A stretch of DNA of 64,000 bases from Mitsuokella sp. oral taxon 131 str. W9106 (lineage in GTDB: Bacteria; Bacillota; Negativicutes; Selenomonadales; Selenomonadaceae): the NCBI RefSeq assembly GCF_000469545.1, contig NZ_KI273058.1, positions 243,102-307,101 of the forward strand. Reading direction: 5' to 3'. The translations under genes and the position numbers were made by a program. Positions 1-64,000 of the stretch are shown here, piece by piece; the stretch's first letter is position 1; every line of letters starts with the position of its first letter. The notes beneath the pieces were generated by a model. That model was not told where the DNA came from and did not search any database. It worked only from the letters and a program-made list of their open reading frames with translations.

Positions 1-279
1 ACGATGCCGCTGCGCCGCCTCTTTTCGGCAAATCTTTCGGCCTCTGCAAAAGAGGGAAAAGCGACGGATGCGGAGAACATGGGAAAAGGGCATACGGCGG
101 CAGCGGCAAAGGCTGCCATACGCCAGGCAATCGAGACGGAGGATGCGCACCATCCGCTTTCCGACCAAAAGATCTGCACGCTCCTCACGGGGCAGGGATT
201 TGCCGTCTCGAGGCGCACGGTCATGAAGTACCGCGAACAACTCGGTTATCCTTCGTCGACGCGACGCAGAAGGTACTGA
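1..279 (+). CDS. rpoN: RNA polymerase sigma-54 factor, C-terminal end (partial)
   Basis: The reading frame is open from the window edge, so the start lies outside. About 92 residues remain. They contain the sigma-54 C-terminal DNA-binding region with the RpoN box, seen here as SRRTVMKYREQLGYPSS followed by basic residues; the family box is ARRTVAKYRE. This part contacts the -24 promoter element. The gene matters for this window because a sigma-54 promoter and a LevR-type activator lie near 36.4-39.6 kb. The identification rests on the box and on the C-terminal position. Confidence 0.93.
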   Translation, partial: TMPLRRLFSANLSASAKEGKATDAENMGKGHTAAAAKAAIRQAIETEDAHHPLSDQKICTLLTGQGFAVSRRTVMKYREQLGYPSSTRRRRY

Positions 280-299
280 GCCTTAGGGAAGCGCGGATT

Positions 300-445
300 C
301 GTTCAGCGTCTTGCCGTATCTCTTTTGCCCGCACTTCGGCGGAAAAGCTCTCACAGAGTGCCACGCTGTATTCGGAGCTCCGCATCGTTTGGACGAACGA
401 TCTATGCCAATCGGGAGTCTTTCAGTTGATCCGCGATTCCTTAGA
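300..445 (+). repeat. Interspersed repeat, copy A
   Basis: Between rpoN and the next gene lies a stretch that matches 52070-52160 in two blocks: one around 321-345 (TTTGCCCGCACTTCGGCGG in this copy) and one around 402-445 (ATGCCAATCGGGAG and GATTCCTTAGA). Here the blocks are separated by about 55 bases that are absent from the other copy. It is not coding in either place. It may be a dispersed intergenic element. Confidence 0.5.
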
Positions 446-463
446 TGATTTTAGGAGGTACGT

Positions 464-1201
464 ATGGAAGGACATCGAACCATGGAACCGCATACCCAAC
501 TGACGCGCGCAATCCGTACGGATCGCGCGATCATCATGGGTGATCCCGCCCGCGTCGATAAGGTCGCTGCATGCATGGAGAACGTGCGGGAGTGGGCGTT
601 CAATCGCGAGTATAAGTCCGTTCTCGGCACGTACCGCGGCAAGCGCATTCTTGCGATGTCGACGGGCATCGGCGCGCCGTCGGCAGGCATCGCCGTGGAG
701 GAGATGCACAATGTCGGCATTCGTTACGTCATCCGCGTCGGATCGGCAGGCGCGATGCAGCACGACATCGCATTCGGCGAGCTCGTGATCGCGGAGGGCG
801 TAGTACGCGACGATGGTCTCTCGCGCAGGTACGTGCCGGAGACATACCCTGCCGTCCCCGCGTATTCGCTCATGCATCTCGCACATCGCTATGCGCCGAA
901 GGCGCATTACGGCATCGTGCGCTCGCATGATGGCTTTTACACCGATGACAATGCAAAGGTCGAGGCGTATTGGCACAGTAAGGGAATCTTGGCAGACGAT
1001 ATGGAATCGGGCATTCTCATGGTCATCGGCAGACAGCGCAGGATGGAGACGCTTTCGATCCTCAATAATGTCGTCCTCTATCAGGGCGACCTCGCGGCGG
1101 GCGTCAACGATCTCGTGAACGAGGAGGGAGCCGTGCAGCAAGGCGAGCGCGATTCAATCGTGGCAGCACTTTCGATTTTAAGCGATGCAGGATTGGAGTG
1201 A
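464..1201 (+). CDS. Nucleoside phosphorylase (uridine/purine type)
   Basis: A 245-residue member of the PNP/UDP family, which splits nucleosides with phosphate into base plus ribose-1-phosphate. Visible features are IIMGDPARV near the N-terminus (phosphate site), the glycine-rich RVGSAGAM stretch, and ADDMES in the C-terminal third, whose Glu-Ser pair binds the ribose. The start at 464 has a strong site, AGGAGG, at 452-457. The gene overlaps the region just before pnuC by a few bases, so nucleoside or nicotinamide-riboside salvage is plausible. Base specificity cannot be read from the sequence. Confidence 0.88.
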   Translation: MEGHRTMEPHTQLTRAIRTDRAIIMGDPARVDKVAACMENVREWAFNREYKSVLGTYRGKRILAMSTGIGAPSAGIAVEEMHNVGIRYVIRVGSAGAMQHDIAFGELVIAEGVVRDDGLSRRYVPETYPAVPAYSLMHLAHRYAPKAHYGIVRSHDGFYTDDNAKVEAYWHSKGILADDMESGILMVIGRQRRMETLSILNNVVLYQGDLAAGVNDLVNEEGAVQQGERDSIVAALSILSDAGLE

Positions 1202-1206
1202 AATAC

Positions 1207-1920
1207 ATGAATGGACATGGTTGGCTATACAGCCAGCTCTTTACGAATTGGAAACCCTTTGAAATGGCGTATGTGACGGTGCTCGTCCTCCTGCAGGTCG
1301 GCGTCTACGCGCTTGCGCCGGACAGCGCCGTCGGCATGGTATCCGGCATCGCGGGCGTCCTCTGCCTCGTCTACGGCATGAAGGGGCGACGCATCTCCTT
1401 TCTTTTCGGTCTCGTTCAATGCCTTGCCATGACATATATCGCGTGGATCAGCCATGCCTTTGGGTCGTTTGCGATGGATATCGTCTACGTCATCTCGCAG
1501 CCGATCGGTTTTTTCATGTGGGGCAGGCAGGCTGCGACGCACTCCTTCCAGCCCGGCACGCGCAACAAGATTTTTGCGGGCGCATTCATCGCATGGGGGA
1601 TTGGTTGGTTCGTGCTTGCACGTGTCGGCGGGCAGCTCCCGTACTTCGATTCGATCAACTTCGTCATCAGCTTTATCGCGCAGATTCTTTACGTCTTGAA
1701 GTACAATGAAAACTGGTCGCTTTGGATATTTGTCAACATCGCAAATCTCGTCTACTGGTCGATTCTTTCCATCCAAACGGTGACGGGCGACAATACGATC
1801 GGCTCGCTTGGCGCGAACCTTTCACAGGTCGCACTGCAGGGCGCGCTGCTCTTCAACGCGGTCTATGCGCAGAAGGTATGGTCGAGTGGGGAAGCTGACA
1901 ATGAGGGCGGCGCGCAATAA
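1207..1920 (+). CDS. pnuC: PnuC-family vitamin/nucleoside transporter
   Basis: A membrane protein of about 237 residues with about seven hydrophobic segments. It carries the family signature around YNENWSLWIFVNIANLVYW in the C-terminal half. PnuC proteins are facilitative transporters of nicotinamide riboside; close relatives carry thiamine or riboflavin. The ATG at 1207 is preferred over the GTG at 1198 because GGAG at 1195-1198 would overlap the GTG but is correctly spaced from the ATG. The gene follows the nucleoside phosphorylase with almost no gap, which favours nicotinamide riboside as substrate (inference). Confidence 0.88.
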   Translation: MNGHGWLYSQLFTNWKPFEMAYVTVLVLLQVGVYALAPDSAVGMVSGIAGVLCLVYGMKGRRISFLFGLVQCLAMTYIAWISHAFGSFAMDIVYVISQPIGFFMWGRQAATHSFQPGTRNKIFAGAFIAWGIGWFVLARVGGQLPYFDSINFVISFIAQILYVLKYNENWSLWIFVNIANLVYWSILSIQTVTGDNTIGSLGANLSQVALQGALLFNAVYAQKVWSSGEADNEGGAQ

Positions 1921-1949
1921 GGATTCCATTCCCAAAAGGAGGAATAGCC

Positions 1950-2327
1950 GTGAGAGGGATACGCGGTGCGATTACCGTACAAGAGGATACGCGTGAAGCG
2001 ATATGGAACGCGGCACGCGCGATGATGGAGGCGGTTTTGGAGCGCAACGCGCTCGCCCCCGCAGCCATTGGCGCCGTGATCTTTTCGATGACGGAGGATC
2101 TTAGCGCGGCGTTTCCGACGGCAGGCGTGCGCCAGATTGAGGGATTTGATCTCGTGCCTCTCTTCGACGCACGGCAGTGTGCAGTCGAAGGAAGCCTCGA
2201 AAAGTGCATCCGCGTGCTCGTGCTTGCCGATACGGACAAGGCACAGGCGGAAATCCGCCACGTCTACATGGGGAAGGCGAAGGAACTCCGCCCGGATATC
2301 GCGCCCCCTAAAATAATTCCAAACTAG
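1950..2327 (+). CDS. aroH: Chorismate mutase, AroH type
   Basis: A monofunctional chorismate mutase of the trimeric AroH fold, 125 residues, close to the usual length. It would convert chorismate to prephenate for Tyr and Phe synthesis in the cytosol. The N-terminal RGIRGAITVQEDT motif contains the active-site Arg; the FSMTEDL segment and the AEIRHVY segment near the C-terminus also match the family. It starts at GTG 1950 behind AAAAGGAGG (1935-1943). It follows pnuC by 29 bases on the same strand but is otherwise isolated from aromatic genes. Confidence 0.93.
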   Translation: MRGIRGAITVQEDTREAIWNAARAMMEAVLERNALAPAAIGAVIFSMTEDLSAAFPTAGVRQIEGFDLVPLFDARQCAVEGSLEKCIRVLVLADTDKAQAEIRHVYMGKAKELRPDIAPPKIIPN

Positions 2328-2365
2328 ATGGGATCTTTCTTTTTACGCGCAAATGCCCGTACAGC

Positions 2366-2394
2366 TGGACATTTTGGCGTATTTTTTATAAAAT
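2366..2394 (+). promoter_or_regulatory. Possible sigma-70 promoter for tkt
   Basis: TGGACA at 2366-2371 and TAAAAT at 2389-2394 are separated by 17 bases, in the AT-rich gap before tkt. Both boxes differ from consensus by one base. Confidence 0.45.
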
Positions 2395-2436
2395 AAACTG
2401 GATGTTGCACGGTTCTTCAAAAAGGAGAGATGTATT

Positions 2437-4440
2437 TTGAGCGCACTCGATACGAAATGCGTAAATGCCATTCGGGTCCTTTCGGCGGACGCCATCCAAA
2501 AGGCAAACTCCGGCCATCCCGGACTGCCGCTCGGCTCCGCCGCTATGGCGTACGAGCTTTGGGCGAATCACATGCACCACAATCCGAAAAATCCGAACTG
2601 GGTGAATCGCGATCGATTCATCCTTTCGGCGGGACATGGTTCCGCGATGCTCTACTCGCTGCTCCATCTCTTCGGCTACGGACTGACGATCGAGGATATG
2701 AAGCAGTTCCGCCAGGAGGACTCGCTGACACCGGGGCATCCCGAATACCGCCACACGGCAGGCGTTGAAGCGACGACGGGACCACTTGGCGCCGGACTTG
2801 GCATGGCGGTCGGCATGGCGATGGCGGAGGCGCATCTTGCGGCGCGCTTCAACCGCCCCGGATACGATATCGTCAATCACCACACGTTCGCGCTTTGCGG
2901 CGACGGCTGCCTCATGGAAGGCATTTCCTCCGAGGCGTTCTCGCTTGCCGGGACGCTAGGGCTCTCCAAGCTCATCGTGCTCTACGATTCGAACCAGATT
3001 TCAATCGAGGGCGATACGGATGTCGCGTTCACGGAAAACGTACAGGCGCGCATGCGCGCATTCGGTTTCCAGACGCTCTTGGTCGAGGATGGAAACGATC
3101 TCGCGGCAATCGGCAAGGCAATCGAGGAGGCAAAAGCGGACAAGGCGCATCCTTCCTTCATCACCGTCAGGACGCAGATCGGCTATGGCTGTCCCGCGAA
3201 GCAGGGAAAGGCGAGTGCGCACGGCGAGCCGCTCGGCGCAGAGAATGTCAAGGCACTCAAGGAAAATCTCGGATGGGAACACCCGGATATGTCGTTCTGC
3301 GTTCCGCAGGACGTCTACGATGCCTACAAGGCACTCGCGGAAAAGGGGGCGAGGGCAGAGGCGGAGTGGGAGAAGCTTTTCGCCGCCTACAGCGCGAAGT
3401 TCCCGAAGGAGCGTGCGCTTTGGGATGCGTGCCACACGCCTGTCGATGCGAAGAAGCTGCTTGCGGATGAATCCTACTGGGCGCACGACGATAAGGCGGC
3501 CGCGACGCGCGCGCTTTCCGGCACGCTCATCAATCGTCTCAAGGATCTCGTGCCGCAGCTCATCGGCGGCAGCGCCGACCTCGCACCTTCGACCAAGACG
3601 CTCATGAAGGACGAAGGCAACTTCAGCAAGCAGGACTACGCAGGGCGCAACCTTCATTTCGGCGTCCGCGAGCTCGCGATGGCGGCGATGGCGAACGGCC
3701 TTGCGCTCTACGGAGGTCTTCGCCCGTACATTGCGACGTTCTTCGTTTTCAGCGATTACACAAAGCCGATGCTTCGCCTCGCGGCGCTCATGGGACTGCC
3801 CGTGACGTACGTCTTTACGCACGACAGCATCGGCGTCGGCGAGGACGGCCCGACGCACGAGCCGATCGAGCAGCTCGCGATGTTGCGCGCAACGCCGAAC
3901 ATCAACGTGTTCCGCCCCGCGGACGCGACGGAGACGGCGGCAGGCTGGTACCTTGCCGTGACGAGCGGGAAGACGCCGACGGCGCTCGTGCTCACGCGGC
4001 AGAATCTCCCGCAGCTCGCCGGCTCGTCGAAGGATGCACTGAAGGGTGCCTACGTCGTCTCCGAGGCGAAGGATGCGATGCGGATGCAGGGCATCCTCAT
4101 CGCGAGCGGCTCGGAAGTCTCGCTTGCGGTCGCGGCGCAGGAACTGCTCGCAAAGGACGGCGTCGACGTGCGCGTCGTCTCGATGCCGTGCATGGAACTC
4201 TTCGAAGCGCAGGATCCCGACTATAAGGAGCGCATCCTGCCGGGATCCGTGCGCGCCCGCGTCGCGGTCGAAGCGCTTTCGGGCTTTGGCTGGGGCGAAT
4301 ACGTCGGGCTTGACGGCGCGGCTGTCTGCATGAAGAGCTTCGGCGCGTCCGCACCGGCGGCAACGCTCTTCAAGAAGTTCGGCTTCACGGCGGAGCATGT
4401 CGCCGAGGTGATGAAGACGGTTTTGCGGCAATTGCGGTAA
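2437..4440 (+). CDS. tkt: Transketolase
   Basis: A full-length thiamine-diphosphate transketolase of 667 residues in one polypeptide; many Firmicutes split the enzyme. It moves two-carbon units between sugar phosphates in the pentose phosphate pathway. SGHPGLPLG near residue 26 and GDGCLMEG near residue 155 (the ThDP/Mg motif, GDG...E) are clear, and [15 protein letters not shown] is the transketolase signature in the middle domain. Translation starts at TTG 2437, after AAGGAGAG at 2422-2429. A strong terminator follows, so it is not part of the ribosomal operon downstream. Confidence 0.97.
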
Positions 4441-4460
4441 GCGGACGGAAGATTGTCATG

Positions 4461-4499
4461 AAAACTCGCGTGTTTTGGGCAAAAAACACGCGAGTTTTT
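4461..4499 (+). terminator. Rho-independent terminator after tkt
   Basis: AAAACTCGCGTGTTTT pairs with AAAACACGCGAGTTTT across a short loop. The hairpin is flanked by A and T runs, so it could work in both directions. Confidence 0.9.
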
Positions 4500-4581
4500 C
4501 GTTTGATTGCATCTTTTGCATGGAAAGAGGAAAGAGGATACGCGCGGAGACGTGTACACAAAAAACTCGATGGAATAAGTG

Positions 4582-4610
4582 TTGACAGGCGTTTTTGCGA
4601 ATGCTATATT
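4582..4610 (+). promoter_or_regulatory. Sigma-70 promoter of the str operon
   Basis: A perfect TTGACA (4582-4587) and TATATT (4605-4610) are spaced by 17 bases. Transcription would start near 4617, leaving a leader of about 155 bases before the first gene at 4774. The leader has small hairpins (for example GGCG...CGCC near 4673-4693) but no recognised regulatory fold. Confidence 0.8.
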
Positions 4611-4773
4611 ATATAGGTGACTGACCCAAAGGCAAGGGAATCACGGCTCTAATGAAGTTCGTCAGATTGGCGTAGATTTTTCGCCGAAATGCGGGGGAAA
4701 AGATGCGGCAAGAAGGCGTGGCTGAATGGATCCGTGCTTTCCGAGATTTTCGTGATACAGGAGAGTGAAAGCA

Positions 4774-5028
4774 ATGACACTGGATGCACTGAAAACGGCG
4801 GATCGCGTGATTGGCGTGAAGCAGGTCGGCAAGGCAGTGAAGCGCGGTGAGGCCACGCAGGTGTTCCTCGCAAGCGACGCCGATGCGCGCGTCGTGGAGC
4901 CTCTGCGGACGCTCTGCAGCGAGGCCGGCGTTCCCGTCGATGAGACGGCGGCGCTGAAAGAGCTTGGCGCCGCGTGCGGCATCGAAGTCGGTGCAGCGGC
5001 AGCGGCGCTCACAAAACCCATTCGTTAG
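4774..5028 (+). CDS. L7Ae/S12e-family RNA-binding protein
   Basis: A small basic protein of 84 residues of the L7Ae/L30e/S12e/Gadd45 family, which binds kink-turn RNA. In Firmicutes such a gene (YbxF-like) typically lies just before rpsL, as here. The sequence has the family core: GVKQVGKAVKRGEA, then VFLASDAD, then a C-terminal stretch with CGIEVG. The ATG at 4774 is chosen over the GTG at 4765 because AGGAG at 4759-4763 is spaced for the ATG. In B. subtilis the gene lies between rpoC and rpsL; here tkt is upstream instead. Confidence 0.9.
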   Translation: MTLDALKTADRVIGVKQVGKAVKRGEATQVFLASDADARVVEPLRTLCSEAGVPVDETAALKELGAACGIEVGAAAAALTKPIR

Positions 5029-5095
5029 AAAGGCGAGGCCTTGCCTCGGTTTTCATCCATACTAAATTCTCAATAGGAAGGAAGGAGGTGCATGT

Positions 5096-5473
5096 ATGCC
5101 AACTATCAACCAGCTAGTTCGTAAGAGCAGAAAGAGCATGCAGGAGAAGTCCAAAGCACCAGCACTCAAGAATTGCCCGCAGAAGCGCGGCGTTTGCACA
5201 CGTGTCTACACGTCGACGCCGAAGAAGCCGAACTCGGCGCTGCGCAAGGTCGCTCGCGTTCGTTTGACGAACAGCATAGAAGTTACCGCGTACATCCCGG
5301 GCATCGGCCATAATCTACAGGAGCACAGCGTCGTCCTCATCAGAGGCGGCCGTGTCAAGGACCTGCCAGGTGTTCGTTATCACATCATCCGCGGCTCGCT
5401 CGATACTGCCGGCGTGCAGGATCGTGGCCAGGGCCGGTCGAAGTATGGTGCGAAGCGCGCGAAGAAGAAGTGA
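5096..5473 (+). CDS. rpsL: 30S ribosomal protein S12
   Basis: Full-length S12, 125 residues. [19 protein letters not shown] and [13 protein letters not shown] are the conserved decoding-site loops. The two lysines where streptomycin-resistance mutations usually arise are both present, so the sequence looks streptomycin-sensitive. The Asp in KDLPGVRYH is the residue methylthiolated by RimO in many bacteria. It starts at ATG 5096 after GGAGGTG. It is the second gene of the str operon. Confidence 0.98.
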
Positions 5474-5485
5474 TCTTTTTCGTAA

Positions 5486-5977
<492 letters not shown>

Positions 5978-6010
5978 TCTCCTCTAAGGCTATAAGGAGC
6001 GATAAAAGAA

Positions 6011-8089
6011 GTGGCAAGAGAGTATTCCCTTGAAAAGACGCGCAATATCGGCATCATGGCGCACATCGATGCCGGTAAGACGACGACCACGGAGCGTATC
6101 CTCTTCTACACAGGTGTCAACCACAAGATCGGCGAGGTGCATGACGGCGCCGCGACGATGGACTGGATGGTCCAGGAGCAGGAGCGCGGCATCACGATCA
6201 CGTCGGCCGCGACGACCTGCCATTGGAAGGATCATCGCATCAACATCATTGATACGCCGGGTCACGTGGATTTCACGGTAGAAGTTGAGCGCTCCCTGCG
6301 CGTGCTCGACGGATCGGTTGCGGTCCTGACGGCGCGCGGCGGCGTTGAGCCGCAGACCGAGACGGTTTGGCGCCAGGCGGAAAAGTACAATGTTCCGCGC
6401 ATGGCTTACGTCAATAAGATGGACATTACGGGCGCAGATTTCTACAATGTCATCGCGATGATGAAGGAACGTCTGAACGCGAACGCAGTCGCAATCCAAC
6501 TGCCGATCGGCGCAGAGGATACGTTCCAGGGCATCGTCGACCTCGTCAAGATGGAAGCGATCGTCTACGAGGACGATCTCGGCAAGGTCGAGGACGAGGT
6601 CGCGATACCCGATGACATGAAGGATCAGGCGGAGGAGTATCGCGAGATCCTCATGGAAGCGCTTTCCGAGCTCGACGATGACTTCATGGAGAAGTACCTA
6701 GGCGGCGAGGATATTTCCGAAGAGGAAATCAAGCGCGTCATCAGGAGCGGCACGGTCGAGTGCAAGCTCACGCCGGTCACCTGCGGCACGTCGTACCGCA
6801 ACAAGGGCGTCCAGCCCCTGCTCGATGCGATCGTCGATTACATGCCGGCACCGACGGATATTCCGCCGATCGCAGGCATCAATCCCGAAACGGGGGAGGA
6901 AGACCACCGTCCTTCGAGCGACGAGGCGCCGTTCTCGGCACTCGCGTTCAAGATCATGACGGATCCGTTCGTCGGCAAGCTCGCGTTCTTCCGCGTCTAC
7001 TCCGGCATCCTCGAAGGCGGCTCTTACGTCTACAACTCGACGAAAGGCAAGAAGGAGCGCATCGGGCGCATCCTTCAGATGCATGCAAACAACCGCAAGG
7101 AAATCGATAAGGTTTACAGCGGGGATATCGCAGCGGCCGTAGGGCTCAAGGACACGACGACGGGCGATACGCTCTGCGACGAGGCACATCCGATCATCCT
7201 TGAGTCGATGGTCTTCCCGGATCCGGTCATCTCCGTTGCGGTCGAGCCGTCGACGAAGAACGATCAGGAAAAGATGGGCATCGCACTTCAGAAGCTCGCA
7301 GAAGAGGATCCGACGTTCCGCGTCCATACGGACCAGGAAACGGGGCAGACGATCATCAGCGGCATGGGCGAGCTCCATCTGCAGATCATCGTAGACCGCA
7401 TGCTTCGCGAGTTCAAGGTCGACTGCAAGGTCGGCGAGCCGCAGGTCGCGTACCGCGAGACGATCCGCAAGACCGTCGAGGCGGAGGGCAAGTTCGTCCG
7501 CCAGTCCGGAGGACATGGCCAGTACGGACACTGCTGGCTGCGTCTTGAGCCGCAGGAGCCGGGCGAAGGCTTTGCCTTCGAGAACAAGGTCGTCGGCGGC
7601 GCGATTCCGAAGGAGTTCATCAAGCCGATCGAGGATGGCGTCAAGCAGGCGATGGAAGGCGGCGTGGTCGCCGGCTATCCGGTCGTCGATGTCAAAGTGA
7701 CGGTCTTCGATGGCTCCTTCCACGAGGTTGACTCGTCGGAGGCCGCGTTCAAGATTGCCGGCTCGATGGCATTCAAGAACGGTGCAGAAAAGGCAGATCC
7801 GGTTCTTCTTGAGCCGTATGTCAAGGTGGAGGTCATCGTCCCGGAGGATTACATGGGCGATGTCATCGGCGATTTGAATTCTCGCCGCGGCCGTATCGAT
7901 GGCATGGAACCGCGCAATGGCTCGCAGGTCATCAACGGTTTCGTGCCGCTCTCCGAGATGTTCGGCTACTCGACGGATCTGCGTTCCAAGACTCAGGGCC
8001 GAGGGAACTACAGCATGGAAGTCTCTTACTATGATGAAGTTCCTAAGAATATTGCTGACAAGATTGTCGCAAAGAACAAAGGTGAATAA
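6011..8089 (+). CDS. fusA: Translation elongation factor G
   Basis: A complete EF-G of 692 residues, the GTPase that drives ribosomal translocation. The G1 motif AHIDAGKTT is near residue 18, the G2 region contains [10 protein letters not shown]3 is DTPGHVDFT near residue 82, and G4 is NKMD near residue 136. Domain IV contains [11 protein letters not shown]. It starts at GTG 6011 after AAGGAGCG. Length and motifs fit a canonical FusA, not a tetracycline-resistance or ribosome-recycling paralogue. Confidence 0.98.
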
Positions 8090-8106
8090 GGGAGGAAATC
8101 ACTACA

Positions 8107-9300
8107 ATGGCTAAGGAAAAATTTGAGAGAACCAAGCCGCATGTCAACATCGGAACGATCGGTCACGTTGACCATGGCAAGACGACGCTCACGGCTGCCA
8201 TCACGAAAGTCCTGTCCGAGACGGACGGCTGCAAGGCTTCGTTCGAGGATTACGCCGACATCGACAAGGCTCCGGAGGAGCGCGAGCGCGGCATCACGAT
8301 CAACACGGCTCACGTCGAGTACGAGACGCCTTCGCGCCACTACGCACACGTCGACTGCCCGGGCCATGCGGACTATGTCAAGAACATGATCACCGGTGCA
8401 GCCCAAATGGACGGCGCGATCCTCGTCGTCTCGGCTGCCGACGGCCCGATGCCGCAGACGCGTGAGCACATCCTGCTTGCTCGCCAGGTCGGTGTCCCGG
8501 CTATCGTCGTCTTTCTCAACAAAGTGGATCAGGTCGACGATCCTGAGCTCCTCGAGCTCGTCGAGATGGAAGTCCGCGAGCTCCTTTCGAGCTACGACTT
8601 CCCCGGCGACGACATCCCCGTCATTACGGGTTCCGCACTCAAGGCGCTGGAGGGCGATGCGGAGCAGCAGAAGAACATTCTGAAGCTCATGGAGGCAGTC
8701 GACGAGTACATCCCGACGCCGAAGCGCGACACGGACAAGCCGTTCCTCATGCCGGTCGAGGACGTCTTCACGATCACGGGTCGCGGCACGGTCGCTACGG
8801 GCCGTGTCGAGCGTGGCCAGCTCAAGCTCAACGATACGGTCGAGATTGTCGGTCTCCAGGATAAGCCGCGACAGACGGTCGTCACGGGCATTGAGATGTT
8901 CCGCAAGATGCTCGATGAGGCAGTCGCAGGCGATAACATCGGCGCCCTCCTCCGCGGCATTGACCGCAAGGAAATCGAGCGCGGCCAGGTTCTCGCAAAG
9001 CCGGGCACGATCAATCCGCACACGAAATTCAAGGCGCAGGTTTACGTCCTGACGAAGGAAGAAGGCGGCCGTCATACGCCGTTCTTCACGAATTACCGCC
9101 CGCAGTTCTACTTCCGCACGACGGACGTCACGGGCGTCGTCAAGCTTCCCGAAGGCACGGAAATGGTCATGCCCGGCGATAACATCGAGATGGAAGTCGA
9201 GCTCATCACGCCGATCGCAATCGAGAAGGGTCTTCGCTTTGCTATCCGCGAGGGCGGCCACACGGTCGGCGCTGGACGCGTAACGGAAATCGAAGGTTAA
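8107..9300 (+). CDS. tuf: Translation elongation factor Tu
   Basis: A complete EF-Tu of 397 residues that delivers aminoacyl-tRNA to the ribosome. GHVDHGKTT (G1), DCPGHADY (G3) and NKVDQVDD (G4) are intact. The C-terminal barrel ends with [14 protein letters not shown]. It starts 17 bases after fusA behind GGGAGG. A terminator directly follows, so it closes the str operon. No second tuf copy is present in this window. Confidence 0.98.
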
Positions 9301-9318
9301 TTCATAATCCCCGACACA

Positions 9319-9349
9319 ATAAGAGTGGCGCTCGCGCCGCTCTTATTTT
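9319..9349 (+). terminator. Terminator after tuf
   Basis: AAGAGTGGCG-CTCG-CGCCGCTCTT forms a stable stem with one G-U pair, flanked by AAT and ATTTTA. It separates the str and S10 operons. Confidence 0.85.
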
Positions 9350-9352
9350 AGG

Positions 9353-9410
9353 GGGAAGCATGGATCTGTGCCGCTGCTTCATGGTGCAGCGGCACAGATC
9401 CATGCTTCCC
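9353..9410. repeat. 25-bp perfect inverted repeat before the S10 operon
   Basis: Positions 9353-9377 are the exact reverse complement of 9386-9410, with an 8-base loop (TTCATGGT). The left arm begins GGGAAGCATGGATCTG. No T run follows on either strand, so it does not look like a second terminator. It could be an attenuator-like leader element, a processing site or a small mobile repeat; the sequence alone does not decide. Confidence 0.85.
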
Positions 9411-9436
9411 TTAAGACCGGGGCGAGATGATGCGTA

Positions 9437-9446
9437 CCCCCCCCCC
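9437..9446. repeat. C10 homopolymer
   Basis: Ten consecutive C residues lie in the non-coding leader upstream of rpsJ, 27 bases beyond the long hairpin. Such a run can change length by slippage or by sequencing error. No function is evident. Confidence 0.75.
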
Positions 9447-9542
9447 ATGCGATGACGTGGCAGATGGCTCGGGGCATCTGAGGGAACTGCTACGGAGAAA
9501 TGTTTGGGCCAAAGAGTTCGGACGATAAGGAGGAAATTCAAA

Positions 9543-9854
9543 TTGTCAAAACAGCAGAAAATCAGAATCCGTTTGAAGGCTTATGATCATAAGTCCCTCG
9601 ACCAGAGCGCAGTCAAGATTGTCGATACGGCAAAGAAGACGGGCGCAACGGTCTCGGGGCCGATTCCTCTCCCGACGGAAAAGAACATCTACACGATCCT
9701 GCGTTCCCCGCACGTCAACAAGGACAGCCGTGAGCAGTTTGAGATGCGCACGCACAAGCGCCTCATTGACATCCTGCATCCAACGCAGAAGACGGTCGAT
9801 TCCCTGCTGCGGCTCGATCTGCCCGCAGGCGTGGACATCGAGATGAAGCTTTGA
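9543..9854 (+). CDS. rpsJ: 30S ribosomal protein S10
   Basis: Full-length S10, 103 residues, the first gene of the S10 operon. [16 protein letters not shown] and the [20 protein letters not shown] loop are conserved. Translation most likely starts at TTG 9543 behind AAGGAGG (9530-9536). A longer frame from 9504 would add a tail that S10 proteins do not have and would bury that site. In other bacteria S10 (NusE) also joins transcription antitermination complexes. Confidence 0.97.
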
Positions 9855-9872
9855 TCCAAGGAGGTGGAATGA

Positions 9873-10517
9873 ATGTCTAAAGTGATTTTAGGTAGAAAAC
9901 TTGGCATGACCCAGATTTTCACGGAAGAGGGCAAGGTCGTTCCCGTGACGGTCGTCGAGTCTGGCAATAACGTCGTCATCCAGAACAAGACCGTGGAGAC
10001 GGACGGCTACAATGCGGTACAGCTCGGCTTTGGTGAAGTCAAGGAACGCAGGGTGACAAAACCCCTGAAGGGACATTTCGCAAAGGCGGGTGTCACGCCT
10101 GTGAAGTTCATCCGTGAGATGCGCCTGCAGGATGCTTCTGAATACAAAGTCGGTGATACCATCGGCGTTACTATATTTGGTGCCGGCGATCTCGTCGATG
10201 TGACGGGCACGAGCAAGGGCAAGGGCTTTGCCGGCGGAATCAAGCGCCATAATTTCGCGCGCGGTCCCATGGGGCATGGCTCGAAATCGCACCGCGAGCC
10301 GGGCTCGACGGGTGCGATGATTTCAGGTCCTGGCGGACGTGTCCTAAAGGGCAAGAAGCTGCCGGGGCGCATGGGCGGCGAGCGCGTCACGGTACAGCGC
10401 CTCTCCGTCGTCCGCGTCGATGCGGATCGCAACCTCATCCTCATCAAGGGCGCCATCCCGGGTCCGAAGAAGAGTTTTGTTGTGATCAAGAGCACCGTCA
10501 AGCCGGGCAAAAACTGA
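9873..10517 (+). CDS. rplC: 50S ribosomal protein L3
   Basis: Full-length L3, 214 residues, an early assembly protein near the peptidyl-transferase centre. The N-terminal [10 protein letters not shown] and the central [20 protein letters not shown] loop with GSTG nearby are diagnostic. ATG 9873 follows AAGGAGGTGG. It lies 18 bases after rpsJ in standard order. Confidence 0.98.
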
Positions 10518-10539
10518 TTGGAAGGAGGCAACCTGAATT

Positions 10540-11163
10540 ATGGCAAAAGTAGCAGTTTATGACATCGCGAACAACCAGGTTGGCGATATCGAATTGAATG
10601 ACAGCGTCTTTGGCGTTGCGATGAATGAAGGCCTCGTCCATCAGGCCGTCGTCATGCAGCTCGCATCCCAGCGCCTCGGCACCCATGCGACGAAGACGCG
10701 CGGCCTTGTCCGCGGCGGCGGCCGTAAGCCTTGGAAGCAGAAAGGCACGGGGCGTGCGCGCGCAGGCTCGACGCGCAGCCCGCTATGGGTCGGCGGCGGC
10801 ACGGTCTTTGGACCGCATCCCAGGAAGCACGGCTTTTCGATGCCGCGCAAGCAGCGCCGTCTTGCCCTCAAGTGCGCTCTTTCCGACAAGGTCAAGAGCG
10901 GCGATCTCATCGTCCTCGACAGCCTCGACTTCGCAGCGCCGAAGACGAAGCAGGTCGTAAAGCTTCTCGGCGACTTCGCGGTCTCTGGCAAGGCGCTTTT
11001 CATCACCGCAGAGGAGATGGAGAATGTCGAGCGCTCCGCGCGCAACATCCCCGGCGTCAAGGCAATCCATTCGCTCGGGCTCAATGTCTTTGACATCCTG
11101 AACCATGGCAAGCTCTTCATCACGAAGGATGCCGTCGCTCGTATCGAGGAGGTATTCGCATAA
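10540..11163 (+). CDS. rplD: 50S ribosomal protein L4
   Basis: Full-length L4, 207 residues. The extended loop with [19 protein letters not shown] reaches the exit tunnel; macrolide-resistance changes usually fall there, and this copy looks wild type. In E. coli L4 represses its own operon through the S10 leader. Whether the odd leader hairpin before rpsJ plays such a part is unknown. The stop codon overlaps the rplW start by one base (TAATG). Confidence 0.98.
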
Positions 11164-11444
11164 TGGAAGCACGTGATATTCTGATCCGCCCGCTCATCAC
11201 GGAGCGCACGACCCAGCTCATGGCTGAGGGGAAGTACGTATTCGTCGTAGCAAAGGCAGCAAACAAGATCGAGATCGCAAAGGCAGTCGCCGAGGTCTTC
11301 AAGGTCAAAGTCGATAAGGTCAACACGGTCAACGTGCTTGGCAAGACGAAGCGCATGGGACGCACGTCTGGCAAGCGTCCCGACTACAAGAAAGCAATCG
11401 TGAAGCTAGCGGCTGGTGAGAGCATCGAGTTCTTTGAAGCATAA
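11163..11444 (+). CDS. rplW: 50S ribosomal protein L23
   Basis: Full-length L23, 93 residues, located at the tunnel exit where trigger factor and SRP dock. The [15 protein letters not shown] start and the [20 protein letters not shown] segment are typical. It is translationally coupled to rplD through the TAATG overlap. Confidence 0.97.
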
Positions 11445-11465
11445 TGGAAAAGGAGGCATATAAAC

Positions 11466-12293
11466 GTGGCAGTAAAGAGTTTCAAACCATATTCTGCAGG
11501 GCGTCGCTTCATGACGGTCGCGTCGTTTGACGAAATTACGGCCGATAAGCCGGAAAAGTCGCTGACGGAAAGACTGAAGAAGCATGGCGGGCGCAATCAG
11601 CAGGGACGTCTGACGGTTCGCCACCAGGGCGGCGGGCATAAGCGCCTCTACCGCATCATCGATTTCAAGCGCAGGAAGGACGGCATCCCCGCTCGCGTCG
11701 CGACAATCGAGTACGATCCGAACCGCAGCGCACGCATTGCCCTCCTGAACTATGTGGACGGCGAGAAGCGCTACATCCTTGCGCCGAACGGACTGAAGGT
11801 TGGCGACATGGTCGAGTCCGGCCCCGAGGCGGACATCAAGGTCGGCAACGCGCTCCCCTTGAAGCACATCCCCGTCGGCACGACGATCCATAATGTCGAG
11901 CTCAAGATCGGCAAGGGCGCACAGCTCGTAAGAAGCGCCGGTGCATCCGCACAGCTCATGGCAAAGGAAGGCGATTACGCACTCCTGCGCATGCCGTCGG
12001 GCGAGCTCCGCAAGGTGCACATCAACTGCCGTGCCACGATCGGCACGGTAGGAAACCTCGAGCACGAGAACATCACGATCGGCAAGGCCGGCCGCAACCG
12101 TTGGCTCGGCGTTCGCCCGGAAAACCGCGGCGTCGCAATGAACCCGAACGACCATCCGCATGGCGGTGGCGAAGGCCGCAGCCCTGTCGGCCGCAAGCAT
12201 CCGGTCACGAAGTGGGGCAAGTGCGCCATGGGCGCCAAGACCCGCCGCAAGAAGGCATCCGACAAGCTCATCGTCAAGAGACGTACGAAATAA
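11466..12293 (+). CDS. rplB: 50S ribosomal protein L2
   Basis: Full-length L2, 275 residues, needed for subunit joining and peptidyl transfer. [15 protein letters not shown] near the N-terminus and the C-terminal [16 protein letters not shown] motif, with its essential His, are intact. It starts at GTG 11466 after AAGGAGG. Confidence 0.98.
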
Positions 12294-12341
12294 TGAAGCA
12301 AGCAGGCTGCGCTGGGCAGCCTGACGGAAGGAGGATACACT

Positions 12342-12623
12342 TTGTCAAGATCTGTTAAGAAGGGCCCTTTCGTTGCGGAAAGCCTGATGAAGAAGATTAC
12401 GGCACTCAACGAAGCAAATGATAAGAAGGTCATCAAGACCTGGTCGAGAAGTTCCACGATTTTCCCGGATTTTGTCGGTCATACGATTGCGGTGCACGAC
12501 GGACGCAAGCACGTCCCCGTCTACGTGACGGAGGACATGGTCGGACACAAGCTCGGCGAGTTCGCGCCGACGCGTACGTTCAAAGGCCATTCCGGCGAAG
12601 AGCGCAAGACTTCGCTGCGATAA
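12342..12623 (+). CDS. rpsS: 30S ribosomal protein S19
   Basis: Full-length S19, 93 residues, in the 30S head next to S13. [31 protein letters not shown] and the [13 protein letters not shown] segment are conserved. It starts at TTG 12342 behind AAGGAGG. A gap of 48 bases after rplB contains a small GC-rich hairpin (CAGGCTGCG / GGCAGCCTG, 12303-12323). Confidence 0.97.
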
Positions 12624-12644
12624 TTTTGCGAAAGGAGAATCCTT

Positions 12645-12980
12645 GTGGAATCAAAAGCAACTGCTAAATACGTTCGCATCGCTCCGCGCAAAGTTCGTAT
12701 CGTCATGGATCTTATCCGTGGCAAGAACATCGCAGACGCGTTCGCGATCCTGAAGTTCACGCCGAAGGCCGGCGCAGAAGTAGTCGAGAAGGTGCTCCGT
12801 TCGGCGGTCGCCAATGCGGAGAACAACTTCGACATGAACGTCGACAACCTCTACGTCAAGACGGCTTACACCGATCAGGGCCCGACGCTCAAGCGCATTC
12901 ACCCGCGTTCCCGTGGGCAGGCGTTCAAGATTTTGAAGCGCACGTCCCATGTCACGGTCATCGTTGACGAGAAGCACTGA
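12645..12980 (+). CDS. rplV: 50S ribosomal protein L22
   Basis: Full-length L22, 111 residues, lining the exit tunnel. [20 protein letters not shown] and the C-terminal [20 protein letters not shown] loop are clear. GTG 12645 is the start, behind AAAGGAGA. Short spacings on both sides place it in the S10 transcript. Confidence 0.97.
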
Positions 12981-12998
12981 GAATAGGAGGGGAACGGT

Positions 12999-13667
12999 TT
13001 GGGTCAGAAAGTAAATCCGCATGGCATTCGTCTTGGCATCGTCAAGGACTGGGATGCGAAGTGGTACGCAGACAAAGATTTTGCAGATAACCTGCATGAA
13101 GATATCAAGATCCGTGATTACCTGAAGCAGAGCCTCATGACGGCCGGCGTGCCACGTATCGAGACGGAGCGCAGCCAGAAGCGCCTCAAGCTCACGATCC
13201 ACACGGCTAAGCCAGGCATGGTGATCGGCCGCGGCGGTTCGGGCATCGAGCAGATCAAGGAAGGGCTCAAGAAGTATACGGACAAGAAGGTTGACATCAA
13301 CATCGCGGAGGTCAAGCAGCCGGACATGGACGCGACGCTCGTCGCGGAGAACGTCGCGCAGCAACTGGAGCGCCGCATCGCCTTCCGCCGTGCGATGAAG
13401 CAGGCAGTCGCCCGCACGATGCGCCTCGGCGCAAAGGGCATCAAGATTGCCTGCAGCGGCCGCCTTGGCGGCGCCGAGATCGCACGCAAGGAGTTCTACC
13501 GAGAAGGAAGCATCCCGCTTCATACGCTCCGCGCAGACATCGACTACGGCACGGCAGAAGCACATACGACGTATGGCCGTATCGGCGTCAAGGTCTGGAT
13601 CTTCAAGGGCGAAGTCCTTCCAGAAAAAAAACAGGCGAAGACCGCAGCCGAAGGGAGTGAGGCTTAA
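12999..13667 (+). CDS. rpsC: 30S ribosomal protein S3
   Basis: Full-length S3, 222 residues, at the mRNA entry site. [13 protein letters not shown] at the start, the KH-domain GXXG loop in [10 protein letters not shown], and the C-terminal [13 protein letters not shown] are diagnostic. It starts at TTG 12999 after AGGAGGG and runs directly into rplP with no gap. Confidence 0.98.
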
Positions 13668-14111
13668 ATGTTACTACCAAAGAGAGTCAAATACCGCAAG
13701 CAGTTCCGTGGCCGCATGAAAGGCAAGGCGAATCGAGGCAATACCGTGAGCCACGGGAAGTACGGCCTCATTGCACTTGAGCCTGCCTGGATCACGAACC
13801 GCCAGATCGAGGCGGCACGCATCGCGATGACGCGCTACATCAAGCGCGGCGGCCAGGTATGGATCAAGATCTTCCCCGACAAGCCGGTAACGGCAAAGCC
13901 GGCTGAGACGCGCATGGGTTCTGGCAAGGGTTCGCCTGAGTACTGGGTCGCCGTCGTCAAGCCGGGCCGCGTCCTCTTCGAGATGGATGGCGTCACGAAG
14001 GAAATCGCATTCGAGGCAATGCGTCTCGCGGGGCATAAGCTCCCGATCAAGACGAAGTTTGTCACGAAGGAAGAAAAGGCAGAGGGCGGTGAAGTAAATG
14101 AAGGTGAATGA
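13668..14111 (+). CDS. rplP: 50S ribosomal protein L16
   Basis: Full-length L16, 147 residues, contacting A-site t[19 protein letters not shown] and the [19 protein letters not shown] segment are typical. Its ATG is immediately after the rpsC stop, and its end overlaps rpmC by 14 bases, so the three genes are probably translationally coupled. Confidence 0.98.
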
Positions 14112-14292
14112 GATTCGCGAGATGAGCAGCGCGGAGCTTGACCAGAAAGTTGCTTCGCTCAAAGAGGAACTCTTCGGTCTCCGCTTCCAGCTCGCCACAG
14201 GCCAGCTCGAAAATCCGATGCGTATCAAGGAAGTCAAGAAGTCGATTGCTCGCATCAAGACGATTCAGCGCGAGAACGAGCGCAACGCATAA
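14098..14292 (+). CDS. rpmC: 50S ribosomal protein L29
   Basis: A full-length 64-residue L29, two helices near the tunnel exit. [20 protein letters not shown] is the family signature. It overlaps the 3' end of rplP by 14 bases; GGCGGTGA precedes ATG 14098. Confidence 0.96.
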
Positions 14293-14330
14293 ACTGACGA
14301 TTTGGCAGGCAGAAGGAAGGAGGCTCCCTG

Positions 14331-14588
14331 ATGAGCGAAAGAAACGTACGGAAAGTAAGAATTGGCAAGGTCATCTCGGACAAAATGGATAAGACGGTCG
14401 TCGTTGCGATCGAGGAACTCAAGCAGCACAAGCTGTACAAGAAGCCCGTGAAGCGCACGGTCAAGTTCCACGCACATGATGAGAAGAATGACGCCCACGT
14501 CGGCGACAAGGTTTCCCTGATGGAGACGCGCCCGCTTTCAAAGACGAAGCGCTGGCGCGTGGTCGAAGTCATCGAGCGCGCGAAGTAA
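14331..14588 (+). CDS. rpsQ: 30S ribosomal protein S17
   Basis: Full-length S17, 85 residues, an early 16S rRNA binder with an OB fold. [17 protein letters not shown] and the C-terminal [16 protein letters not shown] motif are conserved. ATG 14331 follows AAGGAGG. Confidence 0.97.
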
Positions 14589-14618
14589 TCCAAAACAATC
14601 GGAGAAGGAGGTCACGAA

Positions 14619-14987
14619 ATGATCCAACAGCAAACCATCCTGAATGTTGGGGACAACACGGGCGCGAAGGAAATCATGTGCATTCGTGTTATGGGCGGCT
14701 CCTATCGCAAGTACGCCAACATCGGAGATATCATCGTCGCTGCTGTCAAGTCGGCAGCACCGGGCGGCACGGTCAAGAAGGGCGACGTTGTCAAGGCAGT
14801 CGTCGTCCGCACGGTCAAGGGACTGCGTCGCGGCGATGGCTCATACATCCGCTTTGACGAGAATGCAGCTGTCCTCATCAAGGACGACAAGACGCCGCGC
14901 GGCACGCGCATCTTTGGACCGGTTGCAAGAGAGCTTCGCGAGAAGGACTTCATGAAGATTGTCTCCTTGGCTCCTGAAGTGCTTTAA
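14619..14987 (+). CDS. rplN: 50S ribosomal protein L14
   Basis: Full-length L14, 122 residues, at the subunit interface. [19 protein letters not shown], then [11 protein letters not shown] and [14 protein letters not shown], match the family throughout. It is usually the first gene of the spc operon, but here there is no break after rpsQ, so S10 and spc genes look like one transcript. Confidence 0.98.
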
Positions 14988-15001
14988 GAGGAGGTGCTAT
15001 T

Positions 15002-15334
15002 TTGTCACTCGTTAAACTGAACGTCAAGAAAGGCGACACGGTCGTCGTCCTGTCCGGCAAGGACAAGGGCAAGGAGGGCAAGGTCATCGCGGCCATGCCG
15101 AAGAAAGGCAAGGTCGTCGTCGAGGGCGTGAACAAAGCAAAGCGCCACACGAAGCCGAACCAGAAGGCACCGCAGGGCGGCATCCTCGTAAAGGAAATGC
15201 CGATGCACGTCTGCAAGGTCCAGCTCGTATGCCCTGCCTGCAAGAAGGCAACGCGGGTTGCACATAAGAAAGTAAACGGCAAGTCGGTCCGCGCCTGCAA
15301 GAAGTGCGGCGAGGTCATCGACCAAACAAAATAA
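15002..15334 (+). CDS. rplX: 50S ribosomal protein L24
   Basis: Full-length L24, 110 residues, with an N-terminal KOW motif ([20 protein letters not shown]). The C-terminal half carries two Cys pairs, CPACKK and CKKCGE, as in the zinc-ribbon form of L24. It starts at TTG 15002 after AGGAGGTG. Confidence 0.97.
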
Positions 15335-15353
15335 AAGGAAAGGAGGAAACTAG

Positions 15354-15893
15354 GTGGATAGATTACAGGAAAAGTACCAGAATGAAGTCACGAAAGCCAT
15401 GACAGAGAAGTTCGGCTATAAGAACGTCATGCAGCTTCCGAAGATCGAGAAGATCATCATCAACATGGGCGTCGGCGAAGCTGTCGCGAATCCGAAGGCA
15501 CTCGATGCTGCGGTCAGCGATCTTACGATCATCGCAGGGCAGAAGCCCATTTTGACGCGTGCGAAGAAGTCGATCGCCGCTTGGAAGCTTCGAGAGGGCA
15601 TGCCGATCGGATGCAAGGTCACGCTGCGCGGCACGCGCATGTACCAATTCCTCGACAAGTTCATGAATGTCGCGCTCCCGCGCGTCCGTGACTTCCGCGG
15701 TCTCTCCGACAAGGCGTTTGATGGCCGCGGAAACTACGCGGTCGGTCTCAAGGAGCAGCTCATTTTCCCGGAGATCGAGTACGACAAGATCGACAAGATC
15801 CGCGGCATGAACATCGTAATCGTCACGACGGCAGAGAAGGATGAAGAAGCGCGCGAGCTCCTGAAACTCATGGGCATGCCGTTCAAAGCATAA
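15354..15893 (+). CDS. rplE: 50S ribosomal protein L5
   Basis: Full-length L5, 179 residues, binding 5S rRNA and the P-site t[32 protein letters not shown] and [10 protein letters not shown] are diagnostic. It starts at GTG 15354 behind AAAGGAGG and is 19 bases from rplX. Confidence 0.98.
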
Positions 15894-15908
15894 AGGAGGC
15901 AAGAAACC

Positions 15909-16094
15909 TTGGCTAAGAAGTCTATGATCGAAAAGTGGAGCAAGGAACCGAAGTACCCCACGCGGGCGTACAACCGCTGCAGGATCTGCGGCCGTCCGCA
16001 TGGCTATATGCGCAAGTTCGATATGTGCCGTATCTGCTTTCGTGAGCAGAGCTACAAGGGCGCCATCCCCGGCGTCACGAAGGCAAGCTGGTAA
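15909..16094 (+). CDS. rpsN: 30S ribosomal protein S14, zinc type
   Basis: The short, zinc-binding form of S14 (61 residues), with [20 protein letters not shown] holding the four Cys ligands. This form is usual for Firmicutes. It starts at TTG 15909 after AAAGGAGG. No zinc-free second copy is seen here. Confidence 0.97.
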
Positions 16095-16129
16095 TTCCGA
16101 TTGATTGATTGAGAGGAGGATATCGATTC

Positions 16130-16528
16130 ATGGCAATGACTGATCCTATTGCAGATATGCTGACCCGTTTGCGCAATGCAAACTCTGTATTCCACGAGAC
16201 GGTAACCATTCCGGGCTCGAAGATGAAGGCCGCCATCGCTGAAGTTTTGAAGCAGGAAGGGTTCATCAAAGACTATACGTTCCAGGAAGACAACAGGCAA
16301 GGTGTCATCACGATTTCCCTGAAGTACGGTCCCGCACGGGAGCACGTCATCACCGGCATCAAGCGCATTTCGAAGCCTGGCCTTCGCCAGTATGCGAAGC
16401 ATGACGGGCTTCCCCGCGTCCTTGGCGGTCTTGGCATCGCGATCATTTCCACGTCGAAGGGAATCATGAGCGACAAGGCAGCACGCAAGGCCGGTCTCGG
16501 CGGCGAAGTCGTCGCGTACGTTTGGTAA
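16130..16528 (+). CDS. rpsH: 30S ribosomal protein S8
   Basis: Full-length S8, 132 residues, binding helix 21 of 16S r[17 protein letters not shown] at the N-terminus and the C-terminal [20 protein letters not shown] are typical. ATG 16130 is preferred over an upstream in-frame start at 16109 because GAGGAGG at 16112-16118 would lie inside the longer version. In E. coli S8 represses the spc operon. Confidence 0.97.
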
Positions 16529-16555
16529 GAGGAACTGTAGTCAGGAGGTGTACAG

Positions 16556-17107
16556 ATGTCAAGAATTGGAAATGCACCAGTTGATATCCCAGCCGGCGTG
16601 ACGGTCACGGTCGGTGCGGATAACTTGGTGAAGGTGAAGGGTCCCAAAGGGGAGCTTTCCCGCCACATCAACCCGGAAATGAAAGTAACCGTCGATGGCG
16701 CCGTCCTTACGGTCGCGCGTCCGTCTGACGATAAACCCCATAGGGCGCTTCATGGTCTTTCCCGCTCGCTGATCCACAACATGGTCGTCGGCGTCACGGA
16801 AGGATTCTCGAAGGATCTCGAAATCAACGGTGTCGGTTACCGTGCCCAGAAACAAGGCAAGAACCTTAACCTCTCGCTCGGGTTTTCCCATCCTGTCATC
16901 GTCGAGCCGCCCGCAGGCATTGAGTTCGACGTTCCGTCTGCGACGGCCATTACGGTCAAGGGCATCGACAAGGAAAAGGTCGGCCAGATTGCTGCTGAGA
17001 TCCGCGCATTCCGCAAGCCGGAGCCGTATAAGGGCAAGGGCATCAAGTACGCGGGCGAGCACATCCGCCGCAAGGAAGGCAAGGCCGGCGCAAAGGGCAA
17101 GAAATAA
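16556..17107 (+). CDS. rplF: 50S ribosomal protein L6
   Basis: Full-length L6, 183 residues, with two related domains near the factor-binding site. [14 protein letters not shown] starts the protein and [20 protein letters not shown] is the C-terminal signature. ATG 16556 follows AGGAGGTG. Confidence 0.98.
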
Positions 17108-17137
17108 GATACGGATCCGAGAAAGGAGTGAATCCCT

Positions 17138-17497
17138 GTGCTACATAAAGTAGACAAGAACAAGGCGCGTCAGAAGCGCCACCTGCGCGTCCGCAAGCAC
17201 GTTGCTGGCACGGCGGCGCGCCCTCGCCTTAACGTATACCGCAGCCTCGCGAACATCTACGCGCAGATCATCGATGATACGAATGGCGTGACGCTCGTTT
17301 CGGCAAGCACGCAGGACAAGGGCTTTGCAAACTACGGCGGCAACATCGAGGCCGCCAAGGCCATCGGTGCAGAAATCGCAAAGCGCGCGAAGGAAAAGGG
17401 CATCGAGGAAGTCGTCTTTGACCGCGGTGGTTATATCTACCACGGACGTGTCGCCGCACTCGCCGAAGCAGCCCGTGCAGCCGGGCTGAGGTTCTGA
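17138..17497 (+). CDS. rplR: 50S ribosomal protein L18
   Basis: Full-length L18, 119 residues, a 5S rRNA binder. [18 protein letters not shown] and the C-terminal [20 protein letters not shown] are conserved. It starts at GTG 17138 after AAAGGAG. Confidence 0.97.
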
Positions 17498-17520
17498 ACT
17501 ACGCCAAAGGAGGTAAATGA

Positions 17521-18027
17521 ATGGCTAGAAATATGGACAACGAGACTCCAGAGTTCGAGGAGAAAGTTGTATACATAAACCGCGTTGCGAAGGTCGTCAA
17601 GGGCGGCCGTCGTTTCTCGTTCAGTGCCCTCGTGGTCGTTGGCAACAAGAAGGGCAAGGTCGGCGTCGGCCTCGGCAAGGCGGCAGAAGTTCCTGAGGCG
17701 ATCCGCAAGGGCGTCGAGGATGCGAAGAAGAACCTCGTCGAAGTCGCACTCCGTGACGGCCGCACGATCCCGCATGAGATGGTCGGCATCTTCGGCGCGG
17801 GCCGCGTCATGCTCAAGCCTGCCGCAAAAGGCACCGGCGTCATCGCCGGCGGTCCGGCACGTGCCGTGCTTGAGCTCGCCGGCATCAGCGACATCCTCAC
17901 GAAGTCGCTCGGCTCTGCGAACCCGAACAACATGGTCCGTGCGACGATGGAAGGCCTCAAGGCGCTCAAGCGTCCCGAGGCTGTTGCAGAACTCCGCGGC
18001 AAGACGGTCGCAGAGATTTACGGTTGA
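17521..18027 (+). CDS. rpsE: 30S ribosomal protein S5
   Basis: Full-length S5, 168 residues, important for decoding accuracy. [20 protein letters not shown] and [20 protein letters not shown] are diagnostic. The spectinomycin-loop region around KVVKGGRRF looks wild type. ATG 17521 follows AAAGGAGG. Confidence 0.98.
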
Positions 18028-18042
18028 TAGGAGGCTCCGAAT

Positions 18043-18228
18043 ATGGCAAAGGTAAAAGTCACGCTGAAGAGAAGCCTCATCGGCCGGCCCGAGACCCAGC
18101 GCAGAACGGTTCGTTCGCTCGGTCTTCGGAAGATCAACTCCGTCGTTGAGCTTCCCGACAACCCTGCAATCCGCGGCCAGCTCCACAAAGTCGAGCATCT
18201 GATTGCAGTTGAGACGATTGCAGAATAA
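18043..18228 (+). CDS. rpmD: 50S ribosomal protein L30
   Basis: Full-length L30, 61 residues. [19 protein letters not shown] and [19 protein letters not shown] match the family. It is 15 bases from rpsE and 15 from rplO. Confidence 0.96.
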
Positions 18229-18243
18229 GCAGGAGGCGTAAGA

Positions 18244-18726
18244 ATGAAATTACATGAACTAAAGCCTGCTGAGGGCAGCCGCAAGGCCCGCAAACGCGTT
18301 GGCCGCGGGATCGGCTCCGGCAACGGCAAGACAGCAGGCCGCGGCATGAAGGGACAGAATTCCCGCAGCGGCGGCGGCGTACGCACGGGATTTGAAGGCG
18401 GTCAGATGCCGATCTACCGCCGTCTCCCGAAGCGCGGCTTCAAGAATGTTTGGGCAAAGCACTATGCGGAGGTCAATGTTTCCTCGCTGAACCGTTTTGA
18501 TGACGGCGCCGTAGTCGATCCCGTTGCGCTCATCGAAACGGGCATCCTGAAGAACGTCAGGGACGGCATCCGCATCCTCGGCGACGGCGAGCTCACCAAG
18601 AAGGTCGAGATCATCGCAAATGGCTACACAAAGTCGGCTGTTGAGAAGATCAAGGCTGCTGGTGGCACGGCAAAGCGAATCAAATTCAACCCGGAAACCG
18701 GCAAGACGGAACTAGAGGTACTCTGA
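18244..18726 (+). CDS. rplO: 50S ribosomal protein L15
   Basis: Full-length L15, 160 residues, a late assembly protein. The glycine-arginine rich N-terminus ([19 protein letters not shown]) and [18 protein letters not shown] are diagnostic. Its stop is one base from the secY start, so the two are tightly coupled. Confidence 0.97.
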
Positions 18727-18727
18727 T

Positions 18728-19984
18728 ATGCTGGAAGCGTTTGGAAACATTTTTCGGATTCCAGAACTTCGGCAAAAGATTATCTTCACGCTCATTATGT
18801 TCGCGGTCTTCCGCATGGGAACCCATATCCCTGTGCCGGGAGTTGACCCGCAGGCTATCGCGCAGCTCTTCGCAAGCGGTAGCCTATTCGGTCTTCTCGA
18901 CCTCTTCTCTGGCGGCGCGTTCTCCAAGTTCTCCATCTTCGCGATGTCGATCACTCCGTACATCAATGCCGCGATCATCATCCAGCTTCTGAATGTCGTC
19001 ATACCTACGCTTGAGCAGTGGTCGAAGGAGGGGCAGGAAGGATATAAGAAGACGACACAGGTCACGCGCTATCTTACGGTAATCCTCGCTTTCCTGCAGG
19101 CGATCGGCATGTCCATCGGCTTAAAGAGCGCCATATTGAACCCGAACCCCATCAATATCCTGATCATCGCGATCACGTTGACGGCGGGCACGGTGTTTCT
19201 CATGTGGCTCGGTGAGCAGATCACCGCGCAAGGCGTCGGCAACGGCATCTCGCTGATCATTTTTGCCGGCATCGTCGCAGCACTGCCGAAGAACATCGGC
19301 ACGATCTACCACTACGTACAGGCAGGCACGATCAGCTATTTCTCCGTCTTTCTGTTTGCGGTCATCGCCATTTTGATGGTCATGTTCGTCGTTTTCATTG
19401 AGACGGGGTTCCGCCGGGTGCCGATTTCCTACACGAAGCGCGTCGTCGGACAGAAGGCGTATGGCGGGCACACCAGCCACATTCCCCTCAAGGTGAATCA
19501 GGCCGGCGTCATCCCGATCATTTTCGCCTCTTCGGTGCTCATGTTCCCGCCGACGATCGCGCAGTTCATCGACAACGAGACCGTCAAGATGATCGCGAGC
19601 CACCTTCAGTGGGGCACGCCGCTGCAGACGACGCTCTACGTTGCCATGATCATCTTCTTCACTTATTTCTATACCGCCGTCACGGTCAAAATACCGGATA
19701 TGGCGGACAATCTGAAGAAGTATGGCGGGTTTATCCCCGGCGTCCGTCCAGGGCAGCCGACGGCGGACTACCTCGATCATGTCCTCACGCGCATCACGCT
19801 CGCAGGCTCGGTGTTCCTCGCGTTCATCGCAGTCCTGCCGAACATGATCGCGGCGGGCACGCGCATCGAAGGCGTCTACTTCGGCGGGACGGCGCTGCTC
19901 ATCGTAGTCGGCGTCGCGCTCCAGACGATGAAGCAGATCGAGTCGATGGTGGTCATGCGCCACTATGAAGGCTTTATGAAGTGA
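18728..19984 (+). CDS. secY: Protein translocase subunit SecY
   Basis: A full-length SecY of 418 residues, the pore of the inner-membrane protein export channel. Ten hydrophobic segments can be traced. GTHIPVPGVDP lies in the plug region, and NKARPGQ-like FIPGVRPGQPTADYLD is the conserved cytoplasmic loop. Its place at the end of the spc cluster is standard. Every exported protein in this window with a signal peptide would depend on it. Confidence 0.98.
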   Translation: MLEAFGNIFRIPELRQKIIFTLIMFAVFRMGTHIPVPGVDPQAIAQLFASGSLFGLLDLFSGGAFSKFSIFAMSITPYINAAIIIQLLNVVIPTLEQWSKEGQEGYKKTTQVTRYLTVILAFLQAIGMSIGLKSAILNPNPINILIIAITLTAGTVFLMWLGEQITAQGVGNGISLIIFAGIVAALPKNIGTIYHYVQAGTISYFSVFLFAVIAILMVMFVVFIETGFRRVPISYTKRVVGQKAYGGHTSHIPLKVNQAGVIPIIFASSVLMFPPTIAQFIDNETVKMIASHLQWGTPLQTTLYVAMIIFFTYFYTAVTVKIPDMADNLKKYGGFIPGVRPGQPTADYLDHVLTRITLAGSVFLAFIAVLPNMIAAGTRIEGVYFGGTALLIVVGVALQTMKQIESMVVMRHYEGFMK

Positions 19985-20686
<702 letters not shown>

Positions 20687-20711
20687 CAAGGAAGCGATTC
20701 CTGAGATAGTG

Positions 20712-20729
20712 GGCGGCCTAGCGGCCGCC
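20712..20729 (+). other. GC-rich hairpin between adk and infA
   Basis: GGCGGCC pairs with GGCCGCC across a TAGC loop. No T run follows, so termination is doubtful. It may stabilise or process the transcript. Confidence 0.5.
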
Positions 20730-20790
20730 TATTGTCATAATGAAGCCGATTCCGGGCAGACGCCCATATCCCATAAAGAGGAGAGAGAGC

Positions 20791-21009
20791 ATGTCGAAGC
20801 AAGACGTTATTGAAGTAGAAGGCAAGGTCCTTGAGGCCTTGCCGAATGCGATGTTCCAAGTGGAGCTCGAGAATGGACACGTCGTTCTCGCGCACGTCTC
20901 TGGGAAGATTCGCATGAACTTCATCCGCATCCTGCCGGGCGACAAGGTCACGATCGAGCTTACGCCGTATGACCTCACGCGCGGACGCATCACCTACCGC
21001 TTCAAGTAA
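20791..21009 (+). CDS. infA: Translation initiation factor IF-1
   Basis: A full-length 72-residue IF-1 with an OB fold that blocks the A site during initiation. [20 protein letters not shown] and [19 protein letters not shown] are diagnostic. The ATG at 20791 is directly behind GAGGAGAGAG; an upstream in-frame start at 20740 would add a tail not found in IF-1. Confidence 0.97.
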
Positions 21010-21083
21010 GCGGCCCATCGAGATCTGTCGCTTGCACGCCAAAAGTTTTTTGTTTCCCTCTAGGCAGGGCACAAAAAAAATGA

Positions 21084-21089
21084 TATACT
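21084..21089 (+). promoter_or_regulatory. Possible -10 box for the alpha operon
   Basis: TATACT lies in an A-rich stretch after infA, with no good -35 box at 17 bases. Transcription would start near 21096, just before the folded leader. Confidence 0.5.
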
Positions 21090-21096
21090 AAAAAAA

Positions 21097-21216
21097 TGAC
21101 AGACTGGTACAGGGGTGAAGTGCGCCTTCGGGCGCAACCCCGCCAAGGGAACACGGACGCAGTGAAGCCATCCCGCTTCCTCCGAAGCTGGATGACGGAA
21201 TCGGTCTGTGATTCCG
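21097..21216 (+). promoter_or_regulatory. Structured mRNA leader upstream of rpmJ
   Basis: This 120-base gap folds well by eye. Hairpin 1 pairs GGGGT (21112-21116) with ACCCC (21137-21141), capped by TGCGCC-TTCG-GGCGCA (21121-21136). Hairpin 2 is CATCC...GCTTC-CTCC-GAAGC...GGATG (21169-21194). Hairpin 3 is CGGAATC (21196-21202) with GATTCCG (21210-21216); its loop GGTCTGT contains a 6-base match to ACAGAC at 21099-21104, which would make a pseudoknot. The structure ends four bases before the rpmJ ribosome-binding site. In E. coli, S4 represses the alpha operon through a pseudoknotted leader; a similar role is inferred here, without clear sequence homology. Confidence 0.55.
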
Positions 21217-21236
21217 CGCAAAGGAGGCGAAAGAGA

Positions 21237-21350
21237 ATGAAGGTAAAGCCGTCCGTAAAGCGGATTTGTGAGAAGTGCAAGATCATCAAGCGCAAAGGCC
21301 GTGTCATGGTCATCTGTGAAAACCCCAAGCATAAGCAAAGACAAGGATAA
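21237..21350 (+). CDS. rpmJ: 50S ribosomal protein L36
   Basis: A 37-residue L36 of the zinc-binding type (CEKCK and CENPKH supply three Cys and one His). ATG 21237 follows AAGGAGG at 21221-21227. It heads the alpha operon. Confidence 0.97.
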
Positions 21351-21375
21351 CAAAGAATAAGGAGGTGCTTTTTTA

Positions 21376-21744
21376 ATGGCACGTATTGCCGGTGTAGATT
21401 TGCCCCGTGACAAGAGAATTGAAATTGCTTTGACGTACGTTTATGGCATTGGCCTGAAGACTTCGCAGGATCTGCTGAAGGAGACTGGCATCAATCCCGA
21501 TACGCGTACGCGAGACCTCACGGAGGACGAAGTTGTAAAGCTTCGTGATGCCATCGATAAGAACGTCCTCGTCGAAGGTGATCTTCGTCGTGAGCGCCAG
21601 ATGAACATCAAAAGACTCGTTGATATCGGCTGCTACCGTGGACGTCGTCACCGTCTTGGCCTTCCTGTCCGTGGACAGAATACGAAGAATAATGCTCGCA
21701 CGCGAAAAGGCCCGAAAAAGGCTGTAGCAGGCAAGAAAAAATAA
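21376..21744 (+). CDS. rpsM: 30S ribosomal protein S13
   Basis: Full-length S13, 122 residues, in the 30S head. [20 protein letters not shown] at the start and [18 protein letters not shown] near the C-terminus are diagnostic. ATG 21376 follows AAGGAGGTG. Confidence 0.98.
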
Positions 21745-21758
21745 AGGAGGGTTAACTG

Positions 21759-22151
21759 GTGGCAGTTAAGAAAGCAGTTCGCACGAAGAAAAAAGTTCGC
21801 AAGAACGTGGAATTTGGCGTCGCGCACATCAGCTCCACGTTCAACAACACGATTGTGACGCTCACCGATAAGAGCGGCAATGCACTTTCCTGGGCTAGCG
21901 CAGGCGGACTCGGTTTCCGTGGCTCGCGCAAGAGCACGCCGTTCGCTGCACAGATGGCAGCGGAGACGGCTGCAAAGGCAGCGATGGAGCATGGCCTCAA
22001 GCAGGTCGAGGTCTACGTCAAGGGTCCGGGCGCTGGTCGTGAGGCAGCGATCCGTTCCCTGCAGGCAACGGGGCTTGAAGTCAACATGATCAAAGACGTT
22101 ACGCCAATCCCGCACAATGGATGCCGTCCGCCGAAGCGCAGAAGAGTCTAA
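21759..22151 (+). CDS. rpsK: 30S ribosomal protein S11
   Basis: Full-length S11, 130 residues, in the 30S platform. [19 protein letters not shown] and the C-terminal [18 protein letters not shown] are diagnostic. It starts at GTG 21759 behind AAAGGAGG. Confidence 0.98.
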
Positions 22152-22170
22152 CAGGAGGTGCATTTCGAAT

Positions 22171-22764
22171 ATGGCAATTGATAGAGTACCAGCCCTCAAG
22201 CGCTGCCGTGCGCTCGGGCTCGAGCCGGCTGTAATCGGCCGCTCCAAAGAATCGAAGCGCAAGATCGTACGCACGAACCGAAAGGTTTCGGAGTACGGCT
22301 TGCAGCTCAAAGAGAAGCAGAAAGCAAAGTTCATCTACGGCGTGCTCGAAAAGCAGTTCCGTGGATACTACAATAAAGCAAAGAAGATGCAGGGCGTAAC
22401 GGGTGAGAACCTCCTCGGGCTCTTGGAGCGCCGCCTTGACAACGTCGTGTTCCGCCTTGGCCTTGCCAACACGCGCCGCCAGGCACGTCAGCTCGTCCGT
22501 CACGGCCATTTCGCGGTCAACGGCAAGCGCGTCGACATTCCCTCGGCGCTCGTTTCAGAGGGCGACGTCATAACGGTCGCGGAGAAGAGCCAAGGCAGTG
22601 CATTCTTCAAGGAGCTGAAGGAGAGCAGCAATGCTCTTTCCGCTCCGGCATGGCTCCAGGCGGACCAGGCCAATCTCACGGGGACGGTAACGCGTTTCCC
22701 GAACCGCGAAGAGATTGATGTCCCGGTCAACGAGCAGGCTATCGTCGAGCTGTACTCCAAGTAA
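22171..22764 (+). CDS. rpsD: 30S ribosomal protein S4
   Basis: Full-length S4, 197 residues, a primary 16S rRNA binder. [20 protein letters not shown] and [17 protein letters not shown] mark the S4 RNA-binding domain. The N-terminus lacks the Cys set of zinc S4 proteins. ATG 22171 follows CAGGAGGTG; an in-frame start at 22117 would overlap rpsK. S4 is the candidate regulator of the leader before rpmJ. Confidence 0.97.
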
Positions 22765-22813
22765 TGAAGATGGATTACTCAGCACATCTTGTTATTGAGG
22801 GGGTACTTCCAAG

Positions 22814-23776
22814 ATGATAGACATCGAGAAACCAAAGATTGAGATTGTGGAGATCAGCGAAGATGGCCGTTACGGCAAGTTCGTCTGCGAGCCGCTCGAA
22901 CGCGGCTACGGCACGACGTTCGGCAACAGCCTGCGCCGCATGCTCCTCTCCTCCCTCGAAGGCGCGGCAATCACGTCCGTTCGGATTGAGGGCGTGCTCC
23001 ATGAGTTCTCGACGATACCGGGCGTGCGGGATGATGTCACGAACATCGTCCTGAACCTCAAGCAGCTCTGCCTCAAGATGGTGGGGAGCGAGCCGCGCGT
23101 CATCCGCATTGAAGCGGAGGGGGAGAAAGAGGTCACGGGCGCTGACATTATCTGCGGCTCGGACGTGGAGGTCTTAAATCCGGATCTTCACATCGCTACG
23201 CTCAACGAGGACGGCAAGCTCGTCATCGAGATGACCGTTGAACGCGGGCGCGGCTACGTCCCGTCGGATCGCAACAAGAAGCCGGACGATACGATCGGAA
23301 CCATTCCCATCGACTCGATCTTCTCGCCCGTACAGCGCGTCAACTACAACGTGCAGGATACGCGCGTCGGCAATGTCACGGACTATGACCGCCTGACACT
23401 TGAAGTATGGACAGATGGTTCTCTCCGTCCGGAAGAAGCGGTCAGCAAGGCTGCCGGAATCCTCGTCATGCATCTGAAGCTTTTCCAGAACATGGATGGG
23501 CTGCCGGAAGAGACGGAGGAAGTGGAGGCATCCTTCCCGGAAGAAGCAGAGGACGATTCTGGGAAGGTCATGGAAATGACCATCGAGGATCTCGATCTCT
23601 CCGTCCGTTCCTTCAACTGTTTGAAGCGCGCGAACATCAACACGGTCGCAGATCTTGCCGAGAAATCGGAAGATGACATGATGAAGGTACGCAATCTCGG
23701 ACGCAAGTCCCTCGAAGAGGTCAAAAAGAAGCTTGAAGAACTCGGGCTTGCGCTCAAAGAAGTGAACAATGAATAG
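22814..23776 (+). CDS. rpoA: RNA polymerase alpha subunit
   Basis: A full-length alpha subunit of 320 residues. The N-terminal domain has [20 protein letters not shown], used for dimerisation and assembly. The C-terminal domain, ending [20 protein letters not shown], has the helix-hairpin-helix that contacts UP-element DNA and activators. An acidic linker joins the two. It lies between rpsD and rplQ as usual. Confidence 0.98.
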
Positions 23777-23791
23777 GAAAGAGGGAAATCC

Positions 23792-24130
23792 ATGAGCCAC
23801 AGAAAGTTAGGACGTAATGCAGCGGCACGCAAGGCGCTGTTCGCCAGCATTCTCACTTCCTTCTTCAGATATGGCCGCATCGAGACGACGGAAGCGAAGG
23901 CAAAGGAGCTCCGCAAGTTTGCCGACAAGCTCATCACGCTTGCAAAGCGTGGCGACCTTTCCGCACGTCGCATGGCGATCGCGAGGCTGTCTGATGAGGA
24001 CGTGGTAAGGAAGCTCTTCGATGAAATCGGCAAGAAATACGCAGACCGCCAAGGCGGCTACACGCGTATTTTGAAGCTCGGCGTCCGCCGCGGCGACGCT
24101 GCTCCGATGGTCATCATCGAGCTCGTCTGA
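23792..24130 (+). CDS. rplQ: 50S ribosomal protein L17
   Basis: Full-length L17, 112 residues. [20 protein letters not shown] at the N-terminus and [20 protein letters not shown] near the end are diagnostic. It is the last gene of the ribosomal cluster and is followed by a strong terminator. Confidence 0.98.
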
Positions 24131-24148
24131 TCGAAACGAAAAGAAAAG

Positions 24149-24177
24149 AGCCATCCGCTCACACGGATGGCTTTTTT
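24149..24177 (+). terminator. Terminator after rplQ
   Basis: AGCCATCCG-CTCACA-CGGATGGCT followed by TTTTTT. It ends the 19-kb translation cluster and marks the border of the accessory island. Confidence 0.92.
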
Positions 24178-24251
24178 GATCTTGAATTTACAATCTAAGT
24201 GCAACAGGAAGCAAAAAAGAAAACGTGACACATGGGAATCTGATACAATGA

Positions 24252-24592
24252 TATTTGCGCAGAGGGGAACAAACGAGAACACGAACTGACAGAAAAGTGC
24301 ATTCGAGAGAACGCCCGCATTGCACAGAATCAAGAGGAGTATCAGAAACACTGCGAGGGACTTGTGGCGAGATATGATGCCGCAAAAGCACGGTTTGACG
24401 AGGTGACGGACACGATCTCTGCAAGGAAGCGCAGTCGGAGCGATGGGGGCATTGTTCATCAAGTGCATCAAGGAACAGAGTGCGCCTGTGGCAGAGTTCG
24501 ACAGCCAGCTTTGGGCGAGCATGGTAGAGAGCGTGACCGCGGGTAAGGGCATGACGGTGATGTTTCGGGATGGAACGGAAGTGAGCGTGTAG
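24252..24592 (+). pseudogene. Remnant of a large serine recombinase, C-terminal end
   Basis: No intact gene is present, but two adjacent frames read as the tail of a resolvase/invertase-type large serine recombinase. First comes EYQKHCEGLVARYDAAKARF, a coiled-coil stretch; then, after a frame shift near 24430, FIKCIKEQSAPVAEFDSQLW, continuing to a stop at 24590. The catalytic N-terminal domain is missing. This looks like the scar of an integrated element at the edge of the TPS island. The family call rests on resemblance to the common C-terminal motif of such recombinases. Confidence 0.6.
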
Positions 24593-24601
24593 AGGATTCT
24601 C

Positions 24602-26278
24602 CTAGAATCTTAGCCCGAAGGAGAAGCCGCAGGTTGCGTCCGGTGTGTGGAAACCTTCGAGTTTTTCTATGGGCGCGGCAGCAAAAATATCGTAGGAAAT
24701 ATCGTTGACCGTTCCGCGAACGCCGAGCGCTGCACCTGCGAGCACATGCCCGTTGTAGAGATCGGCGCCGTAGCCGTAGACGGCGCCGACATCGAGGCCG
24801 AGATAAAGTTCCGCCTTTTGCTTCGGGAACTTCGTCACAAATTCATTTCTAAGATACCAGCCGTTCGTTCCCATCAGCGTGGTCTCGCCGTCGAAGCCGC
24901 GCACCGTATAGCGTCCGCCCATGCTGATCATATCCACGCCATAGAGCCTTTGCTCGTTCATCGTCCATTGCCCGTGAAGAGACGTGGTGAAGGTCGCAGG
25001 GCGATGACCGAACGTAAACGGATGGATGTAATCCACATCAAAGAGCCACAGGCGATAGTGCGTCTTTGGTGCATCAGGATACGTTTTCTCCTCCTGTGCG
25101 CCAAGCCATCCGAGTCCGAAGCGGTGCGCGATGCGGAAATAGAGCGTGTCCCGGTCGATGTAAAGCCGCTCCGCATAGCCGACCTCCAACGATGTCTGGT
25201 GCATCGCCTGGATGGGAAGCTCCACATCGTTGACAAAGCTATGGGAATTGCGCTTCTTCAGACGAATATCCATGCTCGTCTTCATGCTCGACGAACGATG
25301 CAGCACATAGTCCCAGGAAAACGTCGAGATATTCGTATCGCCCGCGCTGATGAAATCGTAGGGACGGCTCTCCACCGTCTGATGGTATTTCGAGCGCTGG
25401 TAAGAGACCGTAAACGTATGCGCCCCGTAGGGAATCGTATAGCTGATATTATGCCCGCGCGTACCTTTCGCATAGCCGTCCTGTGCGCCGTCGAGATTCA
25501 TGCCGACGCGCAGGATATCGTTCCGCTGAAATATCTGGTCGACGCCGACATTGCCGTAAAGCTGCAGCTTTCCCGTATCCTTGAGACCGGAATCATCGAG
25601 GGAGATCGTGCCGTAGACATTCTTGCCGCGTGTCACCGTGAGCACTAGGTCCGTCATTTGCGGCTCCTGTGCCGGCAGGAGTTTCACGGTAATATCCTGC
25701 GAAGGCAGGCGCTTCGCCTGCTCAAGCCCTTGCTCGATATCGCGCACGTTCAAGACGTCGCCTTCGCGAAACGGGAAGAGGTTGTAGGTATAGAGCGTAT
25801 CATTGCCCTCGGCAAAGCGCACGGCATGAATGCGGCCGATCTGCAAAACAAGTCGGAGCGTTCCTTCTGAGAGATTCTGCTCGGGGATGACGACGCGGCT
25901 TGTTGAAAAACCGCGCTGCATAAGCTCGTGGTTCATTTTGCCGACGGCTTCATTGATCTCCTTGAGAGCAAGCTCGCGTCCTTCGTAGTCATGGGCGATA
26001 TGGCGCAGGAAATAGAACTTCCCCGATTCATTTTCAAGCATAACTTTGACGATGGGGAAACGAACCGTTTCATCGGCAGGGAGCGTTGAGGAAGAGAGAG
26101 GGGGCGTATCGACCTCCGTGCGTTCTTGATGCAGCCGCTCCTGCCGTGCCGCCTCCTGTGCTCGCGACTGGTCAAGCTGCTCCTGCTGCGAGAGCGGAGC
26201 AGCTTGGGCGGGAGAGACGGATAAGGGGAGGATGGCTGCTATGAGCAGGGGGGCGGATGGGAGTTTGAGTGTTATCAA
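24602..26278 (-). CDS. TpsB-type outer-membrane transporter (ShlB/FhaC/HecB family)
   Basis: A 558-residue protein with a signal peptide (ILPLSVSPAQAAPLSQ), a Gln/Glu-rich N-terminal helix region, POTRA-like domains (about residues 70-220) and a beta-barrel ending in LRF, the usual outer-membrane C-terminal signature. VRGF at about residue 455 is the conserved TpsB loop motif. TpsB proteins secrete one TpsA partner across the outer membrane. It is the last gene of the minus-strand island; tpsA lies upstream with toxin and immunity cassettes in between, a less common order than tpsB-tpsA. The gene looks intact. Confidence 0.92.
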   Translation of the reverse strand: MITLKLPSAPLLIAAILPLSVSPAQAAPLSQQEQLDQSRAQEAARQERLHQERTEVDTPPLSSSTLPADETVRFPIVKVMLENESGKFYFLRHIAHDYEGRELALKEINEAVGKMNHELMQRGFSTSRVVIPEQNLSEGTLRLVLQIGRIHAVRFAEGNDTLYTYNLFPFREGDVLNVRDIEQGLEQAKRLPSQDITVKLLPAQEPQMTDLVLTVTRGKNVYGTISLDDSGLKDTGKLQLYGNVGVDQIFQRNDILRVGMNLDGAQDGYAKGTRGHNISYTIPYGAHTFTVSYQRSKYHQTVESRPYDFISAGDTNISTFSWDYVLHRSSSMKTSMDIRLKKRNSHSFVNDVELPIQAMHQTSLEVGYAERLYIDRDTLYFRIAHRFGLGWLGAQEEKTYPDAPKTHYRLWLFDVDYIHPFTFGHRPATFTTSLHGQWTMNEQRLYGVDMISMGGRYTVRGFDGETTLMGTNGWYLRNEFVTKFPKQKAELYLGLDVGAVYGYGADLYNGHVLAGAALGVRGTVNDISYDIFAAAPIEKLEGFHTPDATCGFSFGLRF

Positions 26279-26333
26279 ATGGATTCACCACATTCTTTTA
26301 AAACTAAGTGATCATGATCAAGAGGCGTCAATT

Positions 26334-27460
26334 CTATTGCTTATCAACTACATGAGGGACAGCACGATTTCTTTTTGCCGATGCAAGCAGTCGTTCAAAG
26401 AAATCCGGATCATAATCTACCTTGGACCAACAGACGGGATCAATCTGGTTTTTCCAATAAAGCGGAATCATATTGCCTGTGCGTGTATCGTAGATGCCAG
26501 AGTCAAAATGCCGAACCCGCTCTTTACGGAAAAAATCCAGCGCCTAGAATCCAGGAAAATATGCATAATCCACCAAGGATGCTTCTGTGAACAGGATTCC
26601 GTTGGCCGCATTGCCGTGAACATCCCAACAGCTTGAACTCAAGAACCACGATCGATACAGTTCAAACAAAACTTCTCCCTGCAAATTGACAACAACAGCG
26701 TAATTCGGGTCACAGCTCCACAGCAAGATGCTTTTACCTTCTTCATACCATCCTTTTAGGAGATTTGCTGTTCCGACTGGCAAAGGAAACAAAGGTTCCT
26801 CGCCTTCATCGTTTACGAATACCAAAACAGAATCATCTTGTCGGATGCAGATGAGGCCATCCTTGTATTGCAGGGGAGCGCCATCCTTTTGACTGATATC
26901 GTCCCCAAAAGAACGCATGCTTATATCGTCATAGATTTCTTTTGCCTCTCCGCCTTCTTTGGGGATGGAATATACTTTATGCGGACAGCTATAATCCATA
27001 GAGATGAAGATGAGATAAAATTTATCGGGATACACATATAGGTTGGCAGGAAGCAGATCGTATACTGTGTTTGGCCATATAATAGGAATTTGTCGTAAAT
27101 CTTCTTCAGTCAAACACATGATTGGGGGACTTGTAAAGAACTGTCCTCTTTTTTCTCTTTTGCTATCAGCTGAAAATACAGACCTTCCTCCGTGAGGGCG
27201 GCAAAGGACAACCAGTAATCTTTTGGCACTACATCAGAAATGTCAAAGATCGTTTCACTTTCCAAACGATTGGGATCTTTGATAACAAAGCGAGGAATCA
27301 TGTTCGTATCCCTATAGCATCCGATGATGCTACCAGAGAATCTTGTTTGCGTTGCTTCATGCTGAAATAACGATCTTCCTATCCAAATGAAGAAACATGT
27401 ACAGCTTAGGGTGATAAAAAACTTACATAATCGTCTATATCTTACCAAAAACGCATACAT
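26334..27460 (-). pseudogene. Decayed paralogue of the immunity candidate
   Basis: Three pieces of one broken gene. An N-terminal part (27460-27110) has a membrane anchor (FFITLSCTCFFIWIGRSL). A middle part in another frame (27119-26544) has repeated short beta-like stretches. After a TAG at 26544 the coding sense continues (ALDFFRKERVRHFDSGIYDT), then changes frame again (GNMIPLYWKN ... WSKVDYDPDFFERLL) to a stop at 26334. The layout and the end match the 335-residue gene at 27948-28955, which has YDRYTKN, WSK and FNDLELLL at matching places. The start overlaps the orphan toxin stop (TAATG). Two small intact genes remain possible but less likely. Confidence 0.65.
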
Positions 27461-27903
27461 TAACTTGGCACCTCCTGATAACCCTTACTGATGCCAATCT
27501 GAACGGGATTATGACCTTCTGCGAGATAGTTCCGCTTCGTCCCGCTCGCCGCCGCACTTGCACCAGACCCCGCATTCCCACCGACCGCCTTAACTGCCGC
27601 AGCCCCTACAATCGCGCTGACGATCTGCGCGGTGCCGGGATCCTTGATCTTCTTGATCTCGCCGATGATCGCCTCATTGACTCCTGCGCCAATGGCACCA
27701 GAAGCAAACCCCGCGCCTGTGATCTGGCTCATGATGCCGCCGATGATGGCATGGACGGTGACTTTTCGGCCGCTTCCGTCGTCGGGGAGGTTATGGGCGA
27801 GGCGGAAGGCTTCTTCACCGAAGATGGCAGCCAGCTTTTGCCTCGCTTCTATTTTCTCCTTGTCGAAGATTTTCTCCAGTTCGTTAAGGCTGTGTACGGT
27901 GTC
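27460..27903 (-). pseudogene. Orphan TpsA C-terminal (pretoxin) module
   Basis: An open frame without its own N-terminus repeats the end of tpsA. It runs LNELEKIFDKEKIEARQKL, then FGEEAFRLAHNLPDDGSG, then MSQITGAGFASGAIGAGVNE and further. After GTKRNYL it has only a short tail (GHNPVQIGISKGYQEVPS) and stops, so the toxic domain is missing. Upstream it runs into a stop at 27904-27906 with no signal or start site. It matches an orphan C-terminal cassette, a known feature of polymorphic toxin loci. Its tail still resembles the PVQVGI that begins the toxin of the main copy. Confidence 0.7.
27546..27828. repeat. Direct repeat copy 1 (pretoxin segment)
   Basis: It is nearly identical to 29587-29869 (offset 2041 bases), with only scattered differences, mostly near one end. 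Outside this core the two copies drift apart. It codes for the pretoxin segment in both places and is the natural site for recombination between cassettes. Confidence 0.85.
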
Positions 27904-27947
27904 TCATCTTAATACTGAAATCTCCTGTATTTGATGTTCTTGTATTT

Positions 27948-28955
27948 CTACTTTTTCTTAGGCAGGAGAAAATTAGGTTGTGCTGTAAAAACATCTACAC
28001 CTTCCTCTATAGAATCAAGCAGTAATTCTAAATCATTAAAGTATGCCTTTCGATAGGGAAATTTTGACCATGACAAAGAAACTTGCGTTGCAAATTTCGG
28101 CAGATGCCTTATATTTTTTGTATACCTATCATAAATAAATGGTCTATAAAACTCAGGGCTTTCCTCTCGCACCAGATCTATAATAGATGAATCATTTTCC
28201 CAGAAATGAACACCTCCACTCCCTCTGGGGATCATAGTCACTAAAACTCCTCTTCCTGAATACCCATCTGATATCCATATATGATCAGAAATTCTCATTG
28301 TCCCAAAAGTATCTAATGTGATTAATTCTCCCCTCTCTTCAGCTAAGATTAGTTCGTCATCTGACATCACCCCCTCTAAATACTGATCCTTTTTCAATGT
28401 AAAAAGGTGTTCTACGCTATTGTCCGTTAAATATAATACCTCTTTGGACTTGGTTTGTATTAGTATACCATGTTTATATGGACTCATAAAAAAATATTGT
28501 CGCGGATAGTGATATCTATTCATCTCTTGTCCCTTTTTATCATAAAAGAAGATGGTTTGCTGTGTGTCAAGAATAATATTTTCTTCGGTAACAACCATGG
28601 ACACACCAAGTTGCATTGTCAAAGTTATCGGAAGAATGACAATCCCGTCGGTATTTAATTTCACAATTCGTATCTCTTTTTGATTTGTTATCAGTAGAAA
28701 AACTGCTCCTTCTTGATCCATGGCGGCATTTAAGAGCCTACAATTTTGGAATAAACGTATATTATCTAAAGAAATACATGTATATTCATCTACATAATTC
28801 GGATTAAAAAAACAAATGCTTTTCTCCCCTCCTACAGAAAGTGAACCAACAATCACCCCGTCGTAAGTTGCACGCGCACATATCTCATGGTAAATAAACC
28901 GCGAAGTAAAAATCAGCAAGACTGTGCACAATACGATGCATATTGATCTTTTCAT
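27948..28955 (-). CDS. Candidate immunity protein, membrane-anchored, propeller-like
   Basis: A 335-residue protein not recognised from a named family. The N-terminus (CIVLCTVLLIFTSRFIY) looks like a signal anchor, so most of the protein should face the periplasm. The rest is a series of short beta-like segments (GVIVGSLSVGG, AVFLLITNQKEIRIVKLN, IFFYDKKGQEMNRY, GILIQTKSKEVLYL) that suggest a beta-propeller. It overlaps the tpsA stop by four bases (ATGA), the position typical of immunity genes. It is clearly more AT-rich than the housekeeping DNA. A role in blocking the TpsA toxin is inferred from position and from the paired decayed copy downstream. Confidence 0.6.
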   Translation of the reverse strand: MKRSICIVLCTVLLIFTSRFIYHEICARATYDGVIVGSLSVGGEKSICFFNPNYVDEYTCISLDNIRLFQNCRLLNAAMDQEGAVFLLITNQKEIRIVKLNTDGIVILPITLTMQLGVSMVVTEENIILDTQQTIFFYDKKGQEMNRYHYPRQYFFMSPYKHGILIQTKSKEVLYLTDNSVEHLFTLKKDQYLEGVMSDDELILAEERGELITLDTFGTMRISDHIWISDGYSGRGVLVTMIPRGSGGVHFWENDSSIIDLVREESPEFYRPFIYDRYTKNIRHLPKFATQVSLSWSKFPYRKAYFNDLELLLDSIEEGVDVFTAQPNFLLPKKK

Positions 28956-31900
28956 CGGATAATCTCACTAACCAATCCCATTCCATTAAAAAATTCATAG
29001 TCGGTAGCCAATTTGTTCCCTGTCATATTAGGTTCATGAGATTCAACTAACCAAGACCAACTTTCTCTTGCAATATCAGTCTGGTTTTGTAACCCGAATC
29101 CGATTGCATCAATTGTCGTTGTCACACAATTATTGTCCCATAAGTGGTAGTCGTTCACTCCTGTAGGAGCTTGATAGTAATACGAAACAACCTTATCCTT
29201 TGACAACCTAATTTCTTTATCGGTACGAACATATCCTCCGAAGTAGTGATCAATCGCATAGTTATACGAATATACGACATCGTTTGCATTCACATATGTC
29301 GGATTAAGCATATAAATGGTTTTCTCTGCGTTATATGGATTGAAATTATTGTCTATAACATACACTCCTCCTCCAGTATAATTTGCTGGGCCATGTCCAC
29401 TTAAACTTGGAAATAAACGTCCAACATTATCGCCATATCGACCATAATTTCCCTCTTCATAATGCCCATCAGAGTACAATACAACTAATGAAGCATGCCC
29501 AATCACATCTGATTCTATCGCTATTCCAACCTGTACAGGATAACTATCTGGATGGTTCTCTCCAAAATGGTTCCACTTCGTCCCACTCGCCGCCGAAGCC
29601 GCACCAGCCGCTGCATTGCCACCGACCACCTTAGCTGCCGCAGCCCCTACAATCGCGCTGACAATCTGCGCGGTGCCGGGATCCTTGATCTTCTTGATCT
29701 CGCCGATGATCGCCTCATTGACTCCTGCGCCAATGGCACCAGAAGCAAACCCCGCGCCTGTGATCTGGCTCATGATGCCGCCGATGATGGCATGGACGGT
29801 GACTTTTCGGCCGCTTCCGTCGTCGGGGAGGTTATGGGCGAGGCGGAAGGCTTCTTCACCGAAGGCTTTGGCCAGTTCCTGTTGCTCTTCGATTTTTTGC
29901 TTGTCAAAGATGTGCCCAAGCTCGTTCAAAGCGTTGTTCGTATCACGATTGAGGGCAGAGATGTCCTGCGTGGGATTCTTGCGAATGTCGATTGTTTCCG
30001 GTGCAACGGCAGAAGTTGTCCTGCCGTTCGCATCGCCCTTGGCAGGCATGGAAAGGTTGGGGGAGAGGCCTATGGTATTATAGACCTTGTTCTTCTCTTG
30101 TCGGTTCATCTTGTCATAGCTGCCGTAGTGGTGATACTCGGCGCCTATGCTTTTCGAGCTGTAGTCCGCACCGTTCTCCAAACCGCTGAAAGAGAACGTC
30201 CCTGTCGAGAGGCGGTTCTTTCCCGCATCCGCTTCGCTTGCCATGACCGCGCCCTTGAGGTCGGTGTTCTTTTTGACGTAGATGTCGAAGCCGCCTTTTC
30301 CAGCGAAGATACCGGACTGGCCTCTGGCGCTTCTATAGTGGGAGTCGATCGTTCCTCTGTCCGCTGAAAGGCCGAACGTGGGCTTGGAGAATTTTCCCGC
30401 GCGAATATTCCACGAGAGATCGAAGCCCGCCAATGTGTTTTTCTCCTCGTAGGTTTCTTTTTCCTGCAAGGTCTCGATGTTGAGATTGCCGCCGATCTTT
30501 GCCGTGACCTTGTCGCCCTGCACCGTGCTGCCGAGGATGTTCATATCCTTGCCGCTTTCGATCTGCAGGGCGTTTTTGGCAGCGATCTCCGTCGGGGTGT
30601 AGGTCGAGGCATTTTCCTTGCTGTTTCCCTGTGCTTTGCTTGCACTTAGGCTGAGGCCTGAGAGTCCTTGCTGGCTGAAGGAGACGCCGATGCCGGCGGA
30701 GCTTGCTTTGTTCTCGCTCGTCGTGCGATTGCTGTTTTCTCCAGCGAGAAGCTCTATGTTTTGCTTTGCTGCAAGGGCGACGTTCTTTCCTTCGACTTTG
30801 GATCCTTGCATGGCAAGATCGCGCTCTGTTGCGGTGAGGTCTGCTTTTTCCCCTGCAGCGATTTTGCTGCCTGCATATTCCCTTGTGACGCTCTCGGTGC
30901 GGCTGTAGGATTTGCTCGTGCCAAGGCTGAGGTTCAAGGAGAAGCCTGCGTTATCTTTCAGCGGGGTTTGTCTCTTGCCGAAGTTTTCGTGGATGAGGCG
31001 GCCGGCTTTCCATGCGTAGACGGCTTTCAGGCGGTCGTCCTGCACTTCGCCCATGCGCTGCAAAGGTGCGGCGATCTCCTGTCCGAAGCTCAAGAGTCCA
31101 TGTCCGAGGCTGACGGTCAGTCCCGTCGTTCGGCTCTCCTGCGTCAAGGCGTCGCGGTAGATGTTTTCCCTGCCGTCGATCTGCGTCTCCTTTGCCGTGA
31201 TGCTCGCATTTTTTCTTGCGAGGATGCTGGCCGATGTGAGGTGTGCGGTATCCCCCGCAGCGATCTTGACGTCGCCTGCAAAGCCTGCGATGTTCGTTCC
31301 CATCTGTGTAAGCGCGGAGCTGTCGCGCTCGCTCTTGACCTGCTGCGTGCCGATGGTGAAGCCGAGACCGCCGGAGGAGAAGATGCCGGAGGTCTTTTCT
31401 TCCTTGAAGCTGTCCGTATGGGCGTAGTTCTCTTCCGATGCCGCAGTGAAGTTTCTTCCTGCGGCGACATTCGTGGTATTGTCCGCGAGGACGTTTGCCG
31501 CCTGCAGCGTCACGTCCTGTTTGGCGGCGAGGTTTACATCTTTTCCTATGACCAGCGTGCCGCGTGCCTCGTCCGCCGCATTGTCGATGCGGATCGTTGT
31601 CCGAGTGCTCGACAGGAAGCCGCTTGCCGTATGGCGATGACCGTAGTGATCTTCGGCAGTTTCGCGTCCTGCGGTGAGGGCGATGTCCTTTCCGGCGGCG
31701 AGGGACGTCGTGCCTTCCGTGCTGGCGATGGCAGCGGCTCTTGCTTTCAGATCGTTTCCGGCAGTCATGGAGATATTGCCGTCGGCGCGAATCTCCGCGT
31801 CGAGTTCCGTGCCGCGCTTGGTGCGCAGATAGTTTTCCGCATCCTCCGTCATATCTTTCTGGCTTTGGAGCTTCTTTGTGTCAAGCGTGATGTTTTCTCC

Positions 31901-33739
31901 CGCCGAGAGGAGGACGCTGCCGTTCTTGCCGAGCGCGGAGAGCGTTGCGCCGACAAGCTCGATGTTCTTTCCTGCGCTGGCGACGAGGACGCCATCCGCA
32001 CCCTTGACGGCAATGCCTGCCGTCGTGTTCAGTACATCTTGGTTCGCCAGATGCTCGCTCGTGCTCTTTGCCGCAATATTTCCCTTGGCCTCCAACACGA
32101 CAGACTTCTTGCCGAGAACCGAGCCTTGGATGCGGATGTCCTTGTCTGACTGGAAAGCGATGTTTTTGCCGAAGACAAGCCCTGAGCTTTCCAGATCTCC
32201 CGTTTTGGCGATGATGTTCTCCCCGTAGAGCGTGCCTGCATTCTTGAGGGCTTCCTTGGTCTCGACGACGATGTTCTTCGCCGAGACGAGGCTGCCGCCG
32301 TCGGTGAGCTTGAGACTGCTCGTATTCTTGGTATAGAGGACGGGGTAGACGGCACGTTCTTTTTGACCGTTGACCTCGACCTCGCGCTCTTCGAGCCAGA
32401 TCATATCCGAGGTGAGGGAAGCGACTTGTTCCTTGGAGAGGGCGACGCCCGGGGCGAGGTTCATCTCTTTGGCATAGGAAATGCCCGCATCCATCAATGC
32501 TTTGAATGCGGTTTCATCGTCGGTATAGCCTTCCAAATGGCGTTTTCCCGTCTGCCTTAGAATCTGATCGACAAGAAGCTGCTGCTCGTAGAAGCCGTCG
32601 CCGATGCGCTTGGGAATCTTGTCTTGATCCCATTGCATTTGGCGGTACATGTAGTCCGAGGAGAGGAATTTCCGCTTGTTGGTAAAGGCGGGATCCGTTT
32701 CTACGAGATACTTCGCCGTGGATTCCGGATGGACGTGGTAGAGAGAACTGACGAAGAGGGATTCCATCTTCGTACTGTCGTCGGATTTGGATGCGTTCGT
32801 GTGGGAGAGTCCGAAAGGGGAAAGCGCGTTTTGCGCGCGCTGTCTCTGTGCATCTTGGATGTTCGCCTTTTCGACGGACGCAGCATTGCCGCCCTCGTAG
32901 GTCTGCACGCCGATGGGGGAGGGATTGCTCTTGGTGATTTCGGGCGTCATAAAGACGACGCCATGATATTTCCGTACTTTTCCTCTATGGAGCCAGTTCC
33001 TTCTTTCGGTATAACTGCCCTGTGTCGTTCCGAAGGTGACGGCAAGTTCCTGCTGTTTTTTTGCGTCTTCTTTGACCGCCCCCGTTGCATGGAGCGTTCC
33101 TCCTGCAACGATGTTGCTGTCCTCGTTTTCAACGGCGCTGTTCAAAAGGATGTTCGCGCCTGCACGGATACTGCCGGGGAGAGAGGAGGTAACATGCTCC
33201 TTCGAAAGGAGCGAATGACTGCGAATGACAGTGAAGTGGATGATCTTCTGCCCTGCCGCCGTGCCGATCTTTTGATTGTACGCTTTTGCCTCTGCATTAT
33301 ACGCCGTAATCTTTTCGTTGAGTTTTGCAAGAATCTTTTTGTATGCTTCGTCCCATGTACGGCGTGCAGGATCGTCTGCAGCGGGGCGGTCCGTGCTCAT
33401 GGAGGCGATGCCGAATTGTTTGAAGATCGGATCGTCGTAAGCGTATGTCGGCGCAAGGGTGCCGATCAGTTTGTCCGGAATGGGCTTCTCGCCTGCGGCA
33501 CGTTCTTCCTCCGAGATTTGCTCGATGGGCTTGTACTCCGCAGGTTCAAGAATCGCCTTTGGCGCGACATAACTGTGGTATGCGCCGTAGCCGCTGTTGA
33601 TCTCGCGAAATTCTTCTGCGGGAAATGCCTGCCCTTGTTCGATATGGCCGCCCTCATCAATGCGAAGCTTCACGGGATTGTCTTTCGTCTCTGTGATGAC
33701 GCGCTTGGCGGAGAAGGCGGCGTTTTCGTTCTTCGTCAA
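28952..33739 (-). CDS. TpsA/FhaB-like exoprotein, C-terminal part with toxin domain
   Basis: This 1595-residue frame continues the N-terminal part at 33943-35820 after a one-base frameshift. Most of it is repeated filamentous-haemagglutinin sequence (GKNI..., AGENI..., AAKQDVTL repeats). Near residue 1330 it has FGEEAFRLAHNLPDDGSG and the glycine/alanine-rich pretoxin segment (GAGFASGAIGAGVNEAIIGE). From about residue 1390 (DNA position 29575) the DNA turns AT-rich and the last 205 residues are a separate domain. It contains GHASLVVLY (His codon 29495-29497) and later DNNCVTTTIDAIG (Cys codon 29126-29128), a His-then-Cys order seen in permuted papain-like amidases. The true reading frame extends upstream of 33739 without a start. 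Confidence 0.8.
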   Translation of the reverse strand: MTKNENAAFSAKRVITETKDNPVKLRIDEGGHIEQGQAFPAEEFREINSGYGAYHSYVAPKAILEPAEYKPIEQISEEERAAGEKPIPDKLIGTLAPTYAYDDPIFKQFGIASMSTDRPAADDPARRTWDEAYKKILAKLNEKITAYNAEAKAYNQKIGTAAGQKIIHFTVIRSHSLLSKEHVTSSLPGSIRAGANILLNSAVENEDSNIVAGGTLHATGAVKEDAKKQQELAVTFGTTQGSYTERRNWLHRGKVRKYHGVVFMTPEITKSNPSPIGVQTYEGGNAASVEKANIQDAQRQRAQNALSPFGLSHTNASKSDDSTKMESLFVSSLYHVHPESTAKYLVETDPAFTNKRKFLSSDYMYRQMQWDQDKIPKRIGDGFYEQQLLVDQILRQTGKRHLEGYTDDETAFKALMDAGISYAKEMNLAPGVALSKEQVASLTSDMIWLEEREVEVNGQKERAVYPVLYTKNTSSLKLTDGGSLVSAKNIVVETKEALKNAGTLYGENIIAKTGDLESSGLVFGKNIAFQSDKDIRIQGSVLGKKSVVLEAKGNIAAKSTSEHLANQDVLNTTAGIAVKGADGVLVASAGKNIELVGATLSALGKNGSVLLSAGENITLDTKKLQSQKDMTEDAENYLRTKRGTELDAEIRADGNISMTAGNDLKARAAAIASTEGTTSLAAGKDIALTAGRETAEDHYGHRHTASGFLSSTRTTIRIDNAADEARGTLVIGKDVNLAAKQDVTLQAANVLADNTTNVAAGRNFTAASEENYAHTDSFKEEKTSGIFSSGGLGFTIGTQQVKSERDSSALTQMGTNIAGFAGDVKIAAGDTAHLTSASILARKNASITAKETQIDGRENIYRDALTQESRTTGLTVSLGHGLLSFGQEIAAPLQRMGEVQDDRLKAVYAWKAGRLIHENFGKRQTPLKDNAGFSLNLSLGTSKSYSRTESVTREYAGSKIAAGEKADLTATERDLAMQGSKVEGKNVALAAKQNIELLAGENSNRTTSENKASSAGIGVSFSQQGLSGLSLSASKAQGNSKENASTYTPTEIAAKNALQIESGKDMNILGSTVQGDKVTAKIGGNLNIETLQEKETYEEKNTLAGFDLSWNIRAGKFSKPTFGLSADRGTIDSHYRSARGQSGIFAGKGGFDIYVKKNTDLKGAVMASEADAGKNRLSTGTFSFSGLENGADYSSKSIGAEYHHYGSYDKMNRQEKNKVYNTIGLSPNLSMPAKGDANGRTTSAVAPETIDIRKNPTQDISALNRDTNNALNELGHIFDKQKIEEQQELAKAFGEEAFRLAHNLPDDGSGRKVTVHAIIGGIMSQITGAGFASGAIGAGVNEAIIGEIKKIKDPGTAQIVSAIVGAAAAKVVGGNAAAGAASAASGTKWNHFGENHPDSYPVQVGIAIESDVIGHASLVVLYSDGHYEEGNYGRYGDNVGRLFPSLSGHGPANYTGGGVYVIDNNFNPYNAEKTIYMLNPTYVNANDVVYSYNYAIDHYFGGYVRTDKEIRLSKDKVVSYYYQAPTGVNDYHLWDNNCVTTTIDAIGFGLQNQTDIARESWSWLVESHEPNMTGNKLATDYEFFNGMGLVSEIIR
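29587..29869. repeat. Direct repeat copy 2 (pretoxin segment)
   Basis: The partner of 27546-27828. It lies inside tpsA, directly upstream of the switch to AT-rich toxin coding sequence. Confidence 0.85.
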
Positions 33740-33942
33740 AGGCGCGGCAATGGAAATGCTGCCCTGCGCCTCGACGCGTGCGCCGCGATTGGCGACTTCT
33801 TCTTTTGCCGCAAGCGACAGATCGCCGCCCGAGTAGAGCAGGGCATTCCCGCTGTTTTGGATGGAGTTTGCTTGAAGAGCGAGAGCTTCCCGTGCGGCGA
33901 TGACGCCTGAGGGAAGGGCGGCGAGCTCGGCTTTGACGGCAT

Positions 33943-35820
33943 CTACAACCTTTTGCTGTGCGTCGTAGGCGGATTCGGCGCTTTGGAGTTCGCGTTGTAG
34001 ACGGCAATGTCCGCCTGGGAGGTGAACTTTGTGACGTCGACGCGATGCGCGGCTTCGAGGAGCTCGGCCTTTTCCTTGAGCAGGTGCATCTCTTCGGTCA
34101 GACGCGCTTCAAGATTGGCGTTCTTTTCGTTTCGGATATGCGAAGCTTGCACATGGAGCGTATTGCCGTAGATTCTGCCCGTGGCGTCGTTCTTGAGATT
34201 CGAGGCGGTGATAGCGGCTTCTTCGTCGGCTTGCATGAGGCCACGATTTTCCATATCTGCCGTATGAATGGCGAGGCTTTTTCCGGAGATTTCTCCCGTG
34301 GCCGTTTGCGTAAGGTTTCCTGTCGTTGCAAGGGAAAGCATGCCGGCGGCTTCCAGCTTTCGCTGATTGTAGACGTTTCCCCGGAGATTTGCCGTGAGGT
34401 TTCTTCCCGCATGGAGATTGCCGAAGTTTTCAGTAGCAGCTTCATTGGAAAGGCCACCGGTATGGAGCGTGAGGCGCATATCCCGGTTGGCAGAGAGATT
34501 GCCGGCAAGGGGCATGGTGTTCGCTTCGATGGACAGGACTCTACCGCTTTGGACGGCACTGTTTTCAACGGTCAGGACATTTTGAGAAACGAGGGAAATA
34601 TCCCCGTTGCTCGCGATGCGGCTGTTTTGCGTGTGCATGTTTTCAGCGGATACGACGATGTCTTTGCCGCTGAGGAGTTGGGCGTTGTTGTTGTCAAATT
34701 CTTTTGCCGTAACAGTGAGCGTGCCGGCATCGTTTGTTTTGCCCGAGGGAGCGATGGCGGCGGCGAGCGTGCCGGTATTGGCGATGGCTGAGGCATGGAT
34801 TGCCGTATCTGCTCCGCCGATGATCTTGTCGCTGTTTTGCAAGGAGGAAGCCGTCAAGGTCGTGTCTTCCTTGCTGTAAACAGCGCCGCTGTTTTCTATC
34901 TCGTCTGCATGAATGTGGGTCGAGCCGTCCGTGTAGAGGTTGCCCGAGGTCTTGAGATTGCCGTTGACGTCGAGGGAGGTGGCTTCCGTGCTTGTGATCT
35001 GTCCTGCGAGGTTGACGCCGAGGCCTTTTTCCGTGCCGACAAGCTCGATGCGGTTCGCGTACATGCCGCCGATGGCGGCGAGATCGAGGGCGTACGCCAG
35101 CGTGTTTTCCCTGCCTTTTATGGGCGTGCTCGTTCCATCTGCATAGCGGATTTCGTTGGCTCCGGCAGCAAGTCTGGCGTTTTTCGCCCAGAGTCCGGCA
35201 TTGATTTCAATGGCGCGGGCATAGATTTCAGCGGAATCTGTGCTTTGGGCATTGAGACCGTTTCCTGTGATGGAGAGCTTGCCTCCTTCCACACGAATGG
35301 AGGCGAGATTGCCCGATGCATCCATCTCGGTGCGCCCGGTCGCAAGCGTCACCCTCGCCGTATTCAAAAAGCCGGCGCCGTCTGCCAGAATCCCGTTGGG
35401 ATTGGCGATGACGATGCCGGCCTTGTTTCCTGCGACCTCCAAAAAGCCGCGCAATTCAGACGGGTTGGCGCTTGTGACTTCGTTGACGATGATCCGCGCC
35501 GTGCCTGTGGCGAGATACGGATTCCCCTGCACGTATCCCGCAAGTTCGGTGGAGGCAAGGCCGTAGCTGTTGTTGAGAATGGCGCCGCGTTCGGGAACAT
35601 TGAAGAATTCATAGCGGTTGGCAGACACGCCGCCTGCCGTGGGCGTTGTGATCTGAACGAGGGGATTGCCGCTCGCCGTCTCTGTTACAAGGGGGCGTTC
35701 CTTGATCGGCGCATTGCTATCTGGGAGGATTTCCGTCGCAAAAGCAAGCGCAGGCTGTAAAGAGAATGCGCCCAAGGTAAGCCAGCTCGTGATCTTTCTT
35801 GCCAGTTCCTTCTTTTTCAC
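33943..35820 (-). CDS. TpsA/FhaB-like exoprotein, N-terminal part with TPS secretion domain
   Basis: A 625-residue frame starting at GTG 35820 behind AAGGAGG. The N-terminus has a basic start and a signal peptide (LTLGAFSLQPALAFA). The TPS domain follows, with ILNNSYG and VIANPNGILADGAGFLNT, the NPNGI motif used for recognition by TpsB. Adhesin repeats then begin. The frame ends early at 33943. A single missing base at 33990/33991 explains this: with one base added, the sense continues (YNAELQSAESAYDAQQKVVD) straight into the next frame. Together the two parts would make a protein of about 2290 residues. Confidence 0.88.
   Translation of the reverse strand: MKKKELARKITSWLTLGAFSLQPALAFATEILPDSNAPIKERPLVTETASGNPLVQITTPTAGGVSANRYEFFNVPERGAILNNSYGLASTELAGYVQGNPYLATGTARIIVNEVTSANPSELRGFLEVAGNKAGIVIANPNGILADGAGFLNTARVTLATGRTEMDASGNLASIRVEGGKLSITGNGLNAQSTDSAEIYARAIEINAGLWAKNARLAAGANEIRYADGTSTPIKGRENTLAYALDLAAIGGMYANRIELVGTEKGLGVNLAGQITSTEATSLDVNGNLKTSGNLYTDGSTHIHADEIENSGAVYSKEDTTLTASSLQNSDKIIGGADTAIHASAIANTGTLAAAIAPSGKTNDAGTLTVTAKEFDNNNAQLLSGKDIVVSAENMHTQNSRIASNGDISLVSQNVLTVENSAVQSGRVLSIEANTMPLAGNLSANRDMRLTLHTGGLSNEAATENFGNLHAGRNLTANLRGNVYNQRKLEAAGMLSLATTGNLTQTATGEISGKSLAIHTADMENRGLMQADEEAAITASNLKNDATGRIYGNTLHVQASHIRNEKNANLEARLTEEMHLLKEKAELLEAAHRVDVTKFTSQADIAVYNANSKAPNPPTTHSKRL
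33988..33993 (-). other. Frameshift site in tpsA
   Basis: The plus-strand sequence GAGTTCGCGTTG needs one extra C (GAGTTCCGCG) to join the two halves of tpsA in frame. It may be a real inactivating mutation, a phase change or an assembly error. Confidence 0.75.
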
Positions 35821-35868
35821 GCGATAAGAGCCTCCTTAAATGATGTAAAACACGAAATGAATAAAATC

Positions 35869-35897
35869 ATGATAGCATGTTTTAATGACTTTTCCAA
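35869..35897 (-). promoter_or_regulatory. Likely promoter of the TPS operon
   Basis: On the minus strand TTGGAA (35897-35892) and TATCAT (35874-35869) are 17 bases apart, about 50 bases before the tpsA start. Confidence 0.55.
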
Positions 35898-35929
35898 GAG
35901 AGCAAAATGGGGAAGGAAAAGGATAAATG

Positions 35930-36108
35930 TAGACTTATGGTCTATGGAGTCCATTAGCGGATGTTCAGCTCTTTGATAGGAATTATCCGATATCTGGGCC
36001 TCATTGACCAATTTTTAGATTTCCGTGTCCAGTTTTTTTGGCTAGGGTGTGCAAAATCTCGACCTAGGGGGTGCATCGTTAGATTGTATCAAAATCAGGG
36101 GTAAGACG
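35930..36108. other. Non-coding scrap region upstream of tpsA
   Basis: No plausible gene is present. The base composition is mixed and there are several short stop-rich frames. Given the aldolase scrap and IS remnant next to it, this is probably debris from insertions; no parent is recognised. Confidence 0.4.
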
Positions 36109-36200
36109 GAATCGCTCATGCACTTCATGGCGTACAAAGCGCGTTCCGATGTGTACGCCATCGCCCATACACACTCGAAATTTGCGACGTCATTTTCGAT
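36109..36200 (+). pseudogene. Fragment of a class II aldolase gene
   Basis: About 90 bases match 42105-42196 inside the class II aldolase gene, with about nine in ten bases identical by eye. Translated, it gives ESLMHFMAYKARSDVYAIAH and HTHSKFATSFS, which includes the zinc-binding His pair region. Both ends are cut; the right end runs into the IS remnant. Confidence 0.8.
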
Positions 36201-36204
36201 GGCG

Positions 36205-36435
36205 AATTGTCAAGTCAAGTGCAACTTTTTCTTATAGAAAACTTCCATAATAGGGCGTACGATAGCCGAGGCATTTACGCGGACGCTTGCTTAGCTCATC
36301 AAAAACCTCCTGGATGCGCTCCTCTGAAAGATCCATAAGATCCTGCCCTTTCGGAAAATATTCCCGCAGCAAGCCGTTCGTGTTCTCGTTTGTTCCCCTC
36401 TGCCAAGGCCGATGGGGCGGAGGAAAATAAAACGG
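36205..36435 (-). mobile_element. Truncated IS30-family element (transposase C-terminus)
   Basis: The minus strand encodes the last 65 or so residues of an IS30-type transposase: PHRPWQRGTNENTNGLLREY, then FPKGQDLMDL, then ELSKRPRKCLGYRTPY, ending at 36232. This carries the conserved NE...N of the DDE active site. Downstream, TTGTCAAGTCAAGTGCAACT (36207-36226) looks like the terminal inverted repeat. The 5' two thirds of the transposase are gone; the break near 36435 abuts the levR-like gene. Confidence 0.85.
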
Positions 36436-36448
36436 TTCCATCAGACGC

Positions 36449-39256
36449 TCAAGGTGCATCAGGATGGGACAGCAGCGTATCTTCCTGGATTAAAATCTGC
36501 AGGATATAACAGATTTCATCATCGTTGATGGAGGTGTCGAAGTGGCTTGCCAAGATATCGCCTGCAGCGCGGGCAGAGTCGAACAGTGTCTGATGACACT
36601 GGATAAAATGGCGGATATCGTCAAAATAGATGGCATCTTGATGCAGGCATCGGTCAAGCATGCAGCCGAGGTGTACGTAGAAATTGACTTCTTTTTCCGT
36701 ATCGGCGAATTTGACCTGCAGGCTTTGGGCGAACTCTTGGATATACTTCAGCGCGACTCTCGGATTGACGTAGGTCACGTAGCGATCGAGAAGCGCGCGC
36801 GCCTGTGCTTCAGCAGTAGGAGGCGGCAAGGATCTTTCTTTGCATGGCGCAGGAATGAAGTCGATGCTGCTGTCGATACGCTGCAAAAAGGTACGCTGGA
36901 ACTGTTCATCCAGCAACGTTCTGATCGAATAATATGGAATATCGAGTTGCGGATCCATGTTGCCAATGACGGCGAGAAAATGATAGCGTTTGGAAAGCGT
37001 TTCATAACGGCGTTTTATCTCGATGTAATGCTCGACGAGAATATCGATCTTGCCTTGCCGATCTTCTCCGAGGAGACCGAGGAGCAGCTTTTGCACCATA
37101 GGGGCTGCTCCTTTGCCTGTCATACAGAGCGCGAGGATGGCGGGGCGGCGCTTTTCGGAAGGAAGGCTTTCGAGGCGTATGGCGGTTTGGTAAATGGCGT
37201 CAAGATCGTTTGTTTTGTAGAGAACTTTTCGCAGAAGTTCCAGCGTAAGCGGCATGGATATATTCGGTATAACACGTGCCTCGATCCCGCATTCGCGCTG
37301 CAGGCGCCGTCCGAATTCGGTCAGTGAGCCCATGTCAACGAGGAGGAGAACGCCTTGCCCTTGATGCAGTGAGAGTGCCATGCTGCGAAACTTTTGATAC
37401 GTTTCGTCGACACTGACAGAAAGGGGCATATTGATTGCCTTCATCCACGTCGTATCGAGCAGCGTGTTCGCTACCTGTGCCATGCTCGACGCCGTCGTCT
37501 CGCCATGGCAGCATATCATGATGGCAATGCGCTCCTGCGCCTTGCTTTCCGCCTTGTTATTGGCGAGCAGGACGGCGAGAAAGCCGCATTCGTAGTCGCG
37601 GATCTCCACATGGAAGCGTTGACGAAGACGCTTGATCATTTCCTCCGCAATTTGAAATTCGCGGGAATATTTCTGCTTGATTTCGGCAATGGGGGGGATG
37701 GGCAGTTCCGGCATCTGATTGCTTCGCGACAAAAGTGCCTGCACGTGGAAACAGAAGCCGAAGATGAATTTTTCATGGAACTGTACGTTCAAATGGTGAC
37801 GGGCAAAGTCGATGAGAGAAACGGAAATATCGACGGTTTCGGCAGGAATGACCTTGTAGAGCGTGCGAAGATCCGCATCCGACCCGCGGATGCTTTTCGT
37901 CAGACTGCGGAAGTACGCTTCAATATCTTTTTGGAGCGTGTCGTGTATGATGTCGGCGCGAAGCCCCTGGCTGCGCAGGGTCAGTAATTTGTCCTGCAAG
38001 TTGTTGTAAAGATTCGTAGGCGGATCGAAAAGCGGAAGTGCAGAGGTCTGATTTGGAGAGATGATGATGGTTTCCGTGAACATCGAAAGATAGCGTTTCG
38101 TTTCCTTGTCAAGGTGAGCGAGGTGAAAGAGACGGTCTTTGATATCGCTCGTCAGGCTTGCGAAATCGACGTGAAGCGGCTGTCCATCCTGAATGCTTTG
38201 AAGAAAAGCATTGGCGCAAAGCAGCTTGATCTCGGAGCGAAGCTGCCCGACATTGCCCTTGTCAAATGGATAGACGGCAAGCGCCTTCATCGTCTCGGGG
38301 GCAATGAGAAGCGGCTGTTTCAGATTGACTGCTTCGATGCGAAAGAAGTATTCCAAAAGTTCGACGCGTTCGCTGATCGATTTTTGGGCGAGATTTGGCA
38401 GTTGGATGATGACGGGGATGCGCCGCATGAATGTTGCAAGCAGATTGTTTTCGGGATCCTCTGTCGTAGCGCAGACGATGAGGACTTCCGTCTTGCGCGG
38501 CTTTCCGCTTTCACCCAGTCGTGCAAAAATGCCGTGATCCATGAGGTAGAAGAGCATTTCCTGCCCTTCGGGCGGCAGGCGGTGAACTTCATCCAGGAAA
38601 AGGATGCCTCCGTTTGCTTTTTCAACGAGGCCTGCCTTTTCCGTATTTGCTCCCGTGAATGCATTCTTTGCATGACCGAAGAGCTGCGAAATCAAAAGCT
38701 GTGGATTGGTGTAGTAATCGGCACAGTTAAACGAAACAAAGGGATAATCCTGTGCCTGCTTTTGACGCACATGCGCACCGAATGCATGCATGGTTGCAGC
38801 GAACGTCGTCTTGCCGACGCCGCTCTCGCCGAGCAGCAGCGTGTGCAGGCCTTTGGGCGGATAGACGATGGCCGCTTTTGCTTGCCCGACTTGATGTTTC
38901 AGACTTCCGTCATTGCCGATCAGGTGCAGGAAAGGATCCTCTTCTTTGTGACGGCTCGCGTCCTGCAGATCGGCGAGCGTGTAGGAAGAAGCGAGCGGCA
39001 GATTGCATTCGCACGCAAATTGCGCGAGAATCTTATGTGGGACGAATCTGACTGGCCGCGTACGGATCTTGACGAGAAAGCCATCGCGGACGAGCTTGTT
39101 TAAAAGCGTGCTCGCATTGTTTCGGACAATGCCGAGCGCACGCTCGATTTCTTCCGCCGTAATGCCAGGAACTACGTCGTTGCGGAGCATGTCCCAGAAG
39201 GTATCGTACACGATATGGCTTTGGATGAACTGCAATAGGATCTCCGCTTTTTTCAT
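36449..39256 (-). CDS. LevR-type sigma-54 activator with PRD and PTS-like domains
   Basis: A 935-residue PTS-controlled enhancer-binding protein. Order: an N-terminal winged-helix region (1-75), then an AAA+ domain with Walker A GESGVGKT (143-150), AFTGA (199-203, the loop that contacts sigma-54) and Walker B GGILFLDE (216-223). Next come a PRD-like region (about 450-550), an EIIA-Man-like domain with CCHGETTASS (about 575), an EIIB-like domain with LCMTGKGAA (about 705) and a second PRD at the C-terminus. It is divergent from the PTS operon at 39564 and is its likely activator, controlled by phosphorylation. The 3' end lies 14 bases from the IS30 break, so the last residues could be altered. 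Confidence 0.93.
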   Translation of the reverse strand: MKKAEILLQFIQSHIVYDTFWDMLRNDVVPGITAEEIERALGIVRNNASTLLNKLVRDGFLVKIRTRPVRFVPHKILAQFACECNLPLASSYTLADLQDASRHKEEDPFLHLIGNDGSLKHQVGQAKAAIVYPPKGLHTLLLGESGVGKTTFAATMHAFGAHVRQKQAQDYPFVSFNCADYYTNPQLLISQLFGHAKNAFTGANTEKAGLVEKANGGILFLDEVHRLPPEGQEMLFYLMDHGIFARLGESGKPRKTEVLIVCATTEDPENNLLATFMRRIPVIIQLPNLAQKSISERVELLEYFFRIEAVNLKQPLLIAPETMKALAVYPFDKGNVGQLRSEIKLLCANAFLQSIQDGQPLHVDFASLTSDIKDRLFHLAHLDKETKRYLSMFTETIIISPNQTSALPLFDPPTNLYNNLQDKLLTLRSQGLRADIIHDTLQKDIEAYFRSLTKSIRGSDADLRTLYKVIPAETVDISVSLIDFARHHLNVQFHEKFIFGFCFHVQALLSRSNQMPELPIPPIAEIKQKYSREFQIAEEMIKRLRQRFHVEIRDYECGFLAVLLANNKAESKAQERIAIMICCHGETTASSMAQVANTLLDTTWMKAINMPLSVSVDETYQKFRSMALSLHQGQGVLLLVDMGSLTEFGRRLQRECGIEARVIPNISMPLTLELLRKVLYKTNDLDAIYQTAIRLESLPSEKRRPAILALCMTGKGAAPMVQKLLLGLLGEDRQGKIDILVEHYIEIKRRYETLSKRYHFLAVIGNMDPQLDIPYYSIRTLLDEQFQRTFLQRIDSSIDFIPAPCKERSLPPPTAEAQARALLDRYVTYVNPRVALKYIQEFAQSLQVKFADTEKEVNFYVHLGCMLDRCLHQDAIYFDDIRHFIQCHQTLFDSARAAGDILASHFDTSINDDEICYILQILIQEDTLLSHPDAP

Positions 39257-39336
39257 GAAAATCCCTCATTTCGCTGTTTTTCTTTATCATATCATGAACT
39301 GCATAAAAATCGCATAAATACGATAAATTTTTATAT

Positions 39337-39384
39337 AAAATCTATGCACTTTTTAGCTTACATGCCAAAAAGTGCATAGATTTT
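39337..39384. promoter_or_regulatory. 18-bp perfect inverted repeat, likely activator site
   Basis: AAAATCTATGCACTTTTT (39337-39354) is the exact reverse complement of 39367-39384, around a 12-base centre. It lies between the divergent regulator and PTS operon, about 140-180 bases before the -24 box, the usual place for an upstream activator site. A terminator is unlikely between divergent genes. Confidence 0.65.
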
Positions 39385-39411
39385 CATTTTTGAAAAAGAA
39401 AGATTGGGAAT

Positions 39412-39441
39412 GCATGAAGCAAATTTCAATTTATTTCATGC
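39412..39441. promoter_or_regulatory. Second inverted repeat in the regulator-PTS gap
   Basis: GCATGAA (39412-39418) and TTCATGC (39435-39441) face each other across 16 AT-rich bases. It may be a further activator or integration-factor site between the large repeat and the promoter. Confidence 0.4.
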
Positions 39442-39518
39442 GAATTATACTTGAATAAACCGTGTTTGATCGTGTTCATTCGAAGGGGCAACATGATTCC
39501 TTGCGATTATGCACAAAA

Positions 39519-39536
39519 TTGGCATGCATCTTGCAT
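39519..39536 (+). promoter_or_regulatory. Sigma-54 (-24/-12) promoter of the PTS operon
   Basis: TTGGCATGCATCTTGCAT fits the TGGCAC-N5-TTGCW consensus, with GG and GC at the required spacing. It lies 28 bases before the EIIA start. Its presence shows that translation cannot start at the longer in-frame position 39462. Confidence 0.88.
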
Positions 39537-39563
39537 TATACTATGTGCAAAGGAGGGAAGAGA

Positions 39564-40022
39564 ATGGAATCCATGTTGCATGATGAATTGATTTTTATGA
39601 AGTACCCGGCGAAGGAACGGGAAGTGCTGCTGAAAGAGCTGACGGGCATTCTGAAGGATAGGGGATATGTCAAGGACAGCTACTCGGAAGCCCTTTTGAC
39701 GCGTGAGCGCAAGTACCCGACAGGGCTGAATACGCCAGGCGTTCCACTCGCTATGCCGCATGCAGAAGCCCAGCATGTGAACAAGCCTGCGATCCTCGTC
39801 GCACGGCTGACCGAGCCAGTCCAGTTCAAGGAAATGGGAAACAGCGGCAGGGATGTAATGGCGAAATTCGTGTTCATGCTGGCGGTGCGTGACCCGGAAG
39901 GCCATCTCGCGATGCTCAGCAAGTTCATGTCTATTTTCTCACAGGAGAACCAGCTCAAGGAGCTCTACGCGATAGAAGATAAGCAAGCGCTTCGCGAAGA
40001 GCTTGAGAAGATTTTGGCATAA
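39564..40022 (+). CDS. PTS EIIA component (fructose/galactitol type)
   Basis: A 152-residue PTS EIIA domain of the fructose-mannitol superfamily, receiving phosphate from HPr. GVPLAMPHAEA contains the phosphorylated His, and ARLTEPVQFKEMG is typical of the GatA group. The ATG at 39564 follows AAAGGAGGGA and is fixed by the sigma-54 promoter just upstream. It is the first gene of a six-gene operon. The sugar cannot be inferred from this subunit. Confidence 0.9.
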   Translation: MESMLHDELIFMKYPAKEREVLLKELTGILKDRGYVKDSYSEALLTRERKYPTGLNTPGVPLAMPHAEAQHVNKPAILVARLTEPVQFKEMGNSGRDVMAKFVFMLAVRDPEGHLAMLSKFMSIFSQENQLKELYAIEDKQALREELEKILA

Positions 40023-40038
40023 GAAAGGAAGGATTGGG

Positions 40039-40320
40039 ATGAAGAAGATTTATGTGGCATGTGGCTCTGGCGTTGCAACGTCGCAGACCGTTGCGTCGAA
40101 GATCAGCAGCATGTGTGAGGACGAGTCGCTTGACGTATCGGTCGAAGCAGTCGATATCAAGTCTCTCGAAAGCATCATCGACGCGTGCGATATCTACGTT
40201 TCCATCGTATCGAATGAGGCGAATACGTTTGACAAGCCGACGGTGAGCGGCATTCCGTTCCTCACGGGGGTAGGGCTTGATACAGAGTGGGAGAAGCTGA
40301 AGGAGTTCATCGAGGCATGA
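40039..40320 (+). CDS. PTS EIIB component (galactitol type)
   Basis: A 93-residue EIIB that passes phosphate from EIIA to the sugar. IYVACGSGVATSQTVASKI holds the phosphocysteine and its P-loop. ATG 40039 follows AAAGGAAGG. Size and motif match the GatB group. It is 16 bases after EIIA. Confidence 0.9.
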   Translation: MKKIYVACGSGVATSQTVASKISSMCEDESLDVSVEAVDIKSLESIIDACDIYVSIVSNEANTFDKPTVSGIPFLTGVGLDTEWEKLKEFIEA

Positions 40321-40330
40321 ACGCAAAAAG

Positions 40331-40354
40331 GCCCTCGCATTGGGGTGTGAGGGC
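40331..40354 (+). other. Hairpin between EIIB and EIIC
   Basis: GCCCTC and GAGGGC pair around a 12-base loop in a 150-base gap. Two near-identical short repeats (CGTTGGCAGCC, CGTCGGCAGCC) follow. This may reduce read-through or protect the upstream mRNA; it lacks a T run. Confidence 0.45.
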
Positions 40355-40471
40355 TGGTCAGATGACCGTTGGCAGCCTCGCTGAAACCGTCGGCAGCCAA
40401 CTGCATTATACCATAGTTTCGGATGAAAATGAAAATGAAAGAAAATAACAGAATTGAGAGAGGTGTATCAA

Positions 40472-41827
40472 ATGCTGGATGCAGTCCATTACATCTTAGG
40501 TCTTGGCGCAGCGATTTTCCTGCCTGCCGTCATGATTGTCCTCGGCCTATGCATGGGCATGTCGCTGAAGAAGGCAATCCTTGCGGGCGTAACGCTCGGC
40601 ATCGCTTTTACCGGCATGAACGTGGTCTTGGGGTTCATGTTCGATGCGATCAGTCCTGCCGCGAAGGCTCTCGTGGAGAACACTGGGCTTGCGCTCACTG
40701 CCGTTGACGTCGGTTGGTCGCCGATTGCGGCGATCGCATGGGCCTGGCCGTATGCGCTCCTGCTCTTCCCGCTGCAAATCGGCATCAATCTGCTCATGCT
40801 TGCCCTGAAGTGGACGAATTGCCTGAACGTCGATCTGTGGAACGTATGGGGCAAGATTTTCGTCGCGGCAATGGTCATGGGATTGACGGGAAGTCTCATT
40901 TTGGGACTGATCGCGGCAGCGATTCAGATCATTTTCGAGCTCATCAGCGGCGACCTGATCCAAAAGCAGCTTTACCAAATCTGTAAGATTCCGGGGGTCA
41001 CATGCACTCACCCGATGATGCTGCAGGGGCCGTTGCTCGCGCTTGTCAATCGCGCACTCGATTTTGTTCCGGGACTTGGCTCTGTCAACATGGATGCCAA
41101 GGCACTCAAAAACAAGATTGGCATTTTCGGTGAGAACAGCGTCATGGGCTTCCTCATCGGCGCACTCATCGCCGTTATGGGCGGCTATGATCTTAAGGGA
41201 ATCCTAACGACGGCAATTCAAGTATCGACGGCACTCGTCCTCTTTCCCATGGTTGCAAAACTTTTCATGCAGGCGCTTGCACCGATTGCAGATGCGGCGG
41301 GTACATTCATGAAGAAACGTTTCCAAGGGCGCGCATTCTACATTGGGCTCGACTGGCCGTTTCTCGCAGGTTCGTCAGAAATCTGGGTTGCCGCGATCAT
41401 ACTCGTACCGTTTGAGCTGATTCTCGCCATTGTTCTCAGCAAGCTCGACATGAACAATGTCATTCCGCTTGCGTCCGTCATCAACATCGTCGTTACGGTC
41501 CCCGCACTCGTCGTCACGCGCGGCAACCTCATCCGCATGATTATCCTCTGTATTCTTGTGACGCCGATTTACCTTGTCGTCGCAACGAGCTTTGCGCCGA
41601 TCCTAACGGATATGGCGGCATCTACCGGCACGCTGCAGGTTGGATCAGGCCAGTTCATCACATGGATACAGCTCGAAGCACCGGAATTCCGCTGGGCGCT
41701 CGCGCATGCATTTAACGGAGAAATTGCCGGTATCGGCATTCTCGTCGTATTCTTTGTGCTCTTTGCTTGGTACTACAAGCGTATGCGTGCCGTGAATCGG
41801 GGGATCGACGAGATGGACAAGAAGTAA
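40472..41827 (+). CDS. PTS EIIC component (galactitol type)
   Basis: A 451-residue membrane channel with about ten hydrophobic segments, of the GatC family. Visible stretches include AIFLPAVMIVLGLCMGMSLK near the start and ENSVMGFLIGALIAVMGGYD in the middle. ATG 40472 is chosen, with AGAGAGG 5-10 bases before it. It would transport and phosphorylate a polyol or sugar together with the EIIA and EIIB before it. Confidence 0.9.
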   Translation: MLDAVHYILGLGAAIFLPAVMIVLGLCMGMSLKKAILAGVTLGIAFTGMNVVLGFMFDAISPAAKALVENTGLALTAVDVGWSPIAAIAWAWPYALLLFPLQIGINLLMLALKWTNCLNVDLWNVWGKIFVAAMVMGLTGSLILGLIAAAIQIIFELISGDLIQKQLYQICKIPGVTCTHPMMLQGPLLALVNRALDFVPGLGSVNMDAKALKNKIGIFGENSVMGFLIGALIAVMGGYDLKGILTTAIQVSTALVLFPMVAKLFMQALAPIADAAGTFMKKRFQGRAFYIGLDWPFLAGSSEIWVAAIILVPFELILAIVLSKLDMNNVIPLASVINIVVTVPALVVTRGNLIRMIILCILVTPIYLVVATSFAPILTDMAASTGTLQVGSGQFITWIQLEAPEFRWALAHAFNGEIAGIGILVVFFVLFAWYYKRMRAVNRGIDEMDKK

Positions 41828-41874
41828 ATCCTATATGAGAGCGATCGTTTTATATGATATAGGAGGATGGTTTT

Positions 41875-42549
41875 ATGTTGGAAGAACTCAAACAGCAGGT
41901 TGTAACATACGCGTTGACGGCAGATCGGTCAGGGCTTTGCAAGCATCGTTCAGGCAATTTCAGTGTGCGTGACGAGGAGACGGGACTCGTCTGCATCACG
42001 CCGACAGGCATGGATCGTGAGGAGCTCACGTATCATGACATCATCGTCATGGATATGGACGCAAAGGTTGTTGAGGCTGAGACTGGACATCGCCCGACGA
42101 GCGAATCGCTCATGCATCTCATGGCGTACAAAGCGCGTTCCGATGTGCACGCTGTCGCCCATACACACTCGAAATTTGCAACGTCATTTTCGATCTTGAA
42201 AAAGCCCATTCCCGCCATTGTCTACGAAATCGCGAATCTCGGCTGCAAGGAAGGATACATTCCCGTTGCAGCGTACGGGCGTCCCGGAACGCCGGCACTC
42301 GCGGAGAGCATCGTAGAACCGCTTTCCATTTCAGACGTCGCACTCATGGAAAGCCACGGCGTCATCGCGGTCGATGCCGACTTGAAGGAAGCGCTTCTCA
42401 AAGCGAGCTACGTCGAGGAGCTTGCGGAGGTTTACTATCGGACGCTCACGGTGCTCGGCGGAAAGGAGCCGCATGCGCTTGAAAATGCAGAGCTGCAGAA
42501 GTGGGCATACCCGAAGGAAATCCAGCTCTTGCCGGGCGAGACAAAGTAA
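41875..42549 (+). CDS. Class II aldolase/epimerase (AraD/FucA family)
   Basis: A 224-residue zinc-dependent aldolase. HRSGNFSVRD is the phosphate-binding loop, TGHRPTSESLMH supplies the catalytic Glu, and VAHTHSKFA and MESHGVI supply the three zinc His. Members cleave fuculose-, rhamnulose- or ribulose-type phosphates to DHAP plus an aldehyde, or epimerise them. In this operon it should act on the phosphorylated PTS substrate. ATG 41875 follows TAGGAGGA. A scrap of a close relative lies at 36109-36200. Confidence 0.92.
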   Translation: MLEELKQQVVTYALTADRSGLCKHRSGNFSVRDEETGLVCITPTGMDREELTYHDIIVMDMDAKVVEAETGHRPTSESLMHLMAYKARSDVHAVAHTHSKFATSFSILKKPIPAIVYEIANLGCKEGYIPVAAYGRPGTPALAESIVEPLSISDVALMESHGVIAVDADLKEALLKASYVEELAEVYYRTLTVLGGKEPHALENAELQKWAYPKEIQLLPGETK

Positions 42550-42561
42550 GGAGGAAGCGAT

Positions 42562-43560
42562 ATGAAAAAGCTGATCAATAAGCCGGCGGATTTTGCACGC
42601 GAAACGATTGAAGGAATTCTCGCGGCGCATGGGGATGAGCTGAAAGTGCTCGATGGAAGCTGGCACCGCGTCGTCCGCGCAGATGCGAAACAGGCAGGCA
42701 AGGTCGCCATTGCGACGGGCGGCGGGTCGGGGCACCTCCCGCTCTTCCTTGGCTACGTCGGCAAGGGGCTTGCCGATGGCGTCACGGTCGGCAATGTATT
42801 CGCTTCGCCGAGTGCGGAGGATATGTATGAGGTGGACAAGGCGATCCATGCGGGCGCGGGCGTTCTGCATCTCTTTGGCAACTACGGTGGTGACGTCATG
42901 AATTTCGGCATGGCGAAAGACCTCTGTGAGATGGACGACATCGAGGTCACCGAAGTGCTCGGCACGGATGACGTGGCGTCCGCACCAAAGGGCGAAGAAG
43001 CGAAGCGCCGCGGCGTTGCGGGACTGCTGTTTGCGTACAAGACGGCAGGCGCCGCCGCCGAGCAGATGATGCCGCTCCAGGAAGTCACGCGCATTGCGCA
43101 GAAGACGTGCGATAATACGCGTACAATGGGCATTGCCTTGACGCCGTGCATCGTGCCGGAGGCGGGAAAAGCGACGTTTTCCATTGGCGATGCGGAAATG
43201 GAAATCGGCATGGGCATTCACGGTGAGCCCGGTATCGAACGGACGGATTTGAAACCAATGGATGAAGTCGTAGACGTGATGCTCGGCAAGATCTTCTCCG
43301 ATATGGATTTCGGCAGAAAAGTAGCCGTCCTCGTGAACGGGCTCGGGGCAACGCCGCTCGAAGAGCTCTACATCGCATATCGCCGCATCTATGAAGTGCT
43401 CGGCAAGAAGGGGATCTCCATTCATCGCAGGTATATCGGCGAGTATGCGGGGTCTCTCGAGATGGCCGGCATGTCGATTTCGCTGCTGAATCTCGATGAT
43501 GAGCTCACGAAGCTGGTGGATGCACCATGCTGTTCCCCGTTCTTTGAGCAGACGCATTGA
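42562..43560 (+). CDS. dhaK: Dihydroxyacetone kinase subunit DhaK-like
   Basis: A 332-residue DhaK protein. GGGSGHLPLF is the N-terminal sugar-binding loop, and MGIHGEPG contains the His that binds the substrate carbonyl covalently. It forms the substrate-binding half of a kinase with the DhaL-like protein that follows. Relatives phosphorylate dihydroxyacetone or ketotetroses such as erythrulose. Start ATG 42562 follows AAGGAGGAAG, 12 bases after the aldolase. Confidence 0.93.
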   Translation: MKKLINKPADFARETIEGILAAHGDELKVLDGSWHRVVRADAKQAGKVAIATGGGSGHLPLFLGYVGKGLADGVTVGNVFASPSAEDMYEVDKAIHAGAGVLHLFGNYGGDVMNFGMAKDLCEMDDIEVTEVLGTDDVASAPKGEEAKRRGVAGLLFAYKTAGAAAEQMMPLQEVTRIAQKTCDNTRTMGIALTPCIVPEAGKATFSIGDAEMEIGMGIHGEPGIERTDLKPMDEVVDVMLGKIFSDMDFGRKVAVLVNGLGATPLEELYIAYRRIYEVLGKKGISIHRRYIGEYAGSLEMAGMSISLLNLDDELTKLVDAPCCSPFFEQTH

Positions 43561-43573
43561 GGAGGCCTTTTGG

Positions 43574-44206
43574 ATGGAAACGATTCGGAAAGAAGAGCTT
43601 ACGAAAATCTTTGACGCGGTGCTCGCCTCCATGGAGGCGGCAAAAGAAGAGCTTATCGAACTCGACGGTGCGATGGGCGATGGCGATCTGGGACTCACGA
43701 TGTGCAGTGGGTTTCAGGTGGTCACGGAAGAAATCCGGAAGCTGGACGAGACGGACATCGGCAAGCTTTTGCTGAAACTCGGCATGAAGATGAATGCGGC
43801 GGTCCCCTCGACCATGGGCACGCTCGTATCCACGTGCTTCGTCAAGGCAGCGCCAAAGGCAAAGGGCAAGACGGAAGTCAAGCTTGCCGATTTCATCGCA
43901 ATGGGAAAAGGAGCCATAGCAGGCGTCATGGAGCGCGGCAAGACAAAAGTCGGCGACAAGACGATGCTCGACGCGCTCGCACCGGCTGTCGATGCGCTCG
44001 AAGCGGCAAGCGTGGCAGGAAAGTCTATGAAAGACGCGTGGCAGGATGCGTTTGAGGCGGCGAAGGAAGGCGTGGAAAAGACGAAAACCATGCAGTCCGT
44101 TCATGGCCGTGCGGCTTACTACCGGGAAAAGTCAGTCGGGCGTCAAGACCCCGGTGCGACGGCGATTATGTATATCGTTCGCGGCATTGCAGAAGGAGTC
44201 CGATAA
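43574..44206 (+). CDS. dhaL: Dihydroxyacetone kinase subunit DhaL-like
   Basis: A 210-residue DhaL protein, the nucleotide-binding half. DGAMGDGDLGLTM provides the three Asp that hold Mg, and STMGTL and GRAAYYREKSVGRQDPGATA complete the ADP/ATP site. No DhaM-like phosphotransfer protein is visible in the operon, so phosphate may come from ATP, or from a DhaM elsewhere. ATG 43574 follows TTGAGGAGG, 13 bases after dhaK. It is the last gene of the operon. Confidence 0.92.
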   Translation: METIRKEELTKIFDAVLASMEAAKEELIELDGAMGDGDLGLTMCSGFQVVTEEIRKLDETDIGKLLLKLGMKMNAAVPSTMGTLVSTCFVKAAPKAKGKTEVKLADFIAMGKGAIAGVMERGKTKVGDKTMLDALAPAVDALEAASVAGKSMKDAWQDAFEAAKEGVEKTKTMQSVHGRAAYYREKSVGRQDPGATAIMYIVRGIAEGVR

Positions 44207-44230
44207 GGATTCCACTTGGTCTTGCAGCGC

Positions 44231-44317
44231 AAAAAGCCCTTCCGTTTTCTACAGTATGGCCTGACTGCCATGGATTTTGCATGTGGCATTCAATCGAGGA
44301 AAACGGGAGGGCTTTTT
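44231..44317. terminator. Long bidirectional terminator between dhaL and the M48 gene
   Basis: AAAAAGCCCTTCCGTTTTC (44231-44249) faces GAAAACGGGAGGGCTTTTT (44299-44317), with one mismatch, over a 49-base loop. A and T runs on both ends suit the convergent genes. Confidence 0.8.
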
Positions 44318-44334
44318 GTCGTGGATGAAATGGC

Positions 44335-45447
44335 TTACTTGATTTGGTTCAGGCGATCGGCAATCACCGATGCCGCTTCATCGCCGTCCATAGAGGTCAT
44401 GATGGGCTGTGCGCCGAGCATGACCGTATTGCCGTCTGCGGTAGCCTCGCTCCTGTTGTGGCCGTTGTGGTAGGCGGCTGCGAGGTTGCCCTGCACGAAG
44501 TAAGCGCGCTCGGCGGAGCTCATGCCGCCTCCTGCAGCGGGCGTGACGAGCTTCTTTCCGTTGACGAGGACGATGCCGTCCTTCACGTCGACGTGACCGC
44601 CGCTGTAGTCCTTGACGGACTTTGCATACTTGTCACGGCGCGCACTGTTCGACGGGTGATCGGATGGATTGAGGATCTCGCTTGCGAGGTTTTCCTTGTT
44701 GTCTCCAGAGTGGTCTATGAAGCGCTGCCAAACGGCTGCCGCCGCGCCCGGGTTGTAGCCTGCAGCCGTGATGTACTGGAGCGCGAGACCGTCGGCTTCC
44801 CATTCATCTGCCTTGCCGATGACGACCTGATTGACGTGCTTGACGGTCATGTCGAGCGCGATGTTGCGGATGGCGCTCGCATCCGTCATGTCGGCGGCGA
44901 TGTTTGCGAGAATCGCCGTATTGATGCGCTTGTGCGCTGCCTTTGCAACGTGGTTTTTCATGCCGTGCCCCATCTCGTGGCCGATGACGACCGCGATTTC
45001 ATCTTCGTTTTGGAGGTAGTTGAAAAGGCCACGGTTGATTGACATGACGTGACCGAGCGAGCAGAACGCATTGAAGGAGTCGTCCTGATTGATGAACCAA
45101 AGGAACGGCTTGTCCCAAACGGATGGATCGGATGCTGCGATGCCCTGTGTCAGGCGCGTCATGACGCTCTCGCAAAGTCCCTGATACGGCGAATTGTATT
45201 CGACGCCGTATTCTTCCTTGTATTTCTGAAAGAGCGCCTGACGGCCTTCCTCGGTATCGTTGAGCTCTCGGATCGCTTGGCTCGCCTGCTCGTGTGCCCG
45301 GGCACCGGCGATGACCGTTCCCACGATGCTGCCGAGACTGCCCGCATTTGCCGTCGGCGCCGGCTGCATGGCAAAGCTTCCGCCGAGTGCGATGGCACTT
45401 GCCAGGACACCGGCCATCACCTGCCTTCTTCGCTTCTGTTTTGTCAT
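44335..45447 (-). CDS. Exported M48-family zinc metallopeptidase
   Basis: A 370-residue protein with a signal peptide (VLASAIALGGSFAMQPAPTA). HEMGHGMKNH carries the HExxH zinc motif, and ADEWEADGLAL gives the third ligand Glu. The organisation (an exported catalytic domain of the M48 peptidase type, with the later DHPSNSARRDKY stretch) fits periplasmic quality-control peptidases such as BepA/LoiP. The C-terminal 100 residues include a GKKLVTPAAGGG segment of unknown role. It is preceded by GAGGGGGG. The vWA gene is upstream on the same strand, 91 bases away. Confidence 0.9.
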   Translation of the reverse strand: MTKQKRRRQVMAGVLASAIALGGSFAMQPAPTANAGSLGSIVGTVIAGARAHEQASQAIRELNDTEEGRQALFQKYKEEYGVEYNSPYQGLCESVMTRLTQGIAASDPSVWDKPFLWFINQDDSFNAFCSLGHVMSINRGLFNYLQNEDEIAVVIGHEMGHGMKNHVAKAAHKRINTAILANIAADMTDASAIRNIALDMTVKHVNQVVIGKADEWEADGLALQYITAAGYNPGAAAAVWQRFIDHSGDNKENLASEILNPSDHPSNSARRDKYAKSVKDYSGGHVDVKDGIVLVNGKKLVTPAAGGGMSSAERAYFVQGNLAAAYHNGHNRSEATADGNTVMLGAQPIMTSMDGDEAASVIADRLNQIK

Positions 45448-45495
45448 AGAAGACCCCCCTCAAGCAAGATCAAAAAGAACGTTGCTTGCTTCATT

Positions 45496-45529
45496 CCATA
45501 GTTGCCCTTAAGCCATAGTTGTCCTTAAG
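45496..45529. repeat. 17-bp tandem duplication
   Basis: CCATAGTTGCCCTTAAG is followed at once by CCATAGTTGTCCTTAAG in the gap between the vWA and M48 genes. One base differs. Confidence 0.7.
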
Positions 45530-45538
45530 GAATCCTTG

Positions 45539-46327
45539 TTACGAATCCTGTTCCACTTGCTCTTTCCAGTGGCTTTTCTCAGCAGGCGTGTCATTGGCGC
45601 GCTCCGATACGAACGTGCTGAGCGCGTCGAAGTTCGCGAGGACGCCGCGTCCCGTGTTCTTGTACTTCACGGCATTTTCCTTGTTGATGCCGATGGAACC
45701 CGCTTCCTTTGCGGCGTCGATGTTCGCGCCGAGGTAGACGAATTCCCAGCCCTGCTTTTCCTGACGGTCCGAAATCATTTCCTTGACCTTGGCTTTCGTG
45801 AACTCGCTGCTCGCGTTTTCCATGCCGTCCGTGATGATGACGAAGAGTACCTTCGTGTCCTTGTCTTTCTGCGCGACGTCTTCGTACTTGTCGACCTTTA
45901 GGATCGTGCTTCCGACCGCGTCGAGCAGCGCCGTCGAGCCGCCGACTTCGTACTCCTTGTCCGTCATCGGCGGGATCGCCTGGATGCGCTGGCGGTCATA
46001 GAGAAGCTTGCAGTCATTGCTGAACAGAACCGTCGTGACGTGGATGTCGGCATCGAGCTTCTTTTCCTTTTCGATCATCGAGTTGAACCCGCCGATCGTG
46101 TCGGATTCGAGACCTGACATCGAGCCGCTCTTGTCGAGGACGAGAACAAGCTCTACGCGCTTCGGCGCCGATGCTGTGTCGGTCGGCACCGCTTTATCCG
46201 CAGGAACGTAGGTCGCAGGCTCCGTCAGGGAAGGAACGTCGATGCCCGGTGCAGCAAACGCGCTCGGCACGAGCAGCATGAGCGCCAGGAATGTGCAGCC
46301 GAGCAGGGAAAGCCAAAATCGTTTCAT
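45539..46327 (-). CDS. Exported von Willebrand factor A domain protein
   Basis: A 262-residue protein with a signal peptide (LLGCTFLALMLLVPSAFA). The vWA domain starts around residue 58, with LVLDKSGSMSG as the metal-binding MIDAS motif, and ends near residue 220. ITDGMENAS contributes a second MIDAS loop. Such proteins mediate metal-dependent protein binding, often with a partner ATPase or peptidase; the M48 peptidase downstream may be the partner (inference from position only). An ATTATA at 46378-46383 reads TATAAT on the coding strand and may be its -10 box. Confidence 0.88.
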   Translation of the reverse strand: MKRFWLSLLGCTFLALMLLVPSAFAAPGIDVPSLTEPATYVPADKAVPTDTASAPKRVELVLVLDKSGSMSGLESDTIGGFNSMIEKEKKLDADIHVTTVLFSNDCKLLYDRQRIQAIPPMTDKEYEVGGSTALLDAVGSTILKVDKYEDVAQKDKDTKVLFVIITDGMENASSEFTKAKVKEMISDRQEKQGWEFVYLGANIDAAKEAGSIGINKENAVKYKNTGRGVLANFDALSTFVSERANDTPAEKSHWKEQVEQDS

Positions 46328-46489
46328 GGGGAAAACCTCCTTGTCGTAGGTAGATAGAAAAGATCGGGATCATTTGTATTATAGCCCATTTCAGCGGGAA
46401 AAACATAATGGTTCAATTACAAAAGTTGATTTGTGCAATCAGTTTAGAAAAAAACGGGAAAAAGAACGCGTGGAATGGCATGCGGGAAA

Positions 46490-46518
46490 TTGCGCGCAGG
46501 CAGACTTCGTAGTATAAT
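46490..46518 (+). promoter_or_regulatory. Likely promoter for the HD-domain gene
   Basis: TTGCGC (46490-46495) and a perfect TATAAT (46513-46518) are 17 bases apart, in the gap between the divergent genes. Confidence 0.6.
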
Positions 46519-46591
46519 AACGTTGGTCTATCGAAAGATTGGTGAATTGGAATGATTCACGAAAGGCGTCGAATGGAAGAGGGGAAGGTAT

Positions 46592-47389
46592 TTGCGGGAA
46601 TTGCTTCGAGAGATGCACAGATGGATGGACGGCTACATGAAGTCTTTTCATACGGACGATGCAGAGGTCATGGAGGGCATCCGCATCAAGGAAGAGCATA
46701 CGGGGCGCGTGACGGCGATTTGCGTGCAGCTCGCCAAACACCTCGGGCTTTCAGCGCACGACTGCGCGCTCGCTGAGATCTTGGGACTCTTTCACGACGT
46801 CGGACGGTTTCGCCAGTACAGCATCTACAGGACATTCCATGATGCTGCATCGGAAGATCATGCGAAACTTGGGCTGAGCGTGCTTGCCGAGCTGCCTTTT
46901 TGGGGAAGGCTCGAAAAGGAAGATGCCGATCTCGTGCGCTTTGCGATCGCACGCCACAACAAAAAGGAGATCGGCGCGGCGCCGAGCGCGCGCGCGCTTG
47001 CCTTCGCGAAGCTCCTGCGCGATGCGGACAAGCTTGATATATACCGCGTGCTCGCACCGTTTTTGACCCCGGCTGGCGAAAGCAAGGCACCAAAATTCAT
47101 CCAGGCGACGGCAAGCCAGCGCATCAGTCCGCATTTTATCGAGATATTCCGCGCGGGCGGACAGGCGGACTACCGGGAGCTCAAGACGTACGGTGACCGG
47201 AAGCTCGTGCGCCTGCTGTGGGTTTACGACATCTATTTCAGTTGGACGCTGCGCGAAATCGTGAAGCGAGGCTACGTCGACCGCATCGTTCGTTACCTGC
47301 CGGAGCAGGAAGGCGTCGAAGAGGGAATCGCACGGCTGAAATCCTATATCGAAAAGAAATGCGCTGAAGAAGACAAATGGGACGCATGA
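46592..47389 (+). CDS. HD-domain phosphohydrolase-like protein
   Basis: A 265-residue protein with an HD domain: EHTGRV (first His), LGLFHDVGRF (HD pair), then RFAIARHNK and DADKLDIYR (final Asp). The family hydrolyses phosphomonoesters or phosphodiesters of nucleotides; the substrate is unknown. The frame starts at TTG 46592, with GAGGGGAAGG 5-14 bases upstream; an ATG at 46613 is an alternative but has no good site. It is followed by glnS. Confidence 0.83.
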   Translation: MRELLREMHRWMDGYMKSFHTDDAEVMEGIRIKEEHTGRVTAICVQLAKHLGLSAHDCALAEILGLFHDVGRFRQYSIYRTFHDAASEDHAKLGLSVLAELPFWGRLEKEDADLVRFAIARHNKKEIGAAPSARALAFAKLLRDADKLDIYRVLAPFLTPAGESKAPKFIQATASQRISPHFIEIFRAGGQADYRELKTYGDRKLVRLLWVYDIYFSWTLREIVKRGYVDRIVRYLPEQEGVEEGIARLKSYIEKKCAEEDKWDA

Positions 47390-47422
47390 TTATGCGAGTT
47401 TTATAGGATGGGAGAGTAAGAG

Positions 47423-49090
47423 ATGGAAGAGCATACGACGGGAAACTTTATCCAGAACATCATCGACGAGGACCGCGCGGCAGGCCGCTGTCCCGATGGC
47501 ATACATACGCGCTTTCCGCCTGAGCCGAATGGGTACCTCCATATCGGGCACGCGAAGTCGATTTGCCTAAACTTCGGGCTGGCGGAGCGAAATGGCGGCC
47601 TGTGCAATCTGCGGTTCGACGACACGAACCCGACGAAGGAGGATACGGAGTACGTCGACTCGATCCAAGCGGATATCCGTTGGCTTGGCTTTAGCTGGAA
47701 GAAGCACATGTTCTATGCGTCGGATTACTTCGACAAGCTCTATGCCTATGCGCAGGCACTCATTGCGAAAGGGCTTGCCTACGTCGACGACCTCTCGGCG
47801 GAAGAGATTCGGACGCACCGCGGCACGCTTACCGAGCCGGGCAAGGATAGCCCGTACCGCACGCGTTCCGTCACCGAGAATCTCGACCTCTTCGCGCGGA
47901 TGAAGGCGGGGGAGTTCGTCGACGGCGAGAAAGTGCTCCGCGCGAAGATCGACATGGCGTCCCCGAACCTCGTCATGCGCGACACCGTCATTTACCGCAT
48001 CGCACATACGCATCATCACCGCACGGGCGGCGCGTGGTGCATCTATCCGATGTACGACTTTGCGCATCCTCTCTCCGATGCCATTGAAGGCATTACGCAC
48101 AGCATCTGCACGCTCGAATTTGAGGAGCACCGTCCGTTTTACGATTGGCTCCTGGAATCGCTCGGCTTCGATGCGAACACGCGCCCGCATCAGATCGAGT
48201 TTGCGCGCCTCAACCTCACGAACACGGTCACGAGCAAGCGCAAGCTGCGCCAACTCGTCGAAGAACACTACGTCAGCGGATGGGACGACCCGCGCATGCC
48301 GACGATTTCGGGACTTCGGCGCCGCGGCTACACGGCTGCTGCAATTCGGAGATTCTGCGAGGAGATCGGCGTCGCAAAAGCGAACAGCCTCGTCGACATC
48401 GCGATGCTCGAACACTGTGTACGCGACGACCTCAATGAGAATGCCGACCGTGTCATGGCAGTCCTGCGCCCCGTCAAGGTCGTCATCACGAACTATCCCG
48501 AAGACAAAGAGGAATGGCTGCTCGCCGACAACAACCCGACGCGCGGCGGACACCGCTTCCTGCCGTTCTCCCGTGAGCTTTACATCGAGCAGGAAGACTT
48601 CATGGAAGAGCCGCCCGCAAAGTATTTCCGCCTGAAGCCGGGCGGGGAGGTACGCCTAAAGCACGCCTACATCATCAAGTGCGAGGAAGTCGTAAAAGAT
48701 GCGGCTGGGCGTGTCGCGGAGCTTCGCTGCACGGCGGATCTTGACTCGAAGACGGGCGGCGCGACGGCAGGCCGCAAGATCAAGGGCACGATTCACTGGG
48801 TCGCGGCGAAACGCGCACTGCCTGCTGAGGTGCGTCTCTACGACTGCTTGTTTGAGACGGATGAGAACGGCAACGTGCCGGACGACTTTCTCGCTGCACT
48901 CAACAGGAACTCGCTCGAGACGATTGAAAACGCATGGATTGAGCCGAGCGTAAGGCTCACGGCAGCAGGCAAATCCTATCAGTTCCTGCGCATGGGCTAC
49001 TTCGTCGTCGATCCCGATACGCGCCCCGATCACCTCGTATTCAATCGCGTCGTCGGCCTGCGCGACAGTTGGGCGAAGGCGAAGAAATAA
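47423..49090 (+). CDS. glnS: Glutaminyl-tRNA synthetase
   Basis: A 555-residue class I synthetase. [16 protein letters not shown] is the HIGH motif of GlnRS, and TVTSKRKL is the KMSKS-like loop. [13 protein letters not shown] and the C-terminal beta-barrel region fit GlnRS, not GluRS. This means glutamine is charged directly, unlike in many Firmicutes that use GatCAB. A tRNA-Gln(CUG) gene lies 1.7 kb downstream. ATG 47423 follows GGGAGAG. Confidence 0.96.
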
Positions 49091-49101
49091 GGAGACAGGT
49101 C

Positions 49102-49407
49102 ATGCCAAGGATACCGAAGAATTTATCCGACAAGGATATGGTGCGCGGCTTTGTTGAGGAAGAGACACTCGCCGACCACTTTGCGCGCGTCGAAAAGGAA
49201 GAGAAGAAAGAGAGGAAAGAGGAGGCGGCGGCCGAGCCGCCGCTCAATCTCGCACGCGCCGGGTTCACGCCGGTGCTCATGGACGATTTGGGGCGTGCGC
49301 TCATGCAGCTCAAAATGGAGCTGTTCCGTGAAGGCGTGAAAAACTACACGTTCAAGATCACACGGCAGGGCGAGCGTATTGTGCTGACGCCGAAGTACAG
49401 GAAATAA
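49102..49407 (+). CDS. Small conserved-looking protein of unknown function
   Basis: A 101-residue protein with no recognised domain. The N-terminal half is charged and probably helical (DHFARVEKEEKKERKEEAAA); the C-terminal half is mixed and ends NYTFKITRQGERIVLTPKYR, which suggests a small beta-rich tail. No signal or membrane segment is seen. It starts at ATG 49102 after AAGGAGA and lies between glnS and the permease, 11 and 16 bases from them, so it is probably cotranscribed. Confidence 0.7.
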   Translation: MPRIPKNLSDKDMVRGFVEEETLADHFARVEKEEKKERKEEAAAEPPLNLARAGFTPVLMDDLGRALMQLKMELFREGVKNYTFKITRQGERIVLTPKYRK

Positions 49408-49423
49408 GGGAGAGACGTAAGGC

Positions 49424-50707
49424 ATGGACACGAGTACCACGATAGCCGTCATCATCTTTGTGGGGGCATACGCGCTCATCATCTCCGAGAAAGTGCATCG
49501 AACGATCGTCGGCATTTTCGGTGCGATGCTCATGATCCTGTTCGGCGTCATCGATCAGGAGACGGCGATCCATCATATCGATTTCAATACGCTCGGGCTC
49601 CTGATCGGCATGATGATCATTGTTAACATCACGAGCGAGACGGGTCTCTTCAATTTCCTTGCGATATGGTCGGCAAAGAAGGTCAAAGCACGCCCGATCG
49701 CACTGCTCGTTGCGCTCTCTGCGCTCACAATGGTCTGCTCGGCACTCCTTGATAACGTCACAACCGTGCTCCTTACCGTTCCCATCACGTTCAGCATCAC
49801 AGCGCAGCTCAAGGTCGATGTCAAGCCGTATCTCATCTCGCAGATCCTTGCCTCGAACATCGGCGGCACGGCGACGCTTATCGGCGACCCGCCGAACATC
49901 ATGATCGGCAGCGCCGTCGGGCTGAACTTCATGGACTTCGTGTTCAATCTGACGGGCATCACGATCCTCATCTTCATCGTCGTCGAGTTCCTGCTCATCG
50001 CGATTTACGGCAAGGAGCTCCGGACGCAGCCTGAACTGCAGGAAAAGATCATGCGCCTCGATGCGAAGGGACAGATTGCGGACAGGGCGCTCCTGAAAAA
50101 ATGCCTTCTCGTCATCGCGTTTACAATCGGACTCTTCGTCCTGCACGGCTGCCTCGGCCTTGAGACGGCGACGGCGGCCCTCACAGGGGCAGGCCTTTTG
50201 CTGCTCATTACCTACACGCAGAACGAGCACATGATCGCGAAGGTGCTCTCAAAGGTCGAGTGGCTCGCGATCTTCTTCTTTGCCGGGCTCTTCGTCCTCG
50301 TCGGCGCGCTCGTCGAGACAGGCGTCATCAAGATGCTCGCAGCGGAAGCCATCAAGGTCACGAGCGGAAACGAGGACGCGACAGCAATGCTCATTCTCTG
50401 GATGAGCGCGTTTGCCTCTGCATTTATCGACAACATCCCATTCGTCGCGACACTCATCCCGCTCATCAAGGACATGGGCGAGATGGGACTCGCGAACCTC
50501 GACCCGATGTGGTGGAGCCTTGCGCTCGGCGCCTGCCTCGGCGGCAACGGCACGCTCATCGGCGCGAGCGCGAACGTCGTCGTCGCCTCGATGGCGGCGC
50601 AGCGCGGCAAGCAGATCTCCTTTCTCGGCTTCATGAAGGTCGCGTTTCCCATCATGATCCTGACGATCCTGATCTCAAGCGTTTACGTCTGGATCCGCTA
50701 TCTCTGA
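49424..50707 (+). CDS. Ion transporter superfamily permease (ArsB/NhaD/SLC13 type)
   Basis: A 427-residue membrane protein with about eleven hydrophobic segments. The signature SNIGGTATLIGDPPNIMIGS in the first half and its repeat-like LGGNGTLIGASANVV near the end mark the ion-transporter superfamily, which includes Na+/H+, arsenite and anion transporters. The ion cannot be inferred. No arsenic or sodium genes are nearby. A terminator follows. Confidence 0.85.
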   Translation: MDTSTTIAVIIFVGAYALIISEKVHRTIVGIFGAMLMILFGVIDQETAIHHIDFNTLGLLIGMMIIVNITSETGLFNFLAIWSAKKVKARPIALLVALSALTMVCSALLDNVTTVLLTVPITFSITAQLKVDVKPYLISQILASNIGGTATLIGDPPNIMIGSAVGLNFMDFVFNLTGITILIFIVVEFLLIAIYGKELRTQPELQEKIMRLDAKGQIADRALLKKCLLVIAFTIGLFVLHGCLGLETATAALTGAGLLLLITYTQNEHMIAKVLSKVEWLAIFFFAGLFVLVGALVETGVIKMLAAEAIKVTSGNEDATAMLILWMSAFASAFIDNIPFVATLIPLIKDMGEMGLANLDPMWWSLALGACLGGNGTLIGASANVVVASMAAQRGKQISFLGFMKVAFPIMILTILISSVYVWIRYL

Positions 50708-50735
50708 CCGCTTGACGTGCCGCAGCATTTGCCAC

Positions 50736-50779
50736 AAAAAGCGGGCCACCGACTCTTTTCGTCCGTGACCCGCTTTTTT
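50736..50779 (+). terminator. Terminator after the permease gene
   Basis: AAAAAGCGGGCCAC pairs with GTGACCCGCTTTTTT with one mismatch. A and T runs on both sides would let it also stop transcription from the minus-strand tRNA gene. Confidence 0.85.
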
Positions 50780-50819
50780 ATGCGCGAAGCCTGTCATCTC
50801 ACAGCCTCATATTTTTATA

Positions 50820-50895
50820 TGGCAGGGGTAGCTGGACTCGAACCAACGCATGCGGGATTCAGAGACCCGTGCCTTACCAACTTGGCGATACCCCT
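50820..50895 (-). tRNA. tRNA-Gln (anticodon CUG)
   Basis: The minus strand reads AGGGGTATCGCCAAGTTGGT and folds into a cloverleaf. The acceptor arms are AGGGGTA and TACCCCT, the D arm is GCC...GGC, the T arm is GTTGG-TTCGAGT-CCAGC, and the discriminator G is followed by an encoded CCA. The anticodon loop CTCTGAA gives CTG, which reads CAG codons. The base pair at the bottom of the anticodon loop is T-T. It resembles known bacterial tRNA-Gln in overall sequence. Confidence 0.93.
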
Positions 50896-50972
50896 GTGCC
50901 TTCCGACTTTTCCTATTATAGGGATAGGAGTCGATTCTGTCAAGGAGAAATTGATTCTGCTTATCCGGTGGG

Positions 50973-51917
50973 CTATTCCATGTCCTGCAAAGCAAGGGCC
51001 GTGTAACGATCCGTGATGAGCGTGTTCATATAGCCCGCTTTCAGCGCAGCATGCATGGCACGCAGTTTTTCTTTTCCGCCTGCAATCAGGATGCGCGTTT
51101 CTTTCCGTTTGAATTCGTCGAGCCTGATGCCGATCGTCCTTGCATCGAGTTCTTCGTCGACAATCGTTCCGTCGTCGCCGTAGAACCGGGAGCAAAGGTC
51201 TCCGGCTGCTTTTTTGCTTAGGATCTCACGGTCATCGGCATCGATGTAGTAGCCGAGGTGAAAGAGGATCGATTCATCGGAAGCGGGTCCCACCGTCGCT
51301 ACTGCAATATTCGCTTTCCTGCCGACGTCGAGGATATGCTTGACGTACCGGTCGTGTTCGACGAGGCGCTTCACCTCCATGTTGTCGAACATGACGGGAA
51401 TCGGCAGGAAAAAGCCTGACGTTGAGAAGGCCTTTGCGACAAGCGTCACGATTTCATGGGCGTACGTATTGCGTTTGGAATAGCTGATGCCGCCTTTGAG
51501 CTGCACGACTTGGACGCCTTTTACGGGTTTTGGCGTTAGATGCATGGCCATCTGATAGAGCGAGGCACCCCAACCGACGCCAATGATATCCCCATCCTGC
51601 ACGATTTCTTCCAAATACGATGCCGCTTTCATCCCCATCGCTTTCTTGCGTTCTTTTTCGTTATTGAGTGGTGCGTTCGCGATGCGGACTTCCTTTAGAT
51701 GATATTTTTTCCGCAAAGTGTCGCGGAGCGAAATGCGAAGCTCGACAGGGTCAACGATCTGAATTTTCACGAAACCCTGTTCTTTGGCATACTGCAGCAG
51801 TCTCGATACGGATGGGCGCGATATGCCGAGCGCATCGGCGATCTTTTGCTGGCTCATGTCGGATTCATAATATAACTTTGCTGCATCGATGCTCAGACGA
51901 TTCTTATCGTGGCTCAT
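50973..51917 (-). CDS. SorC/DeoR-family sugar-responsive regulator
   Basis: A 314-residue regulator. The N-terminal helix-turn-helix is SQQKIADALGISRPSVSRLL, and the rest is a sugar-phosphate binding domain of the SorC family (IGVGWGASLYQMA, then DGTIVDEELDARTIGI). It follows the deoxyribose genes on the same strand after a terminator, so it has its own promoter (TATAAT on the minus strand near 51950). It probably represses them through the paired site upstream of deoC and releases on binding deoxyribose-5-phosphate; B. subtilis DeoR of this family does so. Function assigned by position. Confidence 0.88.
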   Translation of the reverse strand: MSHDKNRLSIDAAKLYYESDMSQQKIADALGISRPSVSRLLQYAKEQGFVKIQIVDPVELRISLRDTLRKKYHLKEVRIANAPLNNEKERKKAMGMKAASYLEEIVQDGDIIGVGWGASLYQMAMHLTPKPVKGVQVVQLKGGISYSKRNTYAHEIVTLVAKAFSTSGFFLPIPVMFDNMEVKRLVEHDRYVKHILDVGRKANIAVATVGPASDESILFHLGYYIDADDREILSKKAAGDLCSRFYGDDGTIVDEELDARTIGIRLDEFKRKETRILIAGGKEKLRAMHAALKAGYMNTLITDRYTALALQDME

Positions 51918-51990
51918 TCGCTCAATCCTCTCCTATGCTTTGTACGCCTTATTATAACAAAACATAGGATTTTTACGTAGTAAAAAATGA

Positions 51991-52019
51991 AAAAAGACAG
52001 CTTCCTGCAACAGGCAGCC
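51991..52019 (-). terminator. Terminator after the deoxyribokinase gene
   Basis: On the minus strand GCTGCCTG-TTG-CAGGAAGC, with one mismatch, is followed by TGTCTTTTTT. It separates the kinase from the regulator gene. Confidence 0.75.
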
Positions 52020-52069
52020 GCCATTTTTTTCATGAAGCATGAGAGAAGCACGGATGCATGCAGCACCTC

Positions 52070-52160
52070 CGTCCTGACGCATCTTTTTTTGCCCGCACTT
52101 CAGCGGAAAATCCATGTCAATCGGAAGGCCTTCATGTTATCGGTTATCGGCGATTTCTTA
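52070..52160 (+). repeat. Interspersed repeat, copy B
   Basis: It matches copy A at 300-445: TTTGCCCGCACTTCAGCGG near 52088-52106 and ATGTCAATCGGAAG with GATTTCTTAGA further on. Its right end overlaps the last codons of the deoxyribokinase gene. Confidence 0.5.
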
Positions 52161-53064
52161 GAAAGGTTAGAACCTCTTCCTTTTGGGGATACGATTTTTG
52201 TGTGCCGCGCTTCGTAACGCTCAGTGCGGCGAATGCGCTCGCTGTTTTCATTGCGTCCGGTACATCGCCCGTTTCGGCGTAGCAGCAGGCAAAGCAGCCG
52301 ATAAAGGCATCCCCTGCACCGGATGTGTCAATCGCATTGACCTGAAACGGTCTGACGAATGTCGTTCCGGTCCTGGTGACGAGCAGGGAGCCTTGTCCAC
52401 CCAGCGTGACGATGACGTTTTTCAAGCCGCGCGCGACGAGTGAATCAGCTGCCTTTTCCGCCTCTTCTATCGTTGTAACGGGCATATCGGTCAGAATGGC
52501 GAGCTCCGTTTCGTTCGGCATGAAGAAGTCGCATTCACAGGCCTTTTCGATGGAGAGCTCCTTTGTCGCCGGCGCGGGATTGAGCAAGACGGGGATATGG
52601 TGCATTTGGCCAAACTCGATTGCATAATAGACCGTTTCAAGGGGAATCTCAAGCTGCAGGATGATGAGCTTGCACGATTCGAGATCGTTTTCCGCCGCAT
52701 CGATGTCGGCAGGTTTTAGAGCGTTGTTCGCTCCCTTGATGATCAGGATGCTGTTCTGGCCATTCGGATCAACGAAGATTGGTGCGACACCGCTCGATAC
52801 GCCCGGCACTTTCGTTACATACTTCGTGTCGATGCCGGCTTTTTGGAAATTGGCAATCGTGTTTTCGGCAAAGAGATCATCGCCGACTTTCGTCACCATG
52901 AGCACGTCTGCTCCGTATGTTGCGGCGGCAACTGCTTGATTGGCGCCTTTCCCGCCGCAACCCATGGAAAAATCCGGTGCTTCCAACGTCTCGCCTAAGA
53001 CCGGCATGCGCGTAATATACGAGGTGAGATCGACCATGTTCGATCCAATAACGGCTATTTTCAT
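52144..53064 (-). CDS. deoK: Deoxyribokinase (PfkB/ribokinase family)
   Basis: A 306-residue sugar kinase. GCGGKGANQAVA (first PfkB signature) and NAIDTSGAGDAFIG (second signature with catalytic Asp) are intact. Residue 10 is Met (GSNMVDL). As I recall, Met-10 marks the enteric deoxyribokinase DeoK, where ribokinases have Asn, so 2-deoxyribose is favoured over ribose. It lies in a cluster with deoC. The last codons overlap repeat copy B. Confidence 0.82.
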   Translation of the reverse strand: MKIAVIGSNMVDLTSYITRMPVLGETLEAPDFSMGCGGKGANQAVAAATYGADVLMVTKVGDDLFAENTIANFQKAGIDTKYVTKVPGVSSGVAPIFVDPNGQNSILIIKGANNALKPADIDAAENDLESCKLIILQLEIPLETVYYAIEFGQMHHIPVLLNPAPATKELSIEKACECDFFMPNETELAILTDMPVTTIEEAEKAADSLVARGLKNVIVTLGGQGSLLVTRTGTTFVRPFQVNAIDTSGAGDAFIGCFACCYAETGDVPDAMKTASAFAALSVTKRGTQKSYPQKEEVLTFLRNRR

Positions 53065-53088
53065 GGGAAATCCTCCTTCCGTAAGAAA

Positions 53089-54111
53089 TTATTTCAGCCC
53101 CGTCGTAACGGTGAAGGTTTTCGTCTCATTCGTTTTGAGATGAAGCAGCGTTCCCGCTTTTTTCGCAGCAAGGAATCCCTCCGGACGACACGTAGCGGGA
53201 AGGACGAAGGCGGCAACCTGCAGATCCTCATTTTTCATGATCCAGCGTGTCGCATTCGTGAAATCCTTTGTCGAGAAGTTCGTGCGGAAGCCGTAGCCTT
53301 TTGGCGAATCGATTTCTACCGTCACATCCTGCGCGTATTGGTCAATATGGTCAGCCATGAAGACGATCTCCGGATCGTACATATCCGGCTGATCGAGGAT
53401 CTCAAGACTGCGGCCTTCCTGCTGCATTTTCTTGAGCACCTCGTTGTAGGCAAGCCATTTTTCGGTCGGATGGACATGCGAGGGAATGGATTCGCGCAGT
53501 TTGAATGCCGTACCGGGAAGATTGGAAGAAATGCGCCCATGATCGACGTACGCATAATTCATATGGCACATGTACTGCAGCGGCATTTCGGTGCAGGTCA
53601 GGTTGGTGACTTCCATGCGGATTTCAAAACGCGTGGCATTTTTTCCTAGTGCAACGCGTGGCCGAGCGATATAGTGATAGCCAAACCCTTGCATATATTC
53701 GTATTGGCTTATTAAAGCAATCGCGTCATTTGTCATTTCGAGCCAAGCCTCGTCCATTGGTGCACAGGAGAATTCCCCGTGCATGGGATGGGTATCATCC
53801 GGCGCCGGACAGCCATTGGCAAGCAACCCCGAATGAAAGGCAAAACAGCCATATGTGTCGATGATGCAGGTCGCAGGCTTTGGCTGATCAAAGATGTTCT
53901 TCAAACGAAGATCGATGCCATTGAATGCTGCATCCCAAATGATCTGTCCCATGTAGGGGAGAAGTTCGACATATCCTTTTGCATTCCTGATTTTGATGGA
54001 TTCAATGCCGGAAGGGTATCGAAAGGCTGTTGCCTTGAAGTCATCGTTTTCTAATAGAAGATTTGGACTTTCGGTAAAATAAGAATGGTTCAGAAAGATT
54101 TTTGTGCCCAT
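53089..54111 (-). CDS. Aldose epimerase-like protein of the deoxyribose cluster
   Basis: A 340-residue protein resembling the aldose-1-epimerase fold (DUF4432-like). LPYMGQIIWDAAFNGIDLRL in the first third and PMHGEFSCAPMDEAW hold candidate active-site residues. The true start is ATG 54111 (MGTKIFLNHSYF), preceded by AGGAGGCGCA; the frame is open further but that part is antisense-like and overlaps the permease. It probably interconverts anomers of deoxyribose for the kinase, like the DeoX/DeoM-type proteins of enteric deoxyribose operons. Confidence 0.75.
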   Translation of the reverse strand: MGTKIFLNHSYFTESPNLLLENDDFKATAFRYPSGIESIKIRNAKGYVELLPYMGQIIWDAAFNGIDLRLKNIFDQPKPATCIIDTYGCFAFHSGLLANGCPAPDDTHPMHGEFSCAPMDEAWLEMTNDAIALISQYEYMQGFGYHYIARPRVALGKNATRFEIRMEVTNLTCTEMPLQYMCHMNYAYVDHGRISSNLPGTAFKLRESIPSHVHPTEKWLAYNEVLKKMQQEGRSLEILDQPDMYDPEIVFMADHIDQYAQDVTVEIDSPKGYGFRTNFSTKDFTNATRWIMKNEDLQVAAFVLPATCRPEGFLAAKKAGTLLHLKTNETKTFTVTTGLK

Positions 54112-54137
54112 TTTTATGCGCCTCCTGATTGAACGGG

Positions 54138-55463
54138 TCACTGCTTTGGTGCAGGCGTGAGTCCCGCATGGCTCTCTTCTTGGTTTTTCTTGCAGAAATA
54201 ATATCCGACATAGGCAAAACAGAAGAAATTGACAAGGAACGAGAATTGCATGGAACCGGTAAGATCCGAAACATAGCCTTGGACGGCGGGGACGATCGCA
54301 CCGCCAATGATGGACATGACCAGGATCGCACCGGCCGTTTCGGTGTATTTCTTTTCGACGGTTTTCAGCGTTTCGCCGTAAATTGTGGCCCAGCACGGTC
54401 CCATCAGGACACTGAGGGCGACCGCCATATAGACGGCCGTGAAGCTTGGAACGAATGCGATGTAGAGCACCATCAAAGCACCGATGACGGAATACGCCAG
54501 GAGAACCTTGTTTGTTGAAAAGCGTGCAAGCAAGAAGTTGGCGATGAATTTGCCAGCGAAGAAGCAGGCGTAACTGATGACCATGAAGTTCGCCGCCATA
54601 CGCTCGTTGATGGAAGCGTCCATCGTCAGGGCAAGGCGGATCGTGAACGACCATACGGCGACCTGCATGCCAACGTAGAGGAATTCTGCGAGAATACCCT
54701 TCTTGAATTTCAGATTGCCGACGAGATAGCGAAGCGTTTCCCCGATGCCCGGAACATGCTCTTTGGCTTGCTCCGTTTTTGCGGCCGGCTTGCATGCCGG
54801 ATATTTCGTGAAAGCGAACAGGGCAAGCACGCATAGCAGGACAATGATGAGCACGCGATAGGGTTCGAGGGTGTTCATGAGCATATCCAAGCGATAGGCG
54901 TGTGCTTCCGCTGCTGTTTTTGCGGCAAGCTGCGCAGCCATGCTGTCGCCTTCTTCAAAAATCAAATATTTGCCAAGCAGGATTCCTGCTGCTGCGCCGA
55001 TCGGATAGAAGGTCTGACTGATGTTCAGACGAAGCGTTGAATACTTTTCCGGCCCGAGCATCGTGCTGTACGTGTTCGATGCGGTTTCCAGGAAACCAAG
55101 TCCGATGGCAATGGCAAATACGGCCGCAAGGAACATCGTATACGTGGCCATATGAGAGGCGGGGAAGAATAGCGAGCAGCCTACGATATAGAAAATCAAC
55201 CCACATAGAATGGCAGCCTTGTATGTGGTCTTTTTGATGACCATGGAGGCTGGAATCGAAATCAGAAAATACCCGCCGTAGAACGCGCTTTGCACGAGTG
55301 CGCTGGCAAAGTCGCTCAAATCAAACACGCTCTTGAACTGTGTGATCAAAACGTCGTTCAAGCTTGCTGCTGCTCCCCAAAGGGGGAACAGGCAGGAGAG
55401 CAGGATAAACTGAAAAATTGGTGTTTGATTCAGATAACCGTTGTCGTACTGGATCCATTTCAT
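54138..55463 (-). CDS. FucP-family sugar/H+ symporter, probable deoxyribose permease
   Basis: A 441-residue major facilitator protein with about twelve membrane segments, of the fucose-permease group. FILLSCLFPLWGAAASLNDV at the first segment and GYFLISIPASMVIKK with GLGFLETASNTYST are typical of FucP relatives. The true start is ATG 55463 (MKWIQYDNGY). It is preceded by AGGAGGAA and lies 57 bases from deoC. Enteric deoxyribose operons carry a FucP-family permease called DeoP, which supports the call. Confidence 0.85.
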   Translation of the reverse strand: MKWIQYDNGYLNQTPIFQFILLSCLFPLWGAAASLNDVLITQFKSVFDLSDFASALVQSAFYGGYFLISIPASMVIKKTTYKAAILCGLIFYIVGCSLFFPASHMATYTMFLAAVFAIAIGLGFLETASNTYSTMLGPEKYSTLRLNISQTFYPIGAAAGILLGKYLIFEEGDSMAAQLAAKTAAEAHAYRLDMLMNTLEPYRVLIIVLLCVLALFAFTKYPACKPAAKTEQAKEHVPGIGETLRYLVGNLKFKKGILAEFLYVGMQVAVWSFTIRLALTMDASINERMAANFMVISYACFFAGKFIANFLLARFSTNKVLLAYSVIGALMVLYIAFVPSFTAVYMAVALSVLMGPCWATIYGETLKTVEKKYTETAGAILVMSIIGGAIVPAVQGYVSDLTGSMQFSFLVNFFCFAYVGYYFCKKNQEESHAGLTPAPKQ

Positions 55464-55519
55464 CGTACGCGTTCCTCCTATTCCATTGTTCGTCTGTTCG
55501 TCTGTTCGTCGAAATTTTC

Positions 55520-56161
55520 TTATCCTTTTATGATGGCAATGCCATGACTGGTTCCGATGCGGGTTGCGCCGGCAGCGATCATCGACTCTGCTTCGGCTCT
55601 GCTTGCGATGCCGCCCGCTGCCTTGACGCCCATGTCGCTGCCGACCGTCTCGCGCATGAGTTTCACGTCCGCTGCTTTGGCGCCCCATTTGGAGAAGCCC
55701 GTCGAAGTCTTGACGAATCTTGCTCCGGCCTTCTTGGAAAGTTCGCATGCTTTGACCTTTTCCGCATCGGTCAGCAGGCATGCTTCGATGATGACTTTCG
55801 TGACTCTCCCATCGGCAGCCGCTACGACAGAACGGATGTCGTTTTCGACATAATCATATTCTCCATCCTTGAGGAATCCGATTGGGATGACCATGTCCAC
55901 TTCATCCGCGCCGTCTGCAATGGCTTGCTTCGTTTCAAAGACTTTGACGGAAGTCGGTGTCGCACCGGCGGGAAAGCCGATGACCGTGACGACGCGGATG
56001 TCCGTACCTGCGAGAACCGCATGTGCGTGTTTGACCCAAATCGGGCTGACACATACGGAAGCAAAGTGATATTCCTTGGCTTCGGCAAGGAGCCTGTCGA
56101 TGGCGGTCTTCTGTGCATCAGGTTTCAAAAGCGTGTGATCAATGTACTTGGCAAGTTCCAT
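55520..56161 (-). CDS. deoC: Deoxyribose-phosphate aldolase
   Basis: A 213-residue class I aldolase of the bacterial short type. It splits 2-deoxyribose-5-phosphate into glyceraldehyde-3-phosphate and acetaldehyde. VKTSTGFS carries the Schiff-base Lys, and GVKAAGGI the second active-site Lys. It is first in the minus-strand cluster and has AAAGGACGATG at the start. A paired GAACAAAT site lies 60-90 bases upstream. Confidence 0.95.
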
Positions 56162-56202
56162 TTTTCATCGTCCTTTCAATCGGTTCGTATTTTTTCGACG
56201 CA

Positions 56203-56251
56203 ATTATAATAACATGAAATGGAACAAATGTAAATAAAAAAATGAACAAAT
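56203..56251 (-). promoter_or_regulatory. deoC promoter region with paired operator candidate
   Basis: On the plus strand GAACAAAT occurs at 56222-56229 and again at 56244-56251, 22 bases (two helical turns) apart. On the minus strand TATAAT (56208-56203) is the likely -10. This fits binding of a dimeric or tetrameric regulator, most likely the SorC/DeoR protein at 50973. Confidence 0.55.
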
Positions 56252-56325
56252 TTACTATATGCCTTGCTCTTCATAAAGCCGCTGGGAGGGCGGCTGCGAA
56301 GAACAGAGAGAAAAATCAACTGAAA

Positions 56326-57993
56326 TCAACGGAATGAAGGAATGATTTCCAAATGGATTTCAAATGTCCTCGGCCACGGAAAGCTCGTATCGAGCGCCGC
56401 ATCGTGAAGGCGCAGCAGTTCCCCTGCGGATTTTCCTCTCCTGACGGGAAACGGAGCGGCGAAGGCGGGCACTTTTTTGTAATGGGCGAGATCCTTTCGC
56501 ATCGCATGTTGGAGCATGGCGTTTGCAAAACGGTAATTTTTCGTGAGATCGAGGTCCGCCGTGTTTTCATAGCCGACCTTTTTTAGCGTGCGATTGATGG
56601 CGTCAATCGTGTTTTTGAGGTAGAAGTAGTCTTCGAAGATACGGTTGTCGAGGAAGCGTGCATTTTCTGCTGCGCGCGCACGGGCTTCTTTATCCGATGC
56701 GGGAGGGCTTGCGAGATAGATAGAGCCTTCTGCGAGCGCTGTGCCAAGCGCGTTGCTTGTCGTATTCCAGCCTGCGTAGGCAGCGAGCGTGTGGAGCGGG
56801 AAGCTGCGCGCGAGGAGCTGCGGCAGGACGGTTTCCTCTGCCGTGAAGTGGCGGCTGAGGTCGACGAGTGCAATGGGGGTTTCGGGAGCTGCCTTTGCGA
56901 TGTAGTCGGCGAGCGCCGCACGGCTTCCGAGCGTGTCGCGTTCGCTGTCGTTCGTCGAGACGGCTAGAATAAGATCTGCATCTTTCGGCGCATCGGCAAG
57001 CGTGCCACCGATGAGGCGGATTTTTTCCGCAGCACATTCGCCCGTGCTGACCGCCATGTAGGGCATGGTGTTTTTCGCCGTGCTCGGATCGTTGCAGCGG
57101 AGGAAAACGCGCGGGTGAAAGCCGGTTTGCTCGTTTTTCCATGCGGCGAGAAGGGTCAGCGCAATCTCATCTGCGCCATGCGTCAGAAAAACCTGCTTTT
57201 CGGTCAGCCCATGCGCCTTGATGTAGTCGGCGAGCGCATTTTTTTCGATGTTCGGGATGCCGTACGATTCGCCGTCGTCCTGCCCGAGCACGAGTCGCGT
57301 GAGGACGCCCTCTTCAGCAAGATCGATAAGCTGCTCGCTCATCGCTTCGTTTTCTGAGAAATGCGCGAGGTAGCGCGCGAGGCTGCCGGGCGGGATCGCT
57401 TTTTTTCGGCACGCAAGCTCCGCTTCGTCGATGGGAAGCCCCGCCGCTTTCTTCCCCACAAGGCGCGAGTAGGCGATGAGGTCGCGGCGTTCCTCGTAGC
57501 CGTCGATGGTGTCCTGTGGCATGAGGCGAGGCAGGATCGAAAAGGCGTAGATGGGCGTCGCGGGATGCGCCGCGCGGAGCGCGCAGAGAAAGGCGGCAAG
57601 CTCCTCGATGTCTTCCTTTTTCGCCTCGCGTTCCCGGGCGGCGAGCAGGCCGCCGTACAAGAGCTGATCGATCGACACGATGATGGCGTCGGCACTGCCC
57701 GCCTGCTCCATGAGCCATGCGCGCATCCTGCCCGTATCGCCCGGCTGCGAGTAGTAGTCTTGGATGGCGGAGGGCGGCGTCATGACGTCCGTGCCGCCGA
57801 TCCTTCCCGCGTCGATGACGAACTGGCGGCAGGGCGGGCGCCCGTCGAGCGGCACGAGCAGGAGCCGGCTTTCGAGCGGGCGGCCTGCTGCGGCGGATCC
57901 TTTCGGTGCAGACGGCACGGACGGAAGGAGAAAAGCCGCGCAGAGCGCAATGAGGAGCAGGGCGCGGAACCCGCTTGAAATGGCAGTATGCAT
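56326..57993 (-). CDS. Exported DUF4127-family protein
   Basis: A 555-residue protein of the DUF4127 family, recognised by LLLVPLDGRPPCRQFVIDAG near the N-terminus and by DAIIVSIDQLLYGGLLAARE. A signal peptide (LLLIALCAAFLLPSVPSAP) precedes it, so it is exported. The function of the family is unknown. ATG 57993 is chosen because AGGAGG is ten bases upstream; the longer open frame lacks such a site. It stands alone between convergent and divergent neighbours. Confidence 0.82.
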   Translation of the reverse strand: MHTAISSGFRALLLIALCAAFLLPSVPSAPKGSAAAGRPLESRLLLVPLDGRPPCRQFVIDAGRIGGTDVMTPPSAIQDYYSQPGDTGRMRAWLMEQAGSADAIIVSIDQLLYGGLLAAREREAKKEDIEELAAFLCALRAAHPATPIYAFSILPRLMPQDTIDGYEERRDLIAYSRLVGKKAAGLPIDEAELACRKKAIPPGSLARYLAHFSENEAMSEQLIDLAEEGVLTRLVLGQDDGESYGIPNIEKNALADYIKAHGLTEKQVFLTHGADEIALTLLAAWKNEQTGFHPRVFLRCNDPSTAKNTMPYMAVSTGECAAEKIRLIGGTLADAPKDADLILAVSTNDSERDTLGSRAALADYIAKAAPETPIALVDLSRHFTAEETVLPQLLARSFPLHTLAAYAGWNTTSNALGTALAEGSIYLASPPASDKEARARAAENARFLDNRIFEDYFYLKNTIDAINRTLKKVGYENTADLDLTKNYRFANAMLQHAMRKDLAHYKKVPAFAAPFPVRRGKSAGELLRLHDAALDTSFPWPRTFEIHLEIIPSFR

Positions 57994-58198
57994 AGAGGTT
58001 CCTCCTAGGCTGCGGACACGGCCGGGCGGGCACGTGCCCCGTATCATTTCCTTTTCGGTTGGGATGCCGATGCAATAAATGATGCAATAAATAAATGGGG
58101 GGAGTCGACGGTTTTCGTTATTATAGCATAGCCTAGTTCACGAATGGCAGAAAATATGATAAAATAAGTCTGTTTCATCATGAAGACGGGAGGCTTTC

Positions 58199-58768
58199 AT
58201 GCGAATCATCGCGGGTACGGCACGAGGCACACGCCTTCGGGCCCCAAAGGGCTGGGACACGCGCCCTACGGCGGATCGCGTCAAGGAGTCGCTCTTTGAT
58301 ATCCTCGGCGCACGCGTGCAAAATGCATGCGTGCTTGACCTCTTTGCGGGGACGGGCGCGCTTGGGTTGGAGGCGCTTTCGCGCGGGGCAGCGCACGCCG
58401 TCCTCGTCGACAAGGCGACGCCTGCCGTCCTGCGGGAAAATGCAGCGCATACACGCCTCGCAGAGCGGACGGAAATTCGTGCAGGCGATGCCTTTTCTGA
58501 ACTCGCGCGCTTTTCACGCGAAGAGAGGGTGTTTGATTTCATCTTCTGCGATCCGCCTTATCGTCTAGGCCTTTGGGCGCGTGCCATCGCGTCGATCGAT
58601 GCGGGCGCGCTCCTCGCGAAGGACGGCGTTGTCGTCTGTGAGCATGAGGCGGATGAAAACGAGCTTCCGGCGCTTTCCTCGCTTGCCTGCATCGATCGGC
58701 GCAGTTACGGCAGGACGACGCAGCTCAGTTTTTGGAAGCGATGCGGGAAAGAAGGCGGCGTATCATGA
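58199..58768 (+). CDS. rsmD: 16S rRNA (guanine-966-N2) methyltransferase RsmD
   Basis: A 189-residue SAM methyltransferase. RIIAGTARGTRLRAPKG at the N-terminus, DLFAGTGALGLEALSRGA (SAM site) and FIFCDPPYR (catalytic DPPY) are diagnostic. It methylates G966 of 16S rRNA. Its stop overlaps the coaD start by four bases, the usual bacterial pairing. Confidence 0.95.
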   Translation: MRIIAGTARGTRLRAPKGWDTRPTADRVKESLFDILGARVQNACVLDLFAGTGALGLEALSRGAAHAVLVDKATPAVLRENAAHTRLAERTEIRAGDAFSELARFSREERVFDFIFCDPPYRLGLWARAIASIDAGALLAKDGVVVCEHEADENELPALSSLACIDRRSYGRTTQLSFWKRCGKEGGVS

Positions 58769-59256
58769 GGAGAGCGGTTTGCTCCGGGAGCTTCGATCCC
58801 GTGACGAATGGGCATATCGATATTTTCGAGCGTGCGGCGCATCTTGCCGATGAGCTTCTTGTCTGCGTGTTTGAAAACGTTGCCAAGAAGCCTTTTTTCC
58901 CCGTCGATGATCGATGCGATTTGATTCGGAAGGCAACGCGCCACATTCCCAATGTCCGCGTCGATTCGTTTTCGGGACTTATTACGGAGTACATGAAAAA
59001 AGCTGGCGCGCAGATCATCGTCCGCGGCGTGCGGTCGGTGAAGGATTTGGAGTACGAACAGAACGAGGCGTATATGATTCGCCATTTGGAGCCGGAGATC
59101 GACACGGTATTCCTGCTGACGCGCCCGTCGTACTCCTTTGTCAGCTCGTCTGGCATCCGTGAGCTCGCCGCATTCGGCGGATCGGTCCACGGGCTCGTGC
59201 CGGATTGTGTGGAGCGGGCAATTCAAGAGAGAAGACAGAGCAGGAAAGGATGTTAA
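58765..59256 (+). CDS. coaD: Phosphopantetheine adenylyltransferase
   Basis: A 163-residue CoaD, which transfers AMP to 4'-phosphopantetheine in CoA synthesis. AVCSGSFDPVTNGHIDIFER carries the T/HxGH-type nucleotide motif (NGHI) and RGVRSVKDLEYEQ and SSSGIREL follow as expected. ATG 58765 overlaps the rsmD stop; an in-frame start at 58732 lies inside rsmD and lacks a site. Confidence 0.96.
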   Translation: MRRAVCSGSFDPVTNGHIDIFERAAHLADELLVCVFENVAKKPFFPVDDRCDLIRKATRHIPNVRVDSFSGLITEYMKKAGAQIIVRGVRSVKDLEYEQNEAYMIRHLEPEIDTVFLLTRPSYSFVSSSGIRELAAFGGSVHGLVPDCVERAIQERRQSRKGC

Positions 59257-59259
59257 AGT

Positions 59260-59838
59260 ATGGCAGCACGCGAAACGTTGGAGAAAATTGAGGCCATGGT
59301 GGCAGAAGCTCGTACCTTGCCATTTACGGATCGAATCCTCATTAACGATAATGATCTCGTCCATTACGTCGAGGAACTTCGCATGGAGCTTCCGAAGGAA
59401 GTAAAGCGCGCCGAGGAGATCGTAAGGCACGAGAAAGAGATCGTGGAAGACGCGCAGAAGGAAGCCGACCGCATCATCAACGATGCGAAGGAGTACGCGA
59501 CGCGCATGACGGAGGAGAATGAGATCGTCGTGCAGGCGAAGGAAAAGGCACGCGCCATCCTTCAGCAGGCACAGCAGCAGGAAAAAGAGATCATGGAACG
59601 GACGCAGGCGAATGCGACGCAGCTCCAGAACGACGCCGATACGTACGCAAAGCAGGTGTTCGATCAGCTCATTGCGCACGTGAATGGGACATTCCAAGGC
59701 GTACGCCAGGCAGAGACCGGCCTGCAGCAGGCACTTGCGGTACTCCAGCAGGCAAAGGAACAGATGAACGGACAAAGCCACAGCGTTTCGCAGCCGATGC
59801 CCGTTTCGTCGCAGGCACAGTCTCCTGCGGCAAAGTGA
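59260..59838 (+). CDS. Coiled-coil protein of unknown function
   Basis: A 192-residue protein, mostly one long charged helix from about residue 40 to 160 (EEIVRHEKEIVEDAQKEADR, then QQAQQQEKEIMERTQANATQ), with a Gln/Ser-rich tail. It resembles the b-type stalk and DivIVA-like coiled coils found after coaD in several Firmicutes. No membrane segment is seen. It starts four bases after coaD. Confidence 0.75.
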   Translation: MAARETLEKIEAMVAEARTLPFTDRILINDNDLVHYVEELRMELPKEVKRAEEIVRHEKEIVEDAQKEADRIINDAKEYATRMTEENEIVVQAKEKARAILQQAQQQEKEIMERTQANATQLQNDADTYAKQVFDQLIAHVNGTFQGVRQAETGLQQALAVLQQAKEQMNGQSHSVSQPMPVSSQAQSPAAK

Positions 59839-59895
59839 CGGGCGTCCTGCCGGATCAGGCAGTGGCCAAGCTACGCGAGCGGAAGGGAGGGCGTT

Positions 59896-60669
59896 ATGAC
59901 AGAGCGGGAGACAGCGGAGCTGCTGCGTGCCTACAAGGCGGGCGCGATTGAAGAGGAAGATGCCGTAAAGCGGCTTCAGCAACGTGCGTTTGAAGAGATG
60001 GGCTTTGCGGAGGTCGATCATTCCCGCGAGGCACGTCAAGGCTTTCCTGAAGTCATCTATGCGGCGGGCAAGACGAAAGAGCAGGTGCTTGCGATCATGG
60101 GCCGCCTCGCGCAGACGAGCAAAAAAAGCATCCTGGCGACGCGCGCGAGCGCGGAGCAGTACGCGTTCGTTCGTGCCGCCTTGCCGGAGGTTCGCTATGA
60201 TGCGGTTTCGCGGATGCTCTACATCGAGCGCGAACGCGAGGGGAAGACACGTGCGCATCGCATTTTGATCCTCTCGGCGGGTACGAGCGATATTCCCGTC
60301 GCGGAGGAAGCACGTCTCACGGCATACCTCATGGGCAACGAGGTCATCACGCATTACGATTGCGGCGTGGCAGGCATCCATCGCCTTTTCGCGCACATGG
60401 AGGACATTCGGACGGCACGTGCCATCATCGTTGTGGCGGGCATGGAGGGGGCACTTGCAAGCGTTGTCGGCGGGCTCGCGGACTGCCCCGTCATCGCGGT
60501 ACCGACGAGCGTCGGCTACGGGGCTTCGTTCCACGGGATTTCCGCACTGCTCGCGATGCTCTCGAGCTGCGCGGCGGGGATCGCTGTCGTCAACATCGAC
60601 AACGGCTTCGGCGCAGGTGTGCTCGCGAGCCGGATCAACCAGCAGGGCAATGAGGGGAATAGCGTATGA
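59896..60669 (+). CDS. larB: Pyridinium-3,5-biscarboxylic acid mononucleotide synthase LarB
   Basis: A 257-residue LarB. It carboxylates and hydrolyses nicotinic acid adenine dinucleotide, the first step to the nickel-pincer cofactor of lactate racemase. RILILSAGTSDIPVAEEA and YDCGVAGIHRL, then VVAGMEGALASVVGGL, show its AIR-carboxylase-like fold. ATG 59896 follows GGGAGGG. It overlaps larC by four bases. Confidence 0.93.
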   Translation: MTERETAELLRAYKAGAIEEEDAVKRLQQRAFEEMGFAEVDHSREARQGFPEVIYAAGKTKEQVLAIMGRLAQTSKKSILATRASAEQYAFVRAALPEVRYDAVSRMLYIEREREGKTRAHRILILSAGTSDIPVAEEARLTAYLMGNEVITHYDCGVAGIHRLFAHMEDIRTARAIIVVAGMEGALASVVGGLADCPVIAVPTSVGYGASFHGISALLAMLSSCAAGIAVVNIDNGFGAGVLASRINQQGNEGNSV

Positions 60670-61850
60670 AAGCCATCTATTTGGACTGTTTTTCCGGCGT
60701 CAGCGGCAATATGCTGCTGGGCGCATTCTTGCAGGCAGGCGTCCCGGAGAGCTACCTGCGCGACGAGCTCCATAAGCTTCCGATGGCAGGGGAGTATGTC
60801 CTGCACGTCGATACGGTGCAAAAGGCGGGCATCCACGCCTGCTATGCCGATGTCAGGCTCTCCGCAGGCGGGCATGGGCACGCGCATCGCACGATGCGGT
60901 CGATTCGCACACGGATAGAGGATTCGACGCTGTCGGAGGCGGTCAAGCAGAAATCGATTGCCGTATTCGAGCACCTCGCGAAGGCAGAAGGCAAGGTGCA
61001 TGGAACGCGCGCGGACGAGGTTGCCTTCCATGAGATCGGCGCGGTCGATTCGCTTGTGGATATCGTCGGTGCGGCGATTTGCCTCGACTACCTCGACATC
61101 GAGCGCATCTTCGTCTCGAAGATCAATACGGGCTCCGGGTTTGTCCCATGCGGGCACGGCACGATGCCCGTGCCCGCGCCTGCAACGGCAGAGCTGCTGA
61201 TCGGGTGGGAGACATACCAAAAGGGCGATCACGAGCTCACGACGCCGACGGGAGCAGCCATTCTCCGCACGCTTGCCGAGCAGGAGGAGAGCCTTCCGAA
61301 GGGTTTTCTGACGGAGCGCATCGCGTACGGCGCAGGAACATGGGATCTCGATGTGCCCAATGTCGTACGCCTCTTCCTCGGCACATACAAGGGGGAGCGG
61401 AAGCGTGCGTTCTGCGTCCTTGAGACGAATATCGACGATATGAATCCGCAGATCTATGGCTATCTTTACGAGCGCCTGCTCGAAGCGGGGGCACAGGACG
61501 TCTGGACGACTTCTATATATATGAAGAAAAGCCGTCCCGCCGTGAAGCTTTCCGTCCTTTGCGACGACGCGCACAGGGACACGTGCGTGGGGATCGTCTT
61601 TTCCGAGACGACGACGGCAGGCATTCGCGTCCTGCCGCTCGAAGCGCGTCTTGAAGCATCGCGCCGCATGGCGGTCGCCGAGACGCGCTACGGGGCAGTG
61701 AGCTGCAAAGTCTGTGCGTGGGACGGGCACATCTCGAACGTTTCCGTGGAGTATGAGGACTGCCGCCGTCTCGCGGAGGAGAACGGCGTACCGCTCAAGA
61801 TCGTACAACGCGAGGCCATGAAGGAGATATGCACGCGTCTCGGCGAGTGA
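60666..61850 (+). CDS. larC: Nickel insertion protein LarC
   Basis: A single-frame LarC of 394 residues. In L. plantarum it is made by a programmed frameshift; here none is needed. DCFSGVSGNMLLGAFLQAGV opens it; the His-rich GGHGHAHRTM is likely metal handling; FHEIGAVDSLVDIVGAA, then NIDDMNPQIYGYLYERLLEA, are family motifs. It inserts nickel into the pincer cofactor. LarE and LarA are not in this window. Its ATG overlaps the larB stop. Confidence 0.93.
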   Translation: MKAIYLDCFSGVSGNMLLGAFLQAGVPESYLRDELHKLPMAGEYVLHVDTVQKAGIHACYADVRLSAGGHGHAHRTMRSIRTRIEDSTLSEAVKQKSIAVFEHLAKAEGKVHGTRADEVAFHEIGAVDSLVDIVGAAICLDYLDIERIFVSKINTGSGFVPCGHGTMPVPAPATAELLIGWETYQKGDHELTTPTGAAILRTLAEQEESLPKGFLTERIAYGAGTWDLDVPNVVRLFLGTYKGERKRAFCVLETNIDDMNPQIYGYLYERLLEAGAQDVWTTSIYMKKSRPAVKLSVLCDDAHRDTCVGIVFSETTTAGIRVLPLEARLEASRRMAVAETRYGAVSCKVCAWDGHISNVSVEYEDCRRLAEENGVPLKIVQREAMKEICTRLGE

Positions 61851-61866
61851 TGGGAAGCGCCATTCC

Positions 61867-61895
61867 TTGACAAGGCAGACGTGCGCCGCTATAAT
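61867..61895 (+). promoter_or_regulatory. Consensus sigma-70 promoter before yceD
   Basis: TTGACA (61867-61872) and TATAAT (61890-61895) are exactly 17 bases apart. Transcription would start near 61902, only about 12 bases before the chosen start of the next gene. Confidence 0.88.
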
Positions 61896-61913
61896 GAAGC
61901 GAGGTTGATGTTG

Positions 61914-62432
61914 ATGCAAGTAAATATTGCTGATTTGGCAGCCAATGCGGGAAAGAAAGCTCCATTTTCGTTCGAGCGCGATGCAGCATCCCTTGACATC
62001 GGCGCAGCGGATTACCGCATCGAAGGGACGGTTGCCGTTTTGGGAACCGTATCCTATACCGGAAGGCACTATCGTGCGGAAGGCATCATTCGCTGCACGA
62101 AGTCATTTGACTGCGATCGCTGCCTGAAGCCTTGCATGGAGGCGCAGGAACATCCCTTTTCGGAGGATTTTCAGCGTACAGATGACGGAGCGGTGGGAGA
62201 TGCGGATGAGGACGCGAACGGTTTCACGGGCGACGCGATCGATCTTTCCAGCCTTGTCCGCGATACGATCCTCGCCGCGCAGCCACTCAGCAAGCTCTGC
62301 AAGCCGGACTGCAAGGGGCTTTGCGCCGTCTGCGGCGCCGACCTCAACGAGGGCGACTGCGGCTGTGACCGAAGTGTTTTGGATCCGCGTCTCGCCGCGC
62401 TTCGCGATCTATGGCAGCAGAGAGACGAGTGA
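61914..62432 (+). CDS. YceD family (DUF177) protein
   Basis: A 172-residue protein. RCLKPCME and CKGLCAVCGADLNEGDCGCD carry the conserved Cys of the YceD family. YceD proteins are encoded just before rpmF, as here, and have been linked to 23S rRNA or L32 handling. The frame extends back to 61881 but that region holds the -10 box, so ATG 61914, behind GAGG at 61901-61904, is the likely start (61908 is an alternative). The mRNA would be almost leaderless. Confidence 0.9.
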   Translation: MQVNIADLAANAGKKAPFSFERDAASLDIGAADYRIEGTVAVLGTVSYTGRHYRAEGIIRCTKSFDCDRCLKPCMEAQEHPFSEDFQRTDDGAVGDADEDANGFTGDAIDLSSLVRDTILAAQPLSKLCKPDCKGLCAVCGADLNEGDCGCDRSVLDPRLAALRDLWQQRDE

Positions 62433-62453
62433 TGAGACGAGGAGGTGTAGCAA

Positions 62454-62633
62454 ATGGCAGTACCAAAGCGCAAGACGTCCAAGGCGCGCCGCGACCGGCG
62501 CCGCGCGAATTGGAAGCTGACGGCGCCGGGATTCGTTTCGTGCCCGCAGTGCCACGAGCCGAAAATGCCGCATCATGTTTGTCCAGAGTGCGGTTACTAT
62601 GACGGCAGGGAGGTCGTCACGGCAGAGGAATAA
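62454..62633 (+). CDS. rpmF: 50S ribosomal protein L32
   Basis: A 59-residue L32 of the zinc type: CPQCHEP and CPECGYY supply four Cys. [20 protein letters not shown] is diagnostic. ATG 62454 follows AGGAGGTG. It forms a pair with the YceD gene 21 bases upstream and is followed by a terminator. Confidence 0.96.
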
Positions 62634-62643
62634 AGGAGACTTG

Positions 62644-62668
62644 AGCAGGATGTACGTCCTGCTTTTTT
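62644..62668 (+). terminator. Terminator after rpmF
   Basis: AGCAGGA-TGTACG-TCCTGCT followed by TTTTTT. Confidence 0.88.
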
Positions 62669-62701
62669 CGTAAGTGGTATTGATTGATTCGTATTTCGTG
62701 C

Positions 62702-62730
62702 TTGCTTTTTTACGGAAAAGCACATATAAT
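62702..62730 (+). promoter_or_regulatory. Promoter of the fapR-plsX operon
   Basis: TTGCTT (62702-62707) and TATAAT (62725-62730) lie 17 bases apart. Confidence 0.65.
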
Positions 62731-62756
62731 GAGGCACTATACGAGATCATAAAAAC

Positions 62757-62766
62757 AGGTACTAAT
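62757..62766 (+). promoter_or_regulatory. Possible FapR half-site
   Basis: AGGTACTAAT matches one half of the FapR palindrome (TTAGTACC-N-GGTACTAA in Bacillus). The other half is poor here. It lies downstream of the -10 box, in the fapR leader, where FapR would block its own operon. A run of nine G follows at 62785-62793. Confidence 0.45.
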
Positions 62767-62797
62767 TTTGGAGGCCTGCCGCGAGGGGGGGGGTCGC

Positions 62798-63358
62798 ATG
62801 GCGCGCACAAGGAAGAAGGAACGTCACGGACAGCTCTTGGCGCAGCTTCGGGAGAAACCGTTCCTGACGGACGAAGAGCTCGCGCGGAACCTGTCGGTCA
62901 GCATCCAGACGATACGTCTCGACCGCCTTGAGCTCGGCATCCCGGAGCTTCGCGGACGCATCCGGCGCATGGCGGAAAAGGCGCAGGACAAGGTCAAGTC
63001 GATCGGGCGCGAAGAGGTCATCGGCGAGATCCTCGATCTCGACCTCGGGCACTTCGGCATATCGCTTCTGCGCATCACGGAGGACATGGTCTTCGCGAAG
63101 ACGCAGATCGCAAAGGGAACGTACATGTTCTCGCAGGCGAGCTCGCTCGCGCTCGCCGTCATCGATGCGCCGATGGCGGTGACGGGCGTTGCGAATGTCA
63201 AGTACGAGGTGCCTGTTCGCATTGGGGAAAAGCTCGTCGCGCGGGCGGAGATCATCCGCGTGCGCGGCAATAAGCACTTCGTTTGGGTCAAGACGCGAAA
63301 TGATACGCAGGAAGTCTTCCGTGCGAAGTTCATCATGGCTTCGTGGGGCGCGCGTTGA
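62798..63358 (+). CDS. fapR: Fatty acid biosynthesis regulator FapR
   Basis: A 186-residue repressor of lipid synthesis genes. The N-terminal helix-turn-helix is LTDEELARNLSVSIQTIRLD, a linker helix follows (GIPELRGRIRRMAEKAQDKV), and the C-terminal hot-dog domain binds malonyl-CoA (VIDAPMAVTGVANVKYEVPV). ATG 62798 is used; the open frame from 62768 lacks support. The site upstream is unusual: a G9 run lies at 62785-62793, where the ribosome-binding site should be. It precedes plsX as in Bacillus. Confidence 0.92.
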   Translation: MARTRKKERHGQLLAQLREKPFLTDEELARNLSVSIQTIRLDRLELGIPELRGRIRRMAEKAQDKVKSIGREEVIGEILDLDLGHFGISLLRITEDMVFAKTQIAKGTYMFSQASSLALAVIDAPMAVTGVANVKYEVPVRIGEKLVARAEIIRVRGNKHFVWVKTRNDTQEVFRAKFIMASWGAR

Positions 63359-63404
63359 GACGCGGTGTTTCCGCTTGGGTGGATAATATGAGGAGGCTTG
63401 GTTC

Positions 63405-64000
63405 GTGAAAATTGCAGTCGATGCCATGGGCGGCGACTTTGCTCCGCGGGAAATCGTGTTCGGTGCGGTGCGTGCGGCGAAGAAGTACGATTGTGAGATC
63501 ATTCTCGTCGGAGACGAGGCAAGGATACGAGAGGTTCTTTCCCATGAGACGGGATGGGAGAAGCTTGGCGTATCCATCCATCACGCGTCGCAGGTCATCG
63601 CGATGGGGGAGCATCCGGCAGATGCCGTCCGCACGAAGAAGGACGCATCGGTCGTCGTTGCGACGCGCCTCGTGAAAGACGGCGTCTGTGACGCGGTGCT
63701 CTCGGCGGGCAGCACGGGCGCAGCCGTCACGGCAGCGCAGCTCATCCTGCGCCGCATCAAGGGCATAGGCCGCCCTGCGATCGCGACGCCGATGCCGACG
63801 CCGAAGGGCGTCACGCTCCTCATGGATTCGGGCGCGAATGTCGACAGCAGGCCCGAACACCTCGTGCAGGGCGCCATCATGGGATCCCTCTACACGGAGT
63901 ACGTCTTCGGCGTCAGGTCGCCGCGCGTCGGACTCCTCAACATCGGCGAAGAGGAGACGAAGGGCAATGAGCAGGCCAAGGAGACGTACGCGCTCTTAAA
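63405..64000 (+). CDS. plsX: Phosphate acyltransferase PlsX (partial)
   Basis: The first 198 residues of PlsX, cut by the window end. It makes acyl-phosphate from acyl-ACP for phospholipid synthesis. VKIAVDAMGGDFAPREIVFG opens the protein and VLSAGSTGAAVTAAQL and GLLNIGEEETKGNE are diagnostic. It starts at GTG 63405 with AGGAGG 8-13 bases upstream. It follows fapR, its expected repressor, after 46 bases. Confidence 0.95.
   Translation, partial: MKIAVDAMGGDFAPREIVFGAVRAAKKYDCEIILVGDEARIREVLSHETGWEKLGVSIHHASQVIAMGEHPADAVRTKKDASVVVATRLVKDGVCDAVLSAGSTGAAVTAAQLILRRIKGIGRPAIATPMPTPKGVTLLMDSGANVDSRPEHLVQGAIMGSLYTEYVFGVRSPRVGLLNIGEEETKGNEQAKETYALL

Follow-up and report, generated by a model that had tools for sequence, protein, structure and literature searches.

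The locus considered here poses a question of substrate: which sugar is handled by an operon that joins a phosphotransferase system (PTS) of the Gat family to a class II aldolase and a DhaK/DhaL pair, with no dehydrogenase between transport and cleavage? The operon lies in a stretch of 64,000 nucleotides from Mitsuokella sp. oral taxon 131 str. W9106, referred to throughout as the window. Sugars of the 5-deoxy type, by-products of radical-SAM and polyamine chemistry, offer one point of reference; in their known salvage a kinase (or phosphorylase) and an isomerase precede the aldolase.

Results

Operon content and control

The six genes (IIA–IIB–IIC–aldolase–DhaK–DhaL) are intact, in order and all on the plus strand, and each product exceeds the gathering score of its Pfam family (PTS_EIIA_2, PTS_IIB, EIIC-GAT, Aldolase_II, Dak1, Dak2; Table 1). 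Family assignment and gene order thus agree with an earlier note on this DNA, which had read EIIABC, a class II aldolase, and DhaK-like and DhaL-like proteins as one operon. Its label "galactitol type" is right as to the Gat family, but a galactitol transporter is not supported: the galactitol model has a cut-off of 542 bits, and IIC reaches 294. A galactitol/tagatose pathway was rejected, both on scores below the cut-offs and on partner enzymes missing from the operon. The two absences that the same note had reported are likewise borne out: there is no dehydrogenase among the operon genes, and a DhaM model finds no match in the whole 2.31-Mb genome, while it is positive in 3 of 14 control genomes, including E. 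coli. The operon also holds no MtnK-type kinase and no MtnA isomerase. Both sit instead at a second locus in the same genome, where another aldolase–DhaK–DhaL set, overlooked previously, lies beside an ABC importer, MtnK, MtnA and a FucU-like gene. A hairpin between IIB and IIC folds only slightly better than shuffled sequences (z −1.76) and carries no weight in what follows.

A regulator gene, a sigma-54 promoter and a putative operator, all absent from the earlier note, precede the operon. The divergent regulator is LevR-like, scoring 509 bits against the NCBIfam DagR model (cut-off 1400), and a sigma-54 box (≤1 mismatch) stands upstream of IIA at all five loci that carry a LevR gene. The spacing of the operator half-sites is common to the window and three relatives. 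The dyad occurs once in the whole genome; with three mismatches allowed, seven forward sites are found, against eight for a reversed control.

Table 1. Features of the operon and its upstream region (window coordinates)
Feature	Position	Strand	Evidence or detail
LevR/DagR-like sigma-54 activator carrying EIIA-Man and a pair of PRD domains; divergent from operon	36449..39256	-	Pfam Sigma54_activat, PRD, EIIA-man
Putative operator, 18-bp inverted repeat, core TATGCACT-N20-AGTGCATA	39337..39384	.	half-sites 39343-39350, 39371-39378
Sigma-54 -24/-12 promoter TGGCATGCATCTTGCA	39520..39535	+	
PTS IIA	39564..40022	+	Pfam PTS_EIIA_2, 115 bits
PTS IIB, Gat type	40039..40320	+	Pfam PTS_IIB; galactitol IIB model 53 bits vs cut-off 95
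PTS IIC, Gat family	40472..41827	+	Pfam EIIC-GAT, 217 bits
Class II FucA/DrdA-type ketose-1-phosphate aldolase	41875..42549	+	Aldolase_II; best PDB match 6BTD = DrdA; catalytic residues kept
DhaK-like kinase subunit, GHLPLFLG/GNYxGD pocket class	42562..43560	+	Dak1, 394 bits; pocket comparison
DhaL-like nucleotide-binding subunit, GDGDLG and PSTMG motifs	43574..44206	+	Dak2, 159 bits; motifs

Aldolase type and association with MtnA

Among PDB entries the aldolase matches 6BTD best (111 bits), with FucA close behind (110 bits); 6BTD is DrdA, a 5-deoxyribulose-1-phosphate aldolase (PMC6079011). The catalytic set of FucA and DrdA is kept (Glu73, His92, His94, His155, Tyr113 and the phosphate-loop residues), and among 12 FucA positions compared all are conserved in kind except 131, where Phe is replaced by Pro. 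AraD (L-ribulose-5-phosphate 4-epimerase) was ruled out, as the catalytic Glu is that of FucA and DrdA, where AraD has Asp. The score against the FucA equivalog is 126 bits (cut-off 400), and identity to DrdA itself is low. In the tree, FucA and DrdA join on long branches away from the family of the window aldolase, which comprises 46 rows (support 99/97) and includes members beside MtnA, with or without MtnK, as well as members beside a PTS and DhaK.

MtnA makes ketose-1-phosphates, and in the 189 genomes of the order it is present in 48 of 50 aldolase carriers against 18 of 139 non-carriers (raw counts, kinship ignored); the two carriers that lack it are G037 and G178. Of the 13 aldolase genomes in one genus (g5), ten have the aldolase adjoining MtnA; the other three (G030, G031 and G036) have no MtnA-adjacent aldolase, and in all three a PTS-type aldolase stands in for the lost copy. 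In genome G169, similarly, no aldolase adjoins MtnA, and a PTS-type aldolase survives intact among the remnants of an operon. In G037 the PTS operon is present and MtnA is not found at E 1e-20, so the PTS product there must already be at the level of a ketose.

DhaK and DhaL

The residues that we take to form the DHA pocket of E. coli DhaK are His56, His60, Lys104, Asp109 and His218, the last of these covalent. His56, Asp109 and His218 are kept in the window protein, while His60 is replaced by Phe and Lys104 by Gly; judged by these residues, this DhaK belongs to a pocket class distinct from the E. coli DHA kinase. The comparison left out L053, a duplicate of the window, and DhaK-like pieces shorter than 250 aa had been dropped from an earlier DhaK comparison. 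The DhaK family appears to comprise two pocket classes that current annotation does not keep apart. As the genome lacks DhaM, DhaKL is presumably ATP-dependent. Among the aldolase–MtnA loci of the order, that of the window genome apart, DhaKL does not occur nearby. In two gene clusters near related DhaKs, a family search identifies BtpA/SgcQ and YjbQ proteins and one protein with no match, rather than RpiB and TIM isomerases, so these neighbourhoods provide no argument for an erythrulose pathway.

Occurrence elsewhere

The earlier note had proposed looking for the same gene set in other genomes, and it is indeed found: eight of the order's 189 genomes carry it (the window genome included), and it recurs on two contigs of the Lachnospiraceae group plus one cut on its left, and on enterobacterial plasmids, mostly conjugative. 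This recurrence argues that the set is not a chance assembly. None of the eight operons of the order has a dehydrogenase inside it; the family search of flanking genes covered the window alone. Phylum-wide searches with IIC and with DhaK (398 genomes each) gave no further full operon in the 20 stretches examined, and the two IIC relatives at 55–56% (L215, L216) have neighbours that differ from those of the window operon.

Discussion

The reading that we prefer, at about even odds, is that the operon is a DHAP shunt in a variant form supplied by a PTS. IIABC would import a ketose and phosphorylate it, probably at C1, and the aldolase would cleave the ketose-1-phosphate to DHAP and a short aldehyde; a PTS product ready for direct cleavage would make a dehydrogenase, a separate sugar kinase and an isomerase unnecessary. 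The catalytic residues shared with FucA and DrdA, together with the tie to MtnA, speak for the earlier suggestion that a ketose goes straight to cleavage, giving DHAP and an aldehyde, with no dehydrogenase involved. DhaKL most likely phosphorylates the ketose in its free form and so adds to the same pool of ketose-1-phosphate, with the aldehyde or DHA as alternative substrates. This is the weakest step: a PTS making ketose-1-phosphate renders a ketose-1-kinase redundant, which counts against the model, and the model leaves unexplained the two DhaKL pairs that some relatives carry. Also against it are the lack of DhaKL near the other aldolase–MtnA loci of the order, the low identity to DrdA and the placing of FucA and DrdA apart from this family in the tree.

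The likeliest class of substrate is a 5-deoxypentulose or 5-modified pentulose of the 5-deoxyribulose type, because the aldolase groups with enzymes acting after MtnA. DrdK of B. thuringiensis is active on 5-deoxyribose and inactive on 5-deoxyribulose (PMC6079011), so that a PTS or a ketose kinase could fill a gap. In G037 and G178, however, the aldolase occurs without MtnA, and a different sugar may therefore be what the PTS operon handles. A more specific version is tentative and somewhat doubtful: that the PTS is dedicated to 5-deoxypentulose (5-deoxyribulose or a 5-thio relative), with the DhaK-class ketose-1-kinase as a second entry, in a module found in Negativicutes, Lachnospiraceae and Enterobacteriaceae plasmids.

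Alternatives that reassign DhaKL should be weighed against this reading. The operon could be a bacterial counterpart of animal fructolysis, in which the PTS gives a ketohexose-1-phosphate, the aldolase yields DHAP and glyceraldehyde, and DhaKL, as a triokinase, makes glyceraldehyde-3-phosphate; FucA-type aldolases prefer 3R,4R, which would point to allulose or L-tagatose. This gives every gene a non-redundant job; glyceraldehyde is phosphorylated by TKFC, the human homologue of DhaKL (PMC6429413), and DrdA accepts various aldehydes, with 3R,4R stereochemistry inferred (PMC6079011). We nevertheless think it unlikely: the aldolase tracks MtnA, MtnK at the second locus is a sign of 5-deoxy sugars, which yield aldehydes lacking a hydroxyl for a kinase to act on, and L083 and L119 keep DhaKL despite an aldolase–dehydrogenase fusion that could dispose of the aldehyde. 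A scheme resembling tagatose-6-phosphate breakdown, with the PTS phosphorylating a distal carbon, DhaKL adding the C1 phosphate and the aldolase splitting a ketose bisphosphate to DHAP and an aldehyde phosphate, would also make DhaKL non-redundant, and in L216, a distant cluster of the Gat type, IIB and IIC are accompanied by a PfkB-type kinase (read from sequence) and another class II aldolase. It is improbable, as 13 PTS-type aldolases gain no conserved basic residue relative to 15 MtnA-linked ones (a comparison that left out L040_1981, the RhaD-like second aldolase of its locus, and the divergent L129_796), and as the PTS-type copy replaces an MtnA-linked copy whose substrate carries one phosphate.

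The earlier note had offered two roles for these subunits. One, action on a tetrulose, is neither favoured nor opposed by the evidence. The other, conversion to DHAP of dihydroxyacetone released by the cleavage, agrees with the DhaK and DhaL family matches and with the retained covalent His218, His56 and Asp109; it now looks a poor prospect, given the loss of Lys104 and His60, the absence of DhaM, and a C1-phosphate route that gives DHAP directly. Gat-type PTS usually transport polyols, and a standard polyol pathway could be completed by a dehydrogenase elsewhere under the same control, the finding named earlier as a refutation. We consider this very improbable: such a gene was sought across the genome through the operator and none was found, the dyad being unique and its three-mismatch sites no more numerous than in the control, and all eight operons of the order lack an internal dehydrogenase.

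If the PTS-fed DHAP shunt is correct, this would be the first PTS found to enter 5-deoxy sugar salvage at ketose-1-phosphate, for which our literature search found no precedent; in the more specific version with a 5-deoxypentulose, debris of SAM chemistry would become a nutrient through one transport step and one cleavage. The shunt would also assign a function to genes that now bear just the labels "dihydroxyacetone kinase" and "class II aldolase", among them copies on plasmids from clinical Enterobacteriaceae. Among literature titles and abstracts, no set of PTS, aldolase and DhaKL is described for any named sugar; PMC10101011 and PMC6202814 concern evolved tagatose use in E. coli and dendroketose synthesis, respectively. 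The term "DhaK" does not occur in PMC6079011, and the part of PMC12632272 at hand names a putative permease and mentions neither PTS nor DhaKL.

The operon shares features with several known systems. With DhaKLM it has in common the DhaK and DhaL families, the covalent His, His56 and Asp109, but it lacks DhaM, differs in other pocket residues, and carries the DhaL motifs GDGDLG/PSTMG rather than GDADHG/GGASG. The erythrulose kinases (LerK) are likewise DhaK/DhaL homologues; LerK is described as an L-erythrulose 1-kinase (PMC10733421). The galactitol/tagatose pathway likewise proceeds from a Gat-family IIABC to an aldolase, whereas the window operon has no dehydrogenase and no tagatose-6-phosphate kinase, has an aldolase of the FucA/DrdA type, and scores below the galactitol cut-offs. 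In the DHAP shunt (DrdK/MtnK, DrdI/MtnA, DrdA/Ald2), the aldolase is of the same type and the products are DHAP and a short aldehyde, as proposed here; in the window operon, the PTS and DhaKL occupy the place of its kinase and isomerase.

Operon, regulator and operator

The operon comprises six intact, closely packed genes. A LevR/DagR-like activator of 935 aa, with sigma-54, PRD and EIIA-Man domains, is encoded divergently from it, and the region between the two holds a sigma-54 box and an inverted repeat of 18 bp with TATGCACT-N20-AGTGCATA at its core. A sigma-54 box is present in all five LevR-bearing loci examined (the window, L039, L041, L044 and L046), and half-site spacings of 45-46 and 26-28 bp are common to four of these, the exception being L044. 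Three relatives without an adjoining LevR gene (L036, L037 and L040) have no well-placed sigma-54 box; L037 has a single match with one mismatch, at -131. The partial second aldolase past the end of the regulator gene, identified by translated match, appears to be a remnant of duplication or rearrangement.

Coordinates of features in the window and in the retrieved loci
Locus	Feature	Position	Strand
Window	IIA, IIB, IIC, class II aldolase, DhaK, DhaL	39564-44206	+
Window	Sigma-54 box	39520-39535	
Window	Second-aldolase fragment, ~31 codons, 80% identity to operon aldolase	36106-36198	+
Window	Protein with two-partner secretion (TPS) domain, near regulator	33943-35820	-
L056	MtnK-MtnA-IIC-aldolase cluster, no IIA or IIB	6265-10770	
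L083	Bifunctional aldolase/short-chain dehydrogenase with MtnK, MtnA and DhaKL; another aldolase in the same slot	3691-5664	
L119	As L083	461-2416	
L270 (plasmid)	fabV (enoyl-ACP reductase), between operon and second DhaL-DhaK pair	11789-12982	
L270 (plasmid)	HPr gene after DhaL	11389-11655	
L271 (diverged plasmid version)	HPr gene after DhaL	15862-16128	

A co-regulated dehydrogenase, which the earlier note had regarded as the sign of a standard polyol pathway, was sought through the operator across the genome and none was found, in a scan that tests one operator rather than expression. In the whole genome (2.31 Mb) there is a single copy of the dyad at any spacer of 6-36. At fixed spacing, no other site in the genome has fewer than three mismatches, and allowing up to three yields seven forward sites versus eight in the reversed control. 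DhaM is absent from the genome.

Association of the aldolase with MtnA

Across the 189 genomes of the order, the aldolase occurs in 50 (E 1e-30) and MtnA, the isomerase ahead of the aldolase in the DHAP shunt, in 66 (E 1e-60). Both are present in 48 genomes (Fisher one-sided p 3e-27, relatedness ignored); two have the aldolase only (G037, G178) and 18 MtnA only. Within one genus (g5), coordinates place the aldolase beside MtnA in 10 of 13 aldolase-bearing genomes, with G023 a partial match. The other three (G030, G031, G036) have MtnA without an adjoining aldolase, and a PTS-type copy is their only one; G026 has both types. The adjacent copy is lost in 3/4 genomes with a PTS-type copy versus 0/9 without (p 0.014). 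G169 repeats the pattern, with an intact aldolase amid a ruined operon. This is most simply explained if the PTS-type aldolase can fill the MtnA-linked role.

The top PDB sequence match of the window aldolase is 6BTD (111 bits), slightly above FucA 7x78 (110 bits). 6BTD is DrdA, a 5-deoxyribulose-1-phosphate aldolase (PMC6079011); because identity is low, this match alone proves little. Shared with both FucA and DrdA are Gly28, Asn29, Thr43, Gly44, Thr/Ser71, Ser72, Glu73, His92, His94, Tyr113 and His155, whereas position 131 is Pro rather than Phe. In a 55-row tree, a family of 46 (support 99/97) mixes MtnA-linked and PTS+DhaK-linked aldolases. The PTS+DhaK label (13 rows, including the mislabelled L040_1981) requires eight changes on the tree, and the pairing has therefore been gained or lost several times.

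The window's genome has a second locus (L003/L002) encoding, on one strand, ribokinase, FucU, an ABC importer, MtnK, MtnA, LacI, the aldolase, DhaK and DhaL. Its MtnK was called from sequence, backed by an APH-family match and by 37% identity to the MTRK-family protein of L056. In the drd paper, drd clusters contain transporters and a fucose mutarotase homologue, the kinase DrdK acts on 5-deoxyribose and methylthioribose and is inactive on 5-deoxyribulose, and the term "DhaK" does not appear (PMC6079011).

Distribution of the gene set

A close IIC (at least 67%) occurs in eight of the 189 genomes, all eight of which also have IIA, IIB, aldolase, DhaK and DhaL. A ninth, the second IIC of G044, lies with MtnK, MtnA and aldolase and has no IIA or IIB. 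The L056 IIC may share IIA/IIB with the PTS operon ~35 kb off on the same contig, or may be a plain permease. Beyond the class, IIABC, aldolase, DhaK and DhaL are found together in L095 (Anaerostipes) and L267, where a protein between IIC and aldolase reads as a BglG-type regulator; in L095 this protein had no NCBIfam hit at 1e-20. L087 holds the right half of the set, up to the contig end.

Enterobacteriaceae plasmids are annotated with IIA-IIB-IIC-BglG-aldolase-DhaK-DhaL-HPr plus a second DhaL-DhaK pair. Matches occur in 55 of 72,556 plasmid records (most of the set in 38), 50 of the 55 being typed conjugative, and in 8 of 5,426 E. coli genomes, every one on a plasmid. The HPr is possibly a private phosphoryl carrier. 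In L270 the operon, fabV and second pair all lie inside the ilvA / ilvY-ilvC interval; L271 is without fabV.

Substrate of the kinase and entry of the sugar

The window DhaK belongs to a class unlike the E. coli dihydroxyacetone kinase. Among 115 aligned relatives, sampled with the window DhaK as query and their proportions biased accordingly, Gly replaces Lys104 of E. coli DhaK in 108 and Phe replaces His60 in 107. All 115 keep Asp109 and His218; His56 is present in 114, the remaining one having a gap there. These five residues have roles in the dihydroxyacetone pocket of E. coli DhaK. The DhaL motifs also differ (GDGDLG and PSTMG versus GDADHG and GGASG in E. coli). DhaK-DhaL of the same pocket class recurs as a set with an ABC importer and FGGY kinase (L102, L077); L102 also has BtpA/SgcQ- and YjbQ-family proteins near DhaK.

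Of the 80 loci retrieved, five (L083, L088, L107, L119, L129) have DhaKL next to MtnK/MtnA, and L134 has MtnK nearby under a wider neighbourhood rule. Two of the five, L083 and L119, have an aldolase fused to a dehydrogenase; their hosts are a Trueperaceae and a Deinococcales genome. The aldehyde may there have its own outlet through the fused dehydrogenase, which favours a sugar over the aldehyde as the DhaKL substrate, and we lean towards a sugar on this genomic evidence. Against this, a ketose kinase looks redundant with a PTS in the window operon, and the plasmid and Anaerostipes versions carry extra DhaK and DhaL that nothing here explains. A bisphosphate route is weakly opposed by the comparison of 13 PTS-type with 15 MtnA-linked aldolases: no column shows a conserved Lys/Arg gain in the PTS type. 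The comparison thus gives no hint of a pocket for a second phosphate, and the lack of such a hint is weak evidence.

The earlier note had proposed that a ketose is split directly to DHAP and an aldehyde or dihydroxyacetone, with DhaKL acting on the latter or on a tetrulose. Its central idea of a ketose and direct aldol cleavage holds; the dihydroxyacetone branch is now less likely. The chance that the window operon is a DHAP shunt variant fed by a PTS is about even, and entry at the level of a ketose is firmer than any named substrate. Polyols are the usual cargo of Gat systems, and allulose and L-tagatose have the configuration that fits the 3R,4R preference of FucA-type aldolases.
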